Below, piece after piece: positions 1 to 64,000 of a stretch of DNA of 64,000 bases; positions within the stretch are counted from its first letter, which is position 1, and each line of letters begins with the position of its first letter. A program made the translations under genes and the position numbers. The notes beneath the pieces are model-generated. The model was given only the letters and a program-made list of their open reading frames with translations, made no database searches and was not told the DNA's origin. Location of the stretch: positions 558,001 through 622,000 of the forward strand of contig NC_064466.1 in NCBI RefSeq assembly GCF_023343835.1. The letters run 5' to 3'. The DNA is from Lagopus muta (Eukaryota > Chordata > Aves > Galliformes > Phasianidae).

Positions 1-251
1 CTGCTTCCTCTTCCTGCACCACCAGAAAAGAACGCAGCACAGAATCATCGTTAGCAACAGGGAAACCGGCACAGATGCGGCAAGTTCCAGGTACAACTTC
101 TGTGCATCTTTAACTTGCTCGGCGTTTGCACGTCCTTCCTCATCCCACACCTGCAGGAATAAAGTGGTCGTCGCTGTGTCTCGTGCCATACCGGCAATCT
201 CGCAGCAGCTCTGACACGGCCACAAAATGCTCTTCTCATTTTGCTGGCCTC
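1..251 (-). other. Exon-like segment with a membrane helix, unidentified gene
   Basis: Read on the minus strand, one frame is open from about 251 to the window edge and follows an AG acceptor-like site at about 252-253. The frame ends in a hydrophobic stretch (core SVPVSLLLTMILCCVLFWWC) followed at once by RKRKQ, the pattern of a type I membrane anchor with a basic stop-transfer. Just before it lies an acidic stretch (VWDEEGRANAEQVKDAQKLY). A donor-like GTGTGG occurs inside, so a shorter exon in another frame is possible. The segment before the helix (CCEIAG, then TATTTLFLQV) loosely recalls the last strands of an immunoglobulin V domain, but not enough to assign it. The rest of the gene would lie beyond the window start. 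Confidence 0.3.
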
Positions 252-261
252 CTGGAACAAG

Positions 262-2320
262 TGAAAATCCTCAGGCTGCAATGCTTTCCCTGATTCCAGG
301 GGAAGCTAAGGGAGTTCCCAAAGGCGCTGCACATCAACGCACTCTGGAGCCTCTGTTCTGCCTCTCAGCTTTGTTTACACTCTGGCTCTGTCACCGTCCA
401 AATGTTCCTGGGCCATGGATTTGCTCCTTCTTCTCCATCACGCTCTAAGATTTCTTTTGCACTCGCCCACCCTTGCCTCGTGAGGCTGGGCAGTGCTGCT
501 GCAGGCACACCGTGACCGCTTGGGGCACGTTGTCTGACCTAAAGAAGACTGCTTAGAGCAGAAGGAGAGCGTGTGGATCTCTTTAACCAACTGTGCTATG
601 AGTGACATGGACAAGAACAAGCCCTGAGCTCCCCCCTCCCACTGGGAACCCACTCGGAGGCAGAGTCAGGCCCTCCCTACAGGCACCTGAACCTGCCTCT
701 CCCTTTTTGCCTTTCCCCCGGCGTGGGCACAACTTGCAGGCTCCGACTTTTCTCCCCTTTATGAACTCCTGCCTGATTGTTGCTCACCTGGATTCTTCAG
801 AAAAAAACCACGGATCCAGTTGTACTGGGCTTCCTGGGGCTCTAACAGCACTGTGAAGAATGAGAGAAAGGCAAAGTCTCAGCGTGGTGCAGGCAAAGAG
901 GAGGCAGGACGGGGAGGCTCCCTCTAGGGAGTCAGTGCGTCCCTCTGGAGCTCAGTTTGCAGGAGGGATCCCGCTGCGGGCTGCTGGTGTGCCAGGCGCC
1001 TCAAGGGAGGCACAGCAAGCTCTGGAATGCAGGGACTGTGGGAGGGAGGTACGTCGGAGAGTCCTATTTCCTCTCCTCATCTGCTGAATGTGGTTCCCCT
1101 GGCCACAGTTCCTAAATCCCTGGGAACTGGGGGTGATGGGAGGGGAGCAACCTCTGACCATGGCCACGGAGCTCCAGGGAGGGGCTTTACCTGGAGCGCC
1201 AGTCGTGTGCTTGGCCTCTGTTTCTCCCGGAGGGACGTGCGCTGTGCGACGGCTGCCTGCCTGAAATGCATCCCTGTGCCCAGGTTCTCCGTCTGCCTCT
1301 TTAGAAAGGAAGTAAGAGAGTGGGGCTGTAAGTAACTGCTTCTCATCAGGAAGATGGTATCTGCAGGAGGCACCAGTTCTCTAGACACATCAGTAGAGTT
1401 TAGGAACAAAGCCTGGGCTTTTTGTGGTGCACCCCATTCCTGCTCCAAACTGCGTGCCATTCTGTGAGACAAACTCAAGTGCTGCACACTTCCCAGTTTG
1501 CGAGCACAGACAGCAAGACCTGTCCTGCTGGGGAGACAGCAGGTTGCAGGCAGGCTTCTTGTGCGATTCTGGCAAGTTGCAAGATGATGCACCAGCCAGT
1601 TCAGATCAGAGGGCTCTGATCCATCCTGTCCTGCTGGGCACGTTACAGTTTCTCCATGTATCTATCTAGAAACTCAGCTTCCCCAGTCTTTCAGTGAACA
1701 GACAGAGACACCCACCGTGTGCTGCCTTCTCCTTCATGATTTCTTCAGGATATGGGAGAGCCTCTGAGAATATTTTCCAGTTCTCGATGTCTCTTTCCAT
1801 ATCTCAGGACCTGAACACAAAGCACGAAAATACATTGCAGACAAACAAAGGGTTGAACCAAATGGTCTTTTTGGTGAAGTCAATAAAGACAACAGCCACC
1901 CCTGGGACGCCTGTGGGGCTCCAGCACGGCAGGCAGCCAAGGATTTTTGCCCGGCCTTCCCTGCAGCCACTTCTGCACCCAAAGGCTGAGGAGAACTTTC
2001 CATCACACGCTGCTGTCTACGCAGCTGCGTAGCAGAGTTATGCAAGTTGCAGAGCTGCCAGGTGGGAGCTGCCTGGCACTCAGCAGCTTTCCCCATACTC
2101 TCTCCAGGTTGTGTGAAACAATCCTCAGAGACAGCATGGAAGAACATCTGGGTTTTCTTACTGGAGAGATCTGTGATGTACAGAGACGAAGCCAACAGGA
2201 CACTGGGAGCACGCAGCACCCAACAAACAGGGAGTAGAAATCACCGGGCAGTGAAAAGCTGAACCCTGCCTCAACTGCCACAACCACATACGAGCAGAGA
2301 GGGTGAGATGAAGGCTGGTG
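262..2320. other. No clear gene
   Basis: Moderately GC-rich unique sequence. Many short ORFs occur on both strands, but none shows a recognisable domain or a consistent chain of exons. Some pieces on the minus strand sit between splice-like sites, for example one ending in YITDLS near 2170-2210. They are too short to support individually. Confidence 0.4.
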
Positions 2321-2326
2321 ACTCAC

Positions 2327-2386
2327 CTCTGGCATCCAGCCCAGGCTCAGCAACAGGACTCCGCTTTGGTACTTCACCAAGAGGAC
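2327..2386 (-). other. Putative 60-bp exon, minus strand
   Basis: On the minus strand a GCCTGCAG acceptor is followed by exactly 20 open codons (VLLVKYQSGVLLLSLGWMPE) and then a GTGAGT donor. Both splice sites match consensus well and the length keeps phase. The product is unknown. It lies in the same orientation as the exon-like segments at 2722-2793 and 1-251, so one gene running leftward is plausible. Confidence 0.35.
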
Positions 2387-2721
2387 CTGCAGGCACAAAT
2401 GTGATCAGACACAGGTGAGGACAGCTTCCACTGCACCTTGGCGCCTGGTCTTTCTGCAGTGACCTGCGAGGACTGCTGGCAGGTCGGGGAAAGACATGGT
2501 CCAAACGGCAAACGTAGAGGTTCTCTCCTCCAAAGAGTGGCCAGGGCTGCTTTCCCACTGAAATGGGACAGTTCGCCAAGAAATACTCAGGACTGTTCTG
2601 TGTACAGAACAGGGCCTTTAAGGCACAAAGAGACTTGAAAGACCTTTGGAGGCTCTTAAGTACCTGCATAAACTACGACAGCGCTACTTTTTCTGCCTTC
2701 AAGGAAACAGACACAACTTAC

Positions 2722-2793
2722 CTCTGGGGTTCCCCTGAGGCACAAAAGCAGTGTCCATCCAATCCTCTGCATAAGGAGCATCAGCGCCATCAT
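2722..2793 (-). other. Putative 72-bp exon, minus strand
   Basis: The minus strand shows a pyrimidine-rich acceptor ending in TTCTAG, 72 bases, then a GTAAGT donor. Two frames are open. One is acidic (DDGADAPYAEDWMDTAF), the other hydrophobic and starting with two Met codons. Because 72 bp is a whole number of codons, either joins in phase to the 60-bp exon at 2327-2386. A 36-bp splice-bounded piece at about 2663-2698 lies between them. No family is recognised. Confidence 0.3.
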
Positions 2794-2799
2794 CTAGAA

Positions 2800-3600
2800 T
2801 CAAGAACAGATGAGACTCGTCCCCATTGCATGTTGAGATCTCCTTTTCCCCTGGTGACTGGGAGGGGTCAAGTAAGGCGATGGGAGACCCAGGCCGTGAT
2901 CGCCAAGACTGCAGAGCGGCCAGGGCAACCTGGAGCCTGGCACTGGGCAGCTTTCCAAATGCTCTCTGCAGGCCACGTGCAACACGCCGCCTGGACCGCA
3001 CAGAAGGGCACACAGCCATCAGGGCTTTCGTTCTGGGAAATCCCTGCTGCATCTCACACTAAAGCACTGGAGGAAACGATGCCTGTTTGTTGCTCTGGGC
3101 TCTGGCCGGCAGGCTCTGTTGGGAGCTGGGATTTGTCTGCGGGGAGCAGCAGGAAGCCGGAGCAGAAACGCTCCCGCTGTTCCCAGCACACATCTGCTGA
3201 GCTCCCCCAGGACACCCCGGGCGAAGAGCCGCTCAGCCAGCACAGAGCCACGGCCCGGCACGGCCTGCAGAGCATCGCTTCCTCACGCCCTCGCCCGGCT
3301 CCTGCAGTGCCGCCCATCCCCCCACCCCAACAGCCCCACGGCAGGCGGCCCCAGGGCACAAGGGGACGAGAGCCCGGACCTCTTGCCCTTGCCACCGCTC
3401 GATTTCGGCCCCATCTCTGCTCACCCACCTGCTGGTGCTCGCCACGGAGCAGCACCAGTCAACTGGGAACACGTGGCCGCCAGTAGGAGGAGGAGAGCAA
3501 GGCGGGCGGGGGCCGCGGCCCCCCCACACTCGTGCCATGCTGCCACCACCAGCGCTGCAGCCAAGCGAGTGCCGCTGGCCGGCACGGAACACCTGGGGTG
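2800..3600. other. GC-rich unique DNA without a supported gene
   Basis: GC content rises to the level of a CpG-rich region towards 3100-3590. The long ORFs here overlap one another on both strands and have no domain, as expected from high GC content. Confidence 0.4.
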
Positions 3601-3604
3601 TGGG

Positions 3605-3826
3605 CTGAGCATTGTGAGCTCACGGCACCAGGCTGAGCATTGTGAGCTCACGGCACCAGGCTGAGCATTGTGAGCTCACGGCACCAGGCTGAGCATTGGC
3701 AGCTCACGGCACCAGGCTGAGCATTGGGAGCTCACAGCACCAGGCTGAGCATTGGGAGCTCACAGCACCAGGCTGAGCATTGGGAGCTCACGGCACCAGG
3801 CTGAGCATTGGCAGCTCACAGCTGTT
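3605..3826. repeat. 28-bp tandem repeat, about 8 copies
   Basis: The unit starts CTGAGCATTG and ends GGCACCAGG, and recurs at 3605, 3633, 3661, 3689, 3717, 3745, 3773 and 3801, exactly every 28 bases. The first three copies contain the perfect palindrome GTGAGCTCAC. Later ones drift to GGCAGCTCAC or GGGAGCTCAC, and the last copy breaks off. Confidence 0.95.
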
Positions 3827-4069
3827 CCGCCACCAGGGCCGCTGCCGTGCTGGGGGAGGATTCCCAGCCCTGCGGAGCAGCAGGAGACGACTGACTGTCA
3901 TGTGGAGTGCTGGAACGGCTGGGCTGGGAAGGGCCATTAAAGGGACATTAAAGACACAGAGATGCTGTCAGAGCAGAAAGAAAATCACTGCAGTGTTGTT
4001 TGTGCTGCTTGGTGCAAACCAAGAGATTCACTTCGCTTTTTTGATGCCGAAACAGAAGCCGGTTTTTAG

Positions 4070-4960
4070 TGCCGTTTCCCCTTCAACCCTCCCCACCCCA
4101 CCCTCTCTCCCCTCCCCTCACCCCTGCCTCTCATTTTCTCCTCCTTCTCCCCTCTCCTCCCCTTTCCCCCATTTCTCCTTTCCCCTCCCCTTGCCTTATG
4201 CCCATCTTTCCTCTCCTGCTCTTCATGGAATTCTTCTGCATTCTCCGCCTTTTGCTGCTATTCTTGCCTTGCTTTCCTTTGCAATGCTGTGCGTTGCTCT
4301 CTCCACATTTCTTGCCACCCATTCTTTTCTTAGCTCTTATTCTTCACTTTTTACTTGGCTTTTTTCTCCTATTCTCTTTGCCTTTCTTCTCTTCTTTTAG
4401 TCCTTTTTTCTCTTTTCATATATTCTTTTCTATCTCCTCTTTTTTGTTTTCTCCTTTTATTTTTTCCTTTTGATTTTTCTTTTTTCTTTTTTCCATTAAA
4501 TACTTGTTCTCGTTTTTTTTTCTACTTTTTAATTTCTTTTTTTGCTCTTTTTTTCATTTTTTTCTGTTTTCTTTTCATCTTTTTTTCTTATTTTTATTAT
4601 CTATTCCTTTTTTCTCTATTTTGTTTCTTTTTCCTTTTTTCTATTTTTCATCTTTTATCTTTTTTTTGTCTTTTCTCTCTTTTTCTTTCTCCTCTTTTAT
4701 TTTTCATTCGCTTTAATCTTTTTTCCTTTTTTTCCCCTCTTTTTTCTCATTTTTTCCTCATTTTTCTCTTTTACCTTTTTCTCTCTTTTTTTCTGACTTT
4801 AATCATAGGTTTTCCTTTAACCCTCCCCTCAACCCCCCTCCCCTCTCCTCTCACCCCCTCTTTTCTCCCTTTCCCCTCCCCTTCCCCCTACCATTACCTC
4901 TCCTGCCCTTCTCTTACCTTCTCCTCACTTCCTCCTCCTTCATGCTCTTGGCTTTTGCTG
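4070..4960. repeat. Pyrimidine-rich low-complexity tract
   Basis: About 0.9 kb is almost purely C and T on the plus strand, first C-rich, then T-rich (4380-4800), then C-rich again. Near-absence of purines removes stop codons and creates long spurious ORFs rich in Ser, Phe, Leu and Pro. Confidence 0.9.
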
Positions 4961-5049
4961 CTGCTCACACCAAATCCCAACACTTGCCTCCTCTGCTTGC
5001 TGCTCTGCCCGGTGCCTCTCAGCTCTGCTCAAGCTTCACGCCGCCTGCC

Positions 5050-5280
5050 TGCCCTTCTCTCCTCTCTTCTCCTCTCTTCTCCTCTCTTCTCCTCTCCTCT
5101 CTTCTCCTCTCCTCTCCTCTCCTCTCCTCTCCTCTCCTCTCCTCTCCTCTCCTCTCCTCTCCTCTCCTCTCCTCTCCTCTCCTCTCCTCTCCTCTCCTCT
5201 CCTCTCCTCTCCTCTCCTCTCCTCTCCTCTCCTCTCCTCTCCTCTCCTCTCCTCTCCTCTTCTCTCCTCTCCTCTTCTCG
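5050..5280. repeat. (CCTCT)n microsatellite, about 230 bp
   Basis: Roughly 45 pentamers of CCTCT run with only a few C-to-T changes at the ends (TTCTCCTCT variants). It directly follows the pyrimidine tract. The complementary pentamer array occurs at 16988-17037. Confidence 0.97.
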
Positions 5281-5467
5281 TGCCCTTCAGGCTTTCCTCC
5301 CCTTGCTGAGCGAGGCTGTGCCCCGTAGCTCCCCTTCAACCTCCTCTGCACTTTGCCTTCCTCCAAGAGATGCTTGCTTCTGGCCCGCACTCCTGCCCGC
5401 TGCCGGCCTGTCTCGCTCCAATTTATAGGAGGGAGAGGAGGTTCTTTTATTATCTCTATACCCGGCG

Positions 5468-6165
5468 TGAGATTAAGAAGCAACGGTTCAAATGTTGGTC
5501 CGACCAGTTTATTACAAATCTTAACTAGGGAAATGGGGAAGGGGAGGACGGACACTATTATGAATCAAGGTAATGGGGGAAGGGAAGGAGAGCAATAGAA
5601 AAGATAGAAAAGAAGAAGCAAGGAGTCTTTATAGGCAGCAAGAGGGACGCAGTCACCACCATGGATCCAGCGTGGTTCGTAGTTCCGTCTTTGATCCTCA
5701 GTAGTGGTGGGTCGTCAGGCATTGCTGTTCTGTTGACAACGACGACGAAGCACGACGACGACCATGGCGATGATGGCCCCTTTTCAATGCTTTCAGAGTG
5801 GTCGAGTCAGCTGTCTTTGGAGTGACAGCTCAAATCCAAAGTGGTTGAGTCAGCTCTCCTTTGAGTGGCAGCTTCTGGCTCTGGGATCTCAGCAGAAACT
5901 CCTTTGTTCCCATCTTCCGGGCCTTGCCAGCAGATAACAGGGAGCAGGGATGCCCATCTGCATCCTGTTTCTCACAGAACACGATGGTATCATTCCCCAA
6001 TTTTCCCACACCTAGCTGGAGCTGTTTTGTCACAGGCCGGATCTTCCATCAGTGAACACTCCTGAGTGCTCTCATCCGCTCTTCTACAGAGCAAGCAGTT
6101 CTGGGGGAAGGGGCTTTCAAATGTTCCCAAAGCGATATCCATTGTCACACGGTTAGCACCCATCA
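5468..6165 (-). repeat. Solo LTR of an endogenous retrovirus (family A)
   Basis: On the minus strand this element aligns along its whole length with the plus-strand segment 29220-29844. Shared blocks include GGAGTTTCTGCTGAGATCCC, CTGTCACTCCAAAGA and an AATAAA-type poly(A) signal in TGTAATAAACTGG near the 3' end. The proposed ends are TG...CA. No internal retroviral sequence lies on either side, so this is a solo LTR. Boundaries are set by where the similarity to the other copy stops and are good to about 10 bases. I saw no clear target duplication. Confidence 0.75.
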
Positions 6166-6699
6166 GTTGCCTCCTCAACAAGTCATTCAGAGTCTTATCA
6201 CAAGAAATACTTCAGGAAGCAAGCTTTGAGCCAAAAAACAAAGGATTCTCACACGGCCCACAGCCCGCATCTCTTGGGGACACAGCAAGGTGGCCTGCAG
6301 CTGCCCACCCCTCCTCCCGGCACGGCTTCTCAGCTTGGCTTCAAGCTCACAACCCAAAGCAGCTCCTCTTACCTTTGGGCCCAGCTTCTTCTCCTTCCGC
6401 GCAGCTCTTGTGGCAAGCCGGGGCTCAGCTCTTCCCCATTCCTCCATTCCTGCAAGGTTGCACTGTTTCATTCTTTGCCTTGCCATGCTTTGCTGTGCTA
6501 TGGTTAGCTTTCCTACTTGCTTTCTCTACATGCATTGCTTTTCACTTTTTATTCTCTTTCTTTCCTCTTTCTTTCTATTTTCCTTACAACCCTCCCCATT
6601 TTTGTTGTTGTTGTTGCTTGTTTGTTTCTTGGTTGGTTTTTCTTTTTTAGTCTTTTTATCTTTTCTTACTTTTTATTTTATTACTTTTTCTTTCAGCCC
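6166..6699. other. No gene seen, T-rich at its right end
   Basis: Mixed unique sequence to about 6470, then a T-rich stretch with a GTTGTTGTTGTTG run near 6600. The open frames are composition artefacts. Confidence 0.5.
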
Positions 6700-7330
6700 C
6701 CTGAAGTTACTTTATATCCACCCGTTGGCCCCCTTTATCCCCCTTATCGTTTCCATATCTGGGCCTTTACCTATGCCTCCTCTCCCCACATTACCCTACA
6801 GCCCCCCCGTAGCCCCATATTACCCTATACTTTACTAGAGCCTATGCAAGCCTCCTGTAGCTCCCCTACAGCCTTTTATAACCCCATATCTCCCTATGTC
6901 CTACCTCTACCCCTCCACAGACCCCTATAGAACCTGCTTCTCCATATCACACCTATAGCCCCCTCTAGCCCCATATCCCCTTCTAGCCCACCTATTTGCT
7001 CCCTACAGACATCTATACAGCCATATTCTCTAATATCCTCCCCTAGCCTCTTATATCGCTCCCCCCAGCTCTCCCCAGCCCCTGGAGCCCCTCCACAAAC
7101 CCCCTCCAAGGCTCCCTATAGCACCATGTCCCCCCTAACCTCCTCACGGCCCTCTATTGCCCCAAATCCCCCTAGACCCACCCCTGGAGTCCCCATATAC
7201 CCCAATCCCCTACCACAGCCCACTTCAGCCCCGTATGCCTCCCTATACCCCAACAGCCTTCTGCAGCCCCCCGCAGCCCTCCCCACAGCTTCCTAGCCCG
7301 CCTCTATTTCCCCGTCAGCCCCCTGTATCT
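6700..7330. repeat. Degenerate C-rich repeat (CCCCTATAGCCCCATAT-like)
   Basis: Short motifs built from CCCCTATAG, CCCCATAT and CCCTACAGCC recur irregularly for about 600 bases. Drift is high and no single period holds. It ends where the CR1 tail begins at about 7335. Confidence 0.7.
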
Positions 7331-7334
7331 CTCA

Positions 7335-9175
7335 CACAGAATCACAGAATTGTAGGGGTTGGAAGGGACCTCCAGAGATCGAGTCCAACCCCCTGCCAAA
7401 GCAGTTCCTACAGCAGGTCGCACAGGTAGGCATCCAGGCAGGTCTGGAACATGTGCAGAGCAGGAGACTCCCCCCTCCCCCTGCAGCCTGTTCCAGTGCT
7501 CCTCACCTCACTGCACAGCCATTCCTTCGCACATTGCTGCACAACTTCCTATGCTCCAGTTTCTGGCCATTTCCCCTTGTCCTGTCTCCACTCCCCACTG
7601 AACAGAGTCCGGCCTCGCCATTCTGCCCCCCACACCTCAGATATTCACAGACCTGGATCAGGTCCCCTCTCAGTCTTCTTTTCTCAAGGCTGAACAGACC
7701 CAGTTCACTCAGCCTTTCCTTATAGCAGAGATGCTCCAGGCCCCTCACCATCTTGGTGGCCTCTTCCCAAGGGATCCCTGTCTGTTTTGTGCTGGGGAGC
7801 CCAGAACTAGATGCAGTGCTCCAGATGAGGCTTTACCAGGGCAGAACAGAGTGGGAGGATCACCTCCTTTGACCTGCTGGCCATGCTCTTTTTAATGCAC
7901 CCCAGTAAGCCATTGGCCCTCTTGGCCACAAGGGCACACTGCTGGCTCATGGCAACCAGTCCCGCCTCCAGGTCCCTCTCCGCAGAGCTCCCCTCCAGCA
8001 GCTCATCCCCCAACCTGTACTGCTGCATGCAATTATTCCTCCCCAGATGCAAGACTCTACAATTGCTGTTGTTAAACCTCATCCATTTTTTTACTGCCCA
8101 GCTCTCCAGCCTGTCCAGGTCTCGCTGAATGGCAGCACGGCCTGCAGCCAATCCTCCCAACTTTGTGTCATCAGCAAACTTGCTGAGGGTGGCCACCATC
8201 CCCTCATCAAGGTCATTGATGAAGATGTTGAACAAGACCGGACCCAGCACCGACCCCTGGGGAACACCACTGGTTACAGGTCTCCAGCCAGACTCTGCAC
8301 CGCCAACGACGACCCTCTGCGCTCTGCCAGCAGCCAGTTCTCAACCCACCTCACTGTCCACTCGTCTGTCCCACACTTGCTCAGCTTTGGATGTCGTGGG
8401 GGACAGCATCAAATGCCTTGCTGAAATCAAGGTAGACTACATCCACTGCTCTCCCCCCATCCACCCAGCCAGAGACAACATCACAGAAGGCCACCAGGTT
8501 GGTGGAGCACGACCTCCCCCTGTTGAACCCGTGCTGACTGCTCCTCATCACCTCCTTTTCTTCCAGCTGTCTGGAGATGACATCCAGCACAGCTGTTCCA
8601 TCACCTTTCCAGGGACAGAGGTGAGGCTGACTGGCCTATAATTGCCTGGCTCTTCCTTCCTGCCCTTTTTGAAGACCGCAGTGACATTGGCTCTGCTCCA
8701 GTCTTCAGGCACCTCCCAGTCCTCCAACACCTCCCAAAGACAACCGAAAGCGGCTCAGCAATCACCTCTGCCAGCTCCCTCAGCTCCCGTGGATGCATCC
8801 CATCGGCTCCCATGGATTGGTGAACATTGGTGCTGCCTAGGCGCTCCCGGACCACCTCTTCCCTGACTGTAGGGAGGTCTTCCATTCCCCAGAGCCTCTC
8901 ACTCACCTCCAGGGTCTCGGACTCCTGAGGGGGAGCTTTATCACTGAAGACAGAACCAAAGAAGGCATTCAGTATCTCCACCTTCTCAGCATCCCCCGTT
9001 ATCAGAACACCCCCGTCACTTAGCAGGGGAGCCACATTCTCCCTCGTTTTCCTTTTACTGTTAACGTACTTAAAAAAGCCTTTTTTATTATCCTTTATCC
9101 CCTTCGCCAGATTTAATTCCTGGTTTCCAGTGAAACAACAGCTGGACCACCTGGCATCTGTGTTCAGGCCCACCA
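7335..9175 (-). mobile_element. CR1 LINE, 5'-truncated and frameshifted
   Basis: The minus strand carries the 3' end of a CR1 retrotransposon. The octamer tail (ATTCTGTG complement) is at about 7335-7350 and the element runs leftward on that strand from about 9175. Translated pieces in different frames give reverse transcriptase motifs: SMGADGMHPREL, SQHGFNRGRSCSTNLVAF, VYLDFSKAFDAVPH and then [10 protein letters not shown], which holds the catalytic FADD. It is broken by several frameshifts, so it is dead. It is close in sequence to the CR1 inserted in ERV-1 at 35587-36316. Confidence 0.93.
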
Positions 9176-9239
9176 GGCCTTCTTCCTAGCAGTTCTCCAT
9201 GTCAGTCACAAAGCAGTGTGCTCCCATCACAGCCCCAGT

Positions 9240-9704
9240 CCTGACTTCTCTTGTGGCAGCTTTATTCTGCACCATTACTTTTGCTCTGTGAGGCTGCACC
9301 TAGAGAACAGCGTCCAGGTCTGGGCTCCCAGTACAAGAGACAGCTGGACGTACTGGAAAGAGACCAATGAAGGGCTACCAAGATGGTGAAGGGACTGCAA
9401 CACCTCTTCTAGGACAAGAGGTTAAGAGAGAAGGGGCTGCTCAGCGTGCAGAAGGGCAGCTCAGGATGATCCCACCCATGGCCATCAATCCCTGCAGGGA
9501 AGGGCAGACAGGACGGAGCCAGGCTGCATCCCGTGGAGCCCAGTGCCAGGAGCAGAGGTTGCCACCAAACATCAGGAGCACTCCTGCACTGTAAGCGCCG
9601 CAGCACTGGCACAGGGACCCAGAGAGGCTGCAGTGTCTCCTCTTGGAGATCTCCAAACCTATCTGGACGTGGTCCTGGGCATCAATTCTAGTGGCCCTGT
9701 TGGA
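9240..9704 (+). mobile_element. Old CR1 3' fragment
   Basis: Degraded plus-strand CR1. CTCCCAGTACAAGAGACAGCTGG, GGGGCTGCTCAGCGTGCAG and TCTGGACGTGGTCCTGGGCA keep the order of the CR1 3' region but with many changes and gaps. It stops next to the minus-strand CR1 piece at 9705. Confidence 0.65.
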
Positions 9705-9745
9705 GAATCACACGGGTTGGAAAAGTGACCTTAAAGATCACCAAG
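9705..9745 (-). mobile_element. 3' tip of an old minus-strand CR1, split by a younger CR1
   Basis: GAATCACACGGGTTGGAAAA followed by GACCTTAAAGATCACCAAG is the complement of a CR1 3' end. Its expected continuation, TTCAACCACGACCTGACC, is found at 14607, on the far side of the full-length CR1. The two halves therefore belong to one old element split by the insertion. Confidence 0.7.
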
Positions 9746-10258
9746 CTTGATCGCCGAGGTCCGCGGCTCGGAGCTGTGTCAGGCAGAACCGCCGCGACTT
9801 TTAGCGAGGTACGGGGGGATTTAACCGCTTTCCTCATCGAGGATTCCCGCGGCAACCGCGCGGACACCGCTCTCAGTCGGGCTAGTCTCGCGAGAGCAGC
9901 TGACGCAGCGCGGGCGTTGCCTAGGCAGCGGCGGGAGATTTAAACGGGCGCAAAACCGGAAGCGGCCCTTGATCGCCCCTACAAAAAGCCCTCGAGAGGG
10001 CAGCGACGTGTCGCTGCCCACCTGAGACACAGCGGAGGAGGTAGTACAGCTCTCTCCCAGGCTGTCTTAACGTGGTGCTTTTGTAAGGTACCCCTGTCTG
10101 CACTCCCCTGCAAGGAGTCCTGCTTTTGCTATTGGTGGTAAGTGCCCGGGCACTAAGCGATCCCGGCAATAGTGTGAGGGTAGGGAGCAGCAGGGCAGGG
10201 CTGATCACTTGCACCCCTATAGGACTTTATTGTTGAGTTAGTGAGCCTGCTGGTAGCC
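9746..10258 (+). promoter_or_regulatory. CR1 5' UTR / internal promoter region
   Basis: This CpG-rich leader holds a TCTCGCGAGA palindrome at 9886-9895, the consensus bound by BANP at CpG-island promoters. It also holds an RFX X-box-like palindrome GTTGCCTAGGCAGC at 9916-9929 and a perfect inverted repeat of GGGCAGCGAC (9998-10007) with its complement at 10010-10019. No TATA box is evident. Because the CR1 boundary lies at 9746, these sites are inside the element and not in older flanking DNA. Function is inferred from motif identity only. Confidence 0.6.
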
Positions 10259-11521
10259 ATGGGTGCACCCCGGCAGAAGGCTTCAAACACAAAAACTGTG
10301 AGGAGCCATGCAGAGGTCCCGAGCACGCGCACCAGAAAGACAGTAACCAAGAAGACGGTCCAGAGCCAGACTGAGGTCTGGTGCATGCATAGAGAGGAGA
10401 ACAAGGGTATGAAGTGTGTGGCGACTCAGACAGAGATAACATCACGAGATGCTAGTGTGCAGGTCACTGGCTGTGAGGAGTGCCATAGCCTGGCCTTTGC
10501 AGTGCCACAGGAAGGAGGCAGCACTTGTACAAGGTGCGAGCAATTGAATGACTTGCTCAGCCTTGTGATTAGCCTGAAGGAGGAAGTGGAGAGGCTGAGG
10601 ACTATTAAAGAGTGCGAGAGGGAGATTGACTGGTGGTGTCAGTCCCTCTCAACCTCAGGTTCTCGGCACGCAGACGAGGCTCCTCACGGAGCACGTCAGC
10701 CCCTGCCACCTTACAAATACCTGGTAAAGGGGAACCAGCCAGCTGACAGCGTTTCAGCGAGCCCCCTGTCCTCTCTTCCCCCTAACAACAATTTGAGAAG
10801 GGAGGAGGAGTGGAAACGGGTACCTGCTCGGCGGAGGGGGCATCCCCCATCCCGACCATCCCCGGCTCCCCAGGTGCCTCTGCGTAACAGGTTTGAGGCC
10901 CTGGAAGTTGAGGGGGGGACGAGTGAGAGTGCGGAGACAGGTTCACCCGTGAGGTTGCCTCAGGCGAAGCGGTCACCCCCAACCCTCAAGACTGCTTCTA
11001 CCCGTAAGGACAGGAGGGTGATTGTCATAGGCGACTCCCTTCTGCAAGGAACAGAAGGCCCTATATGCCGGCCCGACCCTACCCGCAGAGAGGTGTGCTG
11101 CCTTCCTGGAGCACGGGTCAGGGACATTTCAAAGAAAATTCCTGGGTTGATTCGGCCTTCAGATTATTACCCACTCTTAATAATTCAGGCTGGCAGCGAG
11201 GAAGTTGATAAGGAAAGCCTGAGGTCTATCAAGAAAGACTTCAGGGGAATGGGGCGAATACTTGAAGGAGCTGGGGTGCAGGTGGTCTTTTCTTCTATGC
11301 CCGTGGTGTCAGGGAAAGGTACAGAGAGGATCCAAAATACCCAACTCTTCAATAGATGGCTTAAGAGCTGGTGCAGGCGCAAGAATTTCGGCTTTTTTGA
11401 CCATGGGGCAATTTACACTGCACCTGGCATGATGGCTGCTGATGCATGCAGCCTGTCCCGGAGGGGTAAGAGGATCTTAGCCGAAGAATTAGCAGGACTC
11501 ATTGACAGGTCTTTAAACTAG
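10259..11521 (+). CDS. CR1 ORF1 protein (RNA-binding / esterase-like)
   Basis: A 420-residue ORF. I chose the ATG at 10259 because of its strong context (GCCATGG); the frame is also open 18 bases upstream without an ATG. Order of parts: a basic N-terminus with repeated QT motifs (SQTEV about residue 36, ATQTEI about 55), then two Cys pairs (CEEC, CTRC, about residues 70-90) that could bind zinc. A short Leu/Glu coiled coil follows ([16 protein letters not shown]), then a Pro/Arg-rich linker. The C-terminus is an SGNH-hydrolase-like domain starting [13 protein letters not shown]1-group ORF1 proteins commonly carry such an esterase domain. GDS is kept, but the usual GxND block reads QAGSEE, so catalysis is doubtful. 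The protein would package element RNA in the cytoplasm. It stops 2 bases before ORF2. Confidence 0.88.
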
Positions 11522-11523
11522 GA

Positions 11524-14496
11524 ATGAAGGGGGAAGGGGACAAAATAAGGGCTACTGGAGTTGAACGGGTCATTCGAGGGCTTATACCAAACTCCATGGG
11601 CAATGACGGCAGATTGCATAGGGAAGGACTAGGGCAGGGGGATGCTGGGGATGCTGCTGTTCTAGGGGATCCTAGATCCCTTATAAAGGTGGCGAGACAG
11701 ATAGCCCGGCTGAAGTGCCTTTATACCAACGCACGCAGCCTGAGTAACAAGCAGGATGAACTGGAAACTGTGATGCACTCGGGAAGTTATGACCTTGTTG
11801 CTATCACAGAAACATGGTGGGATGACTCCCACAATTGGGATACTGCCGTCGACGGCTATAGACTCTTTAGGAGAGATAGGCGAGGTAGGAGGGGTGGGGG
11901 AGTTGCTCTCTATGTCAGAGATTGGATAAACTGTGAGGAGCTCCCTACGAGAAGCAGTCAGGAACAGGTTGAGAGCCTGTGGGTTAGGATTAGAGATGGG
12001 ACAAATATAGGTCAGCTGGTGTTAGGGGTATACTACAGACCACCTGATCAAGGGGAGGCTGATGACGAGGCTTTCTTGCTCCAGATGCGTGAGATGTCTG
12101 GCTCACGGGCTCTTGTCCTGGTGGGGGACTTCAACCATCCGGACATCTGCTGGGAAAACCACACGGCGAGCTGCAAGAGCTCCAGAAGGCTCTTGGAATC
12201 CATTGATGACAGCTTTCTGGTTCAGGTATTGGACGGACCGACCAGAGGTGAAGCGTTGCTGGACCTGCTGCTCACCAACGCCGAGGAGATCATCAAAGGC
12301 GTCAAGGTTGGAGGCCGCCTGGGCTCCAGCGACCACGCCCTGGTTGAGTTTGTAATCTCAAGCGATGTGGGCCTGGCAAAGAGCAGGACCAGGACACTGA
12401 ACTTCAGAAGAGCAGACTTCAAGCTATTCAATGGATTGCTGGCCAAGATCCCCTGGCGCGCTGCCCTCAAAGACAAGGATGTTGAGGAGAGCTGGCGGCT
12501 CTTCAAAGATGCCCTCCTGGAAGCACAAGAGGTCTCCATTCCGCTGAATAAGAAAGTGGGCAGGCGAGGTAGGAAACCGGCATGGCTCAGCAAGGACTTG
12601 CTGAGAGAACTGAGGGCGAAGAAAGGGGTGTACAAGCTCTGGAAACAAGGCTGTGTCACCTGGGAAGAGTACAGGAATGCCGTCCGGACTTGCAGACGTG
12701 GGATCAGGGAAGCCAAGGCGCAAGCAGAACTGAACTTGGCAAGGGACGTGAAAAACAATAAGAAAACCTTCTACAGGTACATTGCCCAGAAGAGACAGGC
12801 CAAAACGGGCGTACCTACTTTGGTAAATTTAAAAGGAGAACTGGCTTCAACAGATGAAGAGAAAGCCGAGGTGCTGAATGAGTTCTTCACCTCGGTCTTC
12901 ACTGGTGGCCAGGATTCTAGTTCTTTTCACGTCCCTGAACCCTGCATCCCCAAACCTCTATGTGGGGACCAAGGAGGTAAATCCCTCCCCACTGTAAGGG
13001 CAGAGCAAGTCCGAGAGTGCCTCCTTAGACTGAATGAATACAAGTCTATGGGGCCGGATGGCGTGCATCCCAGGGTCCTGAAGGAGCTGGCCGAGGTGGT
13101 TGCCGAGCCGCTCTCCATCATATTTGAGAAGTCGTGGCTGTCAGGTGAGGTCCCGGACGACTGGAGGAAGGGTCATGTCACTCCCATATACAAGAAGGGG
13201 AGCAGGGAGGACCCGGGGAACTACAGGCCGGTGAGTCTCACCTCCGTGCCTGGGAAGATCATGGAACAGATCCTCCTGGACAACATGCTCGGTCACATAA
13301 AGAATGAGCATGTGATCCGAGACAGCCAGCACGGCTTCACCAAAGGAAGGTCATGCCTAACTAATCTTGTGGCCTTCTATGATGGAGTGACGGCAATGGT
13401 GGACGAAGGGAAGGCGACCGATGTCATTTACCTGGACCTGAGCAAGGCCTTTGACATGGTCCCCCACCACATCCTCGTCTCCAAATTGGAGGGAAGTGGA
13501 TTTGATGGGTGGACGACCCGATGGATAAGCAATTGGTTGAAAGGCCGCAGACAGAGGGTGGTGGTCAATGGCTCTATGTCCAGGTGGAGGCCGGTAACAA
13601 GTGGTGTCCCCCAAGGGTCTGTCTTGGGACCGGTGCTCTTTAACATCTTTATTAATGACATCGATGAGGGAATTGAGTGCACCCTCAGCAAGTTTGCTGA
13701 CGACACCAAGCTGAGTGGTGCGGTTGATACGGTGGAAGGAAGGGATGCCATTCAGAGGGACCTCGACAGGCTGGAGGGCTGGGCTCGGGTGAACCTGATG
13801 AGGTTCAACACGGCAAAGTGCAGGGTTTTGCATTTGGGCCGGAAGAACCCCAGGCACCTGTACAGGCTGGGAGGAGCGGTCCTTGAGAGCAGCTCGGCAG
13901 AGAAGGACCTGGGGGTCCTGATGGACGAGAGACTGAATATGAGCCAGCAGTGCGCTCTGGCAGCTCGAAAGGCAAATGGGATCCTGGGCTCCATCAGGAG
14001 AGGGGTGGCCAGCAGGGACAGGGAGGTGATTGTCCCTCTCTACTCGGCTCTTGTGAGGCCCCACCTGGAGTACTGTGTCCAGGTGTGGAGCCCTCAGTAC
14101 AAGAAAGACATAGAGATTTTGGAAAGGGTCCAGAGGAGGGCGACTAAGATGATCAGGGGGCTGGAGCACCTCCCCTATGAGGACAGGCTGAGGGAGTTGG
14201 GCTTGTTCAGCCTGGAGAAGAGAAGGCTGCGGGGTGACCTCATTGCAGCCTATCAATACCTGAAGGGAACCTACACCCAGGAGGGGAGTAAACTCTTCAA
14301 AAGGGCTGACAACAGCAGGACTAGGGGAAATGGTTTTAAGTTGAAGGAGGGAAGATTTAGGTTAGATGTTAGGGGGAAGTTCTTTACTAGGAGAGTGGTT
14401 AGGCCCTGGAACGGGCTGCCCAGGGAGGTTGTGGATGCCCCGTCCTTGGACGTGTTTAAGGCCAGGTTGGACGGGGTCCTGGGCAACCTGATCTGA
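11524..14496 (+). CDS. CR1 ORF2 protein: AP endonuclease and reverse transcriptase
   Basis: A 990-residue open frame, the usual size for CR1 ORF2. The N-terminal third is an apurinic-type endonuclease: TNARSLSNK (Asn69), AITETWW (Glu96), [10 protein letters not shown], and the C-terminal SDHALV block (Asp270, His271). The reverse transcriptase follows: [62 protein letters not shown] and the catalytic FADD at residues 724-727. All expected catalytic residues are present. The start ATG lies 2 bases after the ORF1 stop in another frame, so ORF2 is probably translated by reinitiation or a related mechanism. Its role is target-primed reverse transcription of the element RNA in the nucleus. Known family, intact copy. 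Confidence 0.93.
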
Positions 14497-14603
14497 ATGT
14501 GGATGTTTGGTGGCCCTGCTAGGCAGGGGGGTTGGAACTACATGATCCTTGGGGTCCCTTCCAACCCGGGTGATTCTATGATTCTATGATTCTATGATTC
14601 TAT

Positions 14604-14800
14604 AAGTTCAACCACGACCTGACCACACTACCCCAACTGACAACCCTCCTCCAAATCACGGCCCTGAGCACCACAACAAATGGTTTTTAAACACAGTCAG
14701 GGATGCTGACTCAACCCCCTCCCTGGGCACTGCAGTGCTTAACAACCCTTACCGTACAGAAGTTTGTCCTGATATCCAACCTCAACTTACCCCACGTCTG
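14604..14800 (-). mobile_element. Right half of the split old CR1
   Basis: AGTTCAACCACGACCTGACC and then GAAGTTTGTCCTGATATCCA read as the complement of the CR1 3' region. It continues the fragment ending at 9745, confirming the nested insertion. It fades out near 14800. Confidence 0.7.
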
Positions 14801-14979
14801 TGCGTCCTGTGGAACCCACAGGTGTGACAATGGGCTCTGGCTTCTGGGGTGCTTCTCAAAGGAAACCAGCGCATGGCATCAGGAGCAGAGGAGGAAGCAG
14901 CCGATCCTGCCGCTGATGCTGACATTCTGCGTCCCCCCCAGGACTCCCACATCTTCCTCTTCCCAGGAAGAGGCCCGCA

Positions 14980-15800
14980 CGGAGCGGGGCGGGTCGGGGC
15001 GGAGCGGGCTCGGCCTCGCTGCGGTCCCCCGCGTCTCCGCCCTCCTCATCTTCCCTCCCGTAGCTCCAGCCGGGGCCCGAACCTTCCGGGCACCGGAAGC
15101 AGAGCGGGCGCGGGGCGGCGCCCCGGGAAGCCGGGCCGGGGCCGTGCGGGACGCGCGCGGTGATGACGCAATGACAGCGCGACCGCGGACAGGAAGAACC
15201 CCGCGCGAAGTGCCCGCCCCATTCGGCGGACCGACCAATGGGAGAGCGAAGGAGGCGGGACAGAGCGCGGGCTCTCCGCCAATGGCGGACGCGGAACCGC
15301 CGTGATGTAGCGTGTGACGCTGCATCGCTCCGCGTCCCCGCCGCAGCCCGCCCCGTGCCTCGGGGACGCCGGGCGGTCAGGGGAAGGCGGCGCGGGAGCA
15401 CCGCCGCCGGCCCCGCTCTTCCCCCGTCGGAACCGAGCCGTCCTCCGTCGTTGCGGCGGGGCGCCGCCGGGCTGCGAGAAGCGGCGGCTGAACACGAGCG
15501 GCGGGACCCGGCCGGTGTCCGGGAGCGGCTCCTGGCTGAGCCGGGCAGCCCCGGAAGAGAGGGAGCGATCGCACGGATCGAGACGCGTTCGAGCCCGGCA
15601 CGGAGTCAGCAAAAGCCTTCGGCTCTCGCCCGGTTCCAATCATCGGCGGCGCTGTGCTGAGCTGCTGCCCCGCAGCCGCAGTCCACAAGGGCCGGTTTCC
15701 ATCTGTGTGTCCCCGTGCGGAGCTCCCGGAGCCGTGTGAAGCCGACGTGGAGCCGCTTCGTGTTGGCCCCGAGGAGGGAAGCCGTGAGGGGGGATGATTG
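14980..15800. promoter_or_regulatory. CpG island, probable promoter
   Basis: Very CpG-rich for about 0.8 kb. It contains two CCAAT boxes (15235-15239 and 15279-15283, 44 bases apart), a GGAGGCGGG Sp1-type site near 15251 and a TGATGACGCAA element near 15162. Long ORFs occur on both strands, as expected at this GC content, and none has a domain. Direction and target gene are unknown. It could be bidirectional, or serve a 5' exon of the MROH-like gene 5 kb downstream. Confidence 0.6.
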
Positions 15801-15909
15801 TTCGGGTGGGAGCTGGTTGGGAATACGGTCATTTCTCTGTTTATTGCTTCTGCGTTAAATGATTAAATGTTTAGTGTTTGTTTTTCAGCACTTCTGTGTG
15901 CAGTCAATT

Positions 15910-16385
15910 CTGCAGCTCCAAAGAGGGGGGAAGGAGGATCAGAATGGGGGAATAGGAGCGGTGGGACGGGGTAGAGGGGAGAAGGGACGCTTAGGGTAAG
16001 AATAGGGGGACTCGATGGGGAGGAGGGGGAGGAAGGAACCCCTGGTAGTCAGAATGGGGAGTTTCATGGGGGACGGAGGGGGGTGGAGAGGGGATTCTAG
16101 GGGTCAGAATGGGGGACTGAGGAGGAGTGCTGGGTGGGGTGGTAAAGAGGATCGGGGGGAAGCGAGGGGTGGGACGGGGGGGGGGCGGAAGGGAAGGAGG
16201 AAAGGGACCCTGGGGGTCAGAAAGGGGAACGAGGAGGGGAAATGAGGTGGGGGGTGGAGGAGGACTGCAGAGATCAGAATGGGGGAACTGGAGGGGAAGT
16301 GGGGGGGCTGGGCAGATGGGAAGGGGACCGCGGGGAAGGGTGCGACCCTGCGGGTCAGAAAGAGGGGCTGGGGGGGGTTGTGGGC
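15910..16385. repeat. G-rich minisatellite-like DNA
   Basis: GGGGTCAGAATGGGG-type blocks recur about eight times at irregular 45-70 base spacing (for example near 15945, 16045, 16105, 16215 and 16275). The plus strand is strongly purine-rich. Confidence 0.7.
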
Positions 16386-16499
16386 GAACCGTCACACAGA
16401 GCACCTCCTGCCGCCGAGCGGAGGCCCCAAGTCACACAGAAGCCCCACGGGGCCAAATCGGGGCGGCACGCGGCCCCCCGCCCCGGTGCCCCATCCGAA

Positions 16500-16800
16500 C
16501 ACCCATTTATAGTCGCCAAGGCAGCGCTGGGAGCCCCGGGGCTGCCCCGCAGCGTTGGAGCAGCGCGGGGCTCTGCACCGCTTCCGCATGGCCGCCTCCT
16601 CCTCGCGGCTCAGGGTGATGACGTCACAGCAGGGCGCTCCCGCAGCGTTCTTCTCCCGGCTGCTGCTGCCTCTCGGCGCAGCTTGATGACGTCACCATCG
16701 CCATAGCAAGGAGATGGCGACAAGCTGGGAGCTGGGCCAAGCAGCACAGATTTAGTCCAAAGAACGGAGAAATTGGGTCCATCTGGAGGCAAAGGCTGCA
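16500..16800. promoter_or_regulatory. Promoter-like region with two perfect CREs
   Basis: TGACGTCA occurs at 16619-16626 and again at 16687-16694, both in the context GATGACGTCAC. Directly after the second lies GCCATAGCAAGG, a half-conserved RFX X-box. CRE plus X-box pairs are common in testis and ciliary promoters in vertebrates. No transcript can be assigned from sequence. Confidence 0.5.
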
Positions 16801-16987
16801 ATTCTCATTAAGGTTCCTTAACTCTCAGCTGGGGGGGCTCTGCGTGTCGAGTGTGCTGCAGCAGAAAGCCACGATCAGCCCTGAGTGCAGGGCCAGGAGC
16901 AGTCCTGAGTTCACTGCTGCAGCAATGGCACAGCTCTGCTGGGTTTCATGGCGGCACATTGCACAGCTCTGCTGGGTTTAATGGTGG

Positions 16988-17037
16988 TGGAGAGGAGAGG
17001 AGAGGAGAGGAGAGGAGAGGAGAGGAGAGGAGGAGGA
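16988..17037. repeat. (GGAGA)n microsatellite
   Basis: About ten GGAGA units ending in GGAGGAGGAG. Just upstream, GCACAGCTCTGCTGGGTTT is repeated at about 16928 and 16961. Confidence 0.95.
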
Positions 17038-17049
17038 GTAAAAGCTGAG

Positions 17050-18815
17050 GCATGGTTCGAGGGGGGCAATGTCAGTCATTCATTCTGGAGACTCACTGTA
17101 ATAACCCCGCCTTTGCTTGGACACCTAATGCACATGTAAGCAGCTCGTTCTTTAAGCACGTGCAATTCTTGCCCTCTGATAAAGCAGATTTTATTTGCAA
17201 TTCAGTGGCGGGTGTCCCACAAGCAGAAGCACGTTTGCAGTCAGCGTTCCATCTTTTATGCCCTTTTATGACCTGATGCTTCTCTTTTCCTCTTCTAGTT
17301 CCTAAACTTGGACCTAAAACTGCAGCCACAGCACCAGAGAAGCTGGCACCATCCCTAAAGCTGTAAAGCTGTGGCCGCAGCCAGAGACACCGGCACTGGT
17401 CCCCAGGCCTGAAGCCACAGCCAGGAAGGCCAGCCCCAGTCCTGGGTCATAAAGCCACGGCCATTGTTAGGCTGGCATTGCCCACGAGGCCTGAAGCCTC
17501 AGCCCCAGCCTGAGCTGCGCCGGCCGTGGGGCCTGAAGCCACCTCCAGAGAGGCCGGCACCAGGCATACAGCTGTGCGTTCCTACTGATCCCTATGGGAC
17601 TTTTGTATATGGGTCCAGGCTGGTTTGCTCCTACTGCTGCTATGGGTCTCTGCTGACCACTAGGAGTCCATCCTGGTCTTTTCTGGTCCATACAGGTGCA
17701 TGCACCTTCTGGATCCTTCTGGTTCCTCTGGGACTCCATTGACCATGGGAGGCCATACTGATCATTACTGGTTTCTGCTGGGCTGCATGAGAGTCAAGTC
17801 CAACCCCAACCCACCCCCAGCAGAGCAGCTGTCAGGATTCCCTCTGCTTTTTGCTGATTGCAATTTTTGCTTTGCATTGGAATTTTTTCTTTTTTGTGTG
17901 CATTTTTTTGTTTTGTTTTGTTTTGTTTTGTTTTCTGACTCTTTTCCCCTGTTTTCTTCTGTTCCATGATTTTTTGCTTTCGGGGCAGAACGGCGTTCAT
18001 CGTTGTCTCAGGTGAAGAGGGAGCACTGTCCCTCGCTTGGTATTTTCTGCACGTGGGTTGCAAGTGGAGCCTGTGGTTCAGTGTCCCAAAATGACTGCGA
18101 AGTGCTACCAATTTGCTTTATAAGAAGAGAAGGGCAAGTCTGTGTTCTTAGTGAACAGACATAAGGTTGCAGTTTGACTCTGTGAAGATGAGCAACGCGT
18201 GCTGAGCGTTCACATCAGCATCGCTGCGGTGAGTTCAGCCATCGGCTGCTTTGGGGGTAGGATGCAGGGATGTCGTTTTCAGACGGGAGCCCTGCGGAGC
18301 CCGTTTGTGAAAGGGGGGCCAGTGGGGTTGGCTGCCGTGTGCTGCGTTGTTCCTGTTTCACGGTGTTCTGCAGGCGGTTCTGGAGAATTACCGAGCAGCC
18401 TGGTGATGTTTGCGGCTGTTCCGGAGTCTGGGATGCAACTGTGAGTCTCACATCCTGCAGAGGCTCGGGTGCTTCGTTGGGTGAGTTGGCGGTGCTTGAT
18501 CTGAGGTGAGTGCAGCGTGTGTGCTTGAGAGTTTGGCTGTGAGGTAGCGTGGCCTTTCTAAGCGTATCCTGGTATTTGTTAACATTTTGGGGTCTCTTAC
18601 AGGTTTCCCATGTTTTCAGATTTGTTTTCTGCCTGTTTTTTTTTTTTCTTTTTCCCCCCATTTCGTTTTTTTGCCTACTGTTTTCTTGGTTCTTTTCCTG
18701 TTTTTTGTCAGTTCTTCGTGGGTCTAGTTTTTGTTTTTGCATTAGGTTTCTCCAGGTGCTGGACTCAATTTTGCATCCGTTTTTGCTTTTCTTGGGCATC
18801 TTTTCATTTTCTCAT
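17050..18815. other. No supported gene
   Basis: Mixed sequence. 17370-17560 holds a degenerate repeat around GGCCTGAAGCCACAGCC. 17880-17970 and 18630-18800 are T-rich, with a (GTTTT)n run near 17910-17930. I see no conserved protein motif or convincing exon chain. Confidence 0.4.
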
Positions 18816-18819
18816 TTGG

Positions 18820-18995
18820 AATGGCTGCTCAGGGAGGTGGTGAAGTCGCCGTCCCTGGCAGTGCTCACGAGGCGTCTGGATGAGGAGCTACAAGATCTGG
18901 TTTGGTGCTTGTGGTAGCAGTGGTGACGGGAGGGCGGTTGGACTGGATGATCTTGTAGGTCCTTTCCAACCTTGTGACTCTGTGATTGTGTGATC
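18820..18995 (+). mobile_element. CR1 3' tail fragment
   Basis: CTGCTCAGGGAGGTGGTGAAG, then GTTGGACTGGATGATCTTGT and TTTCCAACCTTGTGACTCTG, give the last ~170 bases of a CR1 subfamily different from that of the full-length copy. Confidence 0.85.
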
Positions 18996-19009
18996 CACAA
19001 CACAAACTT

Positions 19010-20356
19010 GGAAACAGCTAGAACCTGCAGCATAGGAAGTTCTGCACCAATGTGCGAACGAACGGCTGTACAGTGAGGGGAGGAGCGCTGGAGTAGGCTG
19101 CCCAGGGAGGTGGTGGAGTCTATGGGTCCCAATGGGTCTCAATGTGTCTCTATGGGTCCCAACGTGTCTCTATGGATCCCACTGTTCACTGGAACAGGCT
19201 GCCCAGGGAGGTGGTGGAGTCTCCTGCTCTGCAGATGTTCCAGACCTGCCTGGATGCCGAGCTGTGCGACCTGCTGTAGGAACGGCTGGGGCAGGGGGTT
19301 GGACTGCGTGAGCTATGGAGGTCCCTTCCAACCCCTATAATTCTGTGATTCTGTGTCTCTATGGGTCTCAACGTGTCTCTATGGGTCCCAATGGGTCCCA
19401 ATGTGTCTCTATGGGTCCCAATGGGTCTCTATGGGTCCCAATGGGTCCCAATGGGTCCCAACGTGTCCCTATGGGTCCCAACGTGTCCCTATGGGTCCCA
19501 GTGTGTCTCTATGGGTCCCAACGTGTCTCTATGGGTCCCAGTGTGTCTCTATGGGTCTCAACATGTCTCTATGGGTCCCAACGTGTCTCTATGGGTTTCA
19601 ACGTGTCTCTATGGGTCCCAATGTGTCTCTATGGGTCTCAACGTGTCTCTATGGGTCCCATCATGTCTCTATGGGTCCCACTGCTCACTGCAGCAGGCTG
19701 CCCATGGAGGTGGTGGAGTCTCCTGCTCTGCAGATGTTCCAGACCTGCCTGGATGCCGAGCTGTGCGCCCTGCTGTAGGAACGGCTGGGGCAGGGGGTTG
19801 GACTGCATGAGCTCTGGAGGTCCCTTCCAACCCCTACAATTCTGTGATTCTGTGTCTCTATGGGTCTCAACGTGTCTCTATGGGTCCCAATGGGTCCCAA
19901 CAAATCTCTATGGGTCCCAATGGGTCCCAATGTGTCTCCATGGGTCCCAATGGGTCCCAACGTGTCTCTATGGGTCCCAGTGTGTCTCTATGGGTCCCAA
20001 CGTGTCTCTGTGGGTCCCAATGTGTCTCTATGGGTCCCAACGTGTCTCTATGGGTCCCAATGGGTCCCAACGTGTCTCTATGGGTCCCAGTGTGTCTCTA
20101 TGGGTCCCAACGTGTCTCTATGGGTCCCAACGTGTCTCTATGGGTCCCAGTGTGTCTCTATGGGTCCCAATGTGTCTCTATGGTCCCACTGCTCACTGCA
20201 GCAGGCTGCCCATGGAGGTGGTGGAGTCTCCTGCTCTGGAGATGTTCCAGACCTGCCTGGATGCCGACCTGTGCGACCTGCTGTAGGAACGGCTGGGGCA
20301 GGGGGTTGGACTGCGTGAGCTCTGGAGGTCCCTTCCAACCCCTACAATTCTGTGAA
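19010..20356 (+). repeat. Compound higher-order repeat: CR1 tails alternating with decamer blocks
   Basis: Three CR1 3' tails (19181-19354, 19681-19854, 20188-20355) are almost identical. Each begins CACTG(T/C)TCACT and ends in the ATTCTGTG tail. Between and before them are blocks of the decamers ATGGGTCCCA and A(C/T)GTGTCTCT (19122-19180, 19355-19680, 19855-20187). Tail-to-tail distances are about 500 and 507 bases, so the repeating unit is tail plus block. A CR1 piece at 19010-19121, cut off at GGTGGTGGAGTC, starts the series. Decamer periodicity leaves all three plus frames open, giving false ORFs of up to 323 codons. Confidence 0.9.
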
Positions 20357-20510
20357 ACCCCTAACACCAACCACAACCCCAAAGCAAACCCCAATCCCAA
20401 CCAGCAACCAACCCATAACTCCATCCAGAACCCCAACCTCAACTCCAACCCCAACCCCAACTATAATCCTAACCCCAACCCCAACTCCAGCCCCATCATT
20501 TGTTGGTGAA
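20357..20510. repeat. Telomere-like (CCCCAA/CCCTAA)n degenerate repeat
   Basis: Units such as AACCCC, AACCCCAACC and CCTAACCCC run for about 150 bases straight after the last CR1 tail. It is C-rich on the plus strand, and a poly(C) run follows at 20545-20580. Confidence 0.8.
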
Positions 20511-20782
20511 CTCATCAGGGAAATCATGAATTCTCCTTCCCTCTTCCCCCCCCCCCCCCACCCCCCCCCACCTGGAGCGGCTCAGCCTCGCTGTGAAGCA
20601 CACATTTCCAATTTTGGGATTTGTGTTTCCGTTGCCATCTTTTTTAATGATTCAGTAAAATAATTACAATAAGAAATCCATTCCTCAGCACAGGCTGGGG
20701 AACTGAGCGGCCCTGAGCAGAGCTGAGCGCTGCTGGGGGTCACCGCAGGCGGGGCGGTGAGGTCACAGTGGGGCCCATTGTG

Positions 20783-23700
20783 ATGCGTCCCCGTGCCCCA
20801 CAGCTCCCACAGCTGCCGGCGCTGCGCCCCTCACTTTCCGTCAGGACTCTGATGAGAAAGCACGCGAGCAGACCTGCGGTGCAAACCACTCCTCGGGTCA
20901 AATCGCAGCGCTTATCCCCGCCCGTGGCTGTCCAGGCCGTGGCCGGTCCCCAACCTCAGCCCTCATCCTCTGCGATGGAGGAGAGAAAGCCCTCCTGCCC
21001 CGCAGAGGCCGAGAAGGGCAAAACCCCCCAGGAGCCCCCTGTTGTGCCGCCCGGTGAGTGAGGGTCCCTGCAGGGCTGGGGGTTGGTGCAGTGCGGGGCT
21101 TTTTGCACGGTGCCGGGGCTGCGTGGGGTGGCAGAGGGCAGAGCCCCCTGCTCTCCTCGCTCTGCTCTGGGCTCCTCTACCCCACGTAGACTGCAAATCT
21201 TAATCCTAGCCCCAGCCCTCAGCCCAACCTTAACCCTCAACCTAACCCAATCCTAACACCATCCTGAACTCTAAACCCAGCCATCAACCAGAACCTAACC
21301 CAACCTCAACCCAAACCTTAAACTTAACCCTAAACCCAACCCCAACCTCAACTCCAGCTTCAACCCTAACTTGAACCTCAATCCCTACCTCAATCCTAAC
21401 ACTAACCACAACCCTAAACTCAACTCCAATTCCAACCCCCCCTGCACTCCCAATTCCAGCTCCCCCCTCGGACACCCCTGGGATGCCCGTGTGTGACGCG
21501 GAGCGTTGCGCGATGGACAACATCGAGGCCTTTGTCCAGAGAACAGAGGTGACTGCGGCCGCTGCCATCGCGGCGGTGCCCCATCCGCACCCACGGACCC
21601 ATTTCAGCTGCAGGAGGGCTGTGCCCCCCTGCTCACACTCCCCCCACTCTCTGACAGCCTCAGAACGAGGAGCAGAAGATGAAGTTCCTGCAGAGCATCC
21701 GCACAATCTGCAGCCGCGCGGCACAGAGGAACGCGGCGCAGGAACTGCGCATCTTCTGCCGCCGGAACAATCTTGTGGAGAACATCATGGTGAGGGGCGC
21801 TGGGTGCTGGAGGGGGGCAGCGGGCGGCTCTGCTCCTCCTGGCGCTGCGAGCACTGAGTGCCCGGTGCCATCCTGCTGTGCTGCAGGTGCTGCTGGCGGA
21901 GGAGCCGCACAAAAAGCTGAGCTCTGAACTGCGGCTGCAAGCGATGGCCACCATCACCGCCCTCAGGTACTGCCCCGCTGCTGCCGGCTTGGCCCCGCAG
22001 CATTCAGACGGCCCCACACGGCCTGTACGGCCCCACAGCCCCAGGGGACGATCCTGGCCGTGCTGGGCTGCTGCTCTCCCTCATCGGGGCTGGCCAAAGA
22101 GCTGAGGGAGTCCTGCAGCCCTGCTGGGCCTCAGCTCGAATGCTGACCATAACCTGACCCTCGTCCTAAGCCTAACGCTAACCACAACCTAAACCCTAAC
22201 CCTAACTCTAGTCCTAACCCTAGCTCTAACCCCAAACCCAAACCCAGCCCCGACCCCAACCAACACTTGAGTGCTGCTGGTGGCCATGGTGATGAGGAGA
22301 CGGTTGGACTAGATGATCTTACAGGTCGTTTCCAACCTTGTGATTCTATGATTCTAACCCACACCCACCACAGCAGCGCTCAGGACTCCCTCTGCCCCAC
22401 GCATCCCCATGGAGGAGGGGCTTCCTCCCCACGTTGCCCCCCCTGCTCTGCAGAGTGCTGCCCATGGCAGGGGTCCACTCCCCATCCTGCAGCGCAGCGC
22501 TCCCAGCTTTGCAGTTCTTGTTTCTGCAGCAAGGTGGAGGGGTTGCTGGAGGAGAAGATCCCTCTCTTTCATGTGTGCTTCCAGAGCATCCTCCTGCTTC
22601 CCTCGGAGCAGGACCTGGACGTGAGCCTTTACTCCAAGGTGGGTGCTGGGGAGCTGCAGGGCCCCCCCGCCTTGCAGGACAGGCTCTTGCTGTGCCTCCC
22701 CCACCCCCTCCCCTCTGATCTCCCTCCACTCTGTCCATCCTGCAGACTCTCAGGGCTCTGGATGAGATGCTGGACACCTTGGTGTTCGTCCACCCCACTG
22801 CAGGCATCGGAGAGGAGTTGAAAAACGCCTTCCAGGTGAGCTGTGCCCACAGGGGCCGCACAGAGGAGGGCTGTTCCTCCGCCATCCCCACCACCCCAAA
22901 ACCTTTTGGGGTGATCCTGGGGGCCGCAGGGCAGAGACAGAGCTCCTCTTCCCACAGGTGCTGCTGCCCTTCACCTCCACTCAGAACTCAGCTGCGTGCC
23001 AGAGGGCAGTGGGGCGCATCTGGAAGCTGTGCCATTCACTGGCATATTACTGCCAGGAGAGGGTAAGGGCCCGACCTTACCTGGTGTGGGGTCTTTGTCC
23101 CTCCTTGTCCCCGCTCTCCCCTCTCTGGGCGTGTGCTCAACGTTCTGCTCTCCACGCACAGCGCCATCACTCCTCGGGACGATTCAGACCCATCTGCTGT
23201 GACAAGTTCCGCCTGCCCGTGCTGGGGCAGCTGGTGGGAAGCCTCATCCTGTGCTGCGCCTGCCAGGAGGACAAAACGCACCGCTGTGCTTTGAGCGCTC
23301 TCCATCACCTCTACAAATTCATCCTGTGGAGAAGCCGTAAGAAGATGGCCGCTGACTGCCTCCATCCATTGCAGACGTCCCACGGGGCTGAGCGTGGATG
23401 GCGCTGCGTCAGCTGCCGCTCCGAGCAGTGAAGAACCCCATTGCATTGGGGAGCTGTGCCCCACGGCCCCAGCTCCCTGCAGGGCTCCCACCGCTCACAC
23501 AACCTCGCCTCGCTTTCCTTTCCAGGCTGGGAAGTGCAGCCAGAAGAGCAGGGGAAGCAGGAGCAGTGGGAAGATGAGCACGAGCTCTCCCTCACCTGGA
23601 CCACCAACACCTCAGAGATTTTGCTGGTGAGGAGGGATCGCTGTGCCAGGACTCGTGGCTGCAGGGTCTGTGGAGATGGGGGAACATGGCTGATGTTCCT

Positions 23701-26700
23701 CCTCCCCTCTGTGTTTGTTCCTCCCCAGCGCTTTGCAAAGCACTTCCACTCTTGGGAGACAACCGACTTCATCCTCGTGATGCTGCAGGGCATGAAGGAC
23801 TGCAGCAACTGCAACGCCCAGGCTGCTTCCAACCTGATGGGTGTGCTGATGGCTGACTTCAAGCCCACGCCCAACGATGTGAGCAACCGGCAGCTGCTTA
23901 CTGGGGGACTGAGCCCATGGGGGGTGGGGTTGAAGTGGAGGCTGGGGGTTGGGTTGGAGTTGGGTTGGGTTCTGGACATTGGGTTTGGGTTGGGATGGGT
24001 GCTGGGTGTTGGGATGGGTGCTGGATGGTGGGGTGGGGTGGGGTTGGTTTTGCTGGGGGTTGGGTTTGTGTTGGGTTGGGTCGTGATGCTTAGAGTTGGG
24101 TTGGGTTGGGTGCTGGAAGGCTGTGTTGGGTTGTCCTGCACGGCCTCGGTCTGATTTGAGACTTCAGGGCACTTGGCCCCTCTTGGGGACGTCTGGAGTG
24201 AAGTTCTGCTGTCCCCGTGACCCTTCCAGGTGCAGCGCATCGTGACAGCCATCCACAGGAGCAGGAAGCTGATCACAGAGGAAGAGGCACTGAAGCACAT
24301 CCATGACGTCTTCCCCAGGCTGGCCGCCGCCAACCCTCGTGCAGTGACACTCAGCCTGCTGCGCTGCTCCCCCACCTGTGACAAGTGCGCTGCCCCCACC
24401 CCCTGTAGAGAGAGACCCCCACCCCATCTCTCATCTCAGGGAACCCCATCCCAAACAAGAGAGGCCACCACTCCACACGGAGAGGGAGACCACCCCCTGT
24501 GGAGAAGGATGCCCACCGCATGTGGATAGGGACCCTCACCCGATGCGGAGAGGGATCCTCGGCCCACACCTGGGGAGACCCTCACCCCACCCATAGAAGG
24601 ACCCCCACCCTACGCAGAGAGAAACCCCCAGCCCACGCTTAGAGGGGCTCCCGCTGAGGATGGCTCTGTGCCGCAGGGACGCACGGGAGCTGTGGGAGTT
24701 GGCGCTGTCCTCAGAGGACGCGATACCAAAGATGATGCAGGAGCTGCTGCGTCTGCTGGAGATCGCGCCGCTGGGCCTGGAGACCGAGTCCAGCACCCTT
24801 AGCCTGGCCGTGAGTTTGGGGTCTCCTGGGAACGCTCCCTCCTCCCTGCCCCCAACCCAGGGGAGCAGCTCGGTGCTGAGCGCTGTGCGGGTGCTTTCCG
24901 TAGGCGGTGGCGGCGCTCTATAAGCTCCTGCAGAACCTGGAGTACGGCCCGCAGGTGCGGCAGTTTTTCCCGGAGCTCTTTGTGGCGCTCGTCCTCCAGT
25001 TGGTGTCCTGTGAGGAGCTCTGTTCGCTGGAGGCCATCGCCATCACGGAGGAGCCGTTCGGCCCAGCTTCACCCACCTCTGCCGCCAGGTAGCACCGCCG
25101 TGGCCCGGTGGCACCACTCATGGTGACCCCTGGCCCCGCGCTGATCCCTGACCCTACGCTGCCCCATTTCCATGCAGGATGGTGGTGGAGACGTTGCGCC
25201 TTTTGCTGCTGTGCTCTGATATGGAGGACCTGGCGTTCTTCATGGAGACCTACAACCTGTGGGCGCGGCTGCCTGGCGCTGCCCAGTGGCAGAATGGCCT
25301 GTACAACTTTGCCAAGTACGGCCCTAACCCCTTCCACGTGCTGCCCCACACTGCCTCACATGGTGCCCCATGCGCTGCCCCACGTGCTGCCCTCTTGAAA
25401 GAAGTAGGGATCAAGATGGGGAGTGCTCAGGGGTGCCAAGGCGTGGTGTGCAGATGGAGGAGCACACTGTGGGGCAGGATGAGCTGTTCCGGTCCCCCCC
25501 CCCCAGCCCGGACCTGGTGGGGTCAGCCCCCAACACGGGCTCAGCTCTCCCCCCATCCCACAGGGTGCTGATGAGGGGATGCCAGAGTCAGTGCAGGCCC
25601 ATCTTCATCCACCTGCAGAAGCTGCTGCGGTACCACCAGCTGCAGTGGAGGGAGGTCCCGGCCATGGCGCTCTACTTCGAGGTGGGTGTGGGGATGGTGC
25701 GGGGGTCCCCTCGAGGCGATGGGGGCCTGAGCCCCCTCCCACCTGCTGACCACTGCTCATCACAGATGTGGATCCTCATCGGGTTCCGGGACGATGACTA
25801 CCACGCAGAGATGATCTTCAGGAAACACGTCTCCAGCAAACAGCTCAGGAGCAGAGAGCTGGCGCTGCTTGGGCTGCGGTACCTTTACGATGAGAGGATG
25901 CAGCTTCTGCTGCCCGAGGTGATGCTGTGGCTGCAGGATGTGCGGGCTGACGTCAAGCTGCAGGCCATGTACATACTGCACTGCATCCTGACAGAGCGCC
26001 CCGCCAGCGTCCGAGGTGTGCTCAGCCAGCTGGCCGTGCTGCTGCTGTCCTACTTCAACGAGGTGAGGGGTGCGGGGCAGCAGGGAGCAGCCAAACGTCC
26101 CCCGCACCGTGCAGAGCTCAGCACCACTGTGTGTCCCCTTCCAGGAAACGGCAGAGATGCGCTGGCACTCCATGGAGCTCTTTGCGCTGCTACTGGAGGC
26201 GCCGGGCAGGAAGCAGCTGCTGCCAGAGGCGGAGAGGAGCCTGCTGCCGCTCTTCATCCACATGAATGAGGACATCCCCAACGTGGCCCAGGTGGGCGCA
26301 GCTCGTGGAGTCACAGGGTTGCGGGGTCACCTGGCGTGACCACAGCCCACCCTGCTGATTCACTGCATTGTGAACGCTGGGAAAGGCCTCTGAGGTCACC
26401 GGCTCTGACCAGCAACCCGCTCCATGCCCGCTCATACGGTCCTGCCAGATCCCTCTCCCTTTTTCACCCATACAGCCCTCCTAGATACCAGATCCCCCCC
26501 TTATGTGTACCCATACAGTCCTCCTCATCCCCCTGCTCTGCCACACGCACCCATACAGTCATTATGCTTAGGAAAACCCTCCCAGATCCCCGCTGCCGTT
26601 CCCCCAGATCCCGTGGGTGAAACCAGCTGTGGTGCCTCCCCAGGGTGGGGATGGTGGTGGCCCCCCAGGCTCTCTTGCCAACCCCCCCCAACTGTGTCGC

Positions 26701-27737
26701 TGTCCCCAGGCTGCTCAGATTGCTCTGATCCGTGCCGCCAAGCTCCTGGGCTGGCAGCAACTGCAACGCTTGGCCAGTAAAGCGGAGGTCTGGATGATCG
26801 CTGACTGCCTGGTAAGCTCCCCCACCTTTCAACCCCTCTCCCCCACCCCGGGACCCGCCCTGCTCTGGCAGAAAGGGGGGTGGGCAGCTGTGCGGGTGCC
26901 TCCTCCACCGTGCTGTTCTCTGCAGCTTCAGGAGAGGGAAGGAGATGCGGAGCTGTACGTGAAGCAGACCATGCTGCACCTGAACAGCCCGCAGGCAGCT
27001 TTGAGGGAGGTGGCCGTGCGCTTCCTGGGTGAGTCCCGGTCCTGATGGGTCCCCATCCCTCTGCCCCCACCCCTGTCTGAATGCTGTGGGGTCACTGCGC
27101 GGGGGAGGCCCTGGGGGATCACTGGGGAACCGATGGTGTTCTTGGGGGTTATTGAGGCAACGGTGGGATCACTGGGGCATTATGGGGCTCAGTGGGGCAC
27201 TGTGTAGGGTCTCTGGGGGTCTCTGGGGCACCATCGAGGTCCTTGGGGGCAGTTGGGGCACCATGGGGGTCATTGGGGCACCATAGGGTCCCTGGGACAC
27301 TGTAGGGTCTTTGGGAATGATGGGAACGCTACTGGGGTACTGTGGGGTTTCTGGAGATCCTTGGGGCCTCATGGGGGTCCCTGGGTGCTGTGGGGTTCCC
27401 GGGTACCATGGGGTCGGGCGAGTGCTGACAGAGACTGTGTGTGCAGGGATGCTGGCGCAGAAGCTGAAGAATAAGAACGAGGAGATGGTGTTGGACATCC
27501 GTAAAGGTGAGCCATCCCCCCCCGCCCCGCGCCCAGGAAGCGCCGTGTGGGGCCCGCGTGGTGACACAGCCCCGCTCCATTGCAGCCCTGCAGGGTGCCA
27601 AGGGGGACAGGGATCTGGCCGTGAAATCCCTGGTGCAGCAGACGCTGCTGATCCTCTGCCAGAAGACAGATGTGCCACCCACCAGGCCTAGGGGCAGAGC
27701 GTCGCTCCAGTGGCTCCAGAGGAAGCAGAAGGAGTAG
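20783..27737 (+). CDS. Maestro heat-like repeat (MROH) family protein, 21 exons
   Basis: Exons: 20783-21053, 21460-21548, 21658-21789, 21887-21966, 22530-22638, 22746-22835, 22958-23062, 23162-23336, 23526-23626, 23729-23878, 24230-24384, 24677-24809, 24904-25088, 25178-25315, 25564-25681, 25766-26062, 26145-26291, 26710-26811, 26926-27028, 27447-27506, 27586-27737. All introns are GT-AG, and every junction joins in phase to give 963 codons without a stop. The product is almost all helical, in HEAT-like pairs, from about residue 115 on. MROH-like blocks include LVMLQGMKDCSNCNAQAASN, LLRYHQLQWREVPAMALYFE and LLALRYLYDE-type helices around WLQDVRADVKLQAMYILHC. The N-terminus is Pro/Ser-rich and disordered. 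No enzymatic role is known; these are scaffold-like helical repeat proteins, several expressed in testis. The first exon is the least certain, and further 5' exons may exist. Some mammalian MROH proteins are longer. Confidence 0.82.
21190..21445. repeat. Telomere-like repeat in MROH-like intron 1
   Basis: CCTAACCC, CCCAACCTTAACCCTCAACC and similar degenerate hexamers fill about 250 bases of the first intron, C-rich on the sense strand. Confidence 0.8.
22140..22262. repeat. Telomere-like repeat in MROH-like intron 4
   Basis: Contains true CCCTAA copies (AAACCCTAACCCTAACTC) among variants. It lies just upstream of a CR1 tail in the same intron. Confidence 0.8.
22268..22358 (+). mobile_element. 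CR1 3' tail in MROH-like intron 4
   Basis: GACGGTTGGACTAGATGATC, TTTCCAACCTTG and two ATTCTATG octamers mark the last ~90 bases of a CR1. Confidence 0.85.
23905..24135. repeat. GGGTTG-rich intronic repeat
   Basis: The sense strand of MROH-like intron 10 is built from GGGTTGGG and GGGTTGGGTT units, the G-rich counterpart of the repeats in introns 1 and 4. It could form G-quadruplexes in the transcript. Confidence 0.8.
24405..24655. repeat. Degenerate intronic repeat (GAGAGGGA...CCCCACCC)
   Basis: About 30-base units with GAGAG and CCC(A/T)CCCCA blocks recur across intron 11 with strong drift. Confidence 0.6.
27080..27430. repeat. G-rich minisatellite in MROH-like intron 19
   Basis: Units of about 18-25 bases such as CTGGGGCACCATGGGGGTC recur about fifteen times, strongly G-rich on the sense strand. 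Confidence 0.75.
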
Positions 27738-28290
27738 TGCCAGTCCAAAGGGTTTGGAGGTGTTGCATTCTGCTCCTCACTGCCACATGAACGCCAACCT
27801 GAAGAGCAACCACAGCCCCAAAGCAAACCGTGTCCCCAGCCATAACCAGAACTCCAAGCTGAACCTCAAGCACAGTCACGAGCCCAGCTGACTTGCAGAA
27901 ACTCCGTGACCACAAAGGAGCGACAAAAGCAGGGATGTTTATCAGCACTGCACGCACGCTGGATGCAAACAGGGTAACCCCTCCTAGCTTGCACACCCAG
28001 CTCCTCTTTCCCAAAGCAAATGCCACTAATGCAGGCCCAAAACAGAGCTGCAGCCCAGAGAGGCGGAGTTGGGCACGAGGCACTGAGGGCCCGCGGTCTC
28101 TGCGTCTGCAGGGGCAGCAGAGCGGCCCTCTCAGGTGCTTTGGGACACGCCTGAGCAGCCTGCGTGTCACTGGCCAGCAGGTTCACAGTCAGTCTCCTCT
28201 GACGAGATCTCTCCTTCCCAATTCCAGAGGAATGTCCTGAATTGCCACCCCTGCCCAGCTGAATCCATGTCACCTTTCTGGTGAAAAACA
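27738..28290. other. MROH-like 3' flank, no further gene seen
   Basis: 27775-27890 holds a short AACC-rich stretch resembling the intronic telomere-like repeats. No AATAAA was noticed close behind the stop codon, so the 3' end of the transcript is unplaced. Confidence 0.4.
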
Positions 28291-28439
28291 GCCCGGAGAA
28301 GAGAACAAGCGATGTCAAGAAGAAGAGCAGGTGAGACTGCAGGCTCAGGGTCGGGATCTGCACGGGGTGTTTCCCTGACCCGGCAAGAGCCCATTGCCCA
28401 GCCCCAGGCAGTCACTGTTCAGGGCCGCCCAGCGGCGCT

Positions 28440-28620
28440 GAGTGCAGCACACGAGGGGTGGCGTGGGGCTGCCGGGAGCCCCCATTTCACACGGCTGCCC
28501 CTCTCCAGCCCTCAGGAAAGCGCCAGCACAACCTGAGAGCTGTGTGTGGGGAAGGCTGCGTTGCAGCCAAGGGTCCTGGCTTGGGGTTGCAGGATACGGC
28601 CCCAAAGCTGTCACCCACTC
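28440..28620. repeat. Local duplication, copy 1 (second copy at 30690-30860)
   Basis: GGGGCTGCCGGGAG and CAGCCCTCAG occur in both copies, with GAGAGCTGTGTGTGGG here against GAGAGCCGTGTGTGGG there. They occur in the same order and strand in both places, with about one change in ten bases. This is an ancient tandem duplication of unique DNA. Confidence 0.75.
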
Positions 28621-28650
28621 AGGCAGACCCCTCCCACTCTGTCCTTTCAG

Positions 28651-29086
28651 TCAGCTGCCAGCGGTCCTGGGGGCATCTTCTGCCAAAAAGCAGCCTCAGA
28701 ACAAAAAGAAGGGAAAATGCTCTACCAAAAGCAAAGCGACAGAGACGCGTCCGGCACAGGCGGTGCCGCCTCCAAGTGGCAAAGAAGAAGAACGCGGTGC
28801 GGTGAAAGCCCCCGGTAGAGGAGGAGTGACAGAAAAGGCACAGGCCAAGCTCAGAAAGCACTGCGAAGCCCCAGCCCTGCACCAAACACCGCTGGCAGCC
28901 CTACGGTCCTCGAGCTCCGAGAGCAGCCTGCCTGAGGAGCGCAGCTGCAGCGCCTCTGCTGCGGTGCCACGGACGCACAAGGGGACCAGATCTATGCAGA
29001 GTCAGCCACCAAAGAGCAAAGCGGGGCTCCCCAGGCGGCGGACGGCCTGTCCATGGGGTGCCCAGGAGAAGCAGAGCTCTACCTGA
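28651..29086 (+). other. Putative terminal exon, Lys/Ser/Pro-rich tail
   Basis: A good acceptor (CTGTCCTTTCAG, ending at 28650) precedes 145 open codons ending in TGA at 29084-29086. The product is low-complexity and basic: KKQPQNKKKGKCSTKSK, PPPSGKEEERG, then a run of serines (RSSSSESS). An upstream piece (PGEENKRCQEEEQ before a GTGAGA donor, about 28291-28330) might be a previous exon. No family is recognised, and the composition is compatible with a disordered tail or with chance. Confidence 0.3.
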
Positions 29087-29219
29087 GGTTGCAAAGCAGG
29101 TGCACGATTCCCATCTGGGAATGCCATTCCTGGGTGCCTGTCTGAAGCCTTCTCTGGTTTTGGCTCCCGGTTTGCTTTCTGAGGCACTGCTTGCCATAAG
29201 ACTGACTTAATCTAGGAGA

Positions 29220-29844
29220 TGAGAGGTGGGTGCGGCAACCAACATCACTTGGTGGGCAGTTTTACGTTGGAAAGCATTTCTTCGGAGCTGTTTGCCTTTG
29301 GAAGAGATTGCTCAGGACTGTTTACTGGCTAAAGATCTGGCCTGTGACCAAAAACTCCAGCTTGGTTTGGGAGAACTGAGGAACAATACTGTCCTATCCA
29401 GTGAAAAACAGGATGCAGGTGGGCACCTCCCTGCTTCCTCTTATCTGCTGGCAAGGCCCGGGAGATGGGAGCAAAGGAGTTTCTGCTGAGATCCCAAAGC
29501 CAGCAGCTGCTGCTCCAAAGAGAGCTGACTCGACCGCTTTGGATTTGAACTGTCACTCCAAAGAGAGCTGACTCTGCCTTGTGGCCCCTTTTGGACTTTC
29601 TGATGCCGTGTCACCAACCGAACAGCAGCCCCTGATGACCCATCGCTACTGATCATCAAGGGCTGAACTACGAACCAAGCTGGACCCGTGGTGGTGACCA
29701 CCTCTCTCTTGCTTGCTACAGAGACTGCTTGCTTTCCTTTCCCATCTTTCTATCGCCCGTCTTCCCCATCTCCCTAAACAGCTTGGATGTGTAATAAACT
29801 GGACGGGCTGACATCTAACCCGCTGTGTCTTCATCTCTCCGTCA
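29220..29844 (+). repeat. Solo LTR of an endogenous retrovirus (family A)
   Basis: Plus-strand partner of the LTR at 5468-6165. TGTAATAAACTGGACGGGCTG near 29790 carries the poly(A) signal. Proposed ends TG...CA at 29220 and 29844. The two copies differ by many substitutions and a length difference of about 70 bases in the middle, so both are old. No gag or pol sequence is adjacent. Confidence 0.72.
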
Positions 29845-30689
29845 GCTGTACCTACAGTGAACGAACCTCCCCTTGCTCTGACAATGGCAGCGAGACAGTG
29901 CTGTCTCCGTGAAGAAAAGCAGAGCTGGAAGGACAGTGGGGACTCTTCCTTCCAAGACCCCTTGGCTCTGACAGCCTGCATTCCTTGCAGCCTTGGGATC
30001 TCCTCAATTTCCAAAGTCCCACTCCCTTCTGGTGGCACACAGAGCACACCAAAGCCCAGGATTTGGCAGCACTTGAAAGGCGTAGCCATGCGTGAGGCTG
30101 GGCCTGGGCCAAGAGGAGACTGTTTCCTTCCAGCTTGCTGCTGCTTTAGATTCCTGGTGGGAAGAGAAGGGCTTTGTGAGAGGCTGAAGAGAGAAATGGC
30201 TGCCTCCCCTGGGCGTTCTGACCTGAAGCCATCCCAGGGCTATGCGTGAGGGAAGAGAACTGCCCTGTTTTTGGCAAGAGTCTCTTGTACAGAAATCCAT
30301 CGGTTGTCAGACCGCATGGAAAGAGATGGAGGAAAATACAAGAAAGGTCTTGCAGAAAGTGGTCTTCTGCACTGTTCTGGTCATTGGTGCACGGAACAGG
30401 ATCGCTCTTTCTCCCCAAGGGAAACAATTGCAGTTCCTCATTCAATAGAAATATTCGCATTCCCTTCCAAACTGCGTTTTGAGTAAAAACCAGTCCCGTG
30501 CCCAAACAGGTCGTTAAGGTACCGTGTTGCAATTGAAAATCCAAACCCTGGCTTTAGAAGCAAAAGAGAAGCCGCAGTCTGCTCCCCGACTCCCTGGAAC
30601 GTTGCTTCTCTCTGCCACCCTTGGCCGGCCATCTCTAAGGGCGCAGGGCGCTCCTCCGGCGGCTCACAGCCAGCGCTGAGCGTGGCACC

Positions 30690-30860
30690 AGCAGGGCTGG
30701 GATGGGGCTGCCGGGAGTCCCCACTTCACAGGGCTGCCCCCTCTGTCCCCTCTCCAGCCCTCAGCAGAGCCCAGCTCAGCTGGAGAGCCGTGTGTGGGAA
30801 AGGCTGTGTCACAGCCAGGGCTCCTGGCTTGGGGCTGCAACAGGCGCCTCTTCTGGGCCC
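30690..30860. repeat. Local duplication, copy 2 (see 28440-28620)
   Basis: Same order and strand as copy 1, and ends a little before the ERV-1 5' LTR. The stretch 29845-30689 between the LTR and this copy shows no convincing gene; its ORFs overlap on both strands. Confidence 0.7.
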
Positions 30861-31032
30861 TGCTGTGCGAGCGTTGCTCCAAGAACAAGGTGGGCTTATG
30901 GGAACGTTTCAGAAGCAAGAAGGAAAAGGAAAGAGGCCTGGAAACGTGAGCTGTGCAGGAGCTGCCCTGGGCAGCCGAGCGCTGAGCATCCAGCACTGAG
31001 CACATGCTCAGAGAGCAGCTGCTCTGGACCGG

Positions 31033-31393
31033 TGTATGGGAACTGCTGAGTCACGGCCTGAACCTCTGATTGATCACCTGAGGCGAGCCTTGAGTCAGCC
31101 AGAGGAGCACAGGTGAAGGCAATTCACCTGTGCTGCCGGAAGGGGTGGAGCCAGGCTCCCCCCCTCCTGGACCTATTTAAGAGCTGGCTACCAGAGGGGA
31201 AGGATCTCTTCTGGAGATCCTCCTCTTTTGGTATCTTCTGGTGAGCTCAACCCAAGGGTAAGCTCTTCCACTTATTCTCTTTTGTGATCCTTGTTTGCTT
31301 TGCCTTACTCTTTTGATTATATTGCGATTATAACATCTTGATATCTATTGATTATACACAATTATATTGTGATTATAACATCTTGGTTATACA
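31033..31393 (+). repeat. ERV-1 5' LTR (361 bp)
   Basis: Begins TGTATGGGAAC and ends GGTTATACA. A TATA-like CTATTTAAGAG lies near 31175. Differs from its 3' partner at about 22 positions plus a short indel, around 6 percent by eye. Confidence 0.93.
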
Positions 31394-31434
31394 CTTGGCG
31401 AGCCAGGCAGGCTGAATATACTGAAATTAACATC

Positions 31435-32968
31435 ATGTCTTTCCTGTGGAATTTCTATAAATGGGTCAAGGGGGAGAACAATACTTCTCTAGAGAAAATG
31501 ATTCCAGGGCAGATCCCAGGATTTGAGGGATTGCCCTATTATGAGTTAGCTGCCATCATTGAAAAATGGGGGTCCCTTACGCGTTATGGGCAATATCTCC
31601 CCATATCGCATGGCGGACTATTTTCAAGGACTTGGCAAGGATATCCTCATTACCAAAGAAAGACAATTGGCTGCCTCCTTGGTGGCATGGCCACTATTAA
31701 CCGCTTTAAATCATGCGGACTTAAGAAATAATACTTTAGAAACTGAAAATCAGCTTTTGAAAGACCGCATTGAAAAGCTGGAGCACGAACTTAGCGTTTT
31801 AACGGGGAAGAAGCCAATTCTACATCTTCCTGTAAGCCAAATTCGTAACATTTCAATAAATGATGACCAGGCTCCTGAATCAACAGACTTCGTTGATCAG
31901 GACAACAAGAAATCCAAATCAGACCTTGAATGTCCAGTTCTAACTGATCCATTGGAAGTCCGTCCTGTTGTAACCCAGAAAACAAAAAAAAGTACAGGAC
32001 AGACCGGCAGGGGTGCCACCTGATCAATGGCCCCCTGCCCAGACTCATTTACACGTGACAGCTCGGCCATACACGGCAACAGAATTAATGGACTTAGTAC
32101 AACGATTTCGGCAGAAGCCTAGAGAAAGTGTGCCGGCTTGGTTATTGAGACTGTGGGATTCTGGGGCAGAAAGTGTCTTGGTGAATGGCCCAGAAATATC
32201 TAAGTTGGCCACCATGACCGTCCATCCTGCTCTCAGGCAGAGGTTATACGTAGGCAATCAATATCGTGATGAAAACCATTCCATACTAGAATGGTTAATG
32301 GCGGCCTGCCGTGTGGTATGGCCGAATAAATCAGACATACCGTTACATACAGGTATGTGGTCCTCCATGGAGGACCTTCAAAACTATATTCGTGAACTGG
32401 ATGTAAGAGAGGCCATCTATGAAGATGCATTTGATGGCCCTGATATGGTTAAATTTTCAGCAGGGATGAGAGATTTAATTCTACAGCAAGCTCCCTCCCA
32501 TCTGTACAGCACCCTAGTTTCCATATTAAATCCCCTTGTAGCATCAGAAGCCGTAGTCCAGCAGGCTGGACTAGGCGCAATATTCGGTTTTTGGAGGAAG
32601 CAGAGGTCCTGCCGGTAAATAAAACCAAAATGCCGGCTACTCGAGCTCCTCCATTGGGACCCATAAGGGTATCCCGAAAACAAATGTTTAATGATTTAAT
32701 TCGGGCTGGGGTCCAATTTGCTAAGATTGACCGCCAGCCCAACCACGTCCTTCTCCAGCTCTGGAGACAACTAAAGGACAATCAAAAATTCCAGAGCTAC
32801 CCTAAGAAATCAAGGGTAAGAGCTATAGAGAGGGTTCCAACAACAACATGGAACCTAGAAGATTTTATTATTCCAAACAGGAAAAAGAAGCCACCTCAGG
32901 TGTCTCGGGCCACAATGCCTGAGCTGTCAGAAGCAAAAGAACTGGCCCTAGCACAATTCATGCAGTGA
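31435..32968 (+). pseudogene. ERV-1 gag pseudogene
   Basis: Starts with ATG at 31435 and ends with TGA at 32966-32968, parallel to gag of ERV-2. Compared with ERV-2 it has one extra G in the G-run near 31568, one extra A in the A-run near 31985, and a net 40-base deletion near 32566. Each shifts the frame, so no full Gag can be made. It would have encoded the structural polyprotein that assembles particles. Confidence 0.9.
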
Positions 32969-35900
32969 CAAGGGATGTTAGTCCCCGTAGGGCCTCCAGA
33001 CGGGACCGGAGGCCCTATGTAGAATTAACGATTTATTGGTCCCGAAAAAATATTCAGAGAGTTATGGCACTAGTAGATACTGGAGCAGAAACATCAATTA
33101 TCTATGGAGATCCGGGAAAATTTCGTGGCGACAGAGTGATGATTGGTGGTTTTGGGGGACAGACTATTCCGGTCACCCAAACATGGTTAAAATTGGGGGT
33201 TGGGCGTCTCCCACCCCGGGAGTACAAGGTGTCTATTGCCCCAGTCCAAGAATACATCCTGGGCATAGACATTCTATGGGGTCTGGCTCTCCAAACAACT
33301 GTGGGAGAGTTCAGACTTCGACAAAGATGTATCAGTATCCGGGCGGTGCAGGCAATATTAAGAGGCCATGCGAAACATGAGCCTGTTTGCCTGCCGAAAC
33401 CGCGCCGGATTACTAATGTTAGACAGTATAGACTCCCGGGTGGGCAAGATGAAATATCGAGAACGGTGCAGGAATTAGAAAAAGTGGGCATTATAAGACC
33501 TGCACACAGCCCGTATAACTCCCCCATATGGCCGGTGTGAAAGTCGGATGGCACATGGAGAATGACAGTAGCTTACAGGGAATTAAATAAGGTCACGCCG
33601 CCTATTCATGCGGCCGTACCCAATATTGCCTCCCTAATGGACACATTGAGTAGGGAGATAAAAACCTATCATTGTGTCCTAGATCTAGCAAATGCATTCT
33701 TCAGTATCCCAATTGCTGAGGAATCGCAAGATCAGTTTGCGTTTACGTGGGGAGGCAGGCAGTGGACCTTTCAGGTCCTGCCACAGGGGTACGTGCATTC
33801 ACCAACATATTGTCACAATCTAGTGGCGCGTGACCTGGCTGATTGGACAAAACCTGATGATGTTAACCTATATCATTATATTGCTGATCTCCTGTTGACA
33901 TCTGACTCACTGGAGGCAGTAGGACAGGCAGCAGATTCATTAACTGCCTATTTACAACAGAGGGGATGGGCTATAAATCCCCAAAAGGTGCAAGGTCCAG
34001 GCCTGTCCGTAAAATTCCTGGGGGTGGTTTGGTCAGGAAAGACCACAGTGCTACCCAGTGCTGTTACAGATAAGGTTCAGGCATTCCCAGTCCCTACAAC
34101 ATCAAAGCAGCTGCAAGAGTTTCTAGGTATATTGGGTTATTGGCGTTCCTTTATACCTCACCTAGCGCAGCTGCTAAGGCCGCTATACAGACTCACAAAA
34201 AAGGGGCAGCTATGGGACTGGGGGAAAACCGAACAGGATGCTTTCCAACAAGCAAAGCTGGCAGTTAAACAAGCTCAGGCATTGGGTATATTCGATCCTA
34301 CCCTCCCAGCCGAGTTGGACATTCATGTTACTCAAGACTGCTTCGGTTGGGGCCTGTGGCAACGCCAGAACTCTGTTTGGACCCCCATTGGTTTCTGGTC
34401 TCAGGTTTGGCATGGAGCAGAAGAAAGATACAGTATGATTGAAAAACAGTTATTGGCTGCCTATTCGGCATTACAGGCAGTAGAGCCAATAACTCAAACG
34501 GCTGCAGTTATAGTCAAGACCACTCTGCCAATTCAGGGGTGGGTGAAAGATCTGACCCACCTTCCTAAGACAGGGGTGGCCCAAGCACAAACAGTGGCAC
34601 GATGGGTCGCCTATCTCAGCCAAAGGAGCAGTCTGTCTTCATCCCCCTTGAAAGAAGAACTCCAGAAGATCCTAGGCCCAGTTACGTATCACAGTGATGC
34701 ACCAAAAGAAATACTGGTCGCTCCACCAGAGAAGAGTCCCGTTCAGGAGGGAAAATATCCTATCCCTGAAGATGCCTGGTGCACAGATGGGTCCAGCAAG
34801 GGCAACCCGAGCAAGTGGAGAGCAATAGCATACCATCCTTCCAGCAAGACAATCTGGTTCGATGAGGAGAGCAGCCAATGGGCAGAACTGCAAGCCGTGT
34901 GGATGGTTATAACCAAGGAACCCGGTGATGGTATCCTGAACATCTGCACAGATAGTTGGGCTGTGTACCGGGGGCTCGCTCTTTGGATTGCACAGTGGGC
35001 CACCCAGGAATGGACTATCCACGCCTGACCGATCTGGGGCAAAGACGTGGTTAGATATATGGAATACGGTCAAACACAGGACTGTACGTGTCTACCATGT
35101 TTCTGGTCATCAGCCCCTACAGTCACCGGGAAAAGATGAAGCCGACACACTGGCCCGAATTCGATGGATTGAGAATTCACCATCTGAGAACATCGCCCGC
35201 TGGTTACATCAGAAGCTACGGCATGCTGGACAAAAGACAATGTGGGCAGCTGCTAAAGCATGGGGACTGCCCATACAACTATCTGATATCGTCCAGGCCT
35301 GCCAGGATTGCGACGCTTGCTCCAAGATGAGACCGAGATTGTTGCCCGAAACAACAGCCCATCTTGCTAGGGGACACAATCCTCTCCAGCGATGGCAGGT
35401 CGATTACATCGGGCCCCTTCCTCGTTCCAAAGGGGCAAGATAGGCCCTGACCTGTGTCGACACTGCAAGTGGGCTACTGCAGGCCTATCCAGTACCGAGA
35501 GCAAATCAGGCATATACCATCAAGGCACTCACTAAACTGATGTCTGCCTACGGGACACCTCAAGTCATCGAGAGCAACCAAGGGACCAGTACAGGTTGGG
35601 GGATGAGCTGCTGGAGGGGAGCTCTGCGGAAAGGGACCTGGGTGTCCTGGTGGACAACAGGTTGGCCATGAGCCAGCAGTGTGCCCTTGTGGCCAAAAAG
35701 GCCAATGGCTTACTGGGGTGCATTAAAAAGAGCATGGCCAGCAGGTCAAAGGAGGTGATCCTCCCCCTCTACTCTGCCCTGGTAAGACCTCATCTGGAGT
35801 ACTGCGTCCAGTTCTGGGCTCCCCAGTACAAAAAAGACAGGGATCTCTTGGAAAGAGTCCAGCGGAGGGCCACGAAGATGGTGAAGGGCCTGGAGCATCT

Positions 35901-37077
35901 CCCATATGAAGAAAGGCTGAGTGAACTGGGTCTGTTCAGCCTTGAGAAAAGGAGACTGAGAGGGGACCTGATCCAGGTCTATAAATATCTAAGGTGTGGG
36001 GGGCAGAATGGCGAGGCCAGACTGTTTTCAGTGGTGAGTGGAGACAGGACAAGGGGAAACGGCTGGAAACTGCAGCATAGGAAGTTCTGCACCAATGTGC
36101 GAAGGAACTGCTGTACAGTGAGGTGACGGAGCACTGGAACAGGCTGCCCAGGGAGGTGGTGGAGTCTCCTTCTCTGGAGACGTTCAAGACCTGCCTGGAT
36201 GCCTACCTGTGCTACCTGGTGTAGGGAACCTGCTTTGGCAGGGGGGTTGGACTCGATGAGTCGGACTCTGGAGGTCCCTTCCAACCCCTACAATTCTGTG
36301 ATTCTGTGATTCTGTGAAGGGACTCATTTTACTGGTGCAACGATACAGCGCTGGGCAGAAGAAAATAACATCGAATGGCGATTCCACCTGCCATATAATC
36401 CATCAGGGGCAGGCCTCATCGAACGTTATAATAGTATTCTTAAGGCTGCCCTGAAGACAGACTCCCAGTCCTTGCAGGGATGGACGGCAAGACTGTATGA
36501 AACCCTGCGGGACCTGAATGAAAGACCTCGAGATGGCAGACCCAGTGCCCTGAGAATGTTGCAGACGACATGGGCCACCCTGCTTAGGATCCAAATTACG
36601 GGCACTGATCATCAGGTAAGACCCCAGATTGGTAATGAAAATAATCTTCTGCTCCCTGCCCCTGAAAACTTAGAGCCAGGTACCCATAAAATAAAATGGC
36701 CCTGGAAGGTGCAGGTAGGACCCAAGTGGTGTGGCCTACTTGCACCTTGGGGGAGACTATTGGAGGTGGGAGGCTCAGTAGTCCCTCCAGTAACAGGTAC
36801 ATGGCCTACTGATATTGTGGTCAACACTCCCATCTTTATCGCTAAAGGGACCCCTATCGTGTCCCTGTGGCAGATCAGGACACCTCCTTTGGTGCCTGAT
36901 ATCATTATGCAGCTGCAGATATCTGGCCAGAAGGTGTGGTACAGGCGGCCAGGACGTGCCCCAGTACAAGCGGAAGTGTTGACCCAAGACGTGAATTGAA
37001 CCAAGACCTGTATCTTGCCCTGGAGAGCAGACCTTCCCCTCCTGGTACCTCTGAAACATCTGTATTACTCCCCGTGA
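32930..37077 (+). pseudogene. ERV-1 pro-pol pseudogene, split by a CR1
   Basis: Protease, reverse transcriptase, RNase H and integrase are all recognisable. Damage relative to ERV-2: stop TGA at 33538; the second-to-last Asp pair of the YIDD box reads YIAD (33883-33885); a 9-base deletion near 34868; stop TGA at 35026; a 2-base deletion near 35048; stop TAG at 35441. The central integrase Asp is replaced by Asn (35576-35578), a CR1 is inserted at 35587-36316, and a late stop lies at 36997. The element cannot supply its own polymerase or integrase. Confidence 0.92.
35587..36316 (+). mobile_element. CR1 inserted in ERV-1 pol
   Basis: A 730-bp 5'-truncated CR1 with three ATTCTGTG tail units. 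It interrupts the integrase coding sequence. The 7-base AAGGGAC occurs directly before (35580-35586) and after (36317-36323), while ERV-2 has it once, so it is the target duplication. Its ORF2 remnant is open for 176 codons. It belongs to the same subfamily as the copy at 7335-9175. Confidence 0.96.
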
Positions 37078-37410
37078 GTCTGTGAGCCTTCAGGACCACT
37101 GGAAGGAACAAAATGCCATCAAGCGTTCCAGTGTTGCTGTCAGATCACGTACAACACCCGGTGATGGTCTGCATGGGACTGATGGAACATAGAACGGACC
37201 TGCACCTCAGGACCTTATGCCTCCAGTCACGTCATCGAGCACTGGCCCATAGAAGAATATAGACATCCACTGATCGTCACTTGTCTTGAACTGTACCAGC
37301 ACACGTCGCGATAAAATTGTATAAGCGTCGCGATATACCGGATCTCTGTATTAAGGAAAGCTTACCCTTTTGTTAACCTGATCATTGGTTCACGCCGTGA
37401 AGGAGTGGAG

Positions 37411-37768
37411 TGTATGGGAACTGCTGAGTCACGGCCTGAACCTCTGATTGATCACCTGAGGCGAGCCATGAGTCAGCCAGAGGAGCACAGGTGAAGGCAA
37501 TTCAGCTGTGCTGCCAGAAGGGGTGGAGCCAGGCTGCACCCCTCCTAGACCTATTTAAGAGCTGGCTACCAGAGGGGAAGGATCTCTTCTGGAGATCACC
37601 TCTCTTGGTGTCTTCTGGTGAGCTCCGCCGAAGGGTAAGCTCTTCCACTAATTCTCTTTTGTGATTGTTGTTTACTTTGCCTAATTCTCTTGATTATATT
37701 GTGATTATAACATCTTGATATCTATTGATTATACAATTATATTGTGATTATAACATCTTGATTATACA
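37411..37768 (+). repeat. ERV-1 3' LTR (358 bp)
   Basis: TGTATGGG...ATTATACA, preceded by a purine-rich GAAGGAGTGGAG polypurine tract. The 3' neighbour is unique sequence starting GTGTTCCAG. Confidence 0.93.
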
Positions 37769-37995
37769 GTGTTCCAGAGGCAGCCTGTGTGCTGAGCTCT
37801 CTGCTGTCCCAGAGGTTGTCAGGGAGCTCAGTGATGAAGCATCCTGGGGCAGGGCTGCTGGGGTTCTCATGGGGGACCTCAACAGCTCTTGCCATGTCTG
37901 AAAATGCAAGAACATCCCCCAGAACTGTGATGATAACCTTCCCACACCCACTCGGTGCAAACATGCACCTGCAGCTCTGCAGCCCCAAAACTCAC

Positions 37996-38064
37996 CATTG
38001 ATCCAAGAGAGCCAACCCTGGATGTCCGTGATGTCCTCCAGCACATCCGAGCTGCTCGCTGCTG
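37996..38064 (-). other. Putative exon 69 bp, minus strand
   Basis: A TTTTCCCAG acceptor and GTGAGT donor enclose 69 bases on the minus strand. One frame reads SSSDVLEDITDIQGWLSWIN. It belongs to a series of five splice-bounded segments (37996-40067) in the same orientation, which suggests one unidentified gene or pseudogene. ERV-1 sits directly downstream of this exon. Confidence 0.4.
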
Positions 38065-38506
38065 CTGGGAAAAGCAAGAAGGTGGTTACCTCTGAATTCT
38101 TTTGCTTTGGGGAAAATATGGACTTGGAATTGAAGGGTACAAGAAAAATAGGAGCACTTGGCAACTCAGGCAAACTGAGCAGTGCAGGGAAGATTGCTGC
38201 ATTCCTTTTTCTCCTGGCCCAGAAAGGAATTTTCCTACCTTAAAAGAGGTACTCAAAAGAGGGACCTTAAAAGAGAAGAGAGAAGAAGAGCCTGACAGAG
38301 TAGACACATTACAGTCTCACATCACGGGTAGAAGCTGGAGAGCTCTCGTGGCACAAAGCTCAGGGCTGCAGAAATTAAGGGTGCCTCTAAGCTTTAAAAC
38401 AAGGTGAAAGACAAGGTTGAATGCGAAACATCGGCACTTCCTGCAGAGCACATCACACAGCTGTAGGCACCGCTGAGGGGTAACAGATCAGAAAGGAAAA
38501 CCTTAC

Positions 38507-38620
38507 CATGTGAAGGCAGGGACAAGCTGCTCTCTTCTTCTGGGCCTTTGTTCAGTGAGGATTTCCCCCAAGAGCGCCGCTCAGGCTGCTGCTGTCTCCA
38601 GCTGTCGGTCACTTCCACTG
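38507..38620 (-). other. Putative exon, minus strand (5' limit uncertain)
   Basis: Ends at a good donor (CATG then GTAAGG). The open frame reads PEEESSLSLPSHG before the donor and continues upstream to at least 38620, with WRQQQPERRSWGKSSLNKG. The product is hydrophilic, Ser/Glu-rich and of unknown function. Several acceptor candidates are possible. Confidence 0.3.
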
Positions 38621-38909
38621 CTGGACGCTGTGCCCACAGCTCATTCTGCTTTGGGCAAAGCCTGCTGGGTGAACTCCAAACCAAGGTCACAGCCACGCTA
38701 ATCCAGCTGGTTTGTCTGAAAGGGCTCAGAGGCCACGCATGGGATCCCTTCTGCTGCTGGTTCTCTCGGGGCAAGAAGCTCCACTCTCAGAGTAGCAGCC
38801 AAGAGCCAGAAGGCAGAGGAAGCTTCCAATCCCCATGGATGTGGCTGTCTGCAAAGACAACAGCTGCCTGCTCTTCAGCACGGTGACGCTCACCCAGCAA
38901 AGCACTCAC

Positions 38910-39009
38910 CCAGCAGATGCCTTTCCTTACACTCAGGACTGCCTCACGTTTGTGCAGCCCTTGGCATTGCATTTCCAATCCAAGCTCACATAGATCTCAA
39001 CCATTCCTT
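38910..39009 (-). other. Putative exon, minus strand
   Basis: Acceptor GACACAG and donor GTGAGT enclose 100 bases. One frame includes ELGLEMQCQGLHKREAVLSV but has a stop close to its start. A GTAAGG inside is an alternative donor. This is weaker than its neighbours and possibly decayed. Confidence 0.25.
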
Positions 39010-39143
39010 CTGTGTCAGTCTACTTGGATCCCCAGTTAGGGCTGCAGCTCAAGAGGTCAACACAACAGGAATAGTACAGCATGCAACTGGAAAACACAGC
39101 TCAAAGCTGAGAAGAGCCACCTCTGACCTTGGGCACAACTCAC

Positions 39144-39231
39144 CAAGAGCCAGGCCTTGCAAACTTGGCTGATCTGAGCATGCGGGAGGAGGCTGGCAAT
39201 CAGACCAGCAGTGTCCATTTCAATTGCAGCT
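39144..39231 (-). other. Putative exon 88 bp, minus strand
   Basis: Acceptor TCTACACAG and donor GTGAGT enclose one phase base plus 29 open codons, with a helix-like product: AAIEMDTAGLIASLLPHAQI followed by SQVCKAWLL. This is among the better exon candidates of the series. The helical character would suit a HEAT or MROH-like protein, but that is only a guess. Confidence 0.42.
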
Positions 39232-40013
39232 CTGTGTAGAGAAGAACGCCAAACAGTAACAGGTGTGAATGAGTTCGTTCACAAGCTGCACAAGGAGTTT
39301 GTTCTTGATTAAAAAAAGCATGCATTCCAAGTCAAAAAGGGAACAGCAGGAGTTGATATCAATGGAAGACGTTCCTATTCCCACACCTCATCCTCCTACC
39401 ACAGCTTTCCTTGCCTCACTCCTCGCCCCAGCTCCTGGAAAATGCCCGCAGACTGAAAGTCAGCTCTCCAATGCATAGACACCTTTCCCATTGCTCCATT
39501 AAAAGACTTCAGACTTGTTTCATGCACTCCAACTGACCGAGCAGTGGTATCACAATCACCCATAACGCACAGAGGCCACTCTCAAAAGCTTCTAACAACT
39601 CCTGCCCCAAGACCAACATCTCCACAGCCATCCTTCTCACGTGAGCCCAGGAGACAAATCCACAGCACAGGCTTTCTGAACTGCTATATCAGTAGCATTT
39701 CTGGTGGTAGAAAGGCACAGCAAATAGTCCATCAGAGACATTCTGGCACATCTCCCATGAAACACAGCATGATTCAAACACCTGTGTTTCTAAAGATGAA
39801 AAACATCCAGTAGGCAGCAACGAGAGGCCCTGTCTTTAAATCTTTCCAAAGGGAGAAGTGTTCATATCCACTTTTCCTGACCACACAAACACGGCCCCAG
39901 CTGTCAGAGCCCTTCTGCCATAGCACAAGCAGACTGCACGCACATTAAAGAGCACGCACAGCACCTCCTGAGGTCCTGGAGCCACGGCTCCCCTTCAGAG
40001 CTCCACAGCTTAC

Positions 40014-40067
40014 CGGTGTTTCACACTGATGCAGCCTCACTAAAGCTTGGTAGGTGTCAAAGAAGGC
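40014..40067 (-). other. Putative exon 54 bp, minus strand
   Basis: Acceptor CTTCTGCAG and donor GTAAGC enclose exactly 18 open codons, AFFDTYQALVRLHQCETP, a short amphipathic helix. First member, in transcription order, of the series ending at 37996. Confidence 0.42.
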
Positions 40068-40949
40068 CTGCAGAAGGCAAGAGGCGGCAACCAGAGGACA
40101 GGACATTTTCCATTTATTATCCTTTTGTTGCAATAATCTGACTCAGTCTAACTTTCCTGGGTATTTCTCAATTATAACATCTGTGTATTCATTGATTATA
40201 CATTAGGTTACATTCTAATGTACGTGCTGGAAACTGTCTCCACATTAATCTACATCATCATCTGTTTCCCACTAATTTTTGTTCTTTGCAGTAGGCATCA
40301 TAGGTGAGACTGAACTGGAAAGTGAACGTGTGACTACTTGGAAAATCAACCCACTGCTGGGGAGAAAACGACAGGACACCCTCTGCAGGTTCCTTCCCCA
40401 TCCGCCTGGGGCAGTGGCAGCAGAGCTGAAGATGAGAGTCCAGAAGGCACTCAGACAGAAGTTAAAATCCAAACCATGAAAGTAAGAATGAAGTCTTCAC
40501 AGAAGTTTGTGTCACTGAATTCAGAGAACTGTTCTCAAACCTCGAAGACATGACTGTCTTCATTGGCGAGGAATCAAACGTGCAGCAGAGGAAACACTCT
40601 CTGGCTCCTTTCCCTGTGCCCCAGGTCTGTTCTGACACTGGCAGCGAGGCGCAGATCTTGTGTTTCTCAGGGGGAGAAAGGAGTTGAATCCAAACCTAGA
40701 GTCGGCTTGGGCTGGTAAAATCCCTCCTACAGTGTAGGTACGAATTAATGGATTTCAGGGAGATATTTCAAAGAAAAACAGCATGTTTTATGGAATGATT
40801 CAACTTCAAAGCTGTATCAGTCACTTTAGTCACCTGTTGTGCAACAGCAAAAAGGAAAACAAAACCCCAACTGCAGGGCAAAATCAGGATGAAGTGAAAA
40901 TTGAACGGGTTTTGGAGCTATTTCAACATTTTTCCCTTGATTTTTCCAG

Positions 40950-41015
40950 CTCAGGGAATGAGAAGAAGCTGTAAAGGAGCTAGAAGCCTCTCTGGATAAA
41001 CTGAAAGAGGTGCAG
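40950..41015 (+). pseudogene. Decayed coiled-coil exon
   Basis: After a strong acceptor (TTGATTTTTCCAG) lie 22 codons reading LRE, stop, then EEAVKELEASLDKLKEVQ. This is a heptad-like coiled coil with one in-frame TGA. The following bases (TAATTT) are not a donor. It looks like a dead exon of a coiled-coil protein; the parent gene is not recognised. The rest of 40100-41400 shows no clear gene. Confidence 0.35.
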
Positions 41016-41400
41016 TAATTTAAGGACGCTGATTGCCTGAAGTGCCATTTGACTTGGTGCTTGTTATCTGGAGCCATCATGCGTTCACCAGCTTTAGTGC
41101 TTCTCTCTTTAAAGCACTTGCAACACAGAATTGGAAGTTTGTCAGATGGCTTTAATAGTGAAGCTGACAGGAGCTGTCAGTGCTGCTGGAGCCCTGTTGT
41201 GTGCAGCTGTCTGCGATGGGTGCATGGAGCAGCACTGAACACCTGCAGCTGTTTCCTCCAGACAGACACGCAGACATAACCCTGCCTTCTGCCTCGCTTC
41301 CAGGGTCTTCTGTCATTTCCTAGAATCCTGCTAGTTTTCTTTGTTGTTTTCATCTCTTCCTTTGGATTGCAGTTTTTTCCTTTGCTCTGCTATCTAAGAA

Positions 41401-42125
41401 GTGTTGAATGGCAGCCTGAACCCCTGACGGAGCAGCTGAGGAAAGGAGCCGGTGAGCCCTGGGAGCGCAGCTGAAGGCAATGGAGCTCCGGGGCTGGAAG
41501 GGGCGGAGCCTGGCTGTCCCTCCTGGAGCTCAGTTCAGAGCTGAGTGCGACAGGGCAGGGGTTTGTTTCTGGAAGGTTCTCAGCTGCAGAGTGGGTTCTG
41601 CAGGTGAATCCTTGGAGATGGTGAGCAGTCCTTTTCCTGCCTCTGTAATATCTTGCCATTGCACTAGTGTTTCTGCTGCTACGTGCGTGATGGCTTTCCT
41701 TCTAATTTGCTTTTTGTGTTGTGCCTTCTGTCACACACGGGCCGGGGTGGGGGGGGGGGCGGTCGCCGCCGGGCTGCTCCGGGCCGGGGTGGGGGGGGTG
41801 GGCGGTCGCCGCCGGGCTGCTCTGGGCCGGGGTGGAGGGGGGGCGGTCGCCGCCGGTCCGGGGGGGGGGTGGGGGCATCGGCCGCGGGCCGCTCTGGGCC
41901 CGGGGGGGGTATTCGCTGCCGGGCCAGTCCGGGGGGGAGGGGGGGTCGGTCACCACCAGGCCGCTCCGGGCCGGGTGGGGGGGGGCAGTCGGCCACGGGC
42001 CGCTCCGGTGTTAGGCCAGATTTCCATTTCTTCACGTACTGCTGTGTTGTTGCAGCTGCCCTTCTGTATTGTCGTTGCTTTTTTTGTTCGTGAATATTAA
42101 AGCATGTTGTCTCTGTGTTGGCTGT
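41401..42125 (+). repeat. Degenerate LTR related to the ERV-1/ERV-2 LTR, expanded by a minisatellite
   Basis: The first 200 bases keep the order of blocks seen in the ERV LTRs: CTGAACCCCTGA, CAGCTGAGG, GCTGAAGGCAAT, GGAAGGGGCGGAGCCTGGCT and CCCTCCTGGA. These match CTGAACCTCTGATTG, GTGAAGGCAAT, GGAAGGGGTGGAGCCAGGCT and CCCTCCTGGA there. The right limit is uncertain: ATTAAA near 42097 could be the poly(A) signal and the G-rich array at 41745-42005 would then be inside. Confidence 0.5.
41745..42005. repeat. G-rich minisatellite, about six 40-50 bp units
   Basis: Units contain CCGGGCTGCTC(C/T)GGGCCGGG followed by G runs of 6-10 and GCGGTCGCCGCC. Both long G runs and CpGs are frequent, so quadruplex formation is likely. 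Overlapping ORFs on both strands here are artefacts. Confidence 0.9.
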
Positions 42126-42950
42126 CATCCCCCTTTTTTTTCTCTGTTTTTCAGGTCAGCTCGTGCTGGAAGTTGGTGGCGTCATTGTATGAATGAAGGT
42201 CAGTTCAGGAGCAGCTGCTGATGGAAGGAATGAAGTCCACGTTAATGAGCTGAAGCATCTCCTGGTAAGGTGTCAGAGCCGGCAGTGATGTTGATGAATC
42301 CGTCGCTGTCACCAGCCCGGTGTTCATGCTTGTTTCCCAGCTTACATTCTTTTGCAGAGCAGCTGGCCCTTGCAGATATGTGACAGCTGGGACCTAAAAA
42401 GGCTGCTTTATTAAACTAAAGAGTTTAATAGAGAGTCCTTTGAGATCCTGTTGTTAACCATTTCTGTATGATGAATAACTGAAATGTTTTCAGAAAAATC
42501 ACTGCAACTTTGAGGAGAGTTTTTGATAACTTCCATTACTGTCTATGGAGACCTTCTTGACTGTTCTGCAGCAGATACCCTGGTTATTTTTCCCAAGCTA
42601 GTGCTTTTATATCTGTTGTTCCTTGATGTAGATCATTAGGGATTGCCATGGAATGCTTTTATGAAAAATGGAATTGTCTCCTGTCCCTTTCTGCCATTAT
42701 GACCATAAGCTGTTGTGCAGTTTGAAATGTTTCAGTGGTACTTTAAAGTAAATAGAGGTTCTCTAAATTGTCAGTTATTGATGTATCATGTGAGTGTTAG
42801 AAGCTGTAAGCTGCAGAAATGCACTTGAGATAGATGAGCTAGTCTTGGAGAAAGGTGTCTGCCACGAGGAGCAGATGTTTCAGCAGAGCTCTTCCAGTAC
42901 CAGCTGACGAGCCATCCGTGAGTCTCAGTGGATCCCTGAAACTTAGGAAG
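42126..42950. other. No gene seen
   Basis: AT-richer unique sequence with no long ORF, no recognised repeat and no exon chain. Confidence 0.5.
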
Positions 42951-42954
42951 GTTA

Positions 42955-43615
42955 ACGAGGTGGAGTCCAGCACCAGTAGCTGCTGGGTGCCAGCTGGATG
43001 GGAAGCAGCTTTGCAGAAGAGGACCTTGGGGTCTTGATGAGCACCTGGTTGTACATAAACCATCAGTGTTGCTAAGGAGGGTAATGCTGTCCTGTGCCAC
43101 GTGAGCCAAAATATTGCCATCTCATCAAGGGGGGGGATGCTTGGTGTCTCTTCATGTCTATTGGTGAGGCCATATCTGGACAAGTGTGTTTAGCTCTGAT
43201 CTCCTCAGCACAAAAGAGATGTGGAGCTAATGAAGGTAGTCCTAACTAAGGACCACCAAGGTGACTGAGAGACTGGAGCATCTCACGTTATGAGCTGGAA
43301 CTGTTGAGTGTGGGAGAGCGCTCAGAGGATCTCATCAGTGTTCAGAAATACCTGAAGAAAGTGGAAAGAGAAAAGAGCCTGGCTTTCTTCAGTGAACGGG
43401 GGCAATGGGCACAAAGTTGCACGCAGCAGGGTCTCTCTGTGTGTGGGGAAGCACTTACGTAGTGTGCAGATGATGGCGTAGCGGCACAGGTTGCCCAGAG
43501 AGGTTGTGGAAACTCTCTGAGATGTTCAGGAGTTACGTGGATGTGGTGTTGAGGGCGGCCTCTGAGTGGCCGTGCTGCAGCAGTCTGGTTGCAGTACGTG
43601 GCCTCCAGAGAGCCC
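42955..43615 (+). mobile_element. Ancient CR1 fragment
   Basis: Heavily mutated plus-strand CR1. AGGACCTTGGGGTCTTGATG, GAGACTGGAGCATCTC, GAAATACCTGAAGAAAGTGG and GCACAGGTTGCCCAGAGAGG keep the order of the CR1 ORF2 end and 3' UTR. It is much older than the other copies. 43616-44000 holds no further feature. Confidence 0.75.
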
Positions 43616-44005
43616 TGGTAAGCTCAGCTGTTGTGTGAGGTGTATTCTGCTGCCTGCTTCTGCCAGTGCTCTCCTGGCGCTCCATCACTTGGAACAAATT
43701 CACAGATGCCTGGGATGAGCTACACGTGAATGTTGTATGCTTTTTATGTTTCTGAAAAATGCCTTTTGCTGATGATTTGAGCAGTCTGGGCAGTTTGTCC
43801 ATGTCAGCACCAGTGCTGTGGTGCAGTCGGGAATTGGAAACATCTCTGCATCTGTGAGCCTTAATGCAGTTACGTGCAGCTTATGTTGTGGATGAAGGGG
43901 AGGTTTCTGTTCCACCACAGGCTCCAAACTGGAGCCCTGCTGTCTCTAGGAGCAAGAAATATTTGTATCCTGGTGTAATTTTAAGCCACAAACCTGAAGT
44001 CTTGC

Positions 44006-44349
44006 TGTATGGGAACTGCTGAGTCACGGCCTGAACCTCTGATTGATCACCTGAGGTGAGCCATGAGTCAGCCAGAGGAGCACAGGTGAAGGCAATTCAG
44101 CTGTGCTGCCGGAAGGGGTGGAGCCAGGCTCCCCCCCTCCTGGACCTATTTAAGAGCTGGCTACCAGAGGGGAAGGATCTCTTCTGGAGATCCTCCTCTT
44201 TGATATCTTCTAGTGAGCTCAACCCAAGGGTAAGCTCTTCTACTTATTCTCTTTTGTGATCCCTGTTTGCTGTGCCTTACTCTTTTGATTATATTGCAAT
44301 TATAACATCTTGGTTATACATATTGCAATTATAACATCTTGGTTATACA
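44006..44349 (+). repeat. ERV-2 5' LTR (344 bp)
   Basis: TGTATGGGAACTGC...GGTTATACA. CTATTTAAGAG near 44147 is the likely TATA box. The last part is a tandem duplication of a 29-base unit (ATATTGCAATTATAACATC followed by TTGGTTATAC). No canonical AATAAA is visible. Confidence 0.96.
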
Positions 44350-44351
44350 CT

Positions 44352-44369
44352 TGGCGAGCCAGGCAGGCT
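44352..44369 (+). other. ERV-2 primer-binding site
   Basis: TGGCGAGCCAGGCAGGCT starts 2 bases after the 5' LTR, the position of a tRNA primer site, and begins with the expected TGG. I could not match it to a specific tRNA. The same sequence follows the ERV-1 5' LTR. Confidence 0.7.
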
Positions 44370-44387
44370 GAATATTCTAAAATTAAC

Positions 44388-45959
44388 ATGTCTTTCCTGT
44401 GGAATTTCTATAAATGGGTCAAGGGGGAGAACAATACTCCCCTAGAGAAAATGATTCCAGGGCAGATCCCAGGGTTTGAGGGATCGCCCTATTACGAGTT
44501 AGCTGCCATCATTGAAAAATGGGGTCCCTTACGTGTTATGGGCAATCTCTCCCCATATCGCATGGCAGACTATTTTCAAGGACTTGGCAAGGACATTCTC
44601 ATCACCAAAGAAAGACAATTGGCTGCCTCCTTGGTGGCATGGCCACTATTAACCGCTTTAAATCATGCGGACTCAAGAAATAATACTTTAGAAACCGAAA
44701 ATCAACTTTTGAAAGATCGCATTGAAAAGTTAGAGCACGAACTTGGCGTTTTAACGGGGAAGAAGCCAATTCTACATCTTCCTGTAAGCCAAATTCGTAA
44801 CATTTCAATAAATGATGACCAGGCTCCTGAATCAACAGACTTCGTTGATCAGGACAACAAGAAATCCAAATCAGACCTTGAATGTCCAATTCAAACTGAT
44901 CCATTGGAGGTCCGTCCTGTGATAACCCAAAAAACAAAAAAAGTACAGGACAGACCGGCAGGGGTGCCACCTGATCAATGGCCCCCTGCCCACACTCATT
45001 TACATGTGACAGCTCGGCCATACACAGCAACAGAATTAATGGATTTAGTACAGCGATTTCGGCAGAAGCCCAGAGAAAGTGTGCCGGCTTGGTTATTGAG
45101 ACTGTGGGATTCTGGGGCAGAAAGTGTCGTGGTGAATGGCCCAGAAATATCTAAGTTGGCCACCATGACTGTCCATCCTGCTCTTAGGCAAAGGTTATAC
45201 GTGGGCAATCAATATCGTGATGAAAACCATTCCATACTGGAATGGTTAATGGCGGCCTGCCGTATGGTATGGCCAAATAAATCAGACATACCGTTACATA
45301 CAGGTATGTGGTCCTCCATGGAGGACCTTCAGAACTATATCCGTGAACTGGGTGTAAGAGAGGCCATCTATGAAGATACATTTGATGGCCCTGATATGGT
45401 TAAATTTTCAGCAGGGATGAGAGATTTAATTCTACAACAAGCTCCCTCCCATCTGTACGGTACCTTAGTTTCAATATTAAATCCCCTTGTAGCATCAGAA
45501 GCCGTAGTCCAGCAGGTTGCCCAGTTAGTTGCCGATTTGGGAGAAACAGAACGCCTGCGGACTAGGCGCAATATTCGGTTTTTGGAGGAAGCAGAGGTCC
45601 TGCCGGTAAATAAAACCAGAATGCCGGCTACTCGAGCTCCTCGATCGGGACCCATAAGGGTATCCCGAAAACAAATGTTTAATGATTTAATTCGGGCTGG
45701 GGTCCAATTTGCTAAGATCGACCGCCAGCCCAATCACGTCCTTCTCCAGCTCTGGAGACAACTAAAGGACAATCAAAAATTCCAGAGCTACCCTAAGAAA
45801 TCCAGGGTAAGAGCTATAGAAAGGGTTCCAACAACAACATGGAACCTAGAAGATTTTATTGTTCCAAACAGGAAAAAGAAGCCACCTCAGGTGTCTCGGG
45901 CCACAATGCCTGAGCCATCAGAAGCAAAAGAACTGGCCCTAGCACAATTCATGCACTGA
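44388..45959 (+). CDS. ERV-2 Gag polyprotein
   Basis: 523 residues from the ATG at 44388; the frame is open further upstream into the primer site, but this ATG is the one conserved in ERV-1. The N-terminus begins MSFLWNFYKWVK, without the glycine after Met needed for myristoylation. A coiled coil at about residues 100-130 (NTLETENQLLKDRIEKLEHE) is followed by a capsid-like helical region. The C-terminal part is basic (NRKKKPPQ) and has no CCHC zinc knuckle, unlike most orthoretroviral Gags. It would form the intracellular particle. It ends in TGA and overlaps pro-pol by 46 bases. Confidence 0.88.
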   Translation: MSFLWNFYKWVKGENNTPLEKMIPGQIPGFEGSPYYELAAIIEKWGPLRVMGNLSPYRMADYFQGLGKDILITKERQLAASLVAWPLLTALNHADSRNNTLETENQLLKDRIEKLEHELGVLTGKKPILHLPVSQIRNISINDDQAPESTDFVDQDNKKSKSDLECPIQTDPLEVRPVITQKTKKVQDRPAGVPPDQWPPAHTHLHVTARPYTATELMDLVQRFRQKPRESVPAWLLRLWDSGAESVVVNGPEISKLATMTVHPALRQRLYVGNQYRDENHSILEWLMAACRMVWPNKSDIPLHTGMWSSMEDLQNYIRELGVREAIYEDTFDGPDMVKFSAGMRDLILQQAPSHLYGTLVSILNPLVASEAVVQQVAQLVADLGETERLRTRRNIRFLEEAEVLPVNKTRMPATRAPRSGPIRVSRKQMFNDLIRAGVQFAKIDRQPNHVLLQLWRQLKDNQKFQSYPKKSRVRAIERVPTTTWNLEDFIVPNRKKKPPQVSRATMPEPSEAKELALAQFMH

Positions 45960-48900
45960 CAAGGGGTGTTAGTCCCTGTAGGGCCTCCAGACGGGACCGG
46001 AGGCCCTATGTAGAATTAACAATTTATTGGTCCCGAAAAAATATTCAGAGAGTTATGGCATTAGTGGATACTGGAGCAGAAACATCAATTATCTATGGAG
46101 ATCCAGGAAAATTTCATGGCGACAGAGTGATGATTGGTGGTTTTGGGGGACAGACTATTCCTGTCACCCAAACATGGTTAAAATTGGGGGTTGGGCGTCT
46201 CCCACCCCGGGAGTACAAGGTGTCTATTGCCCCAGTCCAAGAATACATCCTGGGCATAGACATTCTATGGGGTCTGGCTCTCCAAACAACTGTGGGAGAG
46301 TTCAGACTTCGACAAAGATGTATCAGTATCCGGGCGGTGCAGGCAATATTAAGAGGCCATGCGAAACATGAGCCTGTTTGCCTGCCAAAACCGCGCCGGA
46401 TTACTAATGTTAGACAGTATAGACTCCCGGGTGGGCAAGATGAAATATCGAGAACGGTGCAGGAATTAGAAAAAGTGGGCATTATAAGACCTGCACACAG
46501 CCCGTATAACTCCCCCATATGGCCAGTGCGAAAGTCGGATGGCACATGGAGGATGACAGTAGATTACAGAGAATTAAATAAGGTCACGCCGCCTATTCAT
46601 GCGGCCGTACCCAATATTGCTTCCCTAATGGACACATTGAGTAGGGAGATAAAAACCTATCATTGTGTCCTAGATCTAGCAAATGCATTCTTCAGTATCC
46701 CAATTGCTGAGGAATCGCAAGATCAGTTTGCGTTTACGTGGGGAGGCAGGCAGTGGACCTTTCAGGTCCTGCCACAGGGGTACGTGCATTCACCAACGTA
46801 TTGTCATAATCTAGTGGCGCGTGACCTGGCTGACTGGAGAAAACCTGATGATGTTAACCTATATCATTATATTGATGATCTCCTGTTGACATCCGACTCA
46901 CTGGAGGTAGTAGGACAGGCAGCTGATTCATTAACTGCCTATTTGCAACAAAGGGGATGGGCTATAAATCCCCAAAAGGTGCAAGGTCCAGGCCTGTCCG
47001 TAAAATTCCTGGGGGTGGTTTGGTCAGGAAAGACCAAAGTGCTACCCAGTGCTGTTATAGATAAGGTTCAGGCATTTCCAGTCCCTACAACATCAAAGCA
47101 GCTGCAAGAGTTTCTAGGTATATTGGGTTATTGGCGTTCCTTTATACCTCACCTAGCGCAGCTGCTAAGGCCATTATACAGACTCACAAAAAAGGGGCAG
47201 CTATGGGACTGGGGGAAAGCCGAACAGGATGCTTTCCAACAAGCAAAACTGGCAGTTAAACAAGCTCAGGCATTGGGTATATTCGATCCTACCCTCCCAG
47301 CCGAGTTGGACGTTCATGTTACTCAAGACGGCTTCGGTTGGGGCCTGTGGCAGCGCCAGAGTTCTGTTCGGACCCCCATTGGTTTCTGGTCTCAGGTTTG
47401 GCACGGAGCAGAAGAAAGATACAGTATGATTGAAAAACAGTTATTGGCTGCCTATTCGGCATTACAGGCAGTAGAGCCAATAACTCAGACAGCTGCAGTT
47501 ATAGTCAAGACCACTCTGCCAATTCAGGGGTGGGTGAAGGATCTGACCCACCTTCCTAAGACAGGGGTGGCCCAAGCACAAACAGTGGCACGATGGGTCG
47601 CCTATCTCAGCCAAAGGAGCAGTCTGTCTTCATCCCCCTTGAAAGAAGAACTTCAGAAGATCCTAGGCCCAGTTACATATCACAGTGATGCACCAAAAGA
47701 AATACTGGTCACTCCACCAGAGAAGAGTCCCGTTCACGAGGGAAAATATCCTATCCCTGAAGATGCCTGGTACACAGATGGGTCCAGCAAGGGCAACCCG
47801 AGCAAGTGGAGAGCAATAGCATACCATCCTTCCACCGAGACAATCTGGTTCGATGAGGGGGATGGTCAGAGCAGCCAATGGGCAGAACTGCGAGCCGTGT
47901 GGATGGTTATAACCAAGGAACCCGGTGATGGTATCCTGAACATCTGCACAGATAGTTGGGCTGTGTACCGGGGGCTCACTCTCTGGATTGCACAGTGGGC
48001 CACCCAGGAATGGACTATCCACGCCCGACCGATCTGGGGCAAAGACATGTGGTTAGATATATGGAATACGGTCAAACACAGGACTGTACGTGTCTACCAT
48101 GTTTCTGGTCATCAGCCCCTACAGTCACCGGGAAACGATGAAGCCGACACATTGGCCCGAGTTCGATGGATTGAGAATTCACCATCTGAGAACATCGCCC
48201 GCTGGCTACATCAGAAGCTACGGCATGCTGGACAAAAGACAATGTGGGCAGCTGCTAAAGCATGGGGACTGCCCATACAACTATCTGATATCGTCCAGGC
48301 ATGCCAGGATTGCGACGCTTGCTCCAAGATGAGACCGAGATCGTTGCCCGAAACAACAGCCCATCTTGCTAGGGGACACAATCCTCTCCAGCGATGGCAG
48401 GTCGATTACATCGGGCCCCTTCCTCGTTCCGAAGGGGCAAGATATGCCCTGACCTGTGTCGACACTGCAAGTGGGCTACTGCAGGCCTATCCAGTACCGA
48501 AAGCAAACCAGGCATATACCATCAAGGCACTCACTAAACTGATGTCTGCCTACGGGACACCTCAAGTCATCGAGAGCGACCAAGGGACTCATTTTACTGG
48601 TGCAACGATACAGCGCTGGGCAGAAGAAAATAACATCGAATGGCGATTCCACCTGCCATATAATCCAACAGGGGCAGGCCTCATCGAACGTTATAATGGT
48701 ATTCTTAAGGCTGCCCTGAAGACAGACTCCCAGTCCTTGCAGGGGTGGACAAAAAGACTGTATGAAACCCTGCGGGACCTGAATGAAAGACCTCGAGATG
48801 GCAGACCCAGTGCCCTGAGAATGTTGCAGACGACATGGGCCACCCCGCTTAGGATCCAAATTACGGGCACTGATCATCAGGTAAGACCCCAAATTGGTAA

Positions 48901-49336
48901 TGAAAATAATCTTCTGCTCCCTGCCCCTGAAAACTTAGAGCCAGGTACCCATAAAATAAAATGGCCCTGGAAGGTGCAGGTAGGACCCAAGTGGTGTGGC
49001 CTACTTGCACCTTGGGGGAGACTATTGGAGGTGGGAGGCTCAGTAGTCCCTCCAGTAATAGGTACATGGCCTACTGATATTATGGTCAACACTCCGATCT
49101 TTATTGCTAAAGGGACCCCCATCATGTCCCTATGGCAGATCAGGACACCTCCTTTGGTGCCTGATATCGTTATGCAGCCGCAGATATCCGGCAAAAAGGT
49201 GTGGTACAGGCGGCCAGGACGTGCCCCAGTACAAGCGGAAGTGTTGACCCAAGACAGAAATACGGCCTGTATCTTGCCCTGGAGAGCAGACCTTCCCCTC
49301 CTGGTACCTGTAAAACATCTGTATTACTCCCCGTGA
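45914..49336 (+). CDS. ERV-2 protease-polymerase-integrase polyprotein
   Basis: The frame is open from 45914, in the -1 frame of gag, with the first ATG at 46055. Expression by -1 frameshifting in the overlap is likely, though no classic slippery heptamer was found. Counting from that ATG: protease LVDTGAETS (Asp5-Gly7); reverse transcriptase with LPQGYVHSP and YIDD at 272-275; RNase H with YTDGSS (Asp575) and WAELRAVW. The integrase has a His/Cys zinc finger, then catalytic Asp784, Asp842 and Glu878. The last two are separated by 35 residues, as in active integrases. About 130 residues after the core have no domain I can name; a dUTPase, common in ERVL pol, is not evident. All key residues are present. 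It ends at TGA 49334-49336. Confidence 0.93.
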   Translation, partial: AIRSKRTGPSTIHALTRGVSPCRASRRDRRPYVELTIYWSRKNIQRVMALVDTGAETSIIYGDPGKFHGDRVMIGGFGGQTIPVTQTWLKLGVGRLPPREYKVSIAPVQEYILGIDILWGLALQTTVGEFRLRQRCISIRAVQAILRGHAKHEPVCLPKPRRITNVRQYRLPGGQDEISRTVQELEKVGIIRPAHSPYNSPIWPVRKSDGTWRMTVDYRELNKVTPPIHAAVPNIASLMDTLSREIKTYHCVLDLANAFFSIPIAEESQDQFAFTWGGRQWTFQVLPQGYVHSPTYCHNLVARDLADWRKPDDVNLYHYIDDLLLTSDSLEVVGQAADSLTAYLQQRGWAINPQKVQGPGLSVKFLGVVWSGKTKVLPSAVIDKVQAFPVPTTSKQLQEFLGILGYWRSFIPHLAQLLRPLYRLTKKGQLWDWGKAEQDAFQQAKLAVKQAQALGIFDPTLPAELDVHVTQDGFGWGLWQRQSSVRTPIGFWSQVWHGAEERYSMIEKQLLAAYSALQAVEPITQTAAVIVKTTLPIQGWVKDLTHLPKTGVAQAQTVARWVAYLSQRSSLSSSPLKEELQKILGPVTYHSDAPKEILVTPPEKSPVHEGKYPIPEDAWYTDGSSKGNPSKWRAIAYHPSTETIWFDEGDGQSSQWAELRAVWMVITKEPGDGILNICTDSWAVYRGLTLWIAQWATQEWTIHARPIWGKDMWLDIWNTVKHRTVRVYHVSGHQPLQSPGNDEADTLARVRWIENSPSENIARWLHQKLRHAGQKTMWAAAKAWGLPIQLSDIVQACQDCDACSKMRPRSLPETTAHLARGHNPLQRWQVDYIGPLPRSEGARYALTCVDTASGLLQAYPVPKANQAYTIKALTKLMSAYGTPQVIESDQGTHFTGATIQRWAEENNIEWRFHLPYNPTGAGLIERYNGILKAALKTDSQSLQGWTKRLYETLRDLNERPRDGRPSALRMLQTTWATPLRIQITGTDHQVRPQIGNENNLLLPAPENLEPGTHKIKWPWKVQVGPKWCGLLAPWGRLLEVGGSVVPPVIGTWPTDIMVNTPIFIAKGTPIMSLWQIRTPPLVPDIVMQPQISGKKVWYRRPGRAPVQAEVLTQDRNTACILPWRADLPLLVPVKHLYYSP

Positions 49337-49669
49337 GTCTGTGAGCCTTCAGGACCACCGGAAGGAACAAAATGCCATCAAGCGTTCCAGTGTTGCTGTC
49401 AGATCACGTACAACACCCGGTGATGGTCTGCATGGGACTGATGGAACATAGAATGGACTTGCACCTCAGGACCTCATGCCTCCAGGCACATCATCGAGCA
49501 CTGGCCCATAGAAGAGTATGGACATCCACTAATCATCACTTGTCTTGAACTGTACCAACATACGTCGCGATAAAATTGTATAAGCGTCGCGATATACCGG
49601 ATCTCTGTATTAGGGAAAGCTTACCCTTTTGTTAACCTGATCATTGGTTCACGCCGTGAAGGGGTGGAG

Positions 49670-50013
49670 TGTATGGGAACTGCTGAGTCACGGCCTGAAC
49701 CTCTGATTGATCACCTGAGGTGAGCCATGAGTCAGCCAGAGGAGCACAGGTGAAGGCAATTCAGCTGTGCTGCCGGAAGGGGTGGAGCCAGGCTCCACCC
49801 CTCCTGGACCTATTTAAGAGCTGGCTACCAGAGGGGAAGGATCTCTTCTGGAGATCCTCCTCTTTGATATCTTCTAGTGAGCTCAACCCAAGGGTAAGCT
49901 CTTCTACTTATTCTCTTTTGTGATCCCTGTTTGCTGTGCCTTACTCTTTTGATTATATTGCAATTATAACATCTTGGTTATACATATTGCAATTATAACA
50001 TCTTGGTTATACA
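49670..50013 (+). repeat. ERV-2 3' LTR (344 bp)
   Basis: Differs from the 5' LTR at one position, in the C-run of GGCTCC(C/A)CCCCTCCTGG, and shares its 29-base tail duplication. Confidence 0.96.
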
Positions 50014-51605
50014 CTTGCTTTTGAGCCATGAGTGGTGAAAAATGTGTATTTTCATCACTATGACTGAAATGAGATAATGCAGCTGTTTAATGTCTTTTCA
50101 TAATAGAATTTATTAAACATCGGGCATATGTATTTGCAGACCAAAAAAAAGACAGGCAAAAGATGCTGTTCATGCCTGAAGTGATCTTTAAATCCTAAGT
50201 CAAAGCTGTTTTGTTTTTTTTTGCTCTCTTGTATGTCTTTGCTGTGTGTTCTGATTGTCCCTTGCTTTTCCCTTCTGTCTTCCTTTCCCTTTTCTCCGTT
50301 TTCCCCTTTCTCACATGGTTTCCAATCTCTCTCACATTCTAATTCCCCATTTCTTGCTCTTCCCCACCCCTCACACTTTCAGTCCGTAACCTGAGCCTTC
50401 CCTTCCATCTCCTGTTCTTCTCCCCTCTCCTGCTGCTTCTCTGGCTGGCGTTTCCCCTGCCTCTCTCTCACTTTGCCTCTCCCTTGCACTTCTCCCTTTA
50501 CACTCTCCTCCCCTTTCTCCTGCTTCTCCTTTCCATCTTCCTGTTCCCTCTCTCTGTTCTTCCCCTGCGCCTCTCCTTAAAGCCCCCCAGCTTTGCTGTT
50601 CTTTTGCACGTTCTTTTCCCTATTATGCTTGCTTTTTTTCCATTCTCCCTTTCTTCTGGTCTGTCATCATTTCACCATCGCCTGCATGCTTTTCCATCTC
50701 GGGAACATTCTTGAATGCACTTTCCCTCTTGGCCATGCTGTCGATCTACTTCTTACGCTCCGTGCCCCCCTTCTTTGGGACTTTTATACTGCTCTGTCCG
50801 CTTTTGTCTCTTTCATACTCCCGCTCCACTCATCCTCCCTCCCTCCGCTTCTCTCACTTTCCTCACACGTTGCCCACCATATTTTCCTTCTTTTCCTCCC
50901 TCTTACACTCCTCTCTCATGCTTTCCTTATTTCACTTGCACACTTCTGCTGTCACGTGCTCCTTCTTTCTTTTGCACTTTCCTCTCCCAGAGCCTCGCTT
51001 TCCCCTTTGCTGTTTTTCAGCAGTATTTCTTGCTTGCTCCCTTTCACACCTACTTGCACTTTCCCTCCCATGTCTTTGGCAGTGTACCTTTGCTGTTTCT
51101 TTCTCTCTCTACTGCTCCCTCCACCACATGACCCTTTCTCGTTCCTTCCCTGCTCCTTCCGTTCCTTCTCTCTTCCTCTCGTGTGCCGTTTCCCTCTTGG
51201 CTCTTGTTTTCTCTCTCTCTGAAATACTTACCCTCTGTGTTAATCTCCTTCTTAGACACTTTTCCTCTCTGACTCGTGCTCTCTTGAAGAGCTTCCCCTC
51301 TCGCCTGTGTTTTCTGATATGCCTTCTATGTGTCGCTTAATGTGTTTATCTCTTGCATTTTCCTGTCACGCTCTTTCATTTTCCCATTTTCTGTTCTTCT
51401 GCCCCCTTATTCCTCTTGCTTTCCAGTCTTGCATTCTCTCTCTCTTTTGCATTTTTCTTTTCTTGCTTGCATTTCCTCACCTACTTGTGTTTTCTTCTAT
51501 TGCATGTTTCTGCCCTTGTGCGTGTGCTCCTACTCTGGTACTCTGGCTTTTCCTCTCTTTGCTTTCCTCATCTCCCTTGGGTGCTCACACTCTAGCATGT
51601 GTTCA

Positions 51606-51660
51606 CAGAGTCATCACAGAACAGCTTGGGTTGGAAAAGACCTCAAGGATCATCAAGTCT
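51606..51660 (-). mobile_element. CR1 3' tip, minus strand
   Basis: AGAGTCATCACAGAACAGCTTGGGTTGGAAAA then AGACCTCAAGGATCATCAAG (read in two parts) is the complement of a CR1 end. Confidence 0.75.
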
Positions 51661-51854
51661 TCTCTCTCATGGTCTCTCACTTCCCTCACCTCTTCCATGC
51701 TTCTCTTGCTCGTAAAATCTTCCCCTCTTGCATGGAGACTTTCCCTCTTGCTTGCACTTTCCCTCGTGCTTCCTCCTTTCTCACTGAGTCCTTCCCAGGC
51801 TCTTGCAATTTCTCCCTTGCTTTGCTTCCCTTTTGCAGACTTACTTTTTGTAAG

Positions 51855-52110
51855 TACAGGTAGCGACAGGACGAGAGGAAATGGCTTTAAACTGGAAGAG
51901 GATAATTTAGACTAGATAGTGGGAGAAGAAATTCTTTGCTGTGAAGATGGTGAGACTCTGGAAGTGGTCACCCCTCCCTGAAAGTATTCAGGAGCAGGAT
52001 GGGTCTTTGAGCAACCTGCTCTAGTGGGAAATGCCCCTGTCTGTGGCAGGGGCTTGGAACTAGATGATCTTGCAGGTCCCTTGCACCCCAGGCTGTTCTA
52101 TGATTGTGTC
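51855..52110 (+). mobile_element. CR1 3' fragment, plus strand
   Basis: GACAGGACGAGAGGAAATGG, GGAACTAGATGATCTTGCAG and CTGTTCTATGATTGTGTC span the CR1 3' region, with a gap and substitutions. Confidence 0.85.
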
Positions 52111-52194
52111 TATATCTGATTTCCTTCTGTCTTTGTGGTCTTTCCTTCTCCAGCATCTCTGATGCCTGTTTCTTCTGTTCAGTGGTCACAGTCG

Positions 52195-52260
52195 TGGGTT
52201 GATCGTTCACTAGGTGATCTCAGTGGTCTTTCCAACCCTTACGATTCTGTGATTCTGCCA
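52195..52260 (+). mobile_element. CR1 3' tip, plus strand
   Basis: CACTAGGTGATCTCAGTGG, TTTCCAACCCTTACGATTC and a TGTGATTCTG tail mark the last 60 bases of a CR1. Confidence 0.75.
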
Positions 52261-55200
52261 CTTGGTGAAGGTGGTCACCTAGCAAGTAAGGTGAAGAAAA
52301 TGTGGTGACATTTAATGCCTTTTCTTTTGTTTTTCCTGGTTCTTAACAGATCAGACAGATCTTTGGCTGCCTTGCCCACTCTCATCCTTTTCTTCTAATT
52401 TCTGCAACCTCACTATTGCGTGAGATCTGGCTTGTCCACTTCCCTCTTATCTGCTCCGCCTCCCATTTGTGCAGTCCATCTCATGCTGTTGGTTCTTCTT
52501 GTGCCTTTTCTCCAGTGCTTTTTTTCTTGCTCTTTAACTCTCCTGGGTTTGCTTTCTTAGTCTTGTGTGTGTGCTTTCCTTTCCTCTTGCCTGCGTACAC
52601 TTTCCCTTTCTTGCACATGCTTCTTTTCCCATGGGAAGGGGCTGTTTGTCAGGGAGCATAGGGGTGGGATAAGGGATAAAAACGGCTTTAAACTAAGCAA
52701 GAAGAGACATAAAATACAAATACAGAATAAATTTTTGCTGTGTTGAATGTGTGTGATTTTGCTCAACTGCATATGCCACTTGCATGTCTCACTTGCTCAT
52801 GTTCCCTGTCTGTAAGAGTTCTTCTGTGATGCTGTACTTCTCTTTTTGTTCTTTATGCATGAATCGCATCTCTCTTCTGCATGTGTTTTTTTTCTCTGTA
52901 CCTCTCATTTTCCTTCACTCCCTTTTGTACGTATCTTGGGCTTCCCTCACTGTCTTTGGAGTTCTTGGCACACTTCCCCTCTTCTCTCATGCTTATGTTT
53001 GCTCTCTTGGTTTGGCTTTCCCTCTCTGTCAACACTTTTCCCCTCTCTCATTTTTTGCACGCTCTCCCTTTTTTTCCTAACATGGCTTGCCTTTGTAGCT
53101 TCCCTTATTCACAGACACAGCCTCCCTCTCTCTTCTAACTCTCTTGTGCTCCTTTCCTTCTCACAGCCTCAAGTTTTCCTCTCTCTTGCACACACACTTT
53201 CCATCTCTTTGCACTGCATGCTTCCTCTCTCTCACGGGCAGGTTTCCACCCTTCATGCAAACCCCTCACTCTTTCACTTCTGTTTATGTGTTCTGACTTT
53301 TCTTCTCATGCAGCCCCTTCCCTTTCTTGCTTGTGTTGTCCTGCGTATAGTCCCTCTTTCTTGCACTCATTCCCTTCCTCCTTAGTGAACTTTCCCTTGC
53401 CCCAGACTTGCATGATAACCCTCTCATACATGCTTTTCTTCTCTTGCTGCAGTTTCTTACCCTCAAGCTTCCATGTCCTCTTTTACACGCTTTCTCTCAT
53501 GCACTTTTCCCCTTTGTTCTGCTGGGTTTCCCTCTGTCGCACGCATCCCCTTTCTCCTGTGGGTTCTCCCATTTCACTTCCGCTCTCAGGCGCCTTTTCA
53601 TCCTCATGCTTTTCTCTTCCCTCTCGTGCCTGTTCCCCCACCTTCACTGCATTCCTTCAGCCACGTGCTTTCCCCCTGTAGTGCAGCTTCTCTCCATGAT
53701 GGAAGGAGAGGATGCTCTTCCTCTTTAACTGCCTCATACCATTTTTCTCTGGTGCTTGCTCTTCCTCCTCCCTCATGGACTTCTCCCTCCCTCTTGCTTA
53801 GTCTTTTCCTCCCCCCTCCATGCTCAGTCTTTGCTGTCTCTTGCGTACTTGCCATCTCTTGCACACTAGCACTGTCTTGCATGCTTGCTCTCCTGTGCAC
53901 TTTTCTGTCACAATTTTTCTCTTTTGTGTGTGCAAACCATCTTCTTCTTTCATCCATTCTCTCTCCCATGGCTTATATCCTTTTCCTGTGCCTTTTCTCT
54001 TTCTTGCATGATTTCCTTGCGCTGACACTTTTCCTTTTGCTCATTTCTCGTGCACTCATTCTCTCTCACATGGACGTTCCCGCATGCCCTCCTCTCTTAC
54101 TCTCCCATTCATGCACTTCCCTGTTCTCCCTGTGCCTCGCTCTTCCTCTTTCTCTGTGTGCCATCACCCAGTTAGTTTTGCTCTCTGTGTGTGTATGCCC
54201 TAAGTCCATCTCATGCCCATTCACCTTCTCACAAGTGCAGGCTTCCTTTCCCATTCCTGTGACATTGTCCCTGTCTGTTGTCCTTTACCTTTCTCTCTCT
54301 GGCAGTTTCACCCCCTGCCTTCTGTTTCTTTCTGCATTCAGTTGATCCCTTGCCTGTTTTCTTGCCTCTCCATTTTCCCTGTTTCTCACATGCATTTTTC
54401 TCCCTCCTTTTGCTTTGACTGCCTTGCACTTTCCTTTCTGTGCACTCCTACTTATCACCCATTTTACACACTTTATCTCAGGCTTTGTCTGCATATTGTT
54501 TTTACCCTCTTGCATGCACTTTCTTGCATGCTTTCCTTCTCTCTCTTGCATGTGCTGTTGTCACCTCTTTCTCATGTCTGCTTGCCTTCTAGACTGCATG
54601 CAGTTTCCCTCACTTCCATGCTTCTCCTCCTTCTCTTAGAAGGAACAAGAAGGAAATCTTTTTCTCTCTGTCATGCATACACAGTCCCTGTCTCTTTCAG
54701 GCTCCTTTCCTTTCTCTCTGTCATGTTCTTTCCATTTGTCTTGCTTTGGGGCCCTCCCCTTTTCTCATGTGCTTACATGCTCTCTCTTGCTCTCTAGAGC
54801 TTTCCCTAAGCAGGACCACTTCTTCCCTTTGAGCTTTTACTGCTGAGTGTGTCGTACAGCACAGAATGTTCCTTTGGTCAGTCTGGGCCGGCTGTTCTGG
54901 CTTTGCCTTCCCCAACTTCTTGTGCACTCCTGCAGTCCCTGGCTGAGGGGCAGCATGTGAAACATAGGAAACCTGATGTTGTGCAACCTCTGAACAAGAG
55001 TTTAAACACTGACATAATATCAATGCTTTTTAGTCATAAATTCAAAACAGCGTATGAGCTATGAGGAGTTCACTCCACCCCAGCCAGAGCCAGCCTACCC
55101 TCACTGTTAAGCTTTTTCTCTCAGGACCTTGCATGTACGTTTCCCTTCTCTTGCATGCTTTTTCACACCACCTTGTTCTCTCTCTCTTACAGGTTTCTCA

Positions 55201-56627
55201 GTTGTCCCTTTTTCTCTCTACTTCTTTCTTGAGTTCTGGGGCTTCTCTTTTACTTGCATGCACTTCTTTCTCCCTCTACTAGCTGTTTCCCTCTTTTTCC
55301 CTACTAGCTCTTTCCCTCTCTTGCATGCTTTTGCTTATGCATTTGCTTTTCCTTTGCCTCACACTCTCTTAGCCATTCATTCTCTCTGCCATGATCCCCT
55401 GCTCACTTGTGCTCTTTCCCATTCCCTGCTTTTTCCATGCTCTTGCTATTATTCCTCCTATTGACCCCTTGCTGTGTTTCCCTCCCCATCGCTGTCTCTC
55501 CTAATCATCCTTTCCTGGACTCACTTCCCTTCTTTCCTGTCCTTTCTCATCCCTTCCTCGCTGTCCCTACCACTGCCTTCTGCCCCCTGTTCTTTTTGCT
55601 CTTCTTTCCCCTCAGTTTCCACCATTCATGCTCTTAATCTGTCTCCCCTCTTGTTCCTCCTTTCCTGTCATGTTGAATTTGTCCTACTGTGTCTCTTTAC
55701 CTCTTGCTCGGTCTTTTCACTTGGCCTTTTTGCTTTTGCCTTCTTCCCTTACCTCACTTTCTGCCACTCATGTCTATGTGTGCTGTTCCCATCTCCCTCT
55801 CATTTCTTGTTTGCTTGCTGTCTTGCCTTTGCTTTTATTTCCACGTGCCTGACACTATTTGCTTTTTCCCCCTCTCAGCCACACATTGCTTTCTTTAGTC
55901 TGCTTCTGTTTTGGTCTTTGCCTCAGTGCTGTCAGTGCTCCTTTCCAAACTTCTTTTCTTGCTTACTCTTCTCTATTTTTTACCTTGCTCATTCATTCTT
56001 TCTGCATCTTTTCTCTTTTTCCTCATATTTTCCTATGTCCTCTTGTTTGCCTTCTGTCCCTTTTCTCCTTCCCTGCACTTCTTGCTTCATGCCTGCCTTC
56101 CCCTTTCCTTCTTTGCTCCTTGCTTGCCTTTCCCTTGCTTCTTTCTGCTCTCCACCTTTGTCTCTTCGCTCACTCACAACCATTTCTCTCCCTTCCCACT
56201 CACTCTCCCAATCCATCCCTCCTTCATGCTCTTCCCTTTGTCCCTCTCCACACTCCTCTGCCCGCCGTGCTTCTTTCCTTTTTCTTTCCTCTTTCTCTTT
56301 TCTCTGCTCTCCTATCTCCCCCTCTGCTATTTCCCCTATGTCCTCTCTTTTCTCTCTCACTATCTCTCCATACTGCCTCTCCCCCTCCTGCCATTGCACA
56401 GGCTTCTCTCTCCTCTCTCTCACTTCCACAGCCTCCCTCCCTGGTACATGCAGTTCCCTCCATGCACATTCTCTTTTCCTCCCCTTTTCCTCCTCTCCTG
56501 CTCTGTGCTGTTCCCTCTGACAGCTGTTCAGAGCTGTTTCTTGTTCCCTCACTCTTCCCTTCTGCTCACTCCATTTCCCTGCTATCACTCTTATTCCTTC
56601 TGTCCCCGTTTGTTTTTCCTTCTGTCC

Positions 56628-59600
56628 AACCCAACCATTTCAATGGTTCCGCGGTTCTGTGACCTTTAAGTTCAGGTCCAAGCCAACCATTTCTAGGGTT
56701 CCATGGTTCTGTGACCTTTAAGGACCATTCCAACCCTAGCAGTTCTGGGGTTCAATGGTTCTGTGACACTTATGGACCATTCCAACCCAACCAGTTCTAC
56801 TGTTCCGTGGTTCTGTGACCCTTAAGGTCCATTCCAACCCAACTAGTTCTAGTGTTCCGTGGTTCTGTGACCTTTAAGATCAGTTCCAACCCAAGCTGTT
56901 CTAGCATTCCATGGTTCTGTGACCTTTAAGGACCATTCCAACGCAACCAGTTCTAGTGTTCCATGGTTCTGTGACCTTTAAGTTCCATTCCAACCCAACC
57001 AGTTCTAGTGTTCCGTGGTTCTGTGACCTTTAAGGTCCATTCCAACGCAACCAGTTCTAGTGTTCCATGGTTCTGTGACCTTGAAGTTCCATTCCAACAC
57101 AAGCAGTTCTAGCGTTCCATGGTTCTGTGACCTTTAAGTTCCATTCCAACCCAAGCAGTTTTGGGGTTCCATGGTTCTGTGACCTTTAAGGACGATTCCA
57201 ACGCAACCAGTTCTAGGGTTCAGTGGTTCTGTGACCTTCAAGGACCATTCCATCCCAAGCAGTTCTGGGGTTCCATGGTTCTGTGACCTTTAAGTTCAGG
57301 TCCAACCCAACCATTTCTAGGGTTCCATGCTTCTGTGACCTTTAAGGACTATTCCAACCCAACCAGTTCAAGGGTTCCATGGTTCTGTGATCTTTAAGGA
57401 CCATTCCAACCCAACCACTTCTGGGGTTCAATGGTTCTGTGACACTTGTGGACCATTCCAATCCAACCGGTTCTAGGGTTGTATAGTTCTGTGACCTTTA
57501 AGGACCATTCCAACCCAACATTTTCTAGTATTCCATGGTTCTGTGACCTTTAAGGACCATTCCTTTCCAACCAGTTCTGGAGTTCCATGGTTCTGTGACC
57601 TTTAAGGACCATTCCAACCCAACCATTTCTAGGGTTCCATGGTTCTGTGACCTTTAAGTTCCATTCCAACCCAAGCAGTTTTGGGGTTCCATGGTTCTGT
57701 GACCTTTAAGGACCATTCCAACCCAACCAGTTCTTGGTTTCCATGGTTCTGTGACCTATAAGATCAGTTCCAACCCAAGCAGTTCTAGGGTTCCATCGTT
57801 CTGTGACCTTTAAGTTCCATTCCAACTCAACCAGTTCTAGTGTTCCGTGGTTCTGTGGCCTTCAAGGACCATTCCAACCCAACCTTTTCTAGTGTTCCAT
57901 GGTTCTGTGACCTTTAAGGACCATTCCAACCCAGCCAGTTCTAGGTTTTCATGGTTCTCTGACCTTTTAGGACCATTCCAACGCAACCATTTCTAAGGTT
58001 TCATGGTTCTGTGACCTTCAAGGACCATTCCAACCCAACCTTTTCTAGTGTTCTATGGTTCTGGGACCTTTAAGGACCATTCCATCCCAACCAATTCTGG
58101 GGTTCCATGATTCTGTGACCTTTAAGGACCATTCCAACCCAACCAGTTCTGGGGTTCCATGGTTCTGTGACCTTTAAGGACCATTCCAACCCAACCAGTT
58201 TTAGTGTTCCACGGTTCTGTGACTTTTAAGTTCCATTACAACCCAACCAGTTCTAGTGTTCCGTGGTTCTGTGACCATTAAGGACCATTCCAACCCAGCC
58301 AGTACTAGGGTTTCATGGTTCTGTGACCTTTTAGGACCATTCCAACCCACCCAGTTCTAGTGTTCCATGGTTCTGTGACACTTTAAAACCATTCCAAGCC
58401 AACCAGTTCTGGGGTTCCATGGTTCTGTGACCTTTAAGATCAGTTCCAACCCATGCAGTTCTGGGGTTCCATGGTTCTGTGACCTTTAAGGACCATTCCA
58501 TCCCAAGCAGTTCTAGGTTTCCATGGTTCTGTGTCCTTTAAGATCAGTTCCAACCCAAGCTGTTCTAGGGTTCCAATGTTCTGTGACCTTTAAGGAAAAT
58601 TCCAACCCTAGCAGTTCTGGGGTTCCATGGTTCTGTGACCTTTAAGTTACATTCCAACCAAGCAGTTCTAGTATTCCGTGGTTCTGTGACCTTCACGGAC
58701 CTTTCCAACGCTAGCAGTTCTGGGGCTCCATGGTTCTGTGGCCTTCAAGGACCATTCCAACCCAACCTTTTCTAGTGTTCTATGGTTCTGTGACCTTTAA
58801 GGACCATTCCAAACCAGCCAGTTCTAGGGTTTCATAGTTCTGTGACCTTTAACGACCATTCCAACCCTACAAGTTCTGGTGTTCCATGGTTCTGTGACCT
58901 TTAAGGACCATTCCAACCCTACAAGTTCTGGGGTTCCATGGTTCTGTGAACTTTAAGGACAATTCCATCCCAACCAGTTCTGGGTTTCCATGGTTCTGGG
59001 AATTTTAAGGACCATTCCATCCCAACCATTTCTAGGGTTCCATGCTTCTGTGACCTTCGGGGACCATTCCAACCCTAGCAGTTCTGGGGTTCCATGGTTC
59101 TATGACCTTAAGTTCCATTCCAACACAAGCAGTTCTAGGGTTCCATGGTTCTCTGACCTTTAAGGACCATTTCAAGCCTCGCATTTCTGGGGTTCCGTGG
59201 TTCTGTGACCTTTAAGTTCCATTACAACCCAACCTTTTCTAGTGTTCCATGGTTCTGTGACCTTTCAGGACCATTCCTTCCCAACCTCTTCTAGTGTTCT
59301 ATGGTTCTGTGACCTTTAAGGACCATTCCATCCCAACCAATTCTGGGGTTCCATGATTCTGTGACCTTTAAGGACCATTCCATAACAACCAGTTCTGCGG
59401 TACCATGTTTCTGTGACCTTTAAGTATCATTCCAAAGCAAGCAATTCTGGGGTTCCATGGTTCTATGACCTTTAAGGACCATTCCAACCCAACCATTTCT
59501 AGGGTTCCATGGTTCTGTGACCTTTAAAGACCATTCCAACCCAACCAGTTCTAGGGTTCCATGGTTCTGTGACCTTTAAGTTCCATTCCAACCCAACCAG

Positions 59601-62600
59601 TTCTAGTGTTCCGTGGTTCTGTGACACTTTAGGACCATTCCATCCCAACCTTTTCTAGTGTTCCATGGTTCTGTGACCTTTAAGGACCATTCCAACCCAG
59701 CCAGTTCTAGGGTTTCATGGTTCTGTGACCTTTTAGGACCATTCCAACCCAACCAGTTCTAGGGTTCCATGGTTCTGTGACACTTTAGGACCATTCCAAG
59801 CCAACCAGTTCTGGTATTCCATGGTTCTGTGACCTTTAAGATCAGTTCCAACTCAAGCTGTTCTAGGGTTCCATGGTTCTGTGACCTTTAAGGACCATTC
59901 CATCCAAACCTTTTCTAGTGTTCCATGGTTCTGTGACGTTTAAGGACCATTCCAACCCAAGCAGTTCTGGGGTTCCATGGTTCTGTGACCTTTAAGGACC
60001 ATTCCAACCCAACCAGTTCTGGGGTTCCGTGGTTCTGTGACCTTTAAGGTCCATTCCAACCCAACCATTTCTAGTGTTCCATGGTTCTGTGACCTTTAAG
60101 GACCATTCCATCCCAACCTCTTCTAGTGTTCCATGGTTCTGTGACCTTTAAGGACCATTCCAACCCAACCAGTTTTTGGGTTCCATCGTTCTGTGACCTT
60201 TATGTTCCAATCCAACCCAACCAGTTCTAGTGTTCCATGGTTCTGTGGCCTTCAAGGACCATTCGAACCCAACCTTTTCTAGTGTTCTATGGTTCTGTGA
60301 CCTTCAAGGACCATTCCAACCCAGCCAGTTCTAGGGTTTCATAGTTCTGTGACCTTTAAGGACCATTCCAACCCTACAAGTTCTGGGGTTCCATGGTTCT
60401 GTGAACTTTAAGGACCATTCCATCCCAACCAATTCTGGGGTTCCATGATTCTGTGACCTTTAAGGACCATTCCACAACAACCAGTTCTGCGGTACCATGT
60501 TTCTGTGACCTTTAAGTATCATTCCAAAGCAAGCAATTCTGGGGTTCCATGGTTCTATGACCTTTAAGGACCATTCCAACCCAACCATTTCTAGGATTCC
60601 ATGGTTTTGTGACCTTTAAGGACCATTCCAACCCAACCAGTTCTAGGGTTCCATGGTTCTGTGACCTTTAAGTTCCATTCCAACCCAACCAGTTCTAGTG
60701 TTCCGTAGTTCTGTGACCTTTAAGGTCCATTCCAACCCAACCTTTTCTAGTGTTCCATGGTTCTGTGGCCTTTAAGGACCATTCCAACCCAGCCAGTTCT
60801 AGGGTTTCATGGTTCTCTGACACTTTAGGACCATTCCCAGCCAACCAGTTCTGGGATTCCATGGTTCTGTGACCTTTAAGATCAGTTCCAACTCAAGCTG
60901 TTCTAGGGTTCCATGGTTCTGTGACCTTTAAGGACCATTCCATCCCAACCTTTTCTAGTGTTCCATGGTTCTGTGACCTTTAAGGACCTTTCCAACCCAA
61001 CCAGTTCTAGTGTTCCGTGGTTCTGTGACCTTTAAGGACAATTCCAACCCAACCTTTTCTAGTGTTCCATGGTTCTGTGACCTTTAAGGACCATTCCAAC
61101 CCAACCAGTTTTAGTGTTCCACGGTTCTGTTATCTTTAAGCAACATTCCAAGCCAACCATTTCTGGTGTTCCATGGTTCTGTGACCTTCAAGGACCATTC
61201 CAACCCAAGCAGTTCTGGGGTTCCATGGTTCTGTGACCTTTAAGTTCAGGTCCAACTCAACCATTTCTATGGTTTTGCGGTTCTGTGTCCTTTAAGATCA
61301 GTTCCAACCCAAGCTGTTCTAGTGTTCCATGGTTCTGTGACCTTTAAGGACCATTCCAACGCAACCAGTTCTAGTGTTCCATGGTTCTGTGACCTTTAAG
61401 TTCCATTCCAACCCAACCAGTTCTAGTGTTCCGTGGTTCTGTGACCTTCAAGGATCATTCCAACCCAACCTTTTCTAGTGTTCTATGGTTCTGTGACCTT
61501 TAAGGACCATTCCAGCCCAAGCAGTTCTGGGGTTCCATGGTTCTGTGATCTTTAAATTCCATTACAACCCAACCAGTTGTAGGGTTCCATGGTTCTGTGA
61601 CCTTTAAGGACCATTCCATCCCAACCTTTTCTAGTGTTCCATGGTTCTGTGACCTTTCAGGACCATTCCAACCCAACCAGTTCTTGGGTTCCATCGTTCT
61701 GTGACCTTTTAAGTTCCAATCCAACCCTACCAGTTCTAGTGTTCCATGGTTCTGTGAACTTCAAGGACCATTCCAAGCCAACCATTTCTAGGGTTCCATG
61801 GTTCTGTGGCCTTCAAGGACCATTCCAACCCAACCTTTTCTAGTGTTCTATGGTTCTGTGACCTTTAAGGACCATTCCAACCCTACAAGTTCTGGGGTTC
61901 CATGGTTCTGTGACCTTTAACGACCATTCCAACCCTAGAAGTTCTGGTTTTCCATGGTTCTGTGACCTTGAAGGACTATTCCAACCCTACAAGTTCTGGG
62001 GTTCCATGGTTCTGTGAACTTTAAGGACAATTCCATCCCAACCAGTTCTGGGTTTCCATGGTTCTGGGAATTTTAAGGACCATTCCATCCCAACCATTTC
62101 TAGGGTTCCATGCTTCTGTGACCTTCGGGGACCATTCCAACCCTAGCAGTTCTGGGGTTCCATGGTTCTATGACCTTAAGTTCCATTCCAACACAAGCAG
62201 TTCTAGGGTTCCATGGTTCTCTGACCTTTAAGGACCATTTCAAGCCACGCATTTCTGGGGTTCCGTGGTTCTGTGACCTTTAAGTTCCATTCCAACCCAA
62301 CCTTTTCTAGTGTTCCATGGTTCTGTGACCTTTAAGGACCATTCCTTCCCCACCTTTTCTAGTGTTCTATGGTTCTGTGACCTTTAAGGACCATTCCATC
62401 CCAACCAATTCTGGGGTTCCATGATTCTGTGACCTTTAAGGACCATTCCATAACAACCAGTTCTGCGGTACCATGTTTCTGTGACCTTTAAGTATCATTC
62501 CAAAGCAAGCAATTCTGGGGTTCCATGCTTCTATGACCTTTAAGGACCATTCCAACCCAACGATTTCTAGGGTTCCATGGTTCTGTGACCTTTAAGGACC

Positions 62601-64000
62601 ATTCCAACCCAACCAATTCTAGGGTTCCATGGTTCTGTGACCTTTAAGTTCCATTCCAACCCAACCAGTTCTAGTGTTCCGTGGTTCTGTGACCTTTAAG
62701 GACCATTCCTTCCCAACCTTTTCTAGTGTTCTATGGTTCTGTGACCTTTAAGGACCATTCCATCCCAACCTTTTCTAGTGTTCCATGGTTCTGTGACCTT
62801 TAAGGACCTTTCTATAGCAACCAGTTCTGCGGTACCATGTTTCTGTGACCTTTAAGTATCATTCCAAAGCAAGCAATTCTGGGGTTCCATGGTTCTATGA
62901 CCTTTAAGGACCATTCCAACCCAACCATTTCTAGGGTTCCATGGTTCTGTGACCTTTAAGTTCCATTCCAACCCAACCAGTTCTAGTGTTCCGTAGTTCT
63001 GTGACCTTTAAGGTCCATTCCAACCCAACCTTTTCTAGTGTTCCATGGTTCTGTGGCCTTTAAGGACCATTCCAACCCAGCCAGTTCTAGGGTTTCATGG
63101 TTCTCTGACCTTTTAGGACCATTCCAACCCACCCAGTTCTAGTGTTCCATGGTTCTGTGACACTTTAGGACCATTCCAAGCCAACCAGTTCTGGGATTCC
63201 ATGGTTCTGTGTCCTTTAAGATCAGTTCCAATCCAAGCTGTTCTAGGGTTCCATGGTTCTGTGACCTTTAAGGACCATTCCATCCCAACCTTTTCTAGTG
63301 TTCCATGGTTCTGTGACCTTTAAGGACCTTTCCAACCCAACCAGTTCTAGTGTTCCGTGGTTCTGTGACCTTTAAGGACCATTCCAACCCAACCAGTTTT
63401 AGTGTTCCACGGTTCTGTGATCTTTAAGGAACATTCCAATCCAACCAGTTCTGGGGTTCCATGGTTCTGTGACACTTTAGGACCATTCCATGCCAACCAT
63501 TTCTGGGGTTCCATGGTTCTGTGACCTTCAAGGACCATTCCAACCCAAGCAGTTCTGGGGTTCCATGGTTCTGTGACCTTTAAGTTCAGGTCCAACCCAA
63601 CCATTTCTATGGTTTTGCGGTTCTGTGTCCTTTAAGATCAGTTCCAACCCAAGCTGTTCTAGTGTTCCATGGTTCTGTGACCTTTAAGGACCATTCCAAC
63701 GCAACCAGTTCTAGTGTTCCGTGGTTCTGTGACCTTTAAGGTCCATTCCAACCCAAGCGGTTCTAGTGTTCCGTGGTTCTGTGACCTTTAAGGACCATTC
63801 CAGCCCAAGCAGTTCTGGGGTTCCGTGGTTCTGTGATCTTTAAATTCCATTACAACCCAACCAGTTGTAGCGTTCCATGGTTCTGTGACCTTTAAGGACC
63901 ATTCCATCCCAACCTTTTCTAGTGTTCCATGGTTCTGTGACCTTTAAGGACCATTCCAACCCAACCAGTTCTTGGGTTCCATCGTTCTGTGACCTTTTAA
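56628..64000 (+). repeat. 52-bp satellite derived from the CR1 3' tail, about 140 copies
   Basis: The consensus monomer runs TTCCATGGTTCTGTGACC, TTTAAGGACCATTCC, AACCCAACCAGTTCTAG(T/G)G and repeats every 52 bases to the window edge. It matches, in order, the end of a CR1: GATCTTTAAGGTCCCTTCC, AACCCAAACC, ATTCTATGATTC, TATGAT. Variation falls at fixed points (TTTAAG/TTCAAG, ACCAGTTCT/ACCTTTTCT, GGGTT/GTGTT), so distinct monomer types recur. No coding capacity. The array continues beyond the window. Confidence 0.95.

What the first reader, a model, noticed from the sequence alone, without database searches (positions are those of the whole stretch)
44006..50013. Very young env-less ERV with complete gag and pro-pol
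LTRs differ at one of 344 sites, the CTTGC target duplication is perfect, and all protease, RT, RNase H and integrase residues are present. With a neutral rate of about 2e-9 per site per year, one difference suggests under about one million years. It may be polymorphic and possibly still able to move inside cells.
Basis: partly seen in the sequence, partly recalled or inferred. Interest (0 to 1): 0.8.

Follow-up and report, generated by a model that had tools for sequence, protein, structure and literature searches.

The report
Young gamebird ERV-L retrotransposon copy
The window holds a very recent, intact-looking virus-derived jumping element of the ERV-L kind, and it is one of dozens of almost identical copies that spread recently through this bird's genome rather than a lone oddity.

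Summary
44006-50013 is a complete provirus: 344-bp LTRs differing at one site, a CTTGC target duplication, open gag and pro-pol, no env. A paralogous stretch elsewhere in the same genome shows the unoccupied site. By RT kinship and motifs it is a class III, ERV-L-type element.

It is not special in its genome. Of 42 copies whose LTR pairs were compared (this one included, picked by similarity to it), 26 have no substitution. A Gag search scored 82 of 1,428 candidates; 77 have no stop. Of 20 copies read in pieces, 14 were open in all pieces. This is a recent burst, most likely by retrotransposition inside cells.

One difference gives about 0.75 My, with a 95% limit near 4 My. The differing base is shared only with the 5' LTR of an older, broken copy in the same window, so a short conversion tract is not excluded. 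Polymorphism and present mobility were not testable. Unusual details: a possible degenerate dUTPase, LTR length steps with a 29-bp end repeat, 5- or 6-bp target duplications, a 38-nt leader, and 11 of the 82 Gag copies on one 6.8-Mb contig.

The parts
44001..44005 (.). left target duplication CTTGC
   Evidence: empty-site paralogue
44006..44349 (+). 5' LTR, 344 bp; TATTTAAG box by eye at 44147-44154; 29-bp tandem unit twice at 44291-44349
44352..44369 (+). primer-binding site TGGCGAGCCAGGCAGGCT; tRNA-Arg complement by recall only
   Evidence: the tRNA search did not complete
44388..45959 (+). gag, 523 aa, two cysteines, no CCHC box
45914..49336 (+). pro-pol open frame (1140 codons stop to stop), -1 relative to gag
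45967..46021 (+). predicted RNA hairpin beginning 7 nt after the gag stop
   Evidence: z -1.85, 7 of 200 shuffles at least as stable
46001..46279 (+). protease domain (DTG)
46526..47017 (+). reverse transcriptase domain (YIDD)
47765..48160 (+). RNase H domain
48377..48667 (+). integrase core
48866..49198 (+). tail stretch in the place of the ERV-L dUTPase, possibly a degenerate dUTPase; limits approximate
   Evidence: weak; poor model
49656..49669 (+). purine-rich tract GTGAAGGGGTGGAG before the 3' LTR
49670..50013 (+). 3' LTR, 344 bp
50014..50018 (.). right target duplication CTTGC
31033..37768 (+). copy A: older, broken member of the same family with a CR1 fragment in integrase; comparison only

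Best explanation
[quoted passage not shown] Shown: LTR - primer site - gag - pro-pol - purine tract - LTR anatomy, target duplication, empty-site paralogue, and many near-identical copies with open frames at different targets. Inferred: genomic RNA starts in the 5' LTR, Gag builds particles inside the cell, Pro-Pol is reached by some recoding at the end of gag, a tRNA primes reverse transcription, and integrase inserts the DNA with 5- or 6-bp duplications in the same germline lineage, without an envelope.
For: Anatomy and TSD; empty-site paralogue; protease, RT, RNase H and integrase in Pfam; RT 95% to Phasianus, tree with gamebird rows; YIDD, no CCHC, HX4HX28CX2C. Burst: 26 of 42 LTR pairs without substitution, six insertions with one LTR sequence and different TSDs; 77 of 82 scored gag copies without stop; 14 of 20 copies open in all three pieces. 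Differences between this copy and copy A are mostly silent for the number of sites: pN/pS 0.15 in gag, 0.31 in pro-pol.
Against: No expression, particle or mobility data. No canonical slippery heptamer in 45900-45980, so the way pol is translated is unknown. The copies were picked by similarity to this one, so the sample leans to young copies. Some copies are duplicates of one insertion. The single LTR difference might be a conversion tract. Four of 42 copies lack an exact TSD.
Confidence: 0.87

Rival explanations
1. The insertion is older than it looks because gene conversion has made its LTRs alike.
For: The one difference (position 128) is shared only with the 5' LTR of copy A, of 86 LTRs. 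Copy A itself has LTRs that look recombined: its 5' LTR is nearer to this copy than to its own 3' LTR, and its flanks do not match.
Against: Interior differences from other copies are small too, e.g. 10 in 4,953 bases to copy C59. LTR pairs share private variants and length classes within a copy. The frames are open.
Confidence: 0.06
2. The copies spread between cells as particles carrying an envelope from another virus, not within cells.
For: The element has no env, and borrowing is known in principle (PMC5260121 mentions complementation; parts 1-2 of 4 read).
Against: Nothing in the window or in the copies examined points to it; env-less amplification needs no helper. Not tested directly.
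Confidence: 0.06
3. Many copies arose by segmental duplication of the DNA, not by new insertions.
For: C37a/C37b are identical in both fetched regions (481 of 481, 944 of 944) and C39a/C39b share TSD, LTRs and a left flank of 84 of 84 bases. The 5' LTR of the C57 copy is preceded by a purine tract, as in a tandem.
Against: The C39 right flanks agree at only 133 of 200 positions without gaps. Most compared copies have their own TSDs, and this copy has its own TSD and an empty-site paralogue.
Confidence: 0.03

Closest known systems
ERV-L, class III (MuERV-L, HERV-L)
   Same: No env, no CCHC box, YIDD, pro and pol in one frame, HX4HX28CX2C, DX35E (marks from PMC8278194 passages and section 8, PMC1224870 passages).
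   Different: No Pfam dUTPase; primer site not the Leu type by recall; DX57 rather than the DX58 printed for ERV-L.
GGERVL families of chicken (GGERVL-A, GGERVL18)
   Same: Named as ERVL elements of gamebirds. GGERVL18LTR insertions are Gallus-specific (PMC2169234 passages); GGERVL-A was called the most recently active chicken family in earlier work (PMC2329609, whole text). Probably the nearest named relatives.
   Different: Sequence identity could not be tested: no Repbase copy is held. The nearest protein of unknown host, P0013, is 87% identical in RT.
GGERV10 of chicken
   Same: Similar gag and pol lengths, LTRs identical or one base apart, 0-3 My (PMC2329609, whole text); insertion polymorphism known in chicken (PMC5260121, parts 1-2 of 4).
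   Different: LTR ends TGTTG/CAACA there, TGTAT/ATACA here; [quoted passage not shown]
XtERV-S of Xenopus tropicalis
   Same: Young class III element with open genes (PMC8278194, sections 8 and 10 and passages). A Xenopus tropicalis protein, P0017, is 52% identical in RT; whether it is this element was not checked.
   Different: XtERV-S has env, a 158-bp leader, a dUTPase-like segment, tRNA-Ser primer, and gag and pol in one frame separated by a stop.

Membership tests
ERV-L (class III) | RT groups with class III/ERV-L relatives | tested here: met
   Tree of 42 rows: gamebird rows and a mole row in one starred group among amphibian, fish and turtle rows, several of which carry Pfam dUTPase. 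Named MuERV-L and HERV-L rows were not in the tree.
ERV-L (class III) | Gag without CCHC zinc finger | tested here: met
   two Cys only, no CCHC match
ERV-L (class III) | YIDD, HX4HX28CX2C, DX58DX35E | tested here: met
   YIDD at 319; H766 H771 C800 C803; D831 D889 E925, that is DX57DX35E, one residue short of the printed spacing
ERV-L (class III) | No env | tested here: met
   333 bp between pol stop and 3' LTR, no + frame of 100 aa
ERV-L (class III) | dUTPase after integrase | tested here: inconclusive
   No Pfam match even at E 10. Whole tail matches dUTPase-bearing tails at 97.5% but that includes shared integrase ends; dUTPase part alone probability 3.8%, E 0.011, above 100 of 100 column shuffles; model pLDDT 53.8.
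ERV-L (class III) | tRNA-Leu primer site | tested here: inconclusive
   Site read; it looks like tRNA-Arg by recall; the genome search for that tRNA did not complete (seven calls).
ERV-L (class III) | 5-bp target duplication | tested here: met
   5 bp here; in the 42 copies 29 have 5 bp, 9 have 6 bp, 4 no exact match
GGERVL-A / GGERVL18 (named Repbase families) | Sequence identity to the family's reference | not testable with these tools
   no Repbase copy available
GGERV10 | LTR ends TGTTG and CAACA | tested here: not met
   TGTATGG...TATACA here; GGERV10 ends from PMC5260121

The most novel reading that the evidence does not exclude
An ERV-L lineage is still jumping in a living gamebird, without env and perhaps without a working dUTPase, fed by dozens of coding copies, some concentrated on one small contig that might be the W chromosome: a bird counterpart of mouse MERVL.
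Probability: 0.35. Interest if true: 0.65.

Novelty: new member of a known kind. Interest (0 to 1): 0.42.

Why it matters
Young class III elements with open genes are, as far as I recall, best studied in mouse. A bird genome with dozens of near-identical open ERV-L copies would let one test how env-less retroviruses amplify, how their Pol is translated without a canonical slippery site, whether dUTPase is dispensable, and whether small or sex-limited chromosomes shelter intact copies.

Tried and rejected
GGERV10 was first taken as the closest family from gene lengths and rejected on LTR ends. Models of Gag (mean pLDDT 38.6) and of the pol tail (53.8) were too poor, so no fold search was run. 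Gag had no match among solved structures up to E 1 and no Pfam match above cut-off. The tail region alone found one protein, P0013, among 671 candidates, so it gave no outside support for a dUTPase. The host was not identified: 10 of 277 listed flanking ORFs were given to Pfam and only a LINE was recognised. The first codon counts for RT-RNase H and integrase were in the wrong frame and were redone. A segmental origin and LTR homogenisation were considered and kept as minor rivals. Rows dropped: copies C59 and C57 from the LTR table because the primer site lay outside the fetched flank (0 and 2 substitutions); copy A from the pooled dating; of 120 proteins listed I gave 45 to the tree with the window, and 4 of those 46 rows were dropped for coverage or double matches.
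Full report
What is there. 44006-50013 is a complete provirus-like element on the + strand. The two 344-bp LTRs differ only at position 128 (44133 C, 49797 A) and CTTGC is duplicated on both sides. The primer site begins two bases after the 5' LTR, and the gag start follows a leader of 38 nt. Gag is open for 523 codons. Pro-pol is open from 45914 to 49336 in the -1 frame and overlaps the end of gag. Pfam finds protease, RT, the RNase H-like connection, RNase H and the integrase core. A purine-rich tract precedes the 3' LTR. The 333 bp after pol leave no room for env.

The insertion is real. The left flank has one other match in the genome, 89% identical, on contig C59. That stretch aligns straight through the joined flanks (left 279 of 305, right 175 of 195 identical) with a single target, CTTGG against CTTGC. 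It is a paralogue, not an allele: it shows the unoccupied site but says nothing about polymorphism. The search with the right flank did not complete.

Family. Gag has two cysteines and no CCHC box; RT has YIDD; integrase has HX4HX28CX2C and DX57DX35E. These are marks of class III/ERV-L elements in PMC8278194 (sections 8 and 10 and passages seen) and PMC1224870 (passages seen: HERV-L and spumaviruses have no zinc finger). The RT region is 95% identical to a Phasianus colchicus protein, 87% to P0013 (525 member sequences, host unknown), 84% to Tympanuchus pallidicinctus and 67% over 80% of the query to a protein of the mole Talpa occidentalis; the other birds among the 120 listed of 241 hits lie at 30-51%. 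In a 42-row tree the gamebird rows and the mole row form one starred group.

Not GGERV10. Huda et al. (PMC2329609, whole text) describe GGERV10 with similar gene lengths and near-identical LTRs. Lee et al. [quoted passage not shown] The ends here differ.

Genome-wide context. The genome has 1.03 Gb in 165 contigs; the window is C41:558001-622000. The 40 scored LTR matches, of 2,800 candidates, comprise this copy, 14 other pairs and 10 single LTRs. Of the 10 singles, 6 are solo LTRs with perfect 5-bp duplications and 4 follow the purine tract, that is, are 3' LTRs. Twenty-nine more copies were taken from the 40 scored matches to the gag start, of 322 candidates. LTR pairs could be compared in 42 copies besides copy A: 26 without substitution, 6 with one (this copy among them), 2 with two, 4 with three, 2 with four, 2 with five; 40 in 14,156 sites. 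Two pairs of these copies (C37a/b, C39a/b) look like duplicates of one insertion each, though the right flanks of C39a/b agree at only 133 of 200 positions without gaps. All copies were picked by similarity to this one, so the sample leans to young ones. Six copies with different targets share one LTR sequence. The Gag protein search scored 82 of 1,428 candidates; all 82 run from residue 1 to 522 or 523, and 77 have no stop inside. Of 20 copies read in three pieces, gag was open in 18, the first pol piece in 15, the second in 17, all three in 14. The criterion also counted a piece as not open if its alignment stopped more than 5 bases short.

Age. At 1.9-2.0e-9 per site per year, one difference in 344 gives 0.73-0.76 My, Poisson range about 0.02 to 4.3 My; the 42 copies average about 0.7 My. 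The rate is assumed (0.19% per My is used in PMC5260121). The C at position 128 occurs in 2 of 86 LTRs: this 5' LTR and the 5' LTR of copy A. A recurrent change in a C run and a short conversion tract both fit.

Copy A (31033-37768) lies on the same strand, its 3' LTR about 6.2 kb upstream. It differs at 172 of 5,269 aligned interior bases. Its gag and pol are broken by small indels and a 40-base deletion, and a fragment that I recognise as CR1 by recall sits in integrase. Its LTRs differ at 21 to 25 sites, depending on the alignment. Its 5' LTR is nearer to this copy (17 of 344 to the 3' LTR) than to its own partner, and its flanks do not match (ACCGG and GTGTT). It looks like a product of recombination or conversion, so LTR dating of it fails. 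Between A and this copy gag has 38 silent and 20 other changes (pN/pS 0.15), pro-pol 48 and 49 (0.31), as expected if both lineages replicated under selection.

How it likely works. Shown: anatomy, targets, open genes, recent copies. Inferred: transcription from the LTR, Gag particles, tRNA-primed reverse transcription and integration within the germline lineage. Pol must be reached by some recoding: the stops bounding the overlap are kept in 18 of 19 aligned copies, no canonical slippery heptamer lies in 45900-45980, and a predicted hairpin starts 7 nt after the gag stop (z -1.85, 7 of 200 shuffles as stable). Nearly invariant copies give no covariation test. After integrase lies a stretch in the place of the ERV-L dUTPase. 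The whole tail matches dUTPase-bearing tails (97.5%), but this includes shared integrase ends; the dUTPase part alone is weak (probability 3.8%, E 0.011, above 100 of 100 column shuffles), Pfam sees none, the fold model is poor, and the tail search found only P0013. I read it as a possible degenerate dUTPase, unproven.

Details. Target duplications: 5 bp in 29 of 42 copies, 6 bp in 9, no exact match in 4. LTR lengths fall in steps (313-315, 343-344, 366-367; one 5' LTR of 417 against 315), and this copy's LTR ends in two 29-bp units. Contig C57 (6.8 Mb) carries 11 of the 82 scored gag copies, 0.54 expected if even; the 82 are a capped list. Peona et al. (PMC8310711, passages) report 12-54 times more ERV sequence than expected on avian W chromosomes. 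Whether C57 is W was not tested.

Verdict. Eight searches of the open-licence library listed no paper that by title describes such a burst; most listed papers were not opened, so this is weak evidence of novelty.

Noticed in passing
10223-14603: A LINE, CR1 by recall, with open frames of 431 and 996 codons; the second has endonuclease and RT domains, and four TGATTCTA units end it (14571-14603).
   Followed up: partly
56625-63997: A 52-bp satellite, about 142 units at 84% match, running to the window end.
   Followed up: no
50020-56600: A long pyrimidine-rich + strand stretch (GC skew about -0.3 to -0.4, AT skew about -0.3 to -0.5) between the provirus and the satellite.
   Followed up: no
G000 contig C57 (6.8 Mb): 11 of the 82 scored gag copies, about 20 times the even expectation; might be the W chromosome, not tested.
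   Followed up: partly
P0015 (Talpa occidentalis): A mole protein is nearer to the gamebird RT (67%) than any other non-gamebird hit listed, and groups with it in the tree.
   Followed up: partly
31033-37768: Broken sister copy with mismatched LTRs and flanks, pointing to recombination between copies.
   Followed up: yes
L127, L128, L132 (first pol piece of copies C11c, C39a, C9): These copies differ from this one at 14-18 sites in the first pol piece but at fewer elsewhere, which hints at mosaics between lineages.
   Followed up: no
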